Of a stretch of 64,000 nt of DNA, positions 1-64,000 are shown one piece after another. A program made the position numbers and the translations under genes. The notes under the pieces are model-generated. The model made no database searches. It saw only the letters and a list, made by a program, of their open reading frames with translations, and was not told the DNA's origin. The stretch comes from Sphagnum magellanicum (Eukaryota; Streptophyta; Sphagnopsida; Sphagnales; Sphagnaceae). The stretch's first letter is position 1, and every line of letters begins with the position of its first letter. The DNA lies in NCBI GenBank assembly GCA_021904315.1, contig CM038907.1, forward strand, positions 1,116,001-1,180,000. The letters are read 5' to 3'.

Positions 1-1560
1 GCCGTTCGATGAGAACTATACGGAATGATCTCAGCATGAGCTCTAACTCTTATGGAAATCCTTCATGATCAGTGTTGTCCATGGTTGGCATTTTCTCACT
101 GAGAATGGGCGTGAGTGCAGGAGGCAGTTGCTATGCTGCCACGAATTCTTGGATTAGCCAGTTTAGAAGTGTCTCTTTACACTAGGTTCACCTTCTCTCT
201 ATCAGAAACCTATGTAGAGCCTGCTGATGTCCATTCATTTTGCAACTTCTTCTTGTGGCCCTCTCCTGCCAACAGCAAACCCATGTGAGTGTTCATGGTG
301 GAAATAGGCATAGGTAGATGGTGTTCTTGCCTAGCTCAGGCACAAAGGATCACCTGAGATTACTCATGGTTACTTGACAATGCAGGCTAGGAGTACCTCC
401 AAGGCCAATCTCCAACAGGATTCAGATCCAACTGTTTTATTTTGTATTCCTCCCAGGGGTTTGAAGCCAACCATGGATGGATATCCTAGACTCTAAAGGT
501 GATCTGTGAATTGACCATTATCTTTACAGTGTTTGGGGTACTTCTCTTGTGGGTGGGAGCTTGACATGTATAAGACAAAATAAGGTACTTCTGTTGTACA
601 TGCTTTTACTTTGCTCTTTGAGTTTTGATGTTTGATGGGATGGAGAATAGCCCTGGGCTGTGTTTTCTAACAAAATGGATGAATGCTGAATGAAGAACTG
701 AAATATTAGTTTCTCCTTGATGTCTGCAGAGAAGTGAATTTGGGACTTCCTAGCAATAAATCTTGTAAAATACAGGCAATGACTGAAGCAGTTTTCAGTG
801 AAGTGTTTGTCTTAGTTGCTCATGAGGCTGGAAGAAACTTGAAGAATGGGCTTTATTGCCATGTGTGACCGAGATTCAACTATGTCACTGGCAGGTGAGG
901 CATGTTGTTAGCAGTCATGTGTCATACACAGTTAACCAACTTAACAAGAAAAAGGGTCGTGAAATTGTTCTTATGGACATGGGAATTTGGAAGAAGAGAA
1001 CAACCTACATAAAAGGTTCCACTTTCTATACACCTGTATTGCTTTGGAAATCTGGGAGTAGAAGGATCTGAGGATTAGAGGATGTAGCTGAAGGAGCTTG
1101 GTGTTGCAGAACTTGATTTTGTAGCATTTTAACAGTGCATATTAATGTTCAAACCATTGCACCTTTTAAGAACATTTTGTTTTCAATTGGGAATGTGAGC
1201 TATCAGTCTATGGTCCAGTCTTATAGGTCCCTAGAACCATGGCAACTGTGAGTGTAAATGCCATGTATTTGAAGCCAGGAGTTGTTGGCTCAATGTAATT
1301 TAACCTGACAGAGCTCAAAGCCTGTCTCAGAAACAAATGAGAATATCCATTTGACTGTCTGGGTATTGGAAAATGTTGTTGGCAAATATTTCAGGAATGT
1401 TCAACAGGCAATGGTTTTTATTTTATGCACTGAAGATCAATTTGGTTTCTGGTCTTCATCAGTCTCTGTCTATTTAGTGTCCTTATTCAAAATGAAAGTT
1501 TTGTGGTAGTGTATGGGACCAGAAATGAACCAATTGAAAAGCATGCAGTGCTGCATATCT
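1..1560. other. Unassigned sequence at left edge
   Basis: No reading frame longer than about 70 codons and no recognisable domain on either strand. Base composition is more balanced than in the AT-rich spacers further right, so a diverged exon or UTR of a gene running off the left edge is possible, but nothing supports a specific gene. Confidence 0.3.
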
Positions 1561-1613
1561 AACTTCATTGTGCTCTGAGCTCAGAAGAGAACTTCATTGT
1601 CCTCTGAGCTCAG
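1561..1613. repeat. Short tandem duplication (about 24 bp x 2)
   Basis: The string aacttcattgt-ctctgagctcaga occurs twice in a row, at about 1561-1585 and 1590-1613, with one base different. It lies just left of a possible promoter-like stretch (TATA-like ctataagtag at 1916-1925). Nothing shows a function. Confidence 0.6.
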
Positions 1614-1706
1614 ATTTGTTCAAATTCAACCTCAATTCAAGAGGGAACAAAGGACCCAAGCTTATGACTAAGGTTGGATATTTTGATCAGGGTAAAGCCC
1701 TAGTGT

Positions 1707-1779
1707 GGGGGCATTCCCAAAATAAGGGGCCTAGGATGAGGTGGAAGCTGAGTTGGCCCTGCATTTTAGGAATGCCCCC
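1707..1779. repeat. Foldback hairpin, GGGGGCATTCC arms
   Basis: The left arm gggggcattcccaaaata (1707-1724) pairs with the right arm ending at 1779, whose reverse complement is gggggcattcctaaaatg. Pairing continues inward through gggcc/ggccc, giving a stem of about 25 bp with a few mismatches and a loop of about 22 bases. It could be a tiny foldback element or a hairpin in a transcript. No target-site duplication was found. Confidence 0.55.
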
Positions 1780-2125
1780 CTCCCGGGGGCTCTAACTCTT
1801 CCAAAGCACAAGGTGAATATTGTCATGAAAGGGAACTTTTGTAGACCCCCAAGGTATAGGAGGAAAGGGTTCTTACAACTACTCAACAATGGGAGAGATC
1901 CTACACCTATAAGTAGACAATTTCTCTCCCACTCTTATGGAGTAGGTGGAAGATCCCTCCTCTTTTCTAGGAGGGATATTGATCTATGAAGCAAGGTAGT
2001 TTGTTTTGCTTTGTCTCGCAAACCACAGTGCTTCATGCTGCACTCTTGGTATTTTTGGAAGCTCTTGATGAGTAGGGGTGCACTGACTTGGTTTGAGACT
2101 GTTTGCACCTACGGTGTGGAAGTTA

Positions 2126-4160
2126 TTGATTATTGAACCATTTTCTCAATGAAAACTAGATAAGATTGAAACTGAAAACTACATTGGAATTTGGGGGCGT
2201 TGTTGCTGTTGGTGGAAAGCCTGGGCAAGTCGGATTCAATAAAGTTTATTTCACAATTTTCAGAGCTAAGGTGTTTAAGATATTGATTTTTTGAGTGGAT
2301 ATTGAGTGCTGGGAAAAAAAAAACAAATTGCAGAAATTGGGTTTGAAAGGAAATATAAGTTGAGACCCTCAATGTGTTCACATTGTTGAATTTAAAAGTT
2401 TTCAATTCTGAAGATTAAAGAATGTGTTCACACTTGAGTCAACAGCAGAGCCTACACTAGTATACATGGATATAAGGTGACCTCCAATTACATTAGGAAA
2501 TGTCTCTTGGTGTTTTACATTAAATAAAGTAAAATTAGCATAGAGTTTGGACACATTCAATGGTATCATCCTACATGGTAGTTAAAAATTTCATGCCTAA
2601 GCATTCTTATTCTTTCAAAAATTATTGAATACAATGTTCCTGTGTTCTCAGCATTGAAGTTTCTACCCTGATTGCTGGATTACCATGGCAAGTTCAATGC
2701 AGCAGTGTCTAATAATAATTTTGTTTTGAAGATTCCACATGGAAATGTACAATAATTCTGAATATTCTCAGGGCATTTTCATTCACAAACTTTTGTTCTT
2801 GAGAAAAAACAGTTTGTGATAATTTCTACACCGCTGAAAATAATATTTAATCAGTGTTGCAGCTGGTAAGGTCATCCCCATTATTTGTCTCTAAGTGTGT
2901 CCAAAATCCAAATAGTCCATGTGACCTTGGAAAGGCCTTTTACATTGTGTAGTCATAAGCTAGAATCATTCATGGTTTTTAATTCCATGAAATTAAAATT
3001 CATGGAAGAAATGGAATTGTAGTGTAGACCAGAGGTTGATGAAAGTTAAAATGATTAGAAGAAACAGTTGCAAGTCCATTGCTTTTTTTATGTCCTCAAT
3101 CGTAAGGAGTTAAAAACATACAAATATGTTGAGGGTCTTTACAATTGCTGTAGTTTTTAGGGTTTGAAACCCTTGACATGTAAGTTGAATGATTCATGGA
3201 ATCCCATTTACAATCTCTAGTCACAACATGTATTGTGATCCAAAGATTTGAAATTTTGAATCAAAGTGCTTGACGACAAACCATAGATGGAAGTTCACCA
3301 TCACAATATTTTGAAGATAGAGGTACATAATGAACAACATATATGACCATTCAAAATAAATATTTTGTTCAAAAATCATAATTCGTTCCCTTCTTTACAT
3401 GAATTCTTCGCTTGTCAGTTGGAGACATTACTTTTGATACACTAAGGATCACCAAATGAACAACCAAATAGGTAGTAATGGGTTTGTGAGCACTGTCATC
3501 TCCTTTGGGGGCATCCTTACTTTACATTTCTACTACAATGGATTTCACCAGCAAAAGAGCATATGGGCATAAGCAATGAAAATTCTGGTTCATTTATAAT
3601 TTAGTGCAATCTTGGGATGAGAGGTTCCTAGGCAAGTGCTTTAGCTTTATTGTGCTCTCATTTTGATTTAAGACGGTGTGCATCCCATAACAGGCCAATT
3701 TCCACTTTCAAACTGTTGTTTGTGGCTATGAGAGTAAATTTGTGTTTTGCCCATGATTTTGCATTTGACCTATGCAATTACAGGAGACTCAACTTGCTTG
3801 AAATTTTACAATTTTCTGCAAAAGGTTAAAATTCTATTTAGATATAAATTTGGCATTCAATCCTTTTGAAGGTAGTCAAAAATTGTTATACCAAATGTCA
3901 ACAAAAAGGCTGTTTGGATAGGCCTTTAGATGGACCTAGAACTGGCCTCGAGCGTAGAACCAACTTAACACTGGTTCATCCCGAACGTGTCCAGTACTTC
4001 AGGTAGTGTTCACTGCTGACACACTAGGAACAAGCTGGAGCGCTGTGATTATGCTTCTAACAGTTAAAACAAATGAGAAAATAATTAAATAATGATTCAT
4101 TACAAAATATTTTCTGCACTTCTAGTTCATAATTTTAGTGGGGTTTCCAAAAGAGCATTA
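2126..4160. other. Spacer with no recognised gene
   Basis: Moderately AT-rich sequence. The longest open frames are below 95 codons and match no family I know. Nothing seen beyond scattered homopolymer tracts. Confidence 0.4.
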
Positions 4161-4163
4161 TGA

Positions 4164-4524
4164 GAGGATCTCCAGCGGTGCTCAGTATGTGACCCAAAAA
4201 TATTTTTCACATCCAAGTTTAGTTATGTACTCACTTGCAACCCCACCCATAGAACTGGAGCTGGGACATTAAATAGGTGGGGGACTACTAATAGCAAACC
4301 ACCTGAACCAATGATTATGATGGGCTAATCAGAAACAGTGAGCAGTGGTTAGATCATATTTATTACATCCTTTTCTTCAGGTGCACAGCGCTGCTGGGCC
4401 GTTTACCTGCCACAGCAACCTGCACACTTATGCTGAGGCAAAACCATTTTCCTGAGCCAAACCGGCAAATGTTCATCCAATTTTACTGTGCAGGATCACA
4501 TACTGAGCACCGTTGGAGATGCTC
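4164..4524. mobile_element. MITE, PIF/Harbinger-like, with TGA target duplications
   Basis: The left end gaggatctccagcggtgctc and the reverse complement of the right end, gagcatctccaacggtgctc, match closely, and pairing continues through agtatgtga: a terminal inverted repeat of about 29 bp. Both ends abut the same three bases, TGA (4161-4163 and 4525-4527). Ends starting GAGCATCTCCAAC with 3-bp target duplications are typical of Harbinger-type non-autonomous elements in plants. The 361-bp interior has no coding capacity. Family assignment is from memory of such ends; the inverted repeat and target duplication are seen directly. Confidence 0.75.
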
Positions 4525-5221
4525 TGACAAGGTGACACTGTACCTCATTTGGTGGTCAAAATCAGATACTAGCATACCTGTCTCAGGGCCTAAACACACA
4601 AAACAATGTTAATTGTACTGTGAGTCTGGCCAAAGAGGGGGCCAATTATGAAGCAGTATTTATGTGAATTTTGCCTCAAAAACACCCCTAACATTCTAGT
4701 GCAGTGATAGCTAGACCCAAACCTAGATTGAAATCTGGGAATTCTTTGCCACTAAAAAAATCGCTTCCTAAAAGGTTTTTGGCAATAGTTTGCCAGGCAG
4801 GTCTCTCACAAGACATTTTGAGCATGCTAAGCTCTGGTTGAAGCTTAACTTTAACCAAACCCATATGAAACATTGTTCAAACTGGAATGTCCAACCCAGG
4901 CCTGAACTCAATATATAGGGTGTGAGAAATGGATTTTTGTAATTAAAGGTTTCAGGATTTTTTTTATCAAGGGATCAGGTTGGGGATCATTACCTCTCTA
5001 GTAAGGGAATTTGGATATAATGCTATTAGGTATCTTGAACATGTTCCTCACACCTTGAGTATCAATCGGTAAGTTGAACGAGGCCTACCATTAATTAAGT
5101 ATTTCTTGCACTCCTGATCAATACTTTCATTAATTAAATTAACTTGGGAGGTTTCCCATAGATCAAGATTATTAAAGTAACTTTGAATAACCTTGTCCTA
5201 TACCCCATCATTAATTAGAAT

Positions 5222-5465
5222 TGAGAGAATTACATCTCCAGCTCAACTAATTTTAGGATGATATAGTTCCTAGTAGTGCATGTGAGTTATAGAAGAAGTG
5301 AGTGGTGTTGAAATTATTAAGATGTTGTCATTGTCATGTACAATATTAGTTAAATGTTAGTTTACTTACTGTCATCGACATGTTCCCTCTAAACATGCAA
5401 CAATGCTTTTTTATAGATATTCAAACCTTGGGGTTTTGGAAATCCAATTCTTGTATCATTTTATA
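5222..5465 (+). repeat. 5' LTR of the copia element
   Basis: It begins with TG directly after the AGAAT target duplication and aligns along its full length with 11101-11345. The primer-binding site starts two bases after its end. Confidence 0.85.
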
Positions 5466-7757
5466 ATGGTATCAAAGTTATAGAAAGCTACATGGGTATT
5501 GATTTTCTAAAGTTTGAAAGTTAAAAGGGTAGTGATTTGTTGAGTTTGATGGAAGTTGCTTTGAGTCTATATTATTAAAACTTGTAGAGAGCTCTACATT
5601 ATTGTTGGTTGTAATCAAAGGGCACTATAATTGTTTATTTATTTTAATTAAAATTTTAAAGTATGCATAGTCAATATGTCTGGAGAAGAAAATAATATAG
5701 TTGAAAACAACAAATTAGAAGGGGAATCAAATATGATTTTTGGAAATTTTGAATTTAGACAATCTTGAAATGAAAAGAATTGTGGGAGTTTGTTTAGCCA
5801 AATGAAGATGACACACCATCTATTGCTTGGTTGTTTTTTATCCTAAAATTGTTGATATGATTAGGAGGGCCAAAATGAAAGCTTTGCCCATAATTTAAGT
5901 TGTTCGTAAAAAATTAGATCATCCTTTATATTTTCAACATCAAGAATCTTAAAGAGTGTTGGGATGTCTTGAAGAGATGTTTTGAAATGTCTAACAATGC
6001 TAGAAGGTTGGCTATTCATCACAAGTTCTCCAACCTCTTCATGGAGGAAGGATCTAGTGTTGTAAATTTTATGCATAATCCAAAACATTGTCAACTAGTT
6101 AAGTCACTTTGGTGAGCTACTTGATAAGTGCATCATTGTTGAGCAAATCATAAATGTTTTACCATCTAGTTTTAATATTTTAGCTAGAATCATTTCTAGT
6201 GAGAAAGACATGCCAACTTTTGAAGAAATTGTCGTGAGTTTAGAATTAAAAGAAAGTATGAATCCAAATTGTAATCGTCACCATAATGAAGAAGCTTTTG
6301 TCTTCAAGTTTCAAAAGGTGCTTCAACAAAGACAAGGCGGACTGCATGGAGGATTCAATTGCATATTTAGCAATAACCATGCTAAAAGTTTTGAAGGACT
6401 TTGGAATTCTTCCGGTCTTTACAAGTTGACAATTCATGTTTCTAATGTAGAGTTGAACTTGGTTGAAAATCTTGAAGAAGTCTTTCTATGGCACAAAAGA
6501 TTGGGACATCTGAGTTTCTAGAGTGTATTCCATTTAAAGATAAGAAACATAGCAATTGGGTTGCCAAAATTGCCACTTGTTTCATCAACATGTGAATGTT
6601 GCCAATTGGGGAAACAACATAAAGAACAATTCCCAAGGAATAGTGAGAATTGTGCATCTCAAATTTTGGAATTCATTCACACAGATTTGTGTGGCACATT
6701 AAAACATTCTTCTTAAGGGGTTCAAATCATTTCATCGCATTTACAAATGATGGGTGTACTTTCTTAAATATAAAAGCGAAGCATTGACAAAGTTCAAATG
6801 CTTCAAAGTCGAAGTTGAAAAACAAACTGGTAAGAACATAAAAGTTCTTTGATCAAATTGGGGAGGGGAATATCTTTCAACTAAGTTCAACAATCTTTGC
6901 AATGTTTTAGGTATCTAGAGACAAAACACTCAAGCACATTCACCACAACAAAATGGAATAGTAGAATGAAAAAATAGGACAATTCTTGATAGAACTCGAT
7001 AATTGGCTTTTGGTTGCAATTTACCAAAATTTCTTTGGACCAAAACCATTAATGTTGCAAATTACTATCTAATCAATAGGTCACCTACCAAAGCCAATTC
7101 TAGCATTTCCCATGAAGAAATGTTTTATTACATAGTACCTAACTTGTCCCATCTTTGTGTTTTTGGTTGTGAGGCATATGTACACATAGTTAAAAAAGAT
7201 AGGGAATCAAAGTTATCCCCACAAGCCATCAAATGTATATTTGTTGGTTATGATCATCAATCCAAAGCTTATACGTGTTTCAATCCCATTGCTAGAAAAA
7301 TTCTCATCACCATAGACAAACATTTCAATGAAGATATGTTTAGTCCTACAAATAAGATTAAGATAAATGGTTTAGATCATGTAGAAGATATAGTTATCCA
7401 AAGTCTTGGGTCATCAAGTTCATCTCCTAACATTTCCACTAATGTTAAAATACAAGCTAGAATCCATATACACCCAATTGAGATCTCACCTAGTCATGAT
7501 GCAATAGTAGATGATAGTTCATTTGAAGATAGATTAATGTCACAACCTACAAGTAATACTATGACTACAAAGTAGTCTAAAAATGAAGTTTTTATTTTTT
7601 AATTTTATGATAGTCTACATAGATCCGCAACACACCAACACATTATCGTAATTTCATTGGTGTGAGTGAAACAATTAAGGAATCTTAGAGCTTTAATGAG
7701 GTTATCAAAGCTCAATGATGACAAGATGTGATAGATAAAAAAATGGAATCTATACAA

Positions 7758-9553
7758 TATGAAAAATCACATCCGTTGAAATCACACTACCCTACAACTA
7801 AAATTTAAAAAACAACTCATATACAATTGTTATGCAATTATCCCTTGGGTATTTATTTTGCAACTATCCCTTTACAAATATGGTATATTAACAAATAAAT
7901 TACCACATTAGAAAATCAGTTAGTTATATGATAATTGCATGTGGCAACTATTTAGAATTATTATAAATGTGTCACTAAAACAACAATTATGTTGCAATTA
8001 GTGTACAATGTACATATACGTGATCATGCACGTGTCCACATTTTCACCGCCCATTATGGAATACATTTACAATTAATTTTCAATTATGATTCCCATTGAT
8101 ACAATTAGTATGGTCATTAGTGCACCATTACTAAAGTACTATTGTTCAATTATGTTATGATTATAATACAACTATTTATAACTTAGTAAGGATATATATT
8201 CATCAGTTATTTATATTTTCATCATATTGGTTTCATTTTGAATGATTTAAAATGTTATGAGAACGCTACTTCAAATTCTAGACATCATCTTTGAAGTGCA
8301 AAGGAAAATGAATAATGAAAAAATAACAAAAAGAGAAATAAACTTTCCAATTTACAAACAAGTTTTTTTTCTTTTCTTTGGACCCTTCCTATTTCCAAAC
8401 CTCATAATTTTCTTATTTCTTATTCATTTTGAACGATGTAAAGTGCTATAGGAGCGCCACCTAAAGTTCTACAAATCATATTTGAACTTTAATAGTAACA
8501 TAATAACATACAAGGAATTTTGTTGGTGTTTGGGAATCAGCCTTTGTTGCATTTGGTGGTTTGTTTTTTTGAGTTCTTAACACCCTTTACTTTGAGAGGC
8601 CATACCTTTCTCAATTCTATTCCATTTTTGACGATTTTTTGTTTATTAAATGTGACAATATGAAGGGTTCAAGTTTGTTTAAACACCAAAAACAACGGAA
8701 CCCTCCCCTTGGATTTGACTTGCTTTGAATGCATAAGTGTTATAGTTGCAACTCAATTAATTTGCAACTAATGAACAACTAAAAGATTTAACCCATATGT
8801 TTTTTCTTCGAATCCCATATTACAAACTATATAAAAAAGGCTTGTTCTCTTATGTTTTCACATTAAAATACATGTGCCATTTTGGGATGAATTTTAAAAA
8901 ACTTCACTTAAAGGTAAACCGTAAAATAAAAAATAAAATTTCATGGCTATTCTTTAATGCATTTAGTCTTGTGCTTTCCTACCTACTTACTTTCTTTAAT
9001 AGGTAAGTAAGTAGGTCCTACTTTTCTACCTATCTATGTAGGTATGTAGGTTTTAAGACCTACCAACCTACCTACCTATGGTTATGTACAAGCTACCTAG
9101 CTATTAAAATAAATATTTTTATTTATATATATTTTCCAAAATATAATTAATATGCCATGTGATTTTTTTTTATTATGCCATGTGTCATAATCTTGAACCA
9201 TCATTAATAATCATAATGGATGATGTAGATCAATATTTTGAAAAACAATTTCTCCAAATTTTTTCATAATGCCACATGGTAGATTTTAATAGATGGATGA
9301 CAATTATTGACATCAACATGACATCATAGGTGCAGTTATAATGGAGTTGCATAATAATTGAAATCAATTGTTTTGACTAAATTGTAATTGAATTGCAATG
9401 AGTTGCACCGTATATATGGTGAATTGCAATTCTACAATTCATGCAATTTTTTCGTTAGCACTCATAACATATAAATATAATGAGTTGCAAGTGCCTTTTG
9501 CAACTCAAAAATTGAGTTGGAAGGTCAGTTGCAAAACACCTTTTTTTTTCATA
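7758..9553. mobile_element. 1.8-kb TIR element nested in the copia element (copy 1)
   Basis: Non-coding AT-rich sequence interrupts the copia reverse-transcriptase region. Its ends are short inverted repeats, tatgaaaaa at 7758 and its complement ending at 9553. The string atacaa flanks both sides (7752-7757 and 9557-9562); if the duplication is 9 bp (7749-7757 and 9554-9562) six bases match, which would suit a Mutator-type element. The interior is rich in ttgcaac motifs and has a cluster of gtaggt repeats near 9.0 kb. There is no transposase, so it is non-autonomous. A sister copy in the opposite orientation lies at 21933-38794. Confidence 0.65.
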
Positions 9554-11100
9554 ATGATACAAAAAAATGATATTTGGGATTCAGTGGAATTATTGGTTGG
9601 AAAAAGGCCAATTTTTGGCAAATGGGTTCATAAACTGAAATAAGGGCCAAATCATGTGGAGATTTACAAAACAAGAATAGTTGCAAGGGGTGATGAACAA
9701 CATGTTGGGATAAATTTTGAAAAAACATTGTTTCTCCTTGCGAAATGCGGAACATTACGGATGAGTTTAACCTTAACTACCCAATCAAATTGGGAATTAT
9801 TTCACTTAGATGTGAAAATTGTTTTATTATACAAAGAACTCTAAGAAAAAGTCTACATATTCAACGTGAGGGATTTGTTATTGCTAGTAAAAAAAACAAA
9901 GTCTATCATCTTAAGAAAACTCTTTATGGCTTGAGACAAGCATTACGTGCTTGGTAGATGAATATTTAAAGGAAAAGGGTTTACATCGTAATAATGTAGA
10001 CTACAATTTGTATTATTGTTTTGAGAATGGATAGGCTGTTATTTTATTTTTATATGTAAATGACTTATTTGTCACTAGAAATCATAGGAAGAAGATTAAT
10101 TGGATGAAATAACAATTGATGCAACATTTTGAGATGACAAATATAGGAGAAATTAATCATTATTTCAAAGTCAAATTCATAACTTAAAAGAAAATATTTT
10201 TATGTTTTAGGAAGATTACAGAATCAAAACATTGGAATTCTTTGGATTTGCAAAGTGCAATTCTTGTTGAATTCCAATGAGTGAAATGAATGAAAATGTT
10301 AATTTTTTTATTGACATGGGAGCTCTTGAAGTAGACTCATATTTCAAGGAAAAAATGATTGGGAAACTTCTTTATCTTACCAACTTTAGATTAAACATTT
10401 CATAATCTGTAAGAGTTTGTAATAGATTCATGATTAAGCCACAAGTCCTTCACTTAGATGTAATTAAGCAAGTGTTTAGGTATCTCAAGTGTATTGATTG
10501 ATCATGGAATACTTTTAAAAAAGAATGGATTTAAGAAGATTGAAGGTTTTATAGACGTTGATTGAGTAGGTGATCAAGAGAATAGGCGATCATATCAACG
10601 TTTGGATATATATTTTGGCTTGGGTACGACCCCATCACATGAAATAACAAATGTCAATTGACTATGGCCATGAGCTCTACAAACGTTGAGTATGGATCAT
10701 TAGTAGAAGGATCGAAAGAGTCAACATGGCTGAAAAAACTCACAATTGAATGCAAAAAATCACAATTGAATTGGGGATTTCAGAGGAGGTAGAAGCAATA
10801 AAAATTTGGTGTAACAATATGAGTAGTTTCAAGATTGCTAAAAACCCAATCCTACATGCCCACACCAAACATGTTGAAGTACATTATCACTATGTATGTG
10901 AACAAGTAGAATTAAGTCACATTGATGTTGCACATGTATCTTTAAACAATCAACTTGTAGATATGTTCACTAAGCCTTTGGGCAAAGTGAAGTTTGAATA
11001 GATCAAATCCAAATTAAGAGTAAATCTCATTGAACACTCTTTTCAAAGATTTAAAAAACAATAGATTTGATGTTAGATATTGATTGGGTGTAAGAGGAGG

Positions 11101-11345
11101 TGATAGAATTATGCCCCTAGTTCAACTAATTTTAGGATGAATTACTTCCTAATGATGCATGTGAGTTCTAAAAGAAGTGAGCAGTGCCAAAATTATTAAG
11201 ATGTTGCCATCGTCATGTACAATATTAATTAAGTGCTAGTTTAATTATTATCACCAACATGTTTCTTCTAAACATGTGACAATGTTTTTTTGTATATATT
11301 CAACCCTTGGGGTTTTAGAAATACGTCTCTTGTATCATTTTGTCA
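11101..11345 (+). repeat. 3' LTR of the copia element
   Basis: It starts with TG straight after a purine tract and ends in CA followed by AGAAT, the copy of the target site seen at 5217-5221. It aligns with the 5' LTR throughout. Confidence 0.88.
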
Positions 11346-11350
11346 AGAAT

Positions 11351-13810
11351 GTCAACAAAACTTTAAGTTCGTTATAATTATAAAAAGTGTGGGGTGATTG
11401 TTTTTTACTTAAAAGTCTTTTGTAATGTAATAAACATAAGCAAGAGGGGCCTCACCTTAGGAATTCATGCTTTCATTAAGATGTTGGCCTAAGGCACATT
11501 CTTTATTTAGCCTCCTTCCTCCCCAAGGTGTTCTTATTTATGTTTCAACACAATAGGAATTACACAAGTTATGATTTTTCGAAGTAAAACACTATTAAAG
11601 TTGTTGGTTGTTATAGTGTTCAAAACATTGTTTTTGAAATTGTTGATGTAGACAATCAATGTATAGATTCGTACCTTGAAACTATTTAACCTTAATCCCT
11701 ATCTTTAACCTTGGGGTATTATTAGGAATTTTAAATCCAATGGGGTTTAAAGCAACTTGTATGTTCAACTTGCATCAATAAACATATTTTAAGATCTATT
11801 TTTTAAACATCCTAGGAACAACATAAATGGTTGGTTGGTTATCAACCTAACTTCATTGTCATACAACAACCAATGTGACCAACTAGTGATAAAATCTGGT
11901 TGAAATTAGCAACGAAAAGGTTTTACAAATTACAATTGCAAAAAAAACACTTGAAAAATTTAGATACACATTTCAAGAAACATTCATTTATTCTTGAATC
12001 CAATAGACAAACATATCAAATTCAAATGTAATTATTGGTTTGTTAACATGGGCATTGAATTGCACCTTGTAGTTGTAACAACTTAGTGTTTTCTCATTAG
12101 ATGCTATTTTTCAACAAAGGAAAATCATCCTACAATTAATGATCTATCTTTAAAGACTATGTTAAGCTTTGGAAATCAAACCTAATGTTGAAGAAATCTC
12201 ATTAATCCAATATTGGATGAGGAAGTTAGAAGATTTCAAAGTTTTTAACACTTGTTACTTTTCAATTACTTTTTGAAAAATTTGATAAATTTTCAAAAAT
12301 TCTTGTCACTTCCAAAAGTTTCCTTTCCACATGCAATTGAAATTCTAGGTTCTAATCTAGCATTTAAAACTTTCAGACCTTAAAAAAGATTTAAAACCTA
12401 GTGGCAATTAGGTTCCAAACTTTTGGCAAGTCTACTAATTCTAGAGTAATAATTTCAATATCTAGGTTTTGGCCATAATATTATAAAAATCTAGGTTATT
12501 GGATTTTTTTTTGAAATCTAGGTTTTTGGGTAGATTTTGAATTTCATTTTTGATTAGATTTTGAAATTTTTTTGGGGCACAAATTTGAATTTTTTAAAAC
12601 TTCATGCAAATTTAGTTTTTTAGAAATTTAAATTTAATTTAATTTTCTGAAATCAAAATTGAAAATTTCAGATGGATGACACCTTGTTTTTTGGACGAAC
12701 TTTGTTGATGTGGTGTAGATGATGAGGTGAATGATGATGATGTTAATGATGTCAACTCTAGATGACCACTTGTGGATGCAAACCAAATTGCTCCTTGGAT
12801 GAAGATTTGGAAATACTATTGCCACATGCACCAAACCCAATGATGGTGATGTGAAGTTTTCTTGATGATTGCAATGAAGGTTTGTGATAACAATAGACTA
12901 CCATGGTGTGATGATGGAGGTTTTGAGGGATTTCATCCTTGGATCACCTTTGTAAAAGATGATTCAAGAACACCCTTGAAAGGTGAATGGCCCACTAAAC
13001 TTTTCAAATTAAAAATGTGTTGTTGCTCTTGTATGCATTGAAAGTTTCCTTCTCATGAAAATTGCAAGAACTTCAAAAATGACAATAGTTGGAATGTCAA
13101 TGGAGATCATGTCTGCATTTTTTTCCAATGGAATTTGTAAGAAAACTTTTGAAGCTGCCCTTTTCAAGTGCTTCCAACAAATCTGAACACAATGAACATT
13201 AGGTAAGACTTTACTTATATTTTTGATTTTGGTGTATGTAGCTGAAAGTGAAAATGATGGTGTAACAATAATGATGGTGGTGTTTGCATTTGTGGTGAGA
13301 TTTGTCCCCTTGACATGGAACATCAAACAAATCAAGAATTAATTTGATTTAGAAGATAAGGACAAAAGCACATATGAACTGTAACACAAGCTCACCAACT
13401 TGGCATCTAGATATGTTGTGTTGCAAATTATCTTTGTAAACATGGATTCAAGATTGCCCACTTGAAGTGCTATGTGCATGAGTATTTTCAATTGCATTTA
13501 CCTACAAGAATTTTGTCTTCAATGCTATTAATAAAATATTGATTTTAATCTTTTTCAACAACCTCCTTCTCTAAGACTTAGCAGTGCATGCATCTCTTTC
13601 ATGACCTTCTATTCTAGGTGCCATCACCACACTGTATTTCTTTCAACAACAAATTCTCAACTTTGTTCACATATCATGGTGGCTGCTGCTGGAAGGGTGA
13701 AACTAATTACCTCCTGACATCAGCTGCTGTGCAACACATGTTGAATCAGGGACTGTTCAGCATCATGACTATCGCACTCCTTGCAAAAAGCAGATTTAGT
13801 GACCATACCT
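11351..13810. other. AT-rich spacer with no recognised gene
   Basis: Contains runs of direct short repeats of the type aatctaggttttt near 12.4-12.6 kb and gatgatgat stretches near 12.7 kb. Open frames are short and match nothing I recognise. The interval runs from the copia target duplication to the left edge of segmental duplicate A. Confidence 0.4.
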
Positions 13811-13923
13811 TCTCAATTAAAGAACCCCTGTATATTGACTGCTGAAAATGACAATTGGTGGTATGAAAAAATGATGGATGAGAACACTACAGTCTTCCAA
13901 TGTAGTTAACCTTTTGTTTCTGC

Positions 13924-16575
13924 TCAAGCATAATCTGCTGCCGTGTACTGTCTGAATTGAGGTACTCTGCAGCATGCACAAAACAAATGAAGATTTGCAC
14001 CACAACTGAAACCTGAAAATAGATTAAGAACAGTCATCACTAGAGCATCTTGCAAATGTTATGGATCAAACATCAGGTGCCCAGAAGTTCATATGGCATG
14101 AAAGAAGGCCTCAGTAAAGCATCCACATCACAAAGCTTGGTCAAAATTTGCTTGAGCAAGGTCAGAAATATAAACAAGGGCAATGCTGTTTTAAGACGGG
14201 CATATTACCTTGGGGGCAATCTCAAGTCCATGGCGTCAGGAAGATTGATTGGGACATGAGTAGCCACTAGCACAATGCCTCCTTGGCGCCGATGCTGGGC
14301 AATCAGCTCCTCCAATATTTCCACCCCCTGATCAACCAACTCCTCAACACTTCGCATTAATAATGATAACATAAAGAGTGATGTATCCTTTGATTTCATG
14401 TAGTCCCAAGTTTCAGGTTGTAATTTAGGACAAGTGCAGATAAGACAAGAACAATAGCAACAATGCAATGCAAGGCAACAGTTATGATGGGTGACAAATT
14501 TTGCAAAAATTTTTAAACTAGGAAGATTGAGCAGGGCAGGTACCTCAGCATCAAGGCCCACAGAGGGTTCATCCAGTAACCACAGTGGGCGGGGGACTGC
14601 CAGCATCCTTGCCAGCTGTAACCTCTTTCTCTACATTTTGCAAAATGGTCACATATACAAAGTTACAAACCGCATGCACTTTGCAACCATGCACTTTTGC
14701 AATCAATCTGTTGCTGGACCCATGCTGAGCTATTTCTGTGTGGTAGACTAAAACACACACATCAACTATTATATTTGATTGATTGTTAGAATCAACCAGT
14801 TGTAGGTAATGAAATCCACCAGCAAGATTATGTAACTTATGAATGGAGAAACAGACATGCCTGGCCCATAGAAAGCACAACTGCTTGTTCTTGAGCCAAA
14901 TGTCCTAGTCCCATTGTCTCAAGTGCACCTGTTGTGCGCCCCTCACCTCCTTCCAGCATCTCCCAGAAATGCTGCAACAACCCAAGACAGAGTTCCGCTC
15001 CCAACATATCAGCTCATTGAATGCAATGGACACTGAAGCATTAACAACAGTTGCTATTATGCACATCATCGTACTGAACCACTGAGGACTGGCTATCCTG
15101 TAACAACAGACACTGCTGTGACTATCCAATTTACTGCCTTCCCTCTTGTGGATCAAGATGCAGTCCTCAATGGAATCCATTGTGTATTTTGAGTGAGTGT
15201 ATCCACAAGAAGATTGAGAGCTTGAAAGAGTGCAATCTCCATCCAATGTGCATCACAAGTCAGTTCAATGCAACTTGCAGCATTCTTCTACAGGGCACTG
15301 CACCCCGTATTGATTATACCTGAGAGGCAGCTTTATGCAATATGAATCAAGAAGCATCTGTAAGTTTTTTTGCACAGTTTACAGCTAATCTCTTATATAC
15401 TCCAGAATCACCTAAAGATGACCTTGAAGACATCATGAATTAGTGGTATAAGGCTGTGGAGCAGACCACATTCTCATAGACAGTCAATGCCTTCTTGATG
15501 GCATCCTTTGCAGCAACCAAATGCACATTTGGCCTGTACACTGCCCTGCACATTGTGCACATGCAATGCATTTTGAACTAGATTGGTAGTAATGATGATA
15601 CCCTTAACAACTTTTGTCACTGCTGAAACCAATCATAAAAGTAAGAATCAACACTCTCACAAACCACAAAACATCACTACAAAAAAAGCACTCTACTACA
15701 GTGATGGGTTTATGATCTAGGATTTAGGTTTCAACACAAGCTCAAAACTAGATAATTTCCAGCTCTCAACTACCATCCACGAATTGAAGCAAAAATGCTG
15801 CTGATTCTTCTAGTGTACTTAACTCCTGACAAACATACTTTGTGATCACTCCAAAGAATCTTCCAACAGAGCACAAGGATCTCAAGATGAATCTTACAAT
15901 CATAAAGGCCAGGCTGAGACAAATCAACCCCATCCCATAGAAGACGACCTGCACTCGGTTTGATAAATCCACAGAGCTGCACTTATTGTCACGAAATACA
16001 TAACCAACCAGCAAGAGGCAATAAGCTTATGTCATTAATAGAAACTGAGAAATCCTAATCCTGACAGCTCCTGCTTTGGAATCACAAAGGGAGACGGGAT
16101 TGGAAATTTGTGTGATGGGGTGCTCGGAACCAATCCTTTGCTGAGCATGACCCCAGACGCCGGGGTTTTAAGCCTAAATTCAAGTGTGAACAGGATCAAA
16201 AACTAGTATCCTACTACTGTAGAAGAATCATTCCTTTGCTTCTGAAAAAGAGACCAAAGCTTGAAGAATCATTTTTTTCTTCAGACCAAAAAGAGATCAA
16301 TGCTTCTCTTGCAAGATAAAGAGTGGCAAAACAGAGAGAGAAAAGGGGGAAAAAAATGCACTGTCAGTGATGTGAGGAGGGAGAAGGTAAGTTCTTACCA
16401 CACGCAGGAAGGTGGACTTGCCAGAAGCATTAGGGCCTGTGATTATCAATCCTGATCCTTCATGCAGTGTCATGTTCACATCCCTGATGATCACTTGCTC
16501 GTTCCGCATGCACGCTAGCCCACTGGCGATTAGCCTTGGCACAGGAGGTCCTCCTCTTCCCCTTACAATCCCCAT
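13924..16575 (-). CDS. CCMA/ABCI1: Cytochrome c maturation ABC transporter ATP-binding protein CcmA (copy A)
   Basis: ATPase subunit of the mitochondrial CcmAB transporter of cytochrome c maturation (System I). Seven exons: 16575-16399, 15976-15898, 15540-15467, 14971-14861, 14630-14544, 14327-14209, 13966-13924, giving 229 residues, about the size of the Arabidopsis protein. Phases match at every junction. In order I see Walker A GPNASGKST (about residue 48), a KPSAG segment, the signature LSMGQ, Walker B WLLDEPSV and the H-loop VATHVP. The start is the ATG at 16575; longer frames upstream begin only with non-ATG codons. Intron 4 has a GC donor (CAG|GCATGT). The last exon, ending YTAADYA, is the least certain because it barely resembles the family C-terminus. 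Telomere-like repeats lie upstream. An unspliced pseudogene is unlikely, since all frames are open. Confidence 0.88.
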
Positions 16576-16675
16576 ACCTCCAGACGAAACAACACCGCTC
16601 TTCCTCCCTCCCTCGCTCCCCAATACCACTCCTTCCTCTTTACACCGCAAGGCATGTTCTCCCCGTGTCGTAAGA

Positions 16676-16780
16676 TTAGGCTTAGGGTTTTTAGGATAGG
16701 GTTAGGGTTCCAGAAGCTTGTTCTTCACGTTTGTAAGATTAGGGTTAGGACTCGAAGGACAAGGGCTCGGGCTAGGGTTC
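16676..16780 (-). promoter_or_regulatory. Telo-box-like repeats upstream of CCMA copy A
   Basis: On the plus strand the sequence contains several ttaggg or tttaggg units (16676-16707 and 16737-16780). Read on the gene strand these are AACCCTAA-type telo boxes, 100-205 bases upstream of the predicted ATG. Telo boxes occur in the 5' regions of many plant housekeeping genes; activity here is inferred only. Confidence 0.45.
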
Positions 16781-17296
16781 AGGAAGAAGTCCAGTCTCCA
16801 CTGCAAGCATTTTCTCCCTTGAGCTTTTTGCAACTTTATACCAATTTTATGATAGGGCCAATGTCTTCTGGAATCTCCATGTGTTACTTGCGCACCATCT
16901 AGGCACCTGAATTTCCCAAGCTTGAAGTTGTAGTGAGTCCCCAGTAATAAGGTTAGGTTTTGAATTTCAAAATCTTATTGTCAGGAGAACATCATAATGC
17001 AATGGAAGAACACCTCACACATTCCCTTACAAATTTTATAAACTGGACATACCAACATGTATATGGTGTGAGAAATCCCTATACAGCAAGTAAAAAATGT
17101 CATTTTAGAAAGGTCTTGACTAGTTTCATAGATATGATCTTGAAAAGATGGCAAATCAAAATAGTTGAATCACCTATTCAAGTTGGTTTTGCTGCCACAT
17201 AATCAAGCTTTCATACTTGATATCATTCTCCACACATTCTTTCTCCACATTTGTAAGCTTTGGGTTACAATGCCCATGTCTGTCTAGTATTGAAGC

Positions 17297-17362
17297 GTGC
17301 ATAGGATTACAACTCTCTAATGACAATGAAATAGTAATCCAGAAAGTTGAAATCCTCTACAC
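17297..17362. repeat. Decayed foldback in duplicate A
   Basis: Two arms (17297-17319 and 17340-17362) are imperfect reverse complements. The matching arms in duplicate B (61448-61470 and 61491-61513) are identical over 23 bp. Confidence 0.5.
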
Positions 17363-17374
17363 ACAAAACCACCT

Positions 17375-17593
17375 AGACCTCCATCACTAGCTGATTTGTG
17401 GTAGAGGATGCCCTTTTAGCATTACGTCCTCCACTTCATTACGAGTGTTTTGATGGTCTTGGTTTTCCTTTCATGTGTTTACATTTGCTTCGACATGCCT
17501 TGTACTTTTTGTGGAGGGATTTCCATCCTTGTTTATATATATATGTGTGTGTGTGTGTGTGTCTCTCTCTCTCTATATATAGAGTTTCCACCT
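17375..17593. mobile_element. 219-bp insertion specific to duplicate A
   Basis: Present in A and absent from B, where the site reads aaaccaactgg. In A the six bases ccacct stand at both edges (17369-17374 and 17588-17593), as expected of a target duplication. It carries a (TA)(TG)(TC)(TA) microsatellite at 17533-17582 near its right end. A short non-autonomous insertion is the simplest reading; a deletion in B between the short repeats is the alternative. Confidence 0.5.
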
Positions 17594-18264
17594 GGATTTG
17601 TTTGCTCCCCCCAACAACTTATTATGTATAGACTTTGAAAAGTAAACATGATTTGAAAAGTGTGATCTAATTTCTACAAAACATTACACTTGCGAGCTAT
17701 GTGTGGGCAAAAACATTTTTATTAAACTCAAGTGCTATATAGTGATATCACACAAGATCATCTTACAAAGATCCAATGAACTCGCATGGAATCTTTGCCT
17801 TTTTGCATATATGTTTGAATCAATAAGCATGAGGAAGTTCATGGCAATTCTAACATTCTCATACCATTTGCCCAAGTTCAAATTATACCACGTAATGAAA
17901 CTTGAAAGTTCACTTTGTTTTAGTTTGCGTTCTAACAATTGAAGCTTTTTCAGACTGGCCTTTTGTACAAACACCATTATCAACTTTGGCACCCCAATGT
18001 TTTTTGGCTTGTTTTGGCTTCAAACACCATGGTTTCTTACTGGCTTTGGACATTTCTAAAGAGCTTCATCCTATGTGGTATTTTGCTCGTATGATTCAAT
18101 TATAGTCTCTTCACTTAATCAAATACATAAACAAATTGTGTGAATTAATGAACATTCTATGAATTCAAAAGGGTCTTTATAGATCGATAGTTTTCCATTA
18201 GGTGGATGAACCTTAAAAATAAATTGAATTAGATCCTAGAAGTCTTATAAATTATTGTAACAAA

Positions 18265-19529
18265 ATTGTAACATATGATGTAACAATACAATGTCATTGT
18301 ATGGAGAAAAATCTTTCAAAACAAATGGAGTAAAACATTATCACTTGTAGTTGAAACACAAGGTACATTTAACAAGGAGGTTAGAAATGCATTTCTTTTA
18401 TTGGTTGAGGTGTTAAATGTAGGTGCCTTTTGTTTTTGGAATGAATATTTGGTCCTTTTTTTTTAACAACCTTCCCATTACAATCAACTTTGACCATAAC
18501 CTAAATACCATCCAAGTTTTTCCTTAGTTCCTTTACCATTTGTGGAGTTGTAAAAATTTACATACCTTCATCTACAAATGCTGACAATAGCAAGCTAAGA
18601 TTAAATAATGACATTCTATGAAAATATCACAATTCAATTCCAAGTTTTCTTAACATATGGATGCATAACAATGTCTACAACATATACATAACCCAATTCA
18701 TAGCCATGGGTGAAAGCATGGTAAAGTAATCAGAAAAAGTTGCCAAAAAACCATCAAGTTAAAAAAAAGGTAGTTTTTCATGAAAACACAAGAAGCAGAT
18801 TCAAATTTTACTTGAATTTCATTTTTGAAACTATGGAACCTTCAATTGGGATTATTGTAAATCAGTTACAAAATTTCAAAAACTTTGGAATAATAAAAGT
18901 AAGGAATAAGTAGGTTTGAAATTGATTGATCAATATGGTGTTCAAACCTATTTTTTCATTAAAAAATTTAATGAAATATACATCTATGAAGTTATATCAT
19001 GAAGATCATTGTATATTCTAGGGGCTCACCAAAAAACAAATCTACTTTCTCTTTGGTAGAATATACTTGACACATACTTGAATCAAATGTTACATTATAG
19101 AAAGTAAATTTTAAAAGTTATTTGCATCTAAAAAAATCTATTTGAAACCTACTTTTACAATGCAAAATTTAAAATTTAATGCATAATAATGAAGAAGTAT
19201 CTTGTTATTTATCATTTAACTAAAAAGAATGAATGTATAATAATTTTGTGATGGGTGTTGGTCCTACTTTTTGTTCATTTGACAAGTAGACTAGCAAGTA
19301 TTTTTAGTTGTACACTTTACCGTGCTTTCATCCCCTTATATGTATCATGTGTTTTTATATTTATAAATACAACTCCACATAAAGGGAATGTGAAAGAGAT
19401 TCCTTATTGTGCATAAAATTTAAATCCAACTCCACACAAAAGGATCCTTAAATAATGAATTATTTGTTAGACATAGAATTGCAAATCACATTATTTATAT
19501 TTATTAATGTAAATAATTTTGTACACTAA
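18265..19529. other. AT-rich spacer with no recognised gene
   Basis: Starts where duplicate A ends. No frame of interest and no recognised repeat family. Confidence 0.4.
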
Positions 19530-20168
19530 GGCAAACCCATCCTAAGGTGGGACCACTAAGAACCATTTCAAGGAATTTTTTAAGGAACCAAAAGTGGCCA
19601 AATCATTTTCCTAGGCCTTTTTCTAAAACATTTTCGCAATTATAAATTTTGTCTTTATCATGTTTATCCATTGCATGTTTTAATATATGCTTTGAAGTTT
19701 ATTTTGGAATTAAAAAATGAAAAATTTTTAAATTTTGTATTCCAAATAGAAATGGTTGTTTCAAGAATCAATAGCCTTAAATTTGGAAATTCATAATTAA
19801 GTTATATTTACTCAATAAATTGTCTAATAAAAAAAGAAAAAAAGATAGACTTCACAATTACTTTAAGAAAAATTGCTCGAGAAAGTTTTGAAATCATGTT
19901 TCAAATTTCTGTTCATAACCAAAAAGTTCAAAGAAAAGAATTAACATTACATTCTTGAATTTTTTTCTAAATGCAATTATTAACAACATTAAAATACACA
20001 ATATTCTATTATTGAAATTTCAAAATCTATGGAACTTAATAAATGTACTTATGAAAAAATTATGAAAAAATTTATTCAAATGTTTCCTATGGTTGTTAAA
20101 ATTTTGATAAGTCTAGGAAAAATAAGGAGTGATGTTCCTAATGGTACCACCCAAGGATGGGTTTATCC
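19530..20168. mobile_element. Inverted-repeat element (MITE candidate)
   Basis: The left arm ggcaaacccatcctaaggtg (from 19529) matches the reverse complement of the right arm ending near 20168 (ggataaacccatccttgggt), and pairing continues for about 35 bp with mismatches. The AT-rich interior is non-coding. Exact ends are uncertain. The pentamer ttgta lies outside both arms, a few bases out on each side, and could be a 5-bp target duplication. Confidence 0.4.
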
Positions 20169-21932
20169 ACCACTTGTATCATCTATCAATTGATATTGAA
20201 TGTACAACACCTTTGTTCATGGAAAAGAGTGATAAGAGTGGGAAAAGAACCTTTAGTAATTTCAAATAGGACAAAACTTGAGATAACCATTTCACCCATA
20301 CACAACCACTTCATTTCAACCAATTCAATGAAGTGTGTAACTAGTTCAATGAAATTAATCACTAGATCAATGGAAACCAATTCAATGCAACCAATCATTG
20401 AAAAATTATATTAAAGTGTGCCAAAGTTCAAGGCATTACATGATAATTCACCATTTACAATCACTTTTATTGGGAGGCCTTGAACCATTACCATTAACAA
20501 ACAATTCTCTTAAAACTTTATATAACCATCTATAAGCACATCTTATGAACTATTATTTTTCTTTACAAAATGGAAGAATGGCCCTTAGAGGTCCTTGCAT
20601 TTCAAACAACTTTCATTTTCAACATTTATGTTAGTTTCCACATTATCTTGTGGCTTTAAAAGGCCCTATTCAATTTCATCTTTGTTGATGATTGGTGAAG
20701 ATCCAAAAGGTGTTTTACGAGGGCCACCTATGAATGAAACCAACTTTAGAAGGCTACAAAAGTTTGCCATAGCCCCAATTAATGTTATTCGTCTCAATGG
20801 ATGTTTTTTACCAGTAGAACCAAGTTCAATACATATGCTTCAATTCAAAGACATCACATGCACAAGCAATTGACATCATATAGACATTAAAACCAAATTG
20901 AATGAACAAGCTTGATTTGCAACTACCAAATGAAACCTCATGAACACATTTGTCATTGGTACCATAAGCACCCTGAGTAACACATCTAGGTTAAAACCAT
21001 AAGGTAAGAATTATAATTGTAATCAATTTAGGAAAAAACAAAGGAGACAAATGAATATTAGCACAAATAATGTTAAAATAATCAATCTTTTGAAAAATAA
21101 GGAAATAAATTAAGCATTCATCAACACATTTAACATTAAAACATTTTAAATTTTTTTAAAAACACGAGAAATAACGACCTCAAGGACCAAAGTAATCACA
21201 TAAGCAACATCAAGGACCAAAGTAATCACATAAGCAACATCAAGGACCAAAGCACTTACATAAGCAATAAAACAAAGGAAATGAACAAAACTCTTAAAAC
21301 TTTAGTTTTAAAACAATCAAGCCAAAGAAAAAGTAAATGATACCTTACTAACCCTAAGCACATCTACAATGACTACATCAGTGAAGGAACAAATAAAAGG
21401 AAGACCAAACATTCAACATAAATTATGAATGTTAAAGTAATTAGGTTACAAAAAACATCAAAACCTTCAACATTACAACCATCTTTAGTAACATTAAGGA
21501 CAATTATTCAATTCTTAAATGTTCCAAGTAAGATTTTTAGCCAACACTTACTTATAGAAAAGTCCATTTTCATATTCAATTTGAGTGTTTGCTTGATCTT
21601 TTCGTGTAGTTCTTGTAAGTGCAATTTAACAACCAACCCATTCACTTCATCTCCAAAACCCTAGCTACACCATTAATTAGGATGTAGTAGATGGTCATAA
21701 ACAAGGCATTTGTTTTGTTGTTTGAAAAGTTCACCCAAACAAAAGGGGTGATTATATGTATGTTTACAAAATATCCTAACTATATCCCAACATTGGTACC
21801 ATTTGTTACAAAATCCACAAGGTTTCACATTGAAAAATAGTTCAGACATTAGAAGGCAAGCATGGTGCAAAATCAGCTTGGGCCAAATTGACAAATCACT
21901 ACCTTTAGACATTTTAGCCACATGACCTGCAT
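20169..21932. other. AT-rich spacer with no recognised gene
   Basis: Holds imperfect repeats of ttcaatgaa/ccaattcaatg near 20.3-20.4 kb and the 30-bp tandem repeat at 21181-21270. No credible coding frame. Confidence 0.4.
21181..21270. repeat. 30-bp tandem repeat, three copies
   Basis: Two identical 30-bp units (21181-21210 and 21211-21240, starting caaggaccaaagtaatcac) and a third diverged unit to 21270. There is no spacer between units, so it is a minisatellite and not a CRISPR array. Confidence 0.85.
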
Positions 21933-23516
21933 TATGAAAAAATAGGTATGTTGCAACTAGGTTTGTAATTGGGTTTTAATTGCAATCTTGAATTGCAATG
22001 ACCACTTGCAATTCAACATATTTCTATAGCTTGAATGTTATCAAATGAGTTCCAAGAGTTGTAATGGCAGAATTCACCATATATGAAATTGTATACATAT
22101 GCAACTCATGCAACTATGTTGCAACTATTGTGCCATTATGTTGTAACTATTGTGTCAATATGTTGTAACTATCATGTAACTACATAGGTAATGATGTATG
22201 GACGTGGTAATGACTTGTTAACAAATCATCAATGGACACATAGCAATCAAAAATTTATTCCAATATTATTCTAATTTATTCCAATATTTTTATTCATATA
22301 ATTTATATCATTCAAGGTAGGGCCGATAAGACATTGACATGTGGCGTTTAGGTCAATAAATAAATAGTTTAAAATAAGTAATTAAACATTACTATTGACA
22401 TTTCCTAGGCTAAGTAGCTAAGTAGTTAGGCCTAAATAACTAGATGGGTAGGCTTAAGTTAGGTAGGTAAGTCATTTGGGATAATCTTATTTCACTTTGG
22501 GTTTAACATTTAAAGCAAAAAAAATAATTATTGGCTTGTTCCAAATGTTACTTATTTTAATACTTTTCGTGCATTTAGTTATAAACTTCTCAAAAAGTAG
22601 GACAAACAATATGGGATAAGAAAAATAGTCACATCCTAGTTGCAACTCATTTACAACTCACCTCTATTTATTACAAGACAAGTAAATAAATGAACATTTA
22701 AACTTTCAAGGAGTTTTAGATCTTGATACATTGTCCTTTGCCTTTCAATGCAAAAGGTTTTCTTAGACCCTGACTTGATGCAACCACATCCAATTAGATT
22801 GCTCAAAAAAGACACAAAATGAAGAAACTATGGTTATCAAAAGTAGCTTGCAAGTTCAATGGTTGGTCACCAACTTAATTCACACTTTAACATTTAGCAC
22901 ATTCATCTTCTTTATGGTTTTTTTAATTATGTTCATTTACCTATAAATCTCAAATAATTAATATAGATCTTAACTTGGTGCACCTATAAAACTTTAAATC
23001 GCTAAAAAAAACAAGAAACAAGGAAAATATGAAGTTTAGAAATAAAAGGTTTTTTTATTAAAAAAAAACAATGTGCTTCTTTGCATTTGAATTTGCAACA
23101 TATAATTTAAAGTTTACCCACGATGCTTTACATCACACAAAATAAACGGGAAACAATAAAAATTCAAAAAAATTCAATCATTGGCCAACAATCAATGATG
23201 GGTAGTTCTATTTTAACATAATTTATCTACTAGGTATATTAATTATTATAGTTAATAATAATAAGTAATAAGTAATAATATCAACTACAATTTGGAATCT
23301 AAATACTAATGTATAATAATAATAATAATAATAATCATCATCATCAATATTATTAAATATTATTATTGTAGCTACTAATTGGGGAATTACTTAAAGATCC
23401 AATATAGTAATTTAAGTAGTTACAAAAAAGTTGTTAACGAATGCTTCATTTATTCAAGTTTTATTGTAGTTGTCATATGTGACAATTGTGCAACTTGCTA
23501 ACAAAATTAAATATGA
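21933..23516. mobile_element. 1.8-kb TIR element, copy 2, left part (split by the Helitron)
   Basis: Begins tatgaaaaaa at 21933 and matches the reverse complement of the right part of 7758-9553: similar ttgcaac-rich blocks, a shared aattcaccatatat block, the gtaggt cluster and an atatgggat block come in the same order. The sequence stops at the Helitron junction and resumes at 38597. It contains a (TAA)n-(ATC)n microsatellite at 23312-23346. Confidence 0.6.
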
Positions 23517-23545
23517 CTAGTGGGTAACCCGTGGCTATGCCACTG
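23517..23545 (-). repeat. Helitron 3' terminus: hairpin and CTAG
   Basis: Read on the minus strand, GTGGCATAGCCAC forms a 5-bp stem with a 3-base loop, followed by GGGTTACCCA (itself partly palindromic) and the terminal CTAG; the next host base is T. This is the standard Helitron 3' end. Confidence 0.85.
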
Positions 23546-24968
23546 GTGTTGGGTGGGTATCCACTTTTGAACATACCAGCTGGTACCCATATCGAATCTC
23601 TTAAAAACATTTCATACCAGCCTGGTCCTGGTATTAGGATCCAATGTTGATTTTTTTGTCTCATATGTGATATACCCGGTATGAATATCCATCTAGCCAT
23701 GGTATTAAATTGTCATTATCTCAAGTACCTACCATGCAGCTATTGATAGAAGGCTGGTATTTGCCTGAGGTTGTGCCGGTTTGGTCCAGTGTCTTTTTTT
23801 ATTTTTTATTTTTATTTTTATTATTATTTTAATTTATAATTTTAAATTGCTGATGTGGCTACCATTTGACTACTCGTGATGCTAATTGGTCCACCTTTGG
23901 AAAATATTGGAGGTTTTGCAGGTGACTTTTTTTTTTAGAATGAGGATTTGATGATTTATTTTTTTGGGAGGTGTAGAGTTTAAAGTGGTGATTAATTTTT
24001 CTTCACCAAGGCCACATTTTGGCTAGAAGTTTTTTTCATTTGGACACTTTCTAGCTACCAGCAGGTCAATTGTGAAATAGCTTGTAAGTTATAAGTGATA
24101 ACTTATGACCAGTAAGAAAAAATGAGTAAACAACCAAAGCAAACTTGAAAATAACATATAAGTTCAATTCATATTCCATCATTCCAAAAAAAAACAAAAA
24201 TCACTTGTGAGGAGATTGAACCCTCCTTTAAACACCCATTGTAACACAAGGATAACTTAATTTAACACAAAAGACCACAAGGCAATTGTGACATTAGTTC
24301 AAACTTCAAAATTGTATCAGATATCAAAGACCACCAAAACTTGCCAAGCCCATAAAAACAAAAGGAGTACAATTCTAGAATCTCATTAGTAATTATTAAG
24401 CCAATGATAAGCACTTACAAAAGTTGTCCAATGCCAAAACCCAAGCCACAAAAAATAATTTATAATTAGATAATTGCTTAGCTTAAGCCTTGCAAAACTT
24501 GAAGATAATCTAGGCTCCTATTCCATAATGCTTTGCATGCCATAAATAAAATGTATCTACATATGGAAAAAGTTATGCAAGTAATAAAACTTATGGGATT
24601 ACATTTTAACCACTAAGCCTTGGTTGCTAATGAGTTCATTATAAAGCTTTTAGACTTACATAATGCCAAAGAATTAAAGCATTGCTCATTCTCAATGCTC
24701 CTAAGAACTTGTACAATGGCAATTTTTGCCAACTTGAAATATTCTAAGAAAAAGTAAAAAAGAACTTTGGATGTTAAAAAGTGTGCTGGAGGCAAAAGGT
24801 AGAGTTTGTATCAATAGGTTTGGCCATGGCATCATGTGCATTTCATTTCATGACCAACTTGAAATGTTGAATTTCAACAAAAGTTGTTAAAAACACTTCA
24901 AGCACCCACACATCAAAGTTGATCACTTTCTTGGGGTGGCAATATGCTTTTTTAATGACACTCAAATG
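23546..24968 (-). other. Helitron 3' untranslated and subterminal region
   Basis: Lies between the helicase stop codon and the terminal hairpin. AT-rich and without a recognisable gene; a run of diverged catt/tgg motifs near 23.55-23.8 kb is unexplained. Confidence 0.5.
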
Positions 24969-26654
24969 TTACAACACCTCTGTGTAAACAACATTGCGAG
25001 TGTACACACCAGCAGGTGCATCTTCATGAGCATCCTTCCACCCATCTGTAACCAGTAGTTTCACCCCTTCGGGGCACCCAATGCGCGACATGGCCACATA
25101 CAACTGGCCATGTGTAAATACAGGCTTGGGCAGAAAAATGCCGACCATCTTCAATGTCTGCCCTTGCGCCTTATTGATGGTCATGGCAAATGCAGGGCGC
25201 ACAGGGAACTGGCGACGGCGCAGAGTGAAAGGCATTCGTTCCGTGTTTGAAGGTGTGATGCTTAGCCATGAAATGAACACTCGTTGGCCCTTTGTAGGAC
25301 CTGTTGCCACCTCTGCTTCAATGACATGCTGCATGAGTTGAATGACAATGAGCCTGGTACCATTAGCCAGGCCGCTGGTCATGTTGCGTAATAATATGAT
25401 GGGACAACCCTCTTGCAAGTGCAGTTCATGGGGTGGTACGCCCGAAAAACTGAGTGTGTTCAAGAACTCAGTGGGGTAAATGCCATGTTGCTCCCCATGC
25501 ACCACAAAATCCGCGCTGTAATACACGCGGTGCTGTGCGGGCGAGCCATCGTGCTTTGTGAATGCATATTTGTCATTGATGAATTTATTGAGTGCATCCA
25601 CATCTTCGTTCAAAGGTGTAAGAATTGCACGCTCAATGATGTATGCAGATCTTGCAGCATACTCAACAATAGATGACAAAGTGCCATACATTTCTTCAAT
25701 CAAATCTGCCACAGTAGGGCCATTGCAGCACATGTCATGAGGAATAAGAATGGAGTCTTCACCAACAGAGGGATACACGCGCTCTGCGCCCTCCCCCACA
25801 CGTTGCAAGTAATCAGCAAATGCCTGCTGCCGTGTGGCATTTGCTTGTGCATGCGCCCCACCCTGAGCCAGCAACCTCTGCACGCGCATGTTGGTGTGCA
25901 ACTTGAATACATGCACATGTTGCCATATGTTGGAACGGTTCAAAGCTGCAGCGACGACATCTCCCTTGGTGCCGCGGGGCACAACAGGCAAAATTTGTCG
26001 AAAATCGCCGCTAAACACCACAACCAAGCCGCCAAAGGGCAGGAACTTGAATGCTGGGTTAATGACAGCCATGATGTCCTGCAAAGACCTGTTGACAGCC
26101 TCAAAAACATGCCTGTGCATCATGATAGCCTCATCCCACACAATGAGCGTAGCCGCTTGCAAAAGTGATGCCAGCTCAGAGTCCCTACTGATGTAGCATG
26201 TGGACGTGCTGTTGAGGCCTTGCACAGGGATTTTGAAATGTGAGTGTGCAGTGCGGCCTCCGTCCAGCAGTAATGCAGCAATGCCAGATGATGCCACAGC
26301 AATAGCGACCCGACCCTGTGCGCGCACGGTGCTCAGCAAGCAACTGTAGAGAAAGGTTTTGCTAGTGCCGCCAAGGCCATCGACAAAAAATGCACGACAG
26401 TCGACAGCGGCCATGACATTGTCATAGACAGCCCGTTGCTCAGGGTTAAGTTGCGGCACGTGCTCATCTCGCATGGCTGCTTGCGTTGCCACGTCATACC
26501 TGGCAATTTCGTCTACCACCACAGCACTCGCAGGTTGGGCCGCAGGCGTTGGCAAGTCAAATGCTGCTAAGCCCTGGCTGCTATTGAGGTGTGCCAACTG
26601 CAGCGCCAACTCCCGCATCACCATGTCTTGGATGGCAGCATCGAGTTTGCCGCG
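24969..26654 (-). CDS. Helitron RepHel exon 4: Pif1-type helicase
   Basis: A 562-codon exon (stop included) encoding the SF1B Pif1-like DNA helicase that unwinds the element during rolling-circle transposition. It opens with LNPEQRAVYDNV, then Walker A GLGGTSKT (about 26357-26380), GIAALLLDGGRTAHS, Walker B VWDEAIMMHR, VVFSGDFRQILPVV and the C-terminal QLYVAMSRIGCPEGVKLLV, finishing NVVYTEVL as complete plant Helitron proteins do. The usual GK[ST] of Walker A is SKT here (AGC for GGC), which should weaken ATP binding. Splicing from exon 3 (CGG at 28226) to CGC at 26654 keeps phase 0; the acceptor at 26665 is also possible but out of phase. GC-rich compared with the flanking introns. Confidence 0.9.
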   Translation of the reverse strand, partial: RGKLDAAIQDMVMRELALQLAHLNSSQGLAAFDLPTPAAQPASAVVVDEIARYDVATQAAMRDEHVPQLNPEQRAVYDNVMAAVDCRAFFVDGLGGTSKTFLYSCLLSTVRAQGRVAIAVASSGIAALLLDGGRTAHSHFKIPVQGLNSTSTCYISRDSELASLLQAATLIVWDEAIMMHRHVFEAVNRSLQDIMAVINPAFKFLPFGGLVVVFSGDFRQILPVVPRGTKGDVVAAALNRSNIWQHVHVFKLHTNMRVQRLLAQGGAHAQANATRQQAFADYLQRVGEGAERVYPSVGEDSILIPHDMCCNGPTVADLIEEMYGTLSSIVEYAARSAYIIERAILTPLNEDVDALNKFINDKYAFTKHDGSPAQHRVYYSADFVVHGEQHGIYPTEFLNTLSFSGVPPHELHLQEGCPIILLRNMTSGLANGTRLIVIQLMQHVIEAEVATGPTKGQRVFISWLSITPSNTERMPFTLRRRQFPVRPAFAMTINKAQGQTLKMVGIFLPKPVFTHGQLYVAMSRIGCPEGVKLLVTDGWKDAHEDAPAGVYTRNVVYTEVL

Positions 26655-28225
26655 CTGGCTTGCCCTGCACATTATAGGAGCACACACACAACATAGTGAA
26701 CTTTGAATCCAATTGGGAAAATCTACAAATCTAATTGGGAAGACTCGATGGAAATAATTATAAGGTTTTTGCAAACCTTTTCATCAATTGTAACATAATG
26801 ACATGCCTTAGAAAAAACATGGCCCAAAAAAGTGCCTTTGAAACTTTCATCCAAACTTAAAATTTCACAATGCATGATTCATTTCAAAGCAATTGTCATT
26901 GCATTCAATCCGTATTGTTCAAGTAATTTTGTCAATTTTTTGGCCCAAGCTTGACCAATAGTTTTTATTGCTTCAAATAACCCAATGGTCATTTGTTTAG
27001 GTTGTTAATCACAAGAACAAAACTATCATGTGCCCCCTTAAACATCCATAAATCAAAACTTGTTGTATATATACAATCTACCAATTTTGGTAAAACATAT
27101 ACTTGTTTTGTTTTCTTCACCAATTAACATTTGATGAGAAAATTATTTTCTCAAATGGAAGACAACTCAAGTACACAAATGTAAAATCAAATGTTTAAAC
27201 CAAACATTTTCCACAAATTGCAATGGTGATTGATTTTTCATAATTAAAAGGCCAAGGTTTTGCAAGAAATCTTTTAATTGTTCATCATACTTTTTAAAAG
27301 GATCTTGGACACACAAAAAACTTAGACATTACATTCTTTGACACATTAGGCCTTTTCTTTATTGGTTGTCTTTCAAAAGTTCATTTTAATAGACCATTTA
27401 CTTCTTCAATTTTTTTGACAATTACAACATGATTCCCATTCGCATGTTTTTTTAAAGTTGTTATTCCATATGTTTATAATATGTTATAAGTTCATTTTTT
27501 TCTTTTGTGCTTGGATTAAAAACATGTAAAGGATTGTTGTAGCAAACAAACATCTCATGATTTGAAAGTTTGTAGGATCAACTTATTTGTCATCATTTAA
27601 ATACAAAAGAACCCAACAAATTACATTGCTATTTCTTGAACATGCAATTTTTGAAGGTTTGTTTCCATTTGTTTCATTTGTTTACGTTATTTCTTTTGTT
27701 GTATTTTTTTATGTAAAAATTTTCATTCAAAATTTCATCTTGCATATTCCATTGATTGAAACAAATTTCATTTTCACCATCAATTAAAATTACATTTTCA
27801 TTTTGATCACTTGATTCCATTTCTTAATAGATATTTGTTAGGTTGGAGGATAAATTTTTAAATAAGTATAAAATTTTCCAAAATTATGGGTTTCAATTTG
27901 AATTGCCTAATTTATGCAAAGGCTACCAAACAAAAAAGGAAAAAACAATTATAAGAAAATAAAGTAGTTGCAAGCATTAATAAGATTTTGGAGGTAAAAG
28001 TTGTGCCAAAAAAAAATTAAATTAATGTGGGAATTTTTTTGTGCAAATGGGATTTTAATCCTACACACGATGCATGACACACAATATGTCAAATGATTAA
28101 CATGGATAATTATTTTTCCTAAAACATGTCTAATTAAAATAAAAACAAAAATTGAAAACAAATGTTTGAAAAAAAATAGGAAAATTAAAAACTAAAAAAA
28201 ATTTTAAAATGTAAAAAACACCAAC
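26655..28225 (-). other. RepHel intron 3
   Basis: 1.57 kb of very AT-rich sequence between exons 3 and 4. No coding content. Its composition contrasts sharply with the flanking exons, which marks the exon edges well; the donor (CGG|GTTGG) is the weakest of the predicted junctions. Confidence 0.6.
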
Positions 28226-29162
28226 CCGGCATGCTTGATAAAGGAAGTCTTCTGCCATGTCGTCCTTGAAGCGCTCCCACAAAGCCAATGGGTTTGCAAC
28301 AACATTGAACACCAGCAAGGCAACAAATAATGCCCTGAGGCATGAGGCACTGGCCATGCTTACAGCCTCCTCCATGCACTGGGCCCACTCAGCATCGTCC
28401 TGTAGTAAACCACGCTGCTGACATGTTTCTTTGAAAGATGCGTGCTGCGTGGGATGTTGCAAGTGCTTGTTGGTGCACGCTAGGTCTTCAAAAGACGTAG
28501 CCCCAGGCACGTGATGTAGCAAAAGACGCAAGAAGTACCTCTCCCCCTCGGAGGGTTGCACAAAGTACATGTGGCCGACAGGTAGCAGACCTAGCGTCCG
28601 TGTGTGGAGTGCCCATTGCTTTTCCTTCTTTTTCCATGTCGCAATGCGAGGAAAGTCATGGTAAAGCGTGTTGAGAGCCAAGCACAATGGTGTAGATGGA
28701 TTAACATGCTCCCGTGCTGTTTTGTTAAATGCAAACCATGCAGTCAGAGTTGTGTGAGGGTTCCGGTTAAGTATGGTCGCAGCATCAGTGCCCTCTTGAA
28801 ACAGGATGGTCTGACGCCCTTTCAAGTGCACAGCAAGTCGAATGACATTGGGGTGCTCCTTGTGTAGATCAAAGCCATACAGACGGTGGCTGGCCTCAGA
28901 AGTCGACACATACCGGCCGTCTTGGTAGATCTTGATCTCATCCCGCATGAGTGGCTAAGCGGGCGCAGTGCCGTCAGGTGCAATAACGTCCACTGGGCCA
29001 ACGTCCACCTGTGCACGGTCATGGCCCTTGTAGACGTACTTGTAGAGGTATTTGACAGCCGCGACGGAGGTGCAGACCTCCACGTTGATGTGGCAATTGA
29101 AGAGCAGGCACAGGTACGGGTTGTAAGGCACCACCCAACAATTGTCAAAGGCAAACCCACCC
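28226..29162 (-). CDS. Helitron RepHel exon 3: Rep tyrosine motif and linker domain
   Basis: Exon of 937 bases. It starts GGFAFDNCWVVPYNPYL, continues CHINVEVCTS and the Rep tyrosine motif VKYLYKYVYKG (29034-29064), whose tyrosines nick and rejoin DNA, then the conserved linker (IYQDGRYVSTSEASHRL, HPNVIRLAVHLKGRQ, YFLRLLLHHVPGATSFEDL, LRALFVALLVFN). One in-frame TAG at 28957-28955 interrupts it between TAPA and PLMRDE; the frame is the same on both sides, so this looks like a single point change. The acceptor CTGCTGCAG before 29162 joins the exon 2 donor in phase. Confidence 0.85.
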
Positions 29163-30290
29163 CTGCAGCAACAGCAGCCAAACATCAGTTGTTACGTGAG
29201 CGGTGTCACAGGTTAATAAGCGCAAGCATGGCAGCATAGTCGTGCATAAATTAGTAATTTAATCTTGTATATGTTCATACATGTAATATTTTATTTTTAT
29301 GTAAACCGAATTTATTTTATGATATATAATTGATGATAATTAAATTGTGAAATTTTAATATTCATTCTTTTTTTTTTCTGTGATAGCTTAATATTTATTT
29401 AAAATTATGATCAAAATTCATTAAACATTAAATTACATGTAATTTTTATTTGTCAAAATGAATGGTTATGTACGATGTAATTTTTTTTAATGCATTCAAG
29501 CAATAGTGTTCAATATATATATAAATTTAAAATTTAAATATAAGTTGATAATAATGCATATGTTCAATACATGTAATTTCTATTTTTGTGTAAATCAAAT
29601 TTAATTTTCAATATTTCAAAGGATGATAAATAATTAATATTTTGGTGGAACTCTAATTTTTATGCACTTTTATACATATGATAACTAAGTTATATTTGTT
29701 CAAATTTTATCAAAATTCATGAAGTTTAAATTACACGTAAATTTTATTTGTGAAAATGAATTTTCTGTAGGATGAAGTTTTTTCATATATATATATAAGT
29801 TAAGAATATTGTGTATTGAAATATTAGTTAGGCTAATATGTTTGTTAATGGGGTTTTTTATTATTTTGATATTGAAATTGATTTAAGAGGAAAAGAAAAC
29901 TGAATAGGTTCTGATGTTATTTTTCAACAAATTTTGTGGGGTAGTTTGTTGATGTCCCTTATCAAAATATTCCAATATATTACAATTATTTTATTATTTT
30001 AATTCATAAACAAAGGGCTTCCTCTTTTTCCTAATTGAAGGAAACAACGCAATTTGAAAAGATACAATTTTTCTTTAATTTCTTTTTTGTTCAAATTTTG
30101 ACAGACTTTGATTCGTTTTATAGACCCAAAAAGAGACAATATTTTTCTTATGTCTTCTGTGTTTGTAATCAAAATATGCCTGATTGATATGCTCTTTTCT
30201 GAGGTTGTCTATAGCTCAATCTTTTTTGTTCAAATTTTGACAAACTTTGTTGTCAGTCCAAATGCATGGTCCTATTGCCAGCACATTTAC
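29163..30290 (-). other. RepHel intron 2, carrying a copy of the element's tandem-repeat unit
   Basis: 1.13 kb, AT-rich. The donor GAGCG|GTAAATG and acceptor CTGCAG|GGGTGG keep the Rep frame. At 30055-30245 it holds a unit of the same repeat that forms the array at 34.5-35.5 kb. Confidence 0.7.
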
Positions 30291-31467
30291 CGCTCAAATG
30301 TGTGGCCATCATCCCGGCGGTGGTAAATTGGGTAGGAGTCAGTGGTGTTGGTGGTGTGCTCTGTGAAGGCCTTAGGGTAGCCTTTTGAACGAACGCCGTC
30401 AGCCATGCAAGGGCAATGTGGGTTGATGGTGCCACAGGGGCCATGTAGCATGCAACTTGTAACGACCTCAAAAAAAGTGGGGTGTGCATCCTTATCAGGC
30501 AACTCTGCAGACACCATGCGGTCGTACTCATCGGGCCCTCGTGGTTTGTGATCGGAATGCAAAATGAGCAGAATGTGTGCATGGGGCAGGCCTCTCTTCT
30601 GCCACTCAATGACATGAATGTTAGCCACCACTTTGCCAAAAATGCCCTTCTTCAAAAGCTCGTCCAGCAAGTGTTGTAATTTGCCAAAAAAAACACGTGT
30701 GACCAAATCAGGGCGGTCATTGGCAATCTCGCCGGGCTTCAGCACGCTGATAATCTCTTCCCACTTGGGGTTGCAGGTCATGGTGATGAACAAATCAGGC
30801 TTGCCATATTGGCGGACAATGGCCATGGAATCTTGGTATAATTGAGCCATGTGTCGGTGGCCACCAATGAATGAAGATGGCAATACAATGAGCCTGCCTA
30901 GGTTATCGATGTTGGCGTCGTTATTGGCAATTACATCAGCTAGGCCACCATAGATTGCAGCACGCAAAGGGCCTTGGTTGTTGCGTATGTAAAACAGCCG
31001 TTGTGATTCCACTTTGCTATATTGGTCAACAACCCACTCTTGATACAAACATTTGCCATACACAAAGAGGGCGTGCGATGCCGGGTTCCTATCTTGCATG
31101 TGATAGCAAGCCCACTCCCGTGCAGTGATTTTTTTGCTTCGTGCAGGTTGTGCTGGCCCTGCATCTGTTACAACATGCTCAGCATCACCTTCCTCCTCGT
31201 TGCTATCATTTTGTGTAGGTTGTGTTAGCTCTACATCTGCTGCAACATGCCCAGCGTCACCTTCCTCCTCCCCGCCAGCAGCCCGCCGACGGTCAGGGGC
31301 AACAGCAGCATGGGGCATGCCTGGCTGCCAGCCGAGCTCACCATGAGGATGGAACAACACAAAGTGGAGCGGATCGTAAGCAGGGTGCAGGTCACTGATC
31401 CTCCATAGCCCGCCGCCACGTGCACGCACTCTGATGTCCCTGCCTGTAACCGACTCGTCACTGTCGC
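30291..31467 (-). CDS. Helitron RepHel exon 2: Helitron-like N domain with HUH motif
   Basis: Exon of 1177 bases with an open frame throughout. It encodes the Rep endonuclease part: RISDLHPAYDPLHFVLFHP, an acidic low-complexity stretch with EEEGDA repeats, REWACYHMQDR, PSSFIGGHRHMAQLYQDSM, FITMTCNPKW and the metal-binding HUH motif in GLPHAHILL (HAH at 30575-30583), ending in a Cys/His-containing CGTINPHCPC region. It matches the Pfam Helitron_like_N family. The HUH endonuclease cuts the donor and target strands. The acceptor GCACAG|GCGACAG and the exon 1 donor together rebuild a codon in phase. No stop or frame break seen. Confidence 0.9.
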
Positions 31468-33118
31468 CTGTGCAAGAGCAACAACATTTATGTCAATGAA
31501 TGAGGAACATTGCATCAAATGTACGATGGCAACAAACAAACAGCACAGTAGTACACATTGTTGAAGAACCTCACCTGGCAACAGCCCAGCCACTTCGGGG
31601 ATGGGTAGATTACTCTTATGTGGCCCTTTACAACACCTTAAAACAAAAGAGAAAACAAAACAACAACAAATATATAAAACAGTGAGGCCATTGAAATCCT
31701 CTTTACCTTCTTCTACTGTATTTCAAACAAATGCACCAATCATCCAAGCAAATTAGGGTGCATGTCAAAATAAACATGTAGTCCACTTCCAAGGTCTATA
31801 CCACTAAAAAAGAAAGAAAGGCCCAACAACCTTATAAGAGATTTATCACTTAGATCATTTTAGTATCTACATTACACATACACACATAAAGTGCTAACAC
31901 TCAACACATGGATATGGCTATAGGAGGTATTTAGATTAAAAGTTCACGAATGGTTGTCCTTTGTCCCATCTACTTCCTACTCCCACTACATGCTACAAAC
32001 ACCAACACCAAAACAACATACAAATTTGAACCTAAAAATATGTTATCGCAACATGCTAAGCTCAACAATAAAAATCCAACTCCTACATAGATTGAAGTGA
32101 CCTCCCTTACCTCCTATGAAAGTGGTGATTCACTTGCAAATCCTTTTGAAAATGCTTTCAACTCAACATAAATCCCATTTAATTGGCTAAACTCCAACCA
32201 ACAATTTCACCTCTCAAAAACATAATTAGATTATGGTCTAGAATATTGAAAATACCAATTTTATCATGTAAAAAAGGTCACTTCTACCTACTATTAATTT
32301 GAATTATTAGGCTACCATAGTTATTAATAAATAGTAAAAACCATCAAGTATTTTTATTTTCATCAAATATCTATCTTGTAATTGTGATTCAATAATTTGC
32401 TTTGAAAATTGTAATATGGTGATATGCCTTCTATCAGTAGGTTCTTAAGGTCTATCATTTTTTAATTTTTTTATTACTCAATATCTAGCAAATAGGTGAT
32501 TTATTAATCTTTTACTTATGCTTAATAGCATGTCCAATGTGTACTATGATTCACTTAAGTTTTTAAATATAATGAAAACCTTTTTACTTGCAACCAAGAA
32601 CTATGATGAAAAGAGTGCAATACTTCTCTTTCAATGAGTCGTGAAGATTAAATGTAATGGTTATCATTACTATTTTTTTTCAGCATAATATCAAGCCAAG
32701 AAATGAATAAATTATCATTTCTATTGCCCAACCTTGATTTCAAAAAATAAAATAATTATTTAGCACCTAAATGTCAAACCCAAATAAGGCACCATGTTAA
32801 TCATTTAACATTAGACCCACAATGGCATATACAATTCTGGGTAATTTTTCATACCCATACATCAAAATGGCCAGATTCTCAATTGAGACTCCATCCATTC
32901 CATAAATTTTCAACCTTAGGTTTGTTTGGGTTGTCCAGCATATTGTTACAGAGGTTTCTTTGACACAATATAAAACATATTCAAATGATCAGCACTTGCC
33001 CCTTTAAATGATTCTCTACATTTGATTCAAAAAATTGTCAAAACTATTCATAAGAGGGAAAAAAAAAGTCTTTTAGACTTTAAAGCCTTGGACACTCAAA
33101 GCTACTGAAGAACCTCAC
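31468..33118 (-). other. RepHel intron 1, with a duplicated 5' splice site
   Basis: 1.65 kb, AT-rich. A 39-bp block containing the end of exon 1 and its donor occurs twice, at 33106-33144 (the true exon end) and at 31562-31600 (inside the intron), with one base different. Between them lie 1505 bp with no recognised gene. Confidence 0.65.
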
Positions 33119-34472
33119 TTGGCAACAGCCCAGCCACTTCGGGGGCAGTAGGAGCATTGTAGCGTCGCTTGTCAATGTTGCCGTTGACCCTGATGACAAC
33201 TTCCCATTGAGGCAAGTCATGTGCGGGCATGTCCATGACTTGTTTGAAACGTTGCACAAATGTGTTGTGATCATGCAACATCTGTTGTAGCCCCGCCAAA
33301 GTTGGCTGATGCAAAGCAGCGCTCGTAGCACCCAAAGCTGCAAGGCGTGCTGTGACTTGTGCATCCATAGAATCAATGATGTACAATTGGGCGAATTGTG
33401 GCACATCATGCTCGGTGGGCTGTAAAGGCCCCAACAAGTGATGCACAGCCCCTTTGATGGCAATCATGTTGATCCCTTGTTCCGGGGAATGGATGTGCAG
33501 GCCCGTTGAGGCCATCTGCAATGCAGAGTTGTATGCACGAATGTTCTGCTTGAAATCCTTAGTGGCAGGTGGCAAAGGCTGGTGCTCATTGGGCACACTG
33601 GTGAGCAAATCTCTGAGTGGTTGAGGTGCAGGGGCGGGGAAAGCATTGCTCAACCCAGACATCTTGCCACCGTCGCAACACAAAGTGGTGCGCTTTTTCT
33701 CGTGCTCAAAGCGGAATGCATTGCAGTGTGTGCACCTATGTGACATGGCACCCAATGAGTGTACCACCAACCCCTCCACCTCATCCGCAGTGTGCAAGGC
33801 TTGCTTCCCAAATCGCCGGGCGCGAGCCCTTCGCCTGGCAGAAGTATCCCGTTCCCTGACTGCGTGCTGCTGTTCAGGGAACTGAGCTGCCCTGGCAACA
33901 CGCCTGGCAGAGGCATCCTGTTCCCTGGCTGCTTGCTGCTGTTCAGCAAACTGAGCTGCCCTGGCAGCACGCATGGCAGAGGCATCCTGCTCCCTGGCTG
34001 CTTGCTGCTGTTCAGCGAACTGAGCTGCCCTAACAGCACGCATGGCAGAGGCATCCTGTTCCCTGGCTGCTTGCTGCTGTTCAGTGAACTGATTTGCCCT
34101 GGCAGCACGCCTGGCAGAGGCATCTTGTTCCGTGGCTGCTTGCTGCTGTTTAGCGAACTGAGCTGCCCTGGCAGCACGCCTGGCAGAGGCATCCTGTTCC
34201 CTGGCTGCTTGCTGCTGTTTAGCGAACTGAGTTGCCCTGGCAGCACGCATGGCAGAGGCATCCTGTTCCCTGGCTGCTTGCTGCTGTTCAACGAACTGAG
34301 CTGCCCTCGAAGCACGCCTGGCAGAGGCATTTCGTTCCCTGACTGCGTGTTGCTGTTTAGCGAACTGAGCTGCCCTAGCAGCACGCCTGGCAGAGGCATC
34401 CTGTTCCCTGGCTACTTGCTGCTGTTCAGCGGACTGAGCTGCCCTGGCAGCGCGCCTAGTGGTAGCATTCAT
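33119..34472 (-). CDS. Helitron RepHel exon 1: repeat-rich N-terminus and Cys-rich region
   Basis: Exon of 1354 bases from ATG at 34472. Nine tandem 23-residue units (RRAARAAQFAEQQQAAREQD-like, 33837-34457) form a highly charged, probably helical segment; Arg/Gln-rich repeats at this place are common in plant Helitron proteins. A Cys-rich motif follows (CTHCNAFRFEHEK...LCCDGGKM), then the conserved NIRAYNSALQMAS, FAQLYIIDS and PEVAGLLP segments. The donor CCAA|GTGAGG leaves one base that completes a codon with exon 2. Because the repeat is 69 bp, long spurious frames also exist on the other strand and in another frame. Confidence 0.85.
33837..34457 (-). repeat. 69-bp coding minisatellite, nine units
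   Basis: Nine consecutive 69-bp units in RepHel exon 1, each coding 23 residues, with scattered substitutions and no frame change. Unit number probably varies among copies of the element. Confidence 0.9.
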
Positions 34473-34528
34473 TTGCCTGGCTGCATCAATGCGAGGGGAG
34501 GAGGACCTAAAACTAAAAATTGTTTTTA
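34473..34528 (-). other. Helitron leader upstream of the RepHel ATG
   Basis: Short sequence between the repeat block and the ATG at 34472. An upstream in-frame extension without an ATG exists, so the start is the first ATG of the frame. Confidence 0.4.
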
Positions 34529-35520
34529 CACATCTGAATCAAGCCAAGAGTCTACCAATTCCACTCAATACAGATCTCTTTGTGTTGACAATGTGGCAAA
34601 TACCCTTTGTTTCTTGTATGTTTTTGTGATCAAAATATGTTTCATTGATCTTGATAAACCAAGATAGCATACCTGATTGATATGCTCTTTTCTGAGGTTG
34701 TCAATAGCTCAATCTTTATTTGTGTTGGGGATTCATTATGGAGACCACATCTGAATCAAACCAAGAGTCTACCAATTCCACTTAATACAGATATCTTTGT
34801 GTTGACAATGTGGCAAATACCCTTTGTTTCTTGTATGTTTTTGTGATCAAAATATATTTCATTGATCTTGATAAACCAAGATAGCAAACCTGATTGATAT
34901 GCTTTTTTCTGAGGTTGTCAATAGCTCAATCTTTATTTGTGTTGGGGATTCATTATGGAGACCTCAAAAGATACAATTTTTCTTTAATTTCTTTTTTGTT
35001 CAAATTTTGACAGACTTTGATTCATTTTGTAGACCCAAAAAGAGACAATATTTTTCTGATGTCTTCTATGTTTGTGATCAAAATATGTTTCATTGATCTT
35101 GATAAACCAAGATAGCATACCTGATTGATATGCTCTTTTCTGAGGTTGTCAATAGCTCAATCTTTATTTGTGCTGGGGATTCATTATGGAGACCACATCT
35201 GAATCAAGCCAAGAGTCTACCAATTCCACTCAATACAGATATCTTTGTGTTGACAATGTGGCAAATACCCTTTGTTTCTTGTATGTTTTTGTGATCAAAA
35301 TATGTTTCATTGATCTTGATAAACCAAGATAGCAAACTTGATTTATATGCTCTTTTCTAAGGTTGTCAATAGCTCAATCTTTATTTGTGCTGGGGATTCA
35401 TTATGGAGACCTCAAAAGATACAATTTTTCTTTAATTTCTTTTTTGTTCAAATTTTGACAGACTTTGATTCATTTTGTAGACCCAAAAATAGACAATATT
35501 TTTCTGATGTCTTCTGTGTT
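34529..35520. repeat. Compound tandem repeat block inside the Helitron
   Basis: Three modules recur: X (starting acatctgaatcaa; 34530, 34746, 35196), Y (gatcaaaatatgtttcattg ... attcattatggagacc; four copies) and Z (aaaagatacaatttttcttt; 34967 and 35414). The order is X-Y, X-Y-Z-Y, X-Y-Z. One Z plus partial Y also sits in RepHel intron 2 (30055-30245). Copies are nearly identical, so the amplification is recent. Confidence 0.85.
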
Positions 35521-38014
35521 TATATTTTGAGAGTTTACTGTCATAAATGTCCTTGAATCCAAATCAAGTGTGGTTACAATTAATTACAATGCGATCCTGT
35601 GAAACATTCAATCTCTTCGATCTCCCTTCTGATTTTGCATGTTACTCCCTGTTTTTGTGACAAATAAAGAATATGCCACAATTTTGATGTGGCTTCAGGT
35701 TTGGTATAATTTATTGGATTTTTTTTACTTCTTTTTGTTATCAACATTTTTAGACTTAGTATGCATGGAGGAAGGTTTAAATTCATAGGAGTTTTGTAAT
35801 ATGAAATTTTCCTGTCTAGAAGTGAATGTTGAGGTTCGTAAGAAAAAAATGACAATGTTTTAGGTCAATTCTTAACCTTTAAGTTTTTATGTAATTTGAA
35901 AACCTTGTTTGTATTTTCTATGCATGTTTTCAAAGTTTTTAAAAAAGTTTTGTTATGTTTTGTGCAAAATTATTTGACATTTGAAGCAAATCACATGACT
36001 TGGAATATGGATTCTAATGTTTAACTTGAAGTACACCCCTGATTATTCTGTTACATTTTCAATTGAAACCAAAGGTGAGTTTCTCCAACTGATTTTTTTG
36101 TGCCTATATTTTAATTGGTTTGGGTGCAAGTCAAGCATTGAGTTGCAATGGGCAACACCCTCATAGGGTTGGGATTCAAATCCCCTTCAAGGTGATTAAA
36201 GTTTAAAGAATTTTGATTTCATTAGTTTTTTAATGAAAGGTATAATTAACCTTATAACCAAATATATGCACTTCATAATAATCCTATAGCCAAAAATATT
36301 CCTTTGTCGATCCACATTTTGCCCAATACATCCCCTTAAAAACTTGCGTGTCACCAAATGCAATCCTTTAAAACCTGCATGTTGCCAAATGTAATCCCTT
36401 GTAAACCCACATGTTGCCATTTCTTTTGATCATGATTATTTTGGTTGTAGCCATTCTATAGACATTTGGAATTATTAATTTGACACCATAGGTACTTGTC
36501 AATTTTTTTAAGTCATTAGATTGATTCTACTACATGTAAAAAATTTAGCCATTTATGTTAATTGAAGTTTAAGTAAGTCTGCACCACTCTTGCAAAAGCT
36601 CATCAGCCATTATTGTTGTCTAACCACTGCTGCTCTCATGCAGGTTGAGGGCAGAAGTTTCATGGTTGCTACGTTGTAGAAGTCATAGGAGAATTGCACA
36701 CATCGTGGGAGGTGTTATCTGCACAATGTCTCTTCATCAATCTGTTCAATTCCTGCTATCCTTGTCACTTACTATACTGATAGTCTTTATGCCAATGTGC
36801 ACATGCAGGAATTGTGCGTAGAACTATGTGGTTTTGCTGATAGTGTATTTTGGGAATTAGGTGAAAGGAGGGCATGGGAGCCATTTCTACACTTTGTCCA
36901 GAGAGGAGCATTGATGAGGGTTCCTCAGCTGCATGAGCAGTGAAGGCACCCCCGCCTTTGAGAGCAGCAAATTTGGTGATCAGCACTGTTGATGGCATCA
37001 AACCCCTCCCTCAGATTTCCTCCCAAGAAAAAAACTATAACCAAACTTATGAGACAGATCTTGATGTTATGTCAGAGAAACATTTAGGAAGGAATGGTAA
37101 CCTGTGGGAACTTCAGGTTGTCAGAGATGCTTGTTTGTTATGATGATCCTCCTCAAATCATGGAAAAGCCTATGCCAAAATTTCCTTTGTATTGAAAAAT
37201 TGCAAGCACATTTTGGTACCTTGGTGCTTAGACACCCTGACAGGGTTGGTTGTTTCTTGCAATCTGGATAATGAGAAGGACTTGATAACAAAGCACATGT
37301 TTCAATGAAAGAGGAAGAGTTGAACTTCAGTTTCCAAAGTCAAGAACCCAAATGCATTATGTGTTGCATCACTACACAATGCACATTGGAAAATACTGGA
37401 TGAAAATCAGCTAACGGTTGTTCTCCATGGTACATAGTGCAGAACTAACCTACATTTTAGCAATCATCCAAAGCATTTTTATAACATTGACAGCTTTGCA
37501 CATCTAGCAAAAGAAAGCCTAAATCAACAGCTTTGCATACTCTCTGGAAAGAAGCCATTTTTCCATGTATAGAGTTTCTTACCATGTGTCCTGTGGATGC
37601 AACATGACTCATTGTTCCACCTTTAAGGGCAGTACATACTGTCAGATTACCGCAAAAGGTGGAATCTTCAATCCTTTTGCCTGTAGATTCAAGTGCTTCA
37701 GTCAGTCAAAACAACATGATGCAGGCTGGTAGAACTGTTTCAAACATACTATTTGGATCAAGAAATGGATGCCAATTAACCTTGGAAGAGTTAATCTGTG
37801 CTGGAAAGTATAGTGAGTGAGTCCCAAAGTGAAGAAAGTTTTCATATAAGAAGCACTAATGTGCATTTGATGGTGAAGTCTGCAGATCTAATAAAATCAA
37901 CAATTCAATTCTTGTTCCTATCATGAAAGTTGGAAGTCAATGCATGTTTTAAGGTCATACAGTGGTTGAGATCTGATGACGTCTTTTTGCAGCTGTGAAA
38001 CGTACGTATCGTAC
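35521..38014 (-). other. Helitron 5' cargo region, partly unidentified
   Basis: Contains exon-like pieces on the minus strand whose parent gene I do not recognise. One is an open segment at 37583-37681 ending in a clean donor (ACATG|GTAAGA) and coding ALKGGTMSHVASTGHM; another is at 36765-37001 with AALKGGGAFTAHAAEEPSSM. Both share an ALKGG core and could be captured exons of one host gene. A B-box-like ggattcaaatcc lies at 36172-36183. Confidence 0.4.
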
Positions 38015-38083
38015 CTTCGTCAAATCGTCGCTGATTATTAGCACAGAATCCAATGTTCCTACGCGCAGATCAGGCATTTGGAA
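38015..38083 (-). pseudogene. VHA-C (fragment): Captured exon of vacuolar H+-ATPase subunit C
   Basis: A 69-bp exon coding 23 residues that begin FQMPDLRVGTLDSVL and go on to ISDDLTK, the hallmark N-terminal block of V-ATPase subunit C (plants read FNIPNLRVGTLDSLL...DDL). It has an intact acceptor (ATATCACAACAG|TTC) and donor (ACGAAG|GTACGA). Subunit C links the V1 and V0 sectors of the proton pump. The rest of the gene is absent, so this is a transduplicated fragment inside the Helitron, in the same orientation as RepHel. It might be spliced into chimeric transcripts. Confidence 0.8.
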
Positions 38084-38248
38084 CTGTTGTGATATCCAGC
38101 CACGGGGAAGAAGACAAAAAGTCTCGTCAGTCCACAACTCATCACATCCGCGAAAGATTACGCAAGAAACAAAATCAAGCACCGAAATGAAATTATTGTT
38201 GCAATGAAGCTTCTTGCATGCTTCTTACTGACATCTGAAGAAACGCAC

Positions 38249-38346
38249 CTTGTAAATCGGGATATCGAAGGTGATGTTCGAGACGCTCTGGTAAAGAATT
38301 TTTCCCCCACCGCGACAATCATTCACAACTTCTCCATTATCACAAC
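38249..38346 (-). pseudogene. VHA-C (fragment): Captured preceding exon of V-ATPase subunit C
   Basis: An open segment ending KILYQSVSNITFDIPIYK before a clean donor (TACAAG|GTGCGT). In the V-ATPase C family the residues just before the FNIPNLRVGTLD block read LW..L......FDTPVYR, so this is the preceding exon, and the 165-bp gap to 38083 is its intron. Its upstream edge is uncertain: a stop in frame lies near 38347 and an AG acceptor beside it. Confidence 0.65.
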
Positions 38347-38519
38347 CCTAATTGCAGAAATCCTGCAAGATGATGCGAGGACACAATCCTGCAAGATGAT
38401 GACGATGAAGAAGAAGAAACAGATAGATCGACTTTAGCCATATCCATCTTTGTTTAGGTCTCACTTGAAGAAGATATGAATGCTGTCGGTGAATCAAAAA
38501 AAAAAAAAAAGGTCCGTGC

Positions 38520-38596
38520 TGGCTCGGGCAGTGCCCGGAAACTGCCCGGACAGACAGATAGACAGACAGACAGACCTGTAAATTTAATATATAAGA
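38520..38596 (-). repeat. Helitron 5' terminus with GTCT tract and subterminal hairpin
   Basis: The minus strand starts TCTTATATATTAAAT, preceded by host A. A (GTCT)n microsatellite (38549-38575) follows, then a hairpin with CGGGCAG/CTGCCCG arms around a 10-base loop. TC followed by an AT-rich start is characteristic of plant Helitron 5' ends. Confidence 0.8.
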
Positions 38597-38794
38597 TTGA
38601 CCAAAATTGTATATATTATGTGTAAATTCATTGTATAAGGGTCCATCTTGGGATTAATATACAACTATAATAGAATTTCATTTATTTTTTAATTCTTTGT
38701 ATTTCCATGGGATAGTTGCAACATAGTTACAAATTAGTTGTTTCAAAGTTCTCATTGCAAGGTTGTGAGGTTTCTATAGACACAATTATTCATA
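38597..38794. mobile_element. 1.8-kb TIR element, copy 2, right part
   Basis: Straight after the Helitron the sequence resumes with family similarity: gggatagttgcaa and a tagttgttt...ttgtgaggttt block match the reverse complement of the start of copy 1. It ends ttattcata at 38794, the expected terminal inverted repeat with one or two changes. Left plus right parts make about 1782 bp against 1796 bp for copy 1, which supports one element split by the Helitron. No clear target duplication was found. Confidence 0.6.
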
Positions 38795-41700
38795 GTGCTA
38801 TTGCATTTTTTTCCTTTTCCAAGCCACTTGCTTCCTTTTGAACTTCAACAATATAGGAATCCAACTTCTAGGATTCTAGCTTTGAATCTTGATAAACATT
38901 TTCACCCAAGATAGTGATATTTCTTTTGTTTTCAAGAAATGTTTGGGATGTCTCTAATTGGTTTTTTGCACTCTGTAGTTTTTGTGTAAGAACATGTAAT
39001 TCTTTTTAGGATTCTTTTAACTTGTGGTATAGACATTGAGGTGTGCTTCCACAATACTTCCAATCCAAAATTACCACACTTGCAACCAACCTTGTGTTCC
39101 CTAAGAAAGAAAACCAACAACATTTAAATTATAGTGACAAAAAATATAACACTTGGCATTAAAACTTGACTTAATAATTAATAACTACATCATTGAGATG
39201 AAAATAACATCAAATCATGGCATTTTGGCCTTGTTATGCTAATTGACCAACTAAGTACAATAATCAAAGATCTAAAAACCTCCTAACTTGGTTTGTCAAC
39301 TCTATAAACTTTTGTTATAATTGTTTGAAATTAGTTTCAACAACATTGAAGCTATCATGGGCTTGCATCATAATTAATTTGTGATTGTTCATGTTGAAGC
39401 ACAACCTTATCAACTTCTTTGAAAACCGAGATTTCTCACCCTAGAGACTCATGGGTCTCTTTTGTGACTACAACGTCAACTCATAATGCAAAATAGATTG
39501 GTAGTTTATGGATCACCATCATCACATGATTTAAGAGTCTTGCCCTAACACCTCTTCCAAATGAATGGGAGTTGAATTAGCCTAGAGACATTGTAAGATT
39601 ATAAAACAAATTATATTAAGAAAAAATCAAGAACAAGCAACAAGAACATTGATCCATGAAAAGGTTTTGAAGCACATTTAACAATTAGAAACCAAAAAAA
39701 TTGAGAAATGAAAAAGTATTACTCTTATAATGAGTCCTATTGACACATCCATGTACCATTGGTTTCATTTAATATTAAGTTTTCTTATTATGGGGGTGTT
39801 TGAAGTGATATTTGCATCATATAGTGGGTTGTTGGCATTGTTAATGGTGTGCAAAACAATGTTTTACAAAATTGGGCCCTTCCTACAACACATCACCTTC
39901 AACTTGTAAGAACCCTCACCTCCATTCAATTTTGAACTTGGTTGCAACTTAATGGCTTGTGCTTTAATAATCTTGTTCAGTACTTCCCTACGGGCTTCCT
40001 CTTTTATAGTGCACACAATTTGATTTCGCCCAATTAATCTAAAAGCTTTTCATCTACGTTATGTACACTTTCACTACCCATGATATAAATTCATTATTTA
40101 TAACATGTGATGTGCCATATATTTGAGTGTATAAACTTACAAGCTCACATTTGGTTCCTAGATGCAAGTTGCAATTTTTAGCTTTGAACTTAGTCACCTT
40201 TCCAAAAACCTCTTCCAAATCTACTTTCATAACATGTTTTTGGGTAAGATTTGGTTTCATATTCAACCCTCTACCACTTTTGACTTTTTGACATTAACAA
40301 AAAAAACTCTTTTATTTGGTGCTTCAAAAATATGACCTTAAAACTTGGAAAGTTTGTGCATGTTACTGCATCCATATCCATAGCATAAGACACAAAAAGA
40401 AAACTTCGATCATCAAAATTAAGTGATGCACAAAAACCTTCAAATATATTGTATTTAAATCATGATCAATAATCACAATTCTTTTCATCAATATACCAAG
40501 TTGAAGTTACATATGGAGGCCACGTGAGAAACAAGTTTGACCATAGGACATTCGAATGAAATGATTGAGTATCAGAGAGTGATAGAATAACAAAAATAAA
40601 AGAAATCATGAAAGTAGGTGTAAACCATAATGCATTCAAGTGAAAAGAGAGGCCGAGATAACTCTAAGTTAAAGGAAAAAATTATGTGCCGAACATTGGA
40701 TTCAAAATTTCATCCAACAAGTACACTGGTTTGACAACTACCACATCATCACATTTGGTAATATTGAGTCCTTTCCAACCAATCACCAACGATGCAACAA
40801 TGTTTCTTATATTGAATTTATTCAACATTAGTTGGCCTTCCTTGTACTCACCATGTTGAATTAAATTGAAAATTAACATTTTAATCCAAAATTAATTAAA
40901 TACATGTTATGTCACATGTGTAGGAAATAATCATGCAAAAAACATGTTTGGTCAAATCCATAGAAGTTCATTTTGTCATTTTTGTCATTTTTGTTTATGA
41001 ACCAAAATATTAATGCACAATTGTGTATGCATGGGAAAAATCACAATTGCCACATGAATTTTAGGTGAAGCACATTATAGTGGTGGGGGATGGGGCGAGG
41101 GGGCAAGATTGTTGTCACATTGTATTATTTTTCAAGGGTCCCGTGTTTGAATTTCAACCATATCATTATTATGAAGGATTTTCACAATATTTCACATATT
41201 ATGATGAATCAAAACCCAGAGAAGTCAAATGCCAATATATATATATATATATATATATATCATATGATGTAATGTTAAATTATATTTCAAAAAAAATCAT
41301 ACGCTACTAAATAATATAAATATATTTTAGAAATGATTAAAATGATTTTTAATTTTTGAAATTTGTAGTATCTATTAAACATCATGATTCCATATGATTG
41401 AAATAAGTTTGTGATAAAGTAACTTGTTTACAAATAATCTTTTTCAAATGGAAGATGACAAGAAATGTGAGGTGGGCAACTTTTTAAAATTTCATTCAAA
41501 TAAATTTTGGTTGATTAATTCAAAACAAAACCTAATGCAATTTTTTTTTAAAGAAAGTTTTAGTATACTGCATATACCATAATATAACCCATTATTCTTT
41601 CAATATAATCTTTTAAATTTATTTCTTTTTTCAAATAGTATTGGATAACATTAATTTTGTGAAAATCAAAATGTGAAGCCAAAACACCAAAAGTGAAACC

Positions 41701-44518
41701 CAAAATTAAATGCAACACATTTGGAGGTGTACATTTAATGCACATGTCATGAAACTACCCAAGTTAACCCCATGTAGTTTGCTTTCACCCTTATCTTATG
41801 TTATATTATTTAAATTTTCTCATTCAAATTTATTTCATGTAAATTTTGTTTGTAATAAATGGTCTTGAAAAATTTTTATTCCTTTTTTTTGGAACTCCAA
41901 CTATGAATGAACCCAACACTTCAGATTTTTATAAAAAAGAAAAAAGGTCTTTCATTCTTTTTAAGATTCAAAATGACGATTTTAAAATTATAAAATCCAT
42001 TTGGATATTTAAATTGATTTTTTCAAGGTTCAAAGTTTTTGAAGTGTTTTAAAAAGGTTCAAATTAAGGTGATGTGAACTTGGACATGGAAAAAAAAATA
42101 AAAATTTCAACATCATTTAGATGTTTTTATTGAAAAATACAATGGATTTGGATTTTAAAAATGAACTTTCAATTGTTCATTTTGGTCCGCCATAGCGTGC
42201 TTTCGCTTGAAAGTGTGCCATTAGATGATATCATTTTGTTTATCTTCTATTAGCTTGTAGCCATGCAAGTTTGGTGGATGAAGGTGTGGGTTGTTATGCT
42301 TCCATGATAAGAGATTACATGATTCCTACAAAATTGAAACATTACACTTACATAATCAACCATCTTGGTCATGTTGGCCATCTATAAGAAATAGAAAATA
42401 TGATAAAATTGGATGCCCTATACATGTCATGCATATGGTTCATGGACAACTTTGTTTAATGTTTGCAAAATTCATGATAATGCAAAGATGGGAAAACATT
42501 CAACCATGGGCATTCCTAATACTTGGGTATATCCAATTTAAGGCAAGATTTGCACAGGAGAAGGAATCACAATAAGGGAGAGGAAGGATGTTATTTTAAA
42601 ATATGTTGTTATGTAACAATTTTATGACAATCTATTAATGTTTTGCTATGCTACGCACTATCCATGACAATTTTGTTTATGACATCTATTTAATATTTAT
42701 GAAGGTGGTTTTGTAATATTTTGACCTATGATACACAAATTATTCAATAATTGAACACGTCGAATATTCCATATTTGAACAATTAAAATATTGAATTATT
42801 AAATAATTAATATTCCACATAACCATGGTGCCTCCCACCTTACCCTCCACTACTCTCTTGGTATTATTAGATAGACCTCCATGAATAGGCCTGCACCAAG
42901 GTGGTTTTGCAATGTTGAGACATGCAACATAAAAATTTCTGAACATTAAAAAAAATTATTAAAAAAAAAATATATTGATAAAAATTTGATTAAATTTCAG
43001 CAAATAACATTTGTTTTGTATTTTGTTAAGAAATCTTGAGGAAAAACTAATTAAATAGCTTACATTTCATGTTATGATTAGGGTTTTTTTTCCTTTTTTT
43101 GAAGTAGTCACAATGGAGATCATCCACAAGAGGATTTAACCATATATGGCTACACAAAATATATGAAATCAGGTTGCAGAGACATCATTTTTGTTGACTG
43201 TAAAAAGTTCATTGCTAGCTAGTGCTTATAATGGCTCACCACTTATGGTGTGGTCAGCCTAGACATGGGAGTAATAGTCCTCTAATTTCATCTTTCAAAA
43301 AAAAAACTGCTTGTTTTAGGTATGAAACGAGGATGTGAATTTGATCAGAGATCAAAGAGGACTCAAGAATATCCAAGACCTCACAAGCATTTCATTCATA
43401 GCTAAATATGGAAAAACGAAAAAACCTAAATAGTGGATGTGTAGGTGGCTTAACATTCTAGATGTGCTGTATTTTCAAAAAAATTGTTTTCTAATCAACC
43501 TACATTATCAGGACTCTATGGTTCATTGTTACAAAAGTAACTTTTTAATTATTTGTCAATTTTTCTACAACAATTATACCATTTGCATAATATGATGATG
43601 TTTTGAAGATGAACAGTAACAATTTGTAGCTTGGAACAAGATTGTTTTAAATGGGCAATCTTTTCTTGCTCTTTAGAAGTCTGTGGGATAACAAAAGTTA
43701 TGAGATGTTTCTATGACTTGGTCAATGTTGCAACCTATCTATTGTGAAGTAGTTGGAAGTGATGCAACACATTGATTAGTCATTAGACAAGTGGATGGTC
43801 GAATTTACTTCTACCATAAAATACTATCCAAATAGATCATGAAAGTGTATTGATTAAGCAAGTGGCCCTAGTTGAATTTATTGTTCCATTGCAATAGTCT
43901 GGGAAAGGACGTTGGAATTGGATGGCCAAATGGATGCAAATAAAACATCTTATGACCATATGGTATTGATTTCCAAATTTAAGGACTCCTCTAACATTAT
44001 GTATTCAGAGATATTGGATATTTCACCAAAATGTTTTCAATTAATTCAAACAATACGTACTTGAATTGAAGGTGCTTTTGATTCAATTACAACAACTTCA
44101 ATACTCTTTTCCAAGTACCATTGAGTAGAGGAGGACTAGGAGAATGTCTATAAACAGAAACGTAATAAGACAAATCACAATAGCAATGTTCTTCTTCATT
44201 GTGCTGGGCTGAATTTTAGGTTAATTTTCATTTTCATAATTCATCCTGAAGTGGTACTTGCAGATTCTGCACATCATGGAAGCAACATAATAGGATTAGA
44301 ATTAGACATCCATACATGAAATAAATTTGAAACCTCTTATAGAACATTTTAAAAAAATAATTTGTTTACCATGTCATTGAGTTTCCCTAGCACATGACAT
44401 ACAGACAATTAAGCCTGAATGCCTCCAACTTAATGTCATAATGAAAGGAAGTTTGATATATGAACTACAAGGTGTGAGAACAAATCAAGCTCTGGGGAAG
44501 TGATACTTACACCATTTC
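38795..44518. other. AT-rich spacer with no recognised gene
   Basis: 5.7 kb without a credible coding frame. It has an (AT)n microsatellite at 41234-41260 and a weak B-box-like string (tgtttgaatttc) near 41146. The stretch just above 44200 may belong to the 3' side of the chlorophyllase gene. Confidence 0.4.
41234..41260. repeat. (AT)n microsatellite
   Basis: An uninterrupted AT dinucleotide run of about 13 units. Confidence 0.9.
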
Positions 44519-46380
44519 TTAAATCATAGAACCTTCTACGCCATTTAATGGAATTCCAAAGACCAAATGAAAGGTAAAGTTAGGGCTCACATGATTTTGA
44601 GGTAGTTCTCCTTTTTGTTGAGGAACCTCCAAAATCACAGGTGCAGATTCATAATTTGTAAATACATCATTAAAAAAACAAGTGTTGTTACCCACAATTG
44701 CTTGGAGAAAGGCAGCAACAACACCACCTACAAAACATAATATATTAGAGACATTCATCAAGACATGAACGTCAATACCCATGAGAGCAACACAGTTGCT
44801 CTGTTAAATAAACCCCATCAGGCCTCAAAGAAGCCATGCTGGTTGAAGTGGCCTTATGCAAAAATATGAGGAAAAACGAATCGAATTCTTAACAACAAAA
44901 GCAAAAAGAATCACACCTGCAAAACGACTCATTGGTGCCCTAGAGCCAACTGTACCCATGCATTCAAGTTCTGTTAGTTCGCAAATGCCGTCATCCAAAA
45001 TGTCCATATGCCCATACTCTTTGGCCACCACAAAATGGTATACAGGTTCAATAAGGTCCTTGTAGAATTCATTATGGCTAACATTTTCTGGTGCACATTG
45101 TGGAAATAAAGGCCAATTCTCTGACCCGTGCCTTGTCCCAACAATGAGTGTGGGAACGGTCATATTCAAGGTGTTTTCTTTAAATGTTAATACGGGTGGG
45201 TCTGTTTGGATACCTTGTCGATCCCCATCAACAGGATCCAATCCTATAATGGTTGAGATTGGAATGGTACCGTTTAGTTGTATACCCATACTTAACACAA
45301 CCTTGCCTCCTCGACTGTGTCCTACTAAGGCCAGTTTTGATAAATCTGGTTTTGTTTTTGGGACCACTAACGACAATGCGCATTCAATATTAGCTTGTAT
45401 CCATTTTAATACATCAATTGCATCGCGAATTTCATGTGTTGCATTATAGGATAAAGTGAAACCCATCTGGTCACATACCAAACACTCTGAAATTTTAGTA
45501 TCACCAGGATGACTTATTTAGACGTCATATGTATAGCGCGCTGAAAGCAAACAAGTACTCTTTCAATTCCTTAAAAACGGAAGACTAGCAATAAGTGGAA
45601 AGATGAAGCTATAGACTCCTCGACGTACTTTTCTTGATAGAAACTCACAAACAATAGCTTGTTTACTTCAATATAGAACCGGGAAAAATAACTCTATAGT
45701 TATAAAACATGATGCTATGGAGATTGCTACCAGATACAAAATTGTCACTGCCTCTTACACATAAGTAGCGACCGTGGTAGATGCAGTCCCTTGACTTATG
45801 CTGAACTAGGTTGACCCTTGATCCTAAACTGACGTGACACGAAGTGGCATCAACGTCCAAACAGACAAGACTGATCTTTCATCTTTTGCTGCCTTTTCTT
45901 CTATTTCTACTACCTAGTCTCAGTTTTAACCCAGAATTCCAGGAGTTTGTTATGAAAAATTGGAAGGTTGTGCAAGTGTTCAAAGTGAAAACTTCTATGA
46001 AGGGAAAAGAAACATAATTTTTCTCAAAGGTTTTCTTGCACGCCAAAAGATGCGAAGGAATTTACCTGGGGAGCAATGACTATGAAACCATAGGAAGCCA
46101 CATGCGAGATGATCCGGCTATAACAAGCGTTCCTGACGTCAAAACCATGCTGAAACTGCACAACAGGGAACTTTCCCTCCGCCATCGGCACTGTTATCCA
46201 CAAAAATCTCACGGATTTTGTTATAGGCACTCCTAGAGGCAGATTCTCCACAGTGTAAGGCCCCTCGTCATACGGGCTTGTACACCCATCTGCGTCTCCT
46301 GATCTCAATGCACTCAGAGCCAATATAACCAAAAAAATAAAATTCATGACCAAGTTGCTCCTGAGGAAGATAGCACTCAT
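44519..46380 (-). CDS. CLH: Chlorophyllase (chlorophyll hydrolase)
   Basis: Removes phytol from chlorophyll. Three exons, 46380-46066, 45484-44917 and 44727-44519, give 363 residues with matching phases (CAG|GTAAAT; GCAG|GTGTGA to TTTGTAG|GTGG). Seen in order: a hydrophobic N-terminus (about residues 12-26), a YTVENLPLG segment, FPVVQFQHGF, VASYGFIVIAPQ, the serine motif GHSRGG (45307-45324), GLDPVDG with the likely acid residue, CAPENVSHNEFY, and YGHMDILDD with the catalytic His (45002-45016), then a C-terminal GGVVAAFLQA. All match the chlorophyllase family and the triad is complete. The ATG at 46380 has a good context (gccATGA). The exon 2 acceptor (CAGAG|TGT) is inferred from phase. The N-terminus resembles a secretory signal more than a chloroplast transit peptide. 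Looks functional. Confidence 0.88.
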
Positions 46381-46669
46381 GGCTTCTTATAAACCCCAAA
46401 AAGCTTATGCACACCAGACCTTTTTGTTGGAAATTATCGATGAAACAACTAGAAACAGATAGCAGAAAAATTTAGCATGAGCTCCTTCCCCTCCAACTCA
46501 ATCTTACGATCGCACAAGTTGTTACAAACTTCACTATACACTCCAAGCTCTAGTCTTCTGTTAAATAGGACATGAACACCTCATGCAAATGTTACCTTCC
46601 TCTTTTGACCTGGAAAATATGATTTCAACCTACACAAAGGATTTTTCATGGAAAAAATACCTGAATTCA
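46381..46669. other. Chlorophyllase upstream region
   Basis: A TATA-like tttataaga lies only about 12 bases before the ATG, too close to drive it; a better candidate, ttttatatt, lies near 46750. No operator-like motif could be supported. Confidence 0.3.
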
Positions 46670-47110
46670 CTGGATTTTGAAGAAAAAATAATTTCATATT
46701 GCCAGATTTTTATGATAAGTCCGGTAGGTAGTAAGTAGGTAGCCAAGAATATAAAAGGATTCTGGTTTAGGGTTTAGGGCGCCAATTAAAGTGGCGTGTA
46801 CCTGCACTCCCTCAGCCCAACTTTATGCAAGTCAGCCTTTCTTTTCTGGCTAAATTTATCCAGTTTGCTTTAAAATTTTCAAAATGGCTAAAAGTATGTG
46901 CTTTCTTCGATATTTAGTAGCCAAAATTTCCAAAAAAATTTCTTTGTAAGAAAACCAGATTTCAACCCAATTTCTTAGCATATAGCTATAATGTGACGGA
47001 TGCTTTTTATATTTTACTTTCATATCATGTTTATAACCAAATTTGGCTAAACTATCTTATGCATGATTGCCACTTTAGCTAGATCACAAAAATGAGAAAA
47101 AAATCACAGA
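46670..47110. repeat. Diverged interspersed repeat, copy 1
   Basis: Shares blocks such as ccaaatttggcta, tggatgattgc-like and accagattt with 48960-49500, in the same order, and a gccagattt motif with 52690-52990. Strongly diverged; probably an old non-autonomous transposon family. Confidence 0.4.
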
Positions 47111-48958
47111 TGTAGGTAGTCTAGCTTCTAATTGCATCCGACAAGCCTTGCCATTTTTTCAATGTTCTGTACAAACAGTTCATTGTGAAGATTTTCCATT
47201 GTGAACTATGTATTTTGTACATTAAGGAATAAAATGTAAGATTGAGTTTCATAAATGGTGAAAAAAGTACTTTATACATGTCAAACTTTATTGTTCACAT
47301 ATAGTTGAGGTTCATGTAAAAATGTGATGAAGGGCAATTTTTGTTGATGACCTTTACACTCAAAGGCCAATGTCCAAACCAACCTTCGGAAAGGAAGGGC
47401 ACGTGTTTTTAGTGTTCCTCAAGAGGAATGGCAAGGGTGCCCTTGAATTCGAAGCCCTGGATAGGCCATCTCTGTATATATACTTTTGCAAGGGTTTTTT
47501 TCTTAAAACTGTTTTTCCCCTGTTTTGTCACTGATATAGTGTGATGAATACTAATTAGTTCATAGGTGCACCCAACCATGTGGGATAAAACCCAGGTGTC
47601 ATTGGGAACATCTAGGGGAAGGCATTTGGAAACTTGAGAACCCTTTGGGAAGATGGTGAGAACACGTTAGGAACACGTTGGGAACAGGGGGAAAAATAAA
47701 AAATCCCTCTCCACCGACCCCCTCAAAAAGAAGAAAACAGGGCTCATCATGAGTGCATGCTGAGCCTTCCCATTGGCTGCATGAAATTTCTGTGTTCCAA
47801 AACTGTTTGTCAGCATTTTTGGCCTCCGCGAATACCCCCATTATAAACTGGGGATACTTATTTATTTATTGTTGTAGATTAATAAATGCTAGAGTCCCCA
47901 CTTCTCCAGTTGCTTATTTGAGAATTTTAGAGTTAGATTGGAAAGAACATTGCTTAAAACTACTTTGACCCCAAAGATTTGAAAGCTGCAAACTTTGCCC
48001 TTCCTCTTAATTTTTTTTTTTTTTGGCACAAATGGAAAAAAAAATCCATTCCAGAACAAGGAGAACAAAGTGGAGCAAACCAAAACCAGGTCAACACCTC
48101 ACCTTGCCCTTCCTCTTGAAGGACACAGAAAAAAGATATGCCCTTCCTTTTGAAGAGTTGGTTTGAAGTTAAGAACATTTGAACTTTGGCCGTCACAAGC
48201 TGCCATAAAAATCAACTTATATTCTTGAAAGCTTGATATTTTTACTGTGCTTCCCATTTTGACTTTGTTCTGGGAGACAAATCCACTGCATGAAGAATTG
48301 CACAACTGTTACTGTACATCCAGGAATTTGATATTATGTAACCCCTTTAGACTCACATTGAAATGTGAAGCGCTAAATTACACAAGACTAAATTATCTGG
48401 TTACACTAAAAAAAAATTTTGTCACAAAGTTGTGAAAATTCACCCAACAAAATAAATAGATAAAAGTTGAAACCAACACTCTCCTGAGTTAAGAATCAAA
48501 TAATATACCATTCATCTTCTTGTGATATGTAAAGCTCTTGGAGAAATTGCACACATTTCAACATGCAAAAGAAGGGAGGCGGTAAAAAAGTGATGCATGG
48601 ATAAGAATCAAGATTGATTGGCAGACCAGGAACCAGACCTTTTTCATGTCATGTAAAGCTCTTGGAGAAATTGTCTGGCGTATTTGGAGGGCACCTTTTA
48701 AGCTTTGACAATTTGAGCATCAGATGCTTACAAGATGCCTCTTGCAGCTAGGTCCTGAGCTCCAAAATAGTAGGTGTAATCTACACCTTGTCCCTACCAC
48801 TACCTGATCTGCAGATGTTTATGCTCGTGATTGCATTGACAATTATGGAACGTGTAGCCAGTACTTTCCCATGCGACACCAGAAACCGGCATAGTGGCCA
48901 GTGCAGTCACAGAAAGTTGCATGACACCATAAAGAAATGTACACCACCAAATTGGTGA
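47111..48958. other. Spacer with no recognised gene
   Basis: Holds a short direct repeat (atgtaaagctcttggagaaa at about 48527 and 48652) and poly-T and poly-A tracts near 48010-48045. No credible coding frame. Confidence 0.4.
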
Positions 48959-49500
48959 CCAGCATTTGGGGCCAGTTTTTGTCACTTGGGTTTTTTTCTC
49001 TTGGTGATAAAAAAAAGTCCAGTTCGAACTCATTCAAAGGATTTTTGCTAAAGAAATGCGCCAAAATCTCCAGATTTTGAGGAATTTTTGCGTTTTTTTT
49101 TCTGAAATCGCCATATTTAGACAATGTGTTCTAGCAGGTCACCAAAATACAACAGTCTAAAATTTATCAACTTTCCTCTCTGACCTGTAGCCAAATTTGG
49201 CTAATTCTTCTTGTGGATGATTGCTAGTGTGACTCATGGATTTTTCTTTTGTGGGGAATTTTCACATATGAGCCCAACATCTACAACAAAGGATTTTTTT
49301 TAGGGTTTCGGGTTTAGGGAACAAAAAGTTTCCTCACTTTGCTAAGTTTTTTTTTAAATGTCAAAAAATAACCAGATTTCTACTGGAGGTCCAATACATA
49401 GCCACAATATAGAAGGATTTTAAAAAAATTCTATTGTCAAACCTACTCTATCACCAAATCTGGAAGAAAACCTCTGGTGTAGCTACATCACAAAATTGAA
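48959..49500. repeat. Diverged interspersed repeat, copies 2 and 3
   Basis: Two blocks match 46.9-47.1 kb in part: about 49185-49250 (agccaaatttggctaat) and about 49360-49490 (accagatttct ... caccaaatctgg ... gtagctacatcac). Mutual similarity is low but ordered. Confidence 0.4.
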
Positions 49501-52500
49501 AAACTAATCTGATGACTCACTATATTTCAATGAACTTACAGATATTCATTCAGCTCATCACTTTCCTTCCAATATGCCATAACAGAACATAACCCTGGAA
49601 TGACAAAGTAATGAATGGTCATGAGGTGGGTTTTTACCTTGTGTAAGTATGAATTAAGCCTTGATGTTATATGAGCAACAGATCTTTAAAGTTGGTGCAA
49701 TAGTTAAAGCATTGAGTTGCACAATCAAGCTCTGGCGATGGCATCTCAGGTTTCCTAGAGATTGATTACATGTGTTAAGGGTTTTTGCTTCTCTGAATTA
49801 GGGTAAATTTTTATTTATTTATTTATCAAACCTTCGCTTATACAACTTGAAGATTTTAAATAATTTATATGAAAAATAATTTTATAAAATTAAAAATCTC
49901 TTTAAAATTGAAAATGTACTATTTGTAATTTAATTTAATAAATTTTCTGATATTGAAAATTCTAGATATCCAATTTTGCTTTATATTATCCATTGATAAA
50001 TTCTATCAAAATTGTGGCAAGGCCAAAAATATAAGCCTTCTTATCAATGGATAATTAATATCTCACCAAATTGGGAGAATCACCATAGAAGATCTTGTTC
50101 CTTAAATCTTTGTCTATTTGTATGTGCAAAATTTCATGGAAAAAATCCCAATGAAACTATTGGTTTTTAATCTTTTTGTCTAAAATGCAATCTTGCCACA
50201 AATGGCTATGAATTAAAAATGCACTGTATTTGACGATTGAATTGTTTGTATGAGCAATTTCATGACAACTAATGGCCCGATATCTATATTATCCTCACTC
50301 ACATAGATGGGGGTAATGCAAAACTTTGACACACCCACCCATTATTTTAATGGATTCCCCACTATTTTGGTTGGTGTCCCATCCAGCTGACCCCCCCCCC
50401 ACCCCCCACAATTTAATTGAAGATTCTCACGAAACTTACAACTATTGGTCTCCTCACTCTCTTTACCCTCAGGGTTTGGAAAGAGACATTTAATCAGAGT
50501 ACTAAAGTCACATGGATGGACTTTCTACACTTGCAATTGCCTTAGGTGTTGGTTCTTGGGCATGTTGGGTTGGATAGACAAGTTGGCACGAGCGCATAGA
50601 AATGCCTCACCACAATTTTGATAGAATTTTTTTCATTTGAATGTGGGCTAGCAATGCCAAACATGGAAACGCACCTCAAACTATGCATAATGTGGTGTGA
50701 TTCCCACTTGTTACCTCATGCAAAGTCTATCAAAGCATAGTATAATGACTTCAAATTATTTTGAACATGTGATAAGGTCACAATAGAAATGGAAGAGGCC
50801 TAGACCCTTGATAAAAGAAAAATCTTAGGTTTTAAAAAAATTATGTGGCTCTTGTTTGCTACATGGCAAATGGGAATCAAGTCAAGTAAACATAATATTG
50901 GGTGATTTTCACTTTGTGCCTTGTGCAAGTGTCATAGCTTAATATATCAAAGGTTTGTATCAATCATTAACCAAATTAGTTTTTAAATGCACAAAGTGTT
51001 CATAAGGAAGGTTTCCCTTCTAAAAAATGCCTTAACTACTCTTCAAAGATGTTTATTTTCTTTTTCTTCATGTGGTTATTGGTTGTTCCTATCCCCTCCC
51101 CCTCCATTCCTTGTATCTATGCTTACTTTTTTGGGTGGCAAATGGGATTTCAATAAACTACATATGCATGGTATTGGGTGATTCTCACTTTTATGGTTGC
51201 AAGTATCAATGCATATGACAATGACAATCTATATAAATCTCTTCGCAAGAAATTTTTTTTTTTAATGCATAACTTGTGGAGGAAGATATACCTTCTTCTT
51301 TGTGTATGAATAATTTTTAAAAAGTTGGTTCATAAATATTTTCGCCTTCTTTTATATACAAAAAAATCTCATTAAAAGTTTGATTCTTTTTTTGTCATTG
51401 GATAATTTTCTTTTCTTTTTCTTTTTTCTTTTGTTGTAGAACAACTAGTGCCTTATCTTCCTTGTTTTTTTCACATGCAACAATGGTCCCACAAAGTTTT
51501 AGGTTTCCAATCCTAGTTGAGTAAACCATGCCAAATTTTGGTCAGCTACCACTGGTCTTGCCTCATTCCAAAAGATTATCTTTATTGTTGATGGCTTTAC
51601 AATCTTGTTATTTTTGTTGTCATATTTGAATACTTTTTATATGTTGTGATGGAGGAGTGTTCATATTCAATTTAGTCAAATAGAATTGTGGTGGAATAGG
51701 AAGGTGGCCAACATGAATGTCATACAATAACTATTGTTCATGAAAGGCCTTGTGCATTATCTTGCTACTAGAAGGGTGTAAAATTAAAATGACACCACAG
51801 GTAAATTTAGCTTACTTTCCTTACCCATTTTGGTCAAACAAACTACAAGGTAGTCTTTCACAATGTTTTCAACTTGAACCATTGGTTCAAACAAGATACA
51901 ATAAGTCAATGGCTTTGCTTTCCTTAAATAATTTTTTCATATAAATAATTTTTTTACAATTTATTATGAAAAATTCTTATAGCTATCCCAATATATCACA
52001 CGCTTTCTTAAAATCATTGTTAAGTAAATATGAATTTTTAAAAATGTGAAAATTCCTTGCAGATTCAATGTTTCATTTTGAAAATTGAGATCACAATTTC
52101 AAATCATCATCAAAAATTTATTTTTTTATATTTCTAGTTTTTCATAAATATAAGCTAATTTTAAAATATATATATCATGCACATTATGCCTCATTTATAT
52201 GTGGGAAAGTTTTTTTGAAAACTTGAAATTTTGGAACAATTTTGAGAAATTCTTTGAATTTGTAAAGTTTCAAGACTACCTTGCACAAACAACCCATGTT
52301 TGTGGATCTGGCATCTTTATGGAATAAAGTTTTCTCAGCTTAATTACCAAGTTGACTTTGGATTTTAGCCAAATTCTACTTTGCCAAATTGGCAAGTTGA
52401 CATCTACTTCCACCAATCCACCAAGTCTAGTGTGCTAAGGCTTAGTTTCCATCTGGCCCACCCACCCACTATTTTCTGGAAAATAGAGGCTGGGTGGGGT

Positions 52501-52690
52501 TCCCATTTCCGTAGTCGCCTCACCCACCAACTACTTTCTGGCGGGTATGATGGGGTGGGCTGGTTGGTGGTCCCCCAACTCACCAGATTTGGGTAGTGCA
52601 CAATATTTGTTAATTCAAATGGGCTCCTAGTGATGGGCTTTTCTTAGGTTACCAAGTGTTCAAAGAAATTACAAGTGGAAGGGTCAGTTC
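49501..52690. other. AT-rich spacer with no recognised gene
   Basis: Contains a poly-C tract (about 50391-50407) and a run of cccacc/ggtggg inverted motifs at 52455-52580 that can fold on itself. No coding frame recognised. Confidence 0.4.
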
Positions 52691-52990
52691 CAGTCCATGG
52701 AGCAGGGTTTTTTTTTTTGGCGAATTTTCACCACCTGGCGACAAAAATAAAAGGGGGGCTGGCGAATCCAACAAAGGGATTTCTGAGAATTTTTTAAAGA
52801 AATATCTCGAGGAAAAAAAGGAGTTAGAAGTCGCCAGATTTATACAGTGTGTTCCATTAGGTCGCCAGATTTAGACAGGATTCCAAAAAAATCTACTAGT
52901 CGACCAGGACAGTCGCCATTTATTGCTAATTAATGCTGAGGATCCTCGCCAGTACACCTACTTGAGGAATTTGAAAAAAAAAACCCTGCC
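52691..52990. repeat. Diverged interspersed repeat with gtcgccagattta motifs
   Basis: The motif tcgccagattta occurs at about 52832 and 52862, and tggcga occurs several times around 52720-52765. It resembles 48960-49140 (gtcacttgg...ggtgataaaa...tcaaaggattttt) block by block. Confidence 0.4.
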
Positions 52991-54400
52991 ATGGAGATGT
53001 GGTGGGAAAAAATTGAAATGACATGTGAACACTTTATCATTAGATTTTTGCTGATTCATTAGTGGGTGCTTAAAAAAAAACTAGCAGTTAGGTGGACCAC
53101 ATGGAAATTGATGTTAAACCCACCAACACATCACAGTGAATTGTGATACTAAGGGAACAACAATGGGTCGTGGTGTAATGATGCCCACAACCACATCAAG
53201 TGGTTGCAAATGGTTAACACATGGAGACTACATTGGGTGAAAAGTGGAGGGGAGGAAAATAAAAAATTCCCTCCACCAAGCTGGATGGTAGATGGCAAGG
53301 CTTGACAAAAATGGGCAATGCAACACACCCGGCAGAAAATTTTAACTATGTATTCTCAGGTCATGTTTAGGGTTTAAGGTTTAGTATGCAAATTTGTGGG
53401 GCATTTCAAAAAATGAGATGCCTATTTCAATTTTTGAAATGTCCCACGTTGTTTCTCCTTTTTTTTTCTTTTTCTAGTGATACCTGATGGGTACCCACCA
53501 GATACTCATTGGGGATAATGAGGAAAATTTGACTTTTTTTTTTTTTGTGCTGGAATACTTTATGCTGGGTAACACCACTGTCGCAAGGCGCTCCCAAAAT
53601 AAGCCCCCGTCAGCTCTACCTCTAGCGAGATTTTTTTTGGGAACACCCTGACCCGCATTGCCCTACACCAAGCACCCACCAAAACACTAGTGGGAAGTGG
53701 GTAGTTATGACAGTATTTGCATATACAAGTGGGTAGGGTAGAGTACCCCATCACCAAATGCTCGCCTATGATCAAACACTTGATTCATTCAAAAACAGGC
53801 TAAGGACCATGCACCCATGCACCTGCCAGCATTCAGGACTCATCCTATGACTGAACGTTTAGTGAAATTTTTTTGCACAGCCTTTTTCAAGATGATAACC
53901 AATGGCCAAATGTTGTCCATTTGTCAACAAGTTGTACTTTGATCACATTGCTCTAAAATGTTTGGTGAGTTGGCTAGGATGTGTTCAATGTGAATGTTTT
54001 CCAGCTTCTTGAGATTCCCAGCTTTCAGGAGGCGTAACTCTCAATCAAAAGCCTCGATCTGAAGCAATCTCTCTAAGACCAATCGAGGCCTCTCCAACAT
54101 GCCATGATCATCTGAATATTTAAGTGTTTGGTGATGGGGTATTCTACTCTAGTGATGACAACAGGACTCTGAAAATGGACCAAGGTGAAGAAATAACCCT
54201 TTCAAGCACATCACTGTGCATATATAGCCAAGTGAGGAGTGATCACAAAGAAACTTGAAATGGGCTATCCGAAATTCAGTTGGTGTCGTCTGTCCATCTT
54301 GTTGGGTAGGTACTTCCACTATTTTTAGGTGAAAATTTGGCAATAACTTCACCAAATCTCTCCCTAATTTTTCAAATAAGGACGACATCTTGTACTTAGG
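52991..54400. other. Spacer with no recognised gene
   Basis: More GC than the neighbouring spacers, but no frame longer than 110 codons and none that matches a family. Confidence 0.35.
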
Positions 54401-54409
54401 GATCTGGCC

Positions 54410-56730
54410 AAGTCCCCAAAAAAATTCGCCGATGACAGGGAAATTGCAGGTCCCAGAAACTAGCACATATGCGTGCATGATTTTTCTAAGAAATTGGAAT
54501 CTTGAATGGTGTTTTAGACTAGGTAACGAGAGCTGAAAATATCAGCATAGATCTCAGTGTGCTAACGTATATGCCTGACTCCAGGCCTGAGGATATGGGT
54601 GAAAAATGGACAGCACAGATGTCTCCAAACCATGGAGTTCTGTTGCGTGCAATAATATGTGTATACCAGAGGCAGGTCTTGAGGTGGGTAATATCGCGGA
54701 AAACTCCAAATGGCTTTCATTTTCTTTGCTAACACGCGGTGTTCATTAGCATAGGATATGCGAGACGTAACGACAGCAGAAAAGTCAGCAAATTTTGAAT
54801 TTACAATAACGTATTCCAGAGGAAATTCTCGTGTGGGTGAGTATCGCAGAAGACTCTAACTAGCTGCTTCCCTTTCTTTCCTGACATATCCTGGGCACCA
54901 TAAAATAAGCGCCACATGCATCCATTCTTTAATTATCAAGCCCAAGTTTTTCATTGATCAGAAGAGGTTGCAAAGCCGAAATTGGAACCTTGAACAGTGT
55001 TTGAGAGTCAGTAACGATGGGAAAAAATGTCAACGAATTAGCATGGAGTTACAAAATGCACCATCGACCGACCATGACCACTTGCGTCTATTCCCTAAAG
55101 GCCAATAAATGCAGAGACGTTCCCTGATCACAGGGAAGTTGCAGGTCTAGCACATGCGCATGCACGACTCTATTGCACAAACTGGAATATCGGGACAGTG
55201 TTTCAGAACAGGTAATGAGGGGGGGGAACTTCTGAACTGGAATCGCGGCAAACTCTCGCGAGCCTCACCTTTCCATGCTCACACTGCATCCACCATCTAT
55301 CAAGGACCACTTGCATGATGCAACCAATACTGATTAAAGGGTAAAAGTCTGACAGATCACAGGGAAGTTACAGGTCTACCAGATCAGCATGCATGATCTT
55401 ATCAAAAATTGGAATATTGAATAGTGTTTGGAAAGTCGGTAAGGACGACGGACTTATATGGACATTAAGTTTCTGCTAAGTTTCTGCTACCTGTCTCTGC
55501 TTTGAGATGATAATACTCCCAAAACGAAAACCCCACAAGTCTCAAGGTACCAAGGTCTATGCATATGTTACCATGCTCTTTCTTGATGTTCAAGAGCATT
55601 GGTTGCTTGGGCCATAAATTCTGATCAATGAATCAAGATTTCACTTTCTGAGAGATTGCTAAGGTAGTAGAATTATCAAAGACGGAACCAAATAACAAGC
55701 CTTGATCCGTTCAATTGATTAATGAAATAAGAGACATTGACAATGACAGTAATGTAATTGACAGACAGATCTTCACTTCATGAGAGATTCTTAAGGTAGT
55801 AGAATTATCAAATAATTGACACAACCAAATGAGCTCTGATCTGTCAAAGTGATTAATTTGAAAACAAAGATGGGCTCAGTGATAGTATCCTGTAATTGAG
55901 AATAATCACCTGCACTAATATTCCGCATGAGCGGTAAGCATGGCAGCCCATACGTAAGCATTTGACTTGGGTTCCGTGCATGGTGCTGCAAACTATCAAT
56001 GATGATCAACGTGTGATTGGATAAAATGAATTGATTTTTTGTGGAAATTAAGTTCCATTTGAATGAAAATATTAAATGACATTGCACACAACTTGAGTTG
56101 AATTTAATTCAAAATTCTTAACTTTGATTCAAATACATTGAATTGAAATTCCCTACTCCAGGCCTGAGGATATGGGTGAAGACTGGATAGCACCGATATT
56201 GTTGGCAAACCATGGAGTTCTTTTGCGTCCAATATCTATCTATGCAGGAGGGAAGTCCTGAGGTGGGGTAACATACGGGTGAACGAAGACGCCAAATCGC
56301 TTGAATTTTCTTTGCCCATACGTTTTATGCTTGAGCATTGTACGAGATTCGGTAACGACGGGAGAAAAAGTCAACATGGAGTTTTCCAAAAGACAGATTC
56401 GATGGCGCAAGTACGGCGGAAGAGCCTAACTAGCCGCTTCACTTTTTTTTCCTGGCTGAAACATCGCATGCGCCATGGAAAAAGGACAACTTGCATCCAG
56501 ATTCCATTCTGATCTAAAGACCAAGAAATTCGGGAAGTTTCAAGTCTAGAGCACTTGCATGCATGACCTTGTACGAAATTGGAACCTTGAAAAAGCCTTT
56601 GAGAGCGGGGAACGATGTGAACAAACTTAAAAGCATGGAGTGACAATAATCTATTCCAGGCGAAAGTTCTGAGTGCAAGGTATCATGGAAGACACTAATT
56701 GAGTTCTTAGCAGACTCTAACAGCCTCGAC
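54410..56730. repeat. Degenerate tandem array of about 300-bp units
   Basis: At least four diverged units share an ordered set of blocks: gggaagttgcaggtc (54438, 55132, 55361, 56530), catgcatga, a-attggaatcttgaacagtgttt (54491, 54979, 55172, 55409, 56576), gtaacgacgggaaa, then in some units tccagaggaaattct and agactctaactagctgcttc (54811, 56402). Units are 25 percent or more diverged and interrupted between about 55.5 and 56.15 kb. GC and CpG content is above that of the neighbours. No coding frame runs through it. Origin unknown; it ends beside the SINE candidate. Confidence 0.55.
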
Positions 56731-56820
56731 CGTTAAGTTTTTCTGCTGAGACTCTAACAGATATCTGCTGAGTCAAGTTCGGTTCACTTGTTATTGATGC
56801 CAGAAGCAATATACGTTTGG

Positions 56821-56981
56821 CGGGATAGATGGCTCAACGAGGTGAGCGGAAGTGTATCAAACCTCGTAGAAGTGCTAGAGAACTAGGACGTATGTGTCGA
56901 GCCCACCACCGGGCGTAGCTGATGCTCGGATTCGGTAAATTATCTTATAATACCGAAAGTAAGCTTCTTGTCAAAAAAAAA
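56821..56981 (+). mobile_element. tRNA-derived SINE candidate
   Basis: Has an A-box-like tggctcaacgagg (56830-56842), a B-box-like gtgtcgagccc (56894-56904) 52 bases further, a tRNA-unrelated tail and a terminal A9 run (56973-56981). Length (about 160 bp) and layout fit plant SINEs. No target-site duplication was recognised, which lowers confidence. Confidence 0.45.
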
Positions 56982-57887
56982 GTCGTAGCGATGTCCGGAT
57001 CAGAGAGAAGGGTGCTCATGCAATCATGACTCCAACAGTGGAGTAAAAGTTGACCATGAGGACCATGGCGCGATTAGTTCAGAGTGGGCACTCAGGATGA
57101 TTTCCATTGCCGTTGATTTCCAATTTTCTGTGCATGATTGATGTCATAAGCATCATTTGTGAAAACATCTCAAGAGTTCCCATATGTTTACCAAATATCT
57201 TTATAGAGGTGTGGTGTTGCAGCTCGTGGTGAACTCAATCTCTGCATGATGCAGCTCTTGTGACAACTAGTCCGTTCCCCCGGTAAATTTGACAGTGTAT
57301 TGATGACAGAAAACCACAAATGGCCAGCCCTTCACAATGCTTTCATCCATGCCCAACTTTCCTAACAAACTGTAGGTACAAGGATCCACCACTTGTGCCT
57401 CATCTTCTTCAAGAATACAGGGATATTGACCACAGGTAGGTGAGGTTATACAGCGCCTTAGGTCTTGATTGTTTCTGCACAATGCTACGAGACTGCATCA
57501 ACCGTGATTGGCACAACTATCAAAGGATGTCAGACTTCAAAATCACATTTACATTGGAATTCAATATTGCAGAACAGTTGGATTCTTGAAAATCCCATGA
57601 AAAACAGGAACTTCTTAGTGTCCACCAAGAAGGAAGGAGAGTCCACTCAAGAAAATATAAGAAATAACAGTGTACATCTAAGAAATTGGATTGGTGTGTA
57701 TTACAACAGGTAATTCTCCTCAGTTCGACCAATCTCCAAAAATCCAGAAGCAATCAATGACACTGGATTCATATTCAGGGCAATTCCAAATCTTGAAAAC
57801 AAATTATTGCGCCAGCATGTTCACTAATGTTGTGGATGGAATTCTGAGAGATGCAAAAGTTACTTCCCCAAAACTCTCAAACTACCT
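56982..57887. other. Unassigned sequence left of duplicate B
   Basis: Contains the exon-like minus-strand frame at 57267-57482. Otherwise nothing recognised. Confidence 0.35.
57267..57482 (-). other. Exon-like open frame, unidentified
   Basis: A 71-codon frame with well-mixed, protein-like composition including EEDEAQVVDPCTYSLLGKLG and SIVKGWPFVVF. It starts on a non-ATG codon, so if real it is an exon or a gene fragment. I do not recognise the family and see no partner exons nearby. Confidence 0.25.
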
Positions 57888-57999
57888 CCTCAATTAAGAA
57901 CCCATGTATATTGACTGCTGAAAATGTCCATTGGTGGTACGAAAAAATGATGGATAAGAACACTACAGCCTTCCAATGTAGTCAACATTTTGTTTTTGC

Positions 58000-60425
58000 T
58001 CAAGCATAATCTGCTGCTGTGTACTGTCTGAATTGAGGTACTCTGCAGCAGGCACAAAACAAATGAAGATTAGCACCACAACTGAAACATGAAAATAGAT
58101 TAAGAACAGTCATGACTGGAGCATCTTGCAAATGTTATGGATCAAACATCAGGTGCACAGAGGTTCATATGGCATGGAAGGAGGCCTCAGTGGAGCACCC
58201 ACATCACAAAGCTTGGTCAAAATTTGCTTGGGCAAGGTCAGAAATATAAACAAGGGCAATGCTGTTTTAAGACGGGCATATTACCTTGGGGGCAATCTCA
58301 AGGCCAGGGCATCAGGAAGATTGATCGGGACATGAGTAGCCACTAGCACAATGCCTCCTTGGTGCCGATGCTGGGCAATCAGCTCCTCCAATATTTCCAC
58401 CCCCTGATCAACCAACTCCTCAACACTTCGCATTAATAATGATAACATAAAGAGTGATGTATCCTCTGATTTCATGTAGTCACAAGTTTCAGGTTGCAAT
58501 TTAGGACAAGTCAGATAATAGCAACAATTTAGAACAATAGCAACAATGCAATGCAAGGCAACAGTTAGGATGGGTGACAAATTTTGCAAAACTTTTAAAA
58601 CTAGGAAGATTGAGCAGGGCAGGTACCTCAGCATCAAGGCCCACAGAGGGTTCATCCAGTAACCACAGTGGGCGGGGGACTGCCAGCATCCTTGCCAGCT
58701 GCAACCTCTTTCTCTACATTTGCAAAATGGTCACATGTACAAAGTTACAAACTGCATGCACCTTGCAACCATGCACTTTGGCAATCAATCTGTTGCTAGA
58801 CCCATGCACAGCTATTTCTGTGCTGTAGACTAAAACACACACATCGACTATTCTATTTAATTGATTGTCAGAATCAACCAGTTGTAGGTAATGAAATCCA
58901 CCAGCAAAAATTATGTAATTTATGAATGGAGAAACAGACATGCCTGGCCCATAGAAAGCATAACTGCTTGTTCTTGAGCCAAATGTCATAGTCCCATTGT
59001 CTCAAGTGCACCTGTTGTGCACCCCTCACCTCCTTCCAGCATCTCCCAGAAATGCTGCAACAACCCAAGACAGAGTTCCACTCCCAAAATATCAGCTTAT
59101 TGAATGCAACAGACACTGAAGCATTAACAACAGTTGCCATTATGCACATCATAGTACCGAACCACCGAGGACTGGCTATCCTGTAACAACAGACACTGCT
59201 GTGACTATCCAATTTACTGCCTTCCCTCTTTGGGGAGCAAGATGCAGTCCTCAACAGAATCCGTTGTGTATTTTGAGTGAGTGTATCCACAAGAGAATTG
59301 AGATCTTGAAAGAGTGCAGATCTTCATCCAATGTGCGTCACAAGTCAGTTCAATGCAACTTGCAGCGTTCTTCTACAGGACAGCACAGGAAGACACTGCA
59401 CCCAGTACTCACGATACCTGAGAGGCAGCTTTATGCAATAAAAATTAAGAAGCATCTGTAAGTTTTTTCTCACAGTTTACAGCTAATCTCTTATATACTC
59501 CAGAAGCACCTAAAGATGACCTTAAAGACATCATGAATTGGTGGTATAAGGCTGTGAAGCAGACCACATTCTCATAGACAGTCAATGGCTTCTTGATGGC
59601 ATCCTTTGCAGCAACCAAATGCACATTTGGCCTGTACACTGCCCTGCACATTGTGCACATGCAACGAATTCTGAACTAGATTGGTAGTGATGATGATGCC
59701 CTTAACAACTGTTGTCACTGCTGAAACCAATCATAAAAGTAAGAATCAACACTCTCCACAACCCACAAAACATCACTACAAAAAAGCACTCTACTACAGT
59801 GATGGGTTTATGGTCTAGGGTTTAGGTTTCAACACACACTCAAAAACTAGATAATTTCCTGCTCTAAACTACCATCCATAAATTGAAGCAAAAATGCTGC
59901 TGGTTCTTCTAGTGTACTTAACTCCTCACAAACATACTTTGTGATCACTGCAAAGAATCTTCAAACAGAGCACAAAGATCTCAAGATGAATCTTACAATC
60001 ATAAAGGCCAGGCTGAGACAAATCAACTCCATCCCACAGAAGGCGACCTGCACTCGGTTTGATAAATCCACAGAGCTGCACTTATTGTCACAAAATACAT
60101 AACCAACCAGCAGGAGGCAATAAGCTTGTATCATTAGTAGAAATTGAAAAATCCAAATCCTGACAGCTCCTGCATTGGAATTACAAGGGAGACGAGATTG
60201 GAAATTTGTGTGATGGGGTTCTTGGAACCAATCCTTTGCTGAGCATGACCTGAGACACCGAGGTTTTAAGCCTAAATTCAAGTGCGAATAGAGACAAAAA
60301 CTAGTATCCTACTACTGTAGAAGAATCATTCTCTTGCTTCTGACAAAGAGACCAAAGCTTGAAGAATCGCTGTTTTCTTCTTACCAAAAAGAGATCAAAG
60401 CTTCTCTTGCAAGATAAAGAGTGGC

Positions 60426-60472
<47 letters not shown>

Positions 60473-60701
60473 GGGGAAAAAATACATTGCCAGTGATGCG
60501 AGGGGGGAGACGGGAAATTCTTACCACACGCAGGAAGGTGGACTTGCCAGAAGCATTAGGGCCTGTGATTATCAATCCTGATCCTTCATGCAGTATCATG
60601 TTCACATCCCTGACGATCACTTGCTCTTTCCGCATGCACGCTAGCCCACTGGCGATTAGCCTTGGCACCGGAGATCCTCCCCTTCCCCTTACAATCCCCA
60701 T
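58000..60701 (-). CDS. CCMA/ABCI1: Cytochrome c maturation ABC transporter ATP-binding protein CcmA (copy B)
   Basis: Paralogue of the gene at 13924-16575. Seven exons: 60701-60525, 60075-59997, 59638-59565, 59054-58944, 58713-58627, 58403-58285, 58042-58000, again 229 residues. Exon lengths are identical to copy A and all splice sites, including the GC donor of intron 4, are kept. Walker A GPNASGKST, LSMGQ, Walker B LLDEPSV and the H-loop VATHVP are intact. I count about ten residue differences from copy A, among them an Arg to Cys in the segment before LSMGQ and DAMD to DALA near the H-loop; the residue before LSMGQ is Met-Leu here, nearer the family pattern. Both copies could be expressed. 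Confidence 0.88.
60429..60467. repeat. (GA)n microsatellite in CCMA copy B intron 1
   Basis: About 19 GA units, expanded after the duplication: copy A has only agagagag at the matching place. On the gene strand it is a (TC)n tract just inside intron 1. Confidence 0.9.
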
Positions 60702-60811
60702 ATTTCCAGACAAAACAACACCGCTCTTCCTCCCTCCCTCGCTCCCCAATACCACTCATTCCTCTTACACGCGCAATGCATGTTCTCCCCATGTTTGCGG
60801 AGTCGTAAGAA

Positions 60812-60880
60812 TAGGCTTAGGCTTTTAGGATAGGGTTAGGGCTCCAGAAGCTTGTTCTTCACGTTTGTAAGATTAGGGTT
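60812..60880 (-). promoter_or_regulatory. Telo-box-like repeats upstream of CCMA copy B
   Basis: Counterpart of 16676-16780: tagggttaggg and ttagggttaggg units 110-180 bases upstream of the ATG at 60701, slightly fewer than in copy A. Function is inferred from their position only. Confidence 0.42.
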
Positions 60881-61447
60881 AGGGATCGTAGGACTAGTGC
60901 TCGGGCTACAGTTCAGGAAGAAGTCCAGTCTCCACTGCAAGCATTTTCTCCCTTGAGCTTTTTGCAAGTTTATACGAATTTTATGATTGGACCAATGTCT
61001 TCTGGAATCGCCATGTGTTGCTTATGCACCATCTGACACCCAAATTTCCCAAGTTTAAAGTTGTAGTAAGTCCCCAGTAATAAGGCTAGCTTTTGAATTT
61101 CAAAATCTTAATGTCACTAGAACATCATAGTGCAAAGGAAGAACACCTCACACATTCACTTACAAATTTTATAAACTCGACTAACATACCAACATGTATA
61201 TGGTGTGAGAAATCCCTACACAGCAAGGAAAAAATGTCATTTTAGAAAGGTCTTGACAAGTTTCATAGATATATCTTAAAAAGATGGCAAATCAAAATAG
61301 TTGAATGACCTATTCAAGTTGGTTTTGCTGCCACATAATCAAGTTTTCATACTTGATGTCATTCTCCACACATTCCTTCTCCACATCTGTAAGCTCTGGG
61401 TTGCAATGCCCATGTCTGTCCAGTACTAAGGATTTCCAGTACTAAGC

Positions 61448-61513
61448 GTGCATAGGATTTCAACTTTCTGATGACAATGAAATGGTAATCCAGAAAGTTG
61501 AAATCCTATGCAC
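61448..61513. repeat. Perfect 23-bp foldback in duplicate B
   Basis: The arms gtgcataggatttcaacttt-ctg (61448-61470) and 61491-61513 are exact reverse complements around a 20-base loop. The counterpart in duplicate A has several mismatches. Confidence 0.85.
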
Positions 61514-62194
61514 ACAAAACCAACTGGATTTGTTTGCTCCCACCAACTTACTATGTACAAAATTTGAAAAGTAAACATGATTTGGAAAGTGTGATCTAAT
61601 TTCTACAAAACATTACACTTGTGAGCTATGTGTGGGCAAAAACAATTTTTATTGTATTCAAGTGCTGCATAGTGATATCACACAAGATCACCTAACAAAG
61701 ATGCAACGAACCCACATGGAATCTTTGCCCTGTTGCATATATGTTTGAATCAGTCAGCATGAGGAAGTTCATGGCAATTCTAACATGATCATATGACCAT
61801 TTGCCCAAGTTCAAATAATACCGTGTAATGAACTTGAAAGTTCACTTTGTTTTAGTTTGTGTTCTAACAATTGGAGCTTTTTTAGATTGGCCTTGTGTAC
61901 AAACACCATTATCAATTTGGCACCCCAATGTTTTTTGGGTTGTTTCGGCTTCAAACACCATGATTTCTTATTGGCTTTCAACATTTCTAAGGAGCTTTAT
62001 CCTATGTTGTATTTTGCTCTTATGACTTAGATATAGTCTCTTCCCCTAACCAAATACATAAACAAATTGTGTGAATTGATGAGCATTTTATGAACTCAAA
62101 AGTGTCCTTATAGACATGTAGCTTTCCATTGGGTGGATGAACCTTAAAAATAAATTGAATCAAATTTTAGAAGTCCTATAAATTATTGTAACAA

Positions 62195-64000
62195 GCGATT
62201 CTACCACAAAAAGCTCTATCCTGAAAATAAGGTGTGACATTTAATGTTTTACTACGAATTCAAGTTATATTGGATGAAAGTTTGTTGGTTTTATGAAAGA
62301 CTATGAAATTGTTTTTTCCACATTCGTACTAAGAAATAATTTTTTAAAACTTTCTTAGAATTCATTGTGGATATGTAAAGATTGAAACTATAGTTCCATT
62401 CTCTTTCCTTTAATGATACAAATGAATATAAAGTTGTAAATAATCATATTGTTTAAAAAAATCCAAGTTTTCCGAACTTGAATAATGTAGACAATTTCCA
62501 GCAATGTGCATGAGGTATTTCAATGTTTAAAACAAATATCAATCATGAATGGATATAATTTAGATGGAAATATTTTTATTCTTAGTCTCATTTCATTTTT
62601 TAAGTATAAGAATTTGGCAACCCCTTTTTTTTTTTTTGTCACATTTTGGGTTTAGGTTTTTTGTGAAAGGTGTTTTGTTATGGTGTTTGATGGGTGTATG
62701 TGTGGATAAAAAAATTGTTCAAATTTTTGTTTGTTTTGTTACTGATATTTATGATTTAGTTTTTTACACATGGTCCATTAAAAACAATGTAAAAATAAAA
62801 ATTCAAGTCAAAGGGTGCCAACATTTTTGAAGTAATTAATTAGGTGGAAAATGCAACATTTACATGCGTATAATCACAAACATTACACTTTAAATAAATG
62901 GAGACATTAATGATTTTTTTGTTATACATTGGAAGTGTGTTTGGTAATTTGAATGCAATATAAATCAGTTTGTGAAAATTTGAATTGTGATTTGAATTGA
63001 AATTTAGCCATGAAATTTAATAGTTAATGTTTTTTTTTTGTTTGGTTATTATCTTTTAAAATGTCAATATTAAAATCTCCCATAATGATGATTAGACAAT
63101 GTTCGGGAGAATGTTGAATTAAAGTTTGAAAATTATTTAGGAATGTAAAAAATGAACATGAATGAGCTTCATACACACATACAATATGTATTGTTTTTCA
63201 TGTATTAATATTAAAAGTTGGTATTATATGTTCTAAACCATCATTAGTTATTGTATTGAAAGAATCTAAGTGCATGTGTATGTCATATATCATCATTAAC
63301 CCATGGCCCTGATGGATTGAAATATATGAATATTTCAATGAATTTATAAATTTATGCACATTTGTTGATGCATGGTGTATTTTTGTTTCTATAAACATAA
63401 AATATTAAACACTTGAAGGTTATGATCATGATTGATGTCTTTGTAATGTTGGCATAACAAAGTTATATTCAAGGCTTATATAATTATATGAGAATTATTT
63501 AAATTTTTTAATTGAAAAATTAATGGTATCCAAGTTGTAATTGTTTTAAATCTATTCATTTATATATGTATTCTTGGATCCACATAGAAATTTTCATGTT
63601 GGAGAGGAGCTAACAAAAATAATTTTTCTTTTGTTCAAATGCAAGATTATGTTATATATGTTAACCCATGTTTTTTAACATTAGTGGCATCAAAAACCAA
63701 TTCATCTAATGATAATCTTTGAGAACAATGGATGGTTTTTAATGCTACAAGTTGAATTGGAAATTGACTCCTTATTATGATAAATGATTAGGATTTACCA
63801 ACTCTTATATCTTTGATGATAGGTTCAATTGGTGTCCATTTTGATTGAATGTTATTGTCATAATAATGATTTTTATTTTTTTTTGTTAGTGTTCCAATTT
63901 TAAAATTTTCAAACATTATCCATAAAATGATTTTTTCACAATATGTTGTTGAATCTTTTTAAATGTCATCAACTCCATGAAACCATTAAATGTTGCATAA
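62195..64000. other. AT-rich spacer to right edge
   Basis: Starts where duplicate B ends. No recognised gene or repeat; long T and A tracts only. Confidence 0.4.

Follow-up and report, generated by a model that had tools for sequence, protein, structure and literature searches.

A Helitron of Sphagnum magellanicum, found on the minus strand of a 64,000-nt stretch of DNA (hereafter the window, C1:1116001-1180000), is best read as a decayed, once probably autonomous element that reached 15 kb stepwise, starting at about 7-8 kb, by taking up filler DNA copied during repair and that later decayed by C-to-T changes. We give this reading a probability of roughly 80%. The element is a Helitron, a known kind of transposon, and the more notable result is its growth series: sequence comparison indicates that added DNA, lying in every intron, in the front part and immediately ahead of the 3' terminus, has roughly doubled its size, and that earlier states persist in relatives. 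The genome searched was one 439-Mb assembly of 31 contigs; DNA and protein searches scored the best candidates only, and copy counts are lower bounds. Features of the element are collected in Table 1.

Table 1. Features of the Helitron in the window (copy A); copies B, C and D are defined in the text
Feature	Window positions	Strand	Description
Whole Helitron	23517..38596	minus	15,080 bp; edges common to B, C, D; empty paralogous landing sites known
5' terminus	38577..38596	minus	TCTTATATATTAAATTTACA, A before it
Putative captured segment 1	36895..37994	minus	~1.1 kb, 97% to C18:12076206-12077308; in A-D
Putative captured segment 2	36638..36898	minus	~260 bp, 98% to C3:17346183-17346443; in A, B, C, not D
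Segment 3	35651..36576	minus	~0.93 kb, dispersed in genome at ~68-94%; in A-D, not in the C6:16.60M, C11:15.63M, C15:7.37M relatives
5' tandem array	34529..35521	minus	217/448-bp units
RepHel exon 1 (from first ATG)	33119..34472	minus	nine 69-bp (23-aa) repeats at 33832-34457
Intron 1	31468..33118	minus	1.50-kb insert ~31601-33105 in A-C; 107 nt in D
RepHel exon 2	30291..31467	minus	Helitron Rep domain, HUH motif LPHAHILL; Pfam PF14214 E=2.5e-59; Helraiser 7lcc E=4.3e-87
Intron 2	29163..30290	minus	1.0-kb composite insert ~29247-30249 in A-C; 127 nt in D
RepHel exon 3	28226..29162	minus	YLYKYVYKG; private TAG at 28955-28957
Intron 3	26665..28225	minus	~1.5 kb unclassified dispersed repeat 26722-28218, in A-D; ~130 nt in the C15 relative L099
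RepHel exon 4	24969..26664	minus	PIF1 helicase; Pfam PF05970 E=1.5e-70; 7lcc E=2.5e-90
3' insert	23545..24968	minus	1.42 kb, stop codon to 3' terminus, A-C; nearest match C9:11497749-11498883 (90-94%)
3' terminus	23517..23544	minus	28 bp: A + hairpin GTGGC-ATA-GCCAC + GGGTTACC + CACTAG, T after

Copies sharing the ends of the window element (copy A), which the initial annotation proposed to look for, include three sisters in differing flanks: copy B (C1:25146802-25162260; 15,459 bp), copy C (C4:4510097-4525212; 15,116 bp) and copy D (C14:3716727-3727901; 11,175 bp). B and C match A over its full length, and D matches it at the 5' end, the gene and the 3' terminus; the flanks are unrelated in each case, and the DNA past the 3' end of D matched only an unrelated dispersed repeat. 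All four copies start with TCTTATATATTAA after an A and end with ...GTGGCATAGCCACGGGTTACCCACTAG before a T. In A, the 5' end TCTTATATATTAA lies at window 38596/38597 with A as the preceding base, and the 3' end reads GTGGCATAGCCAC-GGGTTACC-CACTAG with T next (window 23517/23516). Helitrons are defined by a 5' TC and a CTAG-type 3' end that a hairpin precedes by about 10 nt. Copy A shows all of these features (folding z = -2.6 for the hairpin), and its insertion into an A/T site left no target-site duplication.

These termini recur throughout the genome. When up to 3 mismatches were allowed, the 27-bp 3' end matched at 145 places, 41 of these without any mismatch, versus 0 for the reversed control, and a T follows in all 24 3' ends that were read (A-D and 20 others, including L088, which ends CTAA). 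The 5' terminus pattern, which includes the preceding A, gave 519 matches versus 36 in the control. All 13 5' ends aligning from query base 1 read A/TC (the slash marks the junction); matches starting further in, such as L034, L047 and L013, are left out of this count. A possible alternative 5' end at TCAATC was rejected: TCAA is common to A-D, but the other nine 5' ends are without it, and the empty sites natively read TTGACC. The insertion site of A lies inside a dispersed repeat. A search with its joined flanks returned 42 matches. Two of these are A's own flanks; of the remaining 40, 38 span the junction, with identities of 70-78%. All five empty paralogous sites that were fetched and aligned run uninterrupted, with neither a target duplication nor a lost base at the junction, and read G/T where A reads A/T. 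The edges initially annotated at 23517 and 38596 thus hold to the base, as shown by the copies, the empty sites and the A/TC ends. The 5' TC, the 3' hairpin with CTAG and the A/T target are likewise borne out, and the paralogous sites, rather than placing the edges elsewhere, support the terminal motifs as edges in five out of five cases.

The element carries a RepHel gene predicted to be spliced from four exons. Among solved structures, Helraiser was the sole match of exon 2 at E values up to 0.001 and the best match of exon 4. The product combines an HUH Rep that carries two tyrosines with a PIF1-type helicase; the YLYKY pair was read by eye, and the joining is given by the splice model. Compared with the nine repeats in exon 1 of A, the array is two units shorter in B and C and one unit shorter in D. 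An RPA-like gene has been reported in some plant Helitrons and is not required; the Pfam scan of six ORFs detected no RPA-like protein.

The earlier assignment of a Helitron with a spliced RepHel gene is upheld, with domain matches in Pfam and to Helraiser (7lcc). Exons 1-3 and the placement of introns 1 and 2 stood as modelled, whereas the exon-4 border at 26654 had to be moved. In B, C, D and L099, a fifth copy located on C15, intron 3 ends AG/GGYGAGCC, which corresponds to a true acceptor at window 26664. B, C and D read AG/GGCGAGCC there and have one A fewer a few codons on, an A that L099 also lacks. The AAA run at 26646-26648 is one base longer in A than in these four copies, a private frameshift, and the border at 26654 keeps the frame only because A gained this base. 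Moreover, the introns are not plain ones, as the model had them; they are short introns (107, 127 and ~130 nt in relatives) enlarged by inserts.

Three lesions that are private to copy A among the copies compared damage its gene: a stop, a frameshift and a Walker A substitution. The stop TAG at 28955-28957 is CAG in C and D and CAA in B, and the Walker A codon AGC (serine) at 26361-26363 is GGC in B, C and D. Both changes had been recognised from the window alone. Sister copies exist in B, C and D, which are broken as well, and the functional sister then suggested may exist. The accompanying claim that A is only a stop and a Walker A change away from activity is wrong because A is also frameshifted at the AAA run. 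Premature stops number five in B and five in C, all counted in exon 1 since frames past it were splice-search artefacts and were not used, and D has five as well, four of them in exon 1 and the fifth in exon 2. No stop interrupts three further near-complete exon-4 matches (C19:8657166, C15:3989803 and C2:14925204), read over exon 4 only.

Elements this complete had been described as uncommon, a view that does not hold for this genome with its 145 3'-end matches and at least ten copies with both ends. These comprise A-D and six relatives of 5,925-7,874 bp on C2, C5, C6, C15, C16 and C20, whose interiors are mostly unread; ends were paired by strand and distance, with exact 5' ends (copy C came from other searches) and at most one mismatch at the 3' end. 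Exon 4 has at least 78 matching stretches, several of which are pieces of one copy. A further candidate, E (C2:4042000-4060500), was rejected as a Helitron copy and shares the intron-3 repeat only. The two-ended copies form a size series, from the six relatives (5.9-7.9 kb) through D (11.2 kb) to A, B and C (15.1-15.5 kb).

Seven inserts totalling ~7.7 kb, which roughly covers the size gap to the 7-8-kb relatives, were delimited in the large copies: one in each intron, three in the 5' region and one of 1.42 kb at the 3' end. No insert was seen in the coding exons of A-D, and peptides from the captured segments had no Pfam match above the cut-off. For four of the seven, the best-matching locus (on C2, C18, C3 and C9; 90-98%) was read at its edges, and no Helitron sequence is present there. 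The C18 locus matching segment 1 ends in a gene-like manner by eye, with a reading frame followed by a GT splice site; the junctions of this segment have 1-2 bp in common only, and its place is taken by ~100 bp of other sequence in the C6:16.60M, C11:15.63M and C15:7.37M relatives. Segment 2, with its match on C3, shows the 4-bp microhomology GACA at the left junction. The intron-1 insert is 97.9% identical to C2:15939462-15940970 over 1,509 bp and is flanked by 39-bp direct repeats (33106-33144 and 31562-31600) consisting of Helitron sequence that includes the 5' splice site. In intron 2, ~0.19 kb resembling the element's own 5' array is followed by ~0.8 kb of dispersed repeat, and nearly the whole of this composite also occurs at C1:19165544-19166561, between a piece of 5' array and an exact 3' end. 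The intron-3 insert was considered as a solo LTR and rejected: D and other copies extend beyond the supposed end, and the 18.5 kb around E hold no second copy. For the ~130-nt intron 3 of L099, the donor site is inferred from the first bases of the fetched fragment.

The 3' insert can be compared across the largest number of copies. In 38 RepHel copies, identified by an exon 4 that has one of the listed 3' ends no more than 5 kb away (40 matches, two copies being split over two each), the gap from last codon to hairpin is 26-53 nt in 32, including D, 839-877 nt in three (C3:11277933, C12:10517240 and C12:16477166; from positions, interiors unread) and 1,414-1,428 nt in A, B and C. These distances are drawn from the 100 listed 3' ends, out of 145; for 38 of the 78 exon-4 matches none of the listed ends is that close. 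The short form was confirmed base by base in D and in 20 copies whose 3' ends were chosen for short RepHel distance; the frequency comes from all listed pairs. The short-spacer end reads GTAACATGATTG...GGA-GTGGCATAGCC, the 3' region of A-C reads GTAACATTTGAG...CCCAACACCA-GTGGCATAGCC and the C9 locus reads CCCAACATTTGAA, so that about two dozen bases were exchanged for 1.42 kb, with the 5-bp AACAT common at one junction. At most of 16 other loci (L013-L028), the repeat forming the 3' insert terminates at this same position or close to it, and the sequence continues into unrelated DNA with no Helitron end. As the match to C9 reaches only 90-94%, the true source of the 3' segment may be lost.

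Pre-insert forms are known from 32 of the 38 copies for the 3' insert, from D for segment 2 and the inserts of the first two introns, from L099 for intron 3 and from the three relatives on C6, C11 and C15 for segments 1 and 3. The direction of change is firm for the 3' insert, good for the inserts that D lacks and less secure for segments 1 and 3. Candidate signs of filler capture, a source-like locus together with junction microhomology or duplication, occur at the C2, C3 and 3' inserts; microhomologies of 1-5 bp were read by eye and are partly expected by chance.

Among the possible origins of the inserts, capture of filler DNA during repair fits best, and ordinary transposon insertion may apply to some of them. 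AACAT, GACA, the 39-bp repeats and the own-array piece in intron 2 can be read as marks of break repair with copied filler. Following what is known of the family, Rep would nick at the 5' TC, the PIF1 helicase would unwind, and the 3' hairpin with CTAG would end copying, after which the rolling-circle product would enter an A/T site without duplication; what the present data display are the footprints of such events. Internal breaks would most likely have been repaired by copying filler from unrelated loci, so that it came to lie in each intron, in the 5' region and directly ahead of the 3' end, and the ancestor would thereby have grown in steps from ~7-8 kb to 15 kb. Since the 28-bp 3' terminus was kept and the exons stayed free of inserts, the 15-kb form could apparently still spread to at least three places. 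We tentatively propose, at somewhat below even odds, that the 15-kb ancestor was self-mobile while doubling, that the short introns and the stop-to-hairpin stretch acted as tolerated cargo bays and that the last 28 bp are a sufficient 3' end in vivo.

A doubtful but serious alternative is that A-C were never self-mobile and travelled as passengers of autonomous relatives after the gene of their ancestor had failed. All four large copies are now broken, and shorter RepHel relatives have the same termini; the insert-free exons, on the other hand, speak against it, as does private decay of comparable extent in A, B and C, by which most damage would postdate insertion. With regard to the origin of the inserts, it is unlikely that all are ordinary transposons that jumped in without any repair capture. 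The intron-2 and intron-3 inserts, segment 3 and probably the 3' segment are indeed dispersed repeats with many relatives in the genome, but the C2, C18 and C3 segments each have a single close match outside Helitron copies among the best candidates scored, the 3', C18 and C3 events substituted Helitron DNA rather than adding to it, and the intron-2 insert contains sequence resembling the element's own 5' array. Read-through at the 3' side, in which the element lost its own 3' end and copying ran into the flank up to another Helitron end 1.4 kb downstream, is improbable: such capture has been demonstrated for Helraiser (PMC4778049) and near-identical 3' ends abound in this genome, but only the last 28 bp are common with the short-spacer end and abut the end of a dispersed repeat where a downstream Helitron should have brought more subterminal DNA, and the process leaves the internal inserts unexplained and fits the 3' insert less well than filler repair.

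After insertion, each filler-bearing copy would have decayed mainly by C-to-T changes, most often at CG and CHG sites. Pairwise differences among A, B and C amount to 2.8-2.9% overall, 0.7-1.3% in the intron-1 insert and 4.0-4.5% in the exons. The overall and insert values lend moderate support to the recent insertion proposed initially, and the overall values are consistent with three copies of about the same age. Of the private changes, 97 of 132 (A), 119 of 152 (B) and 121 of 163 (C) are of the type C>T or G>A. By context, those in A affect 27 of 550 CG (4.9%), 35 of 961 CHG (3.6%) and 35 of 4462 CHH sites (0.8%). All values come from one automatic alignment, and the change counts exclude the columns of the 5' and exon-1 arrays, which may be misaligned, and those with fewer than two comparable copies. 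Decay of the CG/CHG type can explain why the exons look older than the intron-1 insert, and from the C-to-T pattern we infer that the copies were probably silenced by methylation.

A close known counterpart is Helraiser (Helibat1, a bat Helitron; PDB 7lcc), with which Rep and PIF1 align over 286 and 466 chain residues. Its likeness extends to the 5'-TC, the 3' hairpin, CTAG-3' and the A and T flanks, as given in its description (PMC4778049). Unlike Helraiser, the moss gene has three introns and a 69-bp repeat array in exon 1, and about half of the element appears to be acquired DNA. In Spodoptera, one study supports the filler-DNA model (PMC6544945), and Sfru_Hel1A of S. frugiperda resembles the present case in its nested core-to-larger series, the source loci found and junctions of 2-13 bp at its end. 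Those are short elements gaining 35-108 bp, according to the same study, whereas the moss RepHel copies gained 0.26-1.5 kb per step, including steps within introns and at the 3' end. The rice Helitrons Mothra and its sister family are likewise plant elements with tandem-repeat blocks and a captured fragment (PMC4683698); the mother element of Mothra encodes an RPA-like protein and no RepHel, whereas the moss element has RepHel and none of its six scanned ORFs is RPA-like. Judging from titles and abstract openings, none of the seven publications listed for both Helitron and Sphagnum seems to treat this element.

How Helitrons acquire host DNA is still debated. A single moss genome here offers both the before and the after state of several acquisitions in RepHel-bearing elements; for four of the seven inserts, the best-matching locus has been read. 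It also holds a natural test of the 3' end, in which the stretch from the gene to the last 28 bp was replaced and the element nevertheless spread to three sites. If the enlarged introns are spliced, a transposon can carry cargo and keep its enzyme.

Nearly the whole intron-2 insert, extra DNA within the RepHel gene of the window Helitron (copy A), is matched at 93% identity by C1:19165544-19166561, elsewhere in the same genome. Since a piece of the element's 5' tandem array lies upstream of this match and an exact Helitron 3' end downstream, it is probably part of another Helitron copy. The intron-3 repeat (26722-28218) is a high-copy unclassified element, with 673 first-look candidates obtained using a query that consisted mostly, not wholly, of this repeat; in the related 11,175-bp copy D it runs about 0.44 kb longer than in A and its end-to-end sisters B and C.

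The Helitron landed in a dispersed repeat, represented by its flanks at 23360-23516 and 38597-38779; when joined, these flanks are crossed by 38 rows elsewhere in the genome at 70-78% identity. Farther out, one on each side, lie two direct copies of a region (13806-18263 and 57883-62194), about 44 kb apart and 91.6% identical over 3.65 kb and 88.8% over 0.68 kb. The second contains a minus-strand ORF (60384-60755) with an ABC_tran match under the family's curated cut-off. Other coding features of the window are tabulated.

Coding features of the window and RepHel copies with long 3' spacers
Feature	Location	Strand	Match
Chlorophyllase-family ORF	44828-45517	minus	PF07224, E 2.4e-50
Retrotransposon polymerase region, fragment	7003-7572	plus	PF25597, E 6e-27
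RepHel copy	C12:10517240-10519791		
RepHel copy	C12:16476109-16478668		
RepHel copy	C3:11277933-11280421		

In the three other RepHel copies of this genome listed, 0.84-0.88 kb separates the gene from the 3' hairpin, and these spacers may represent further acquisitions of DNA at the 3' side.
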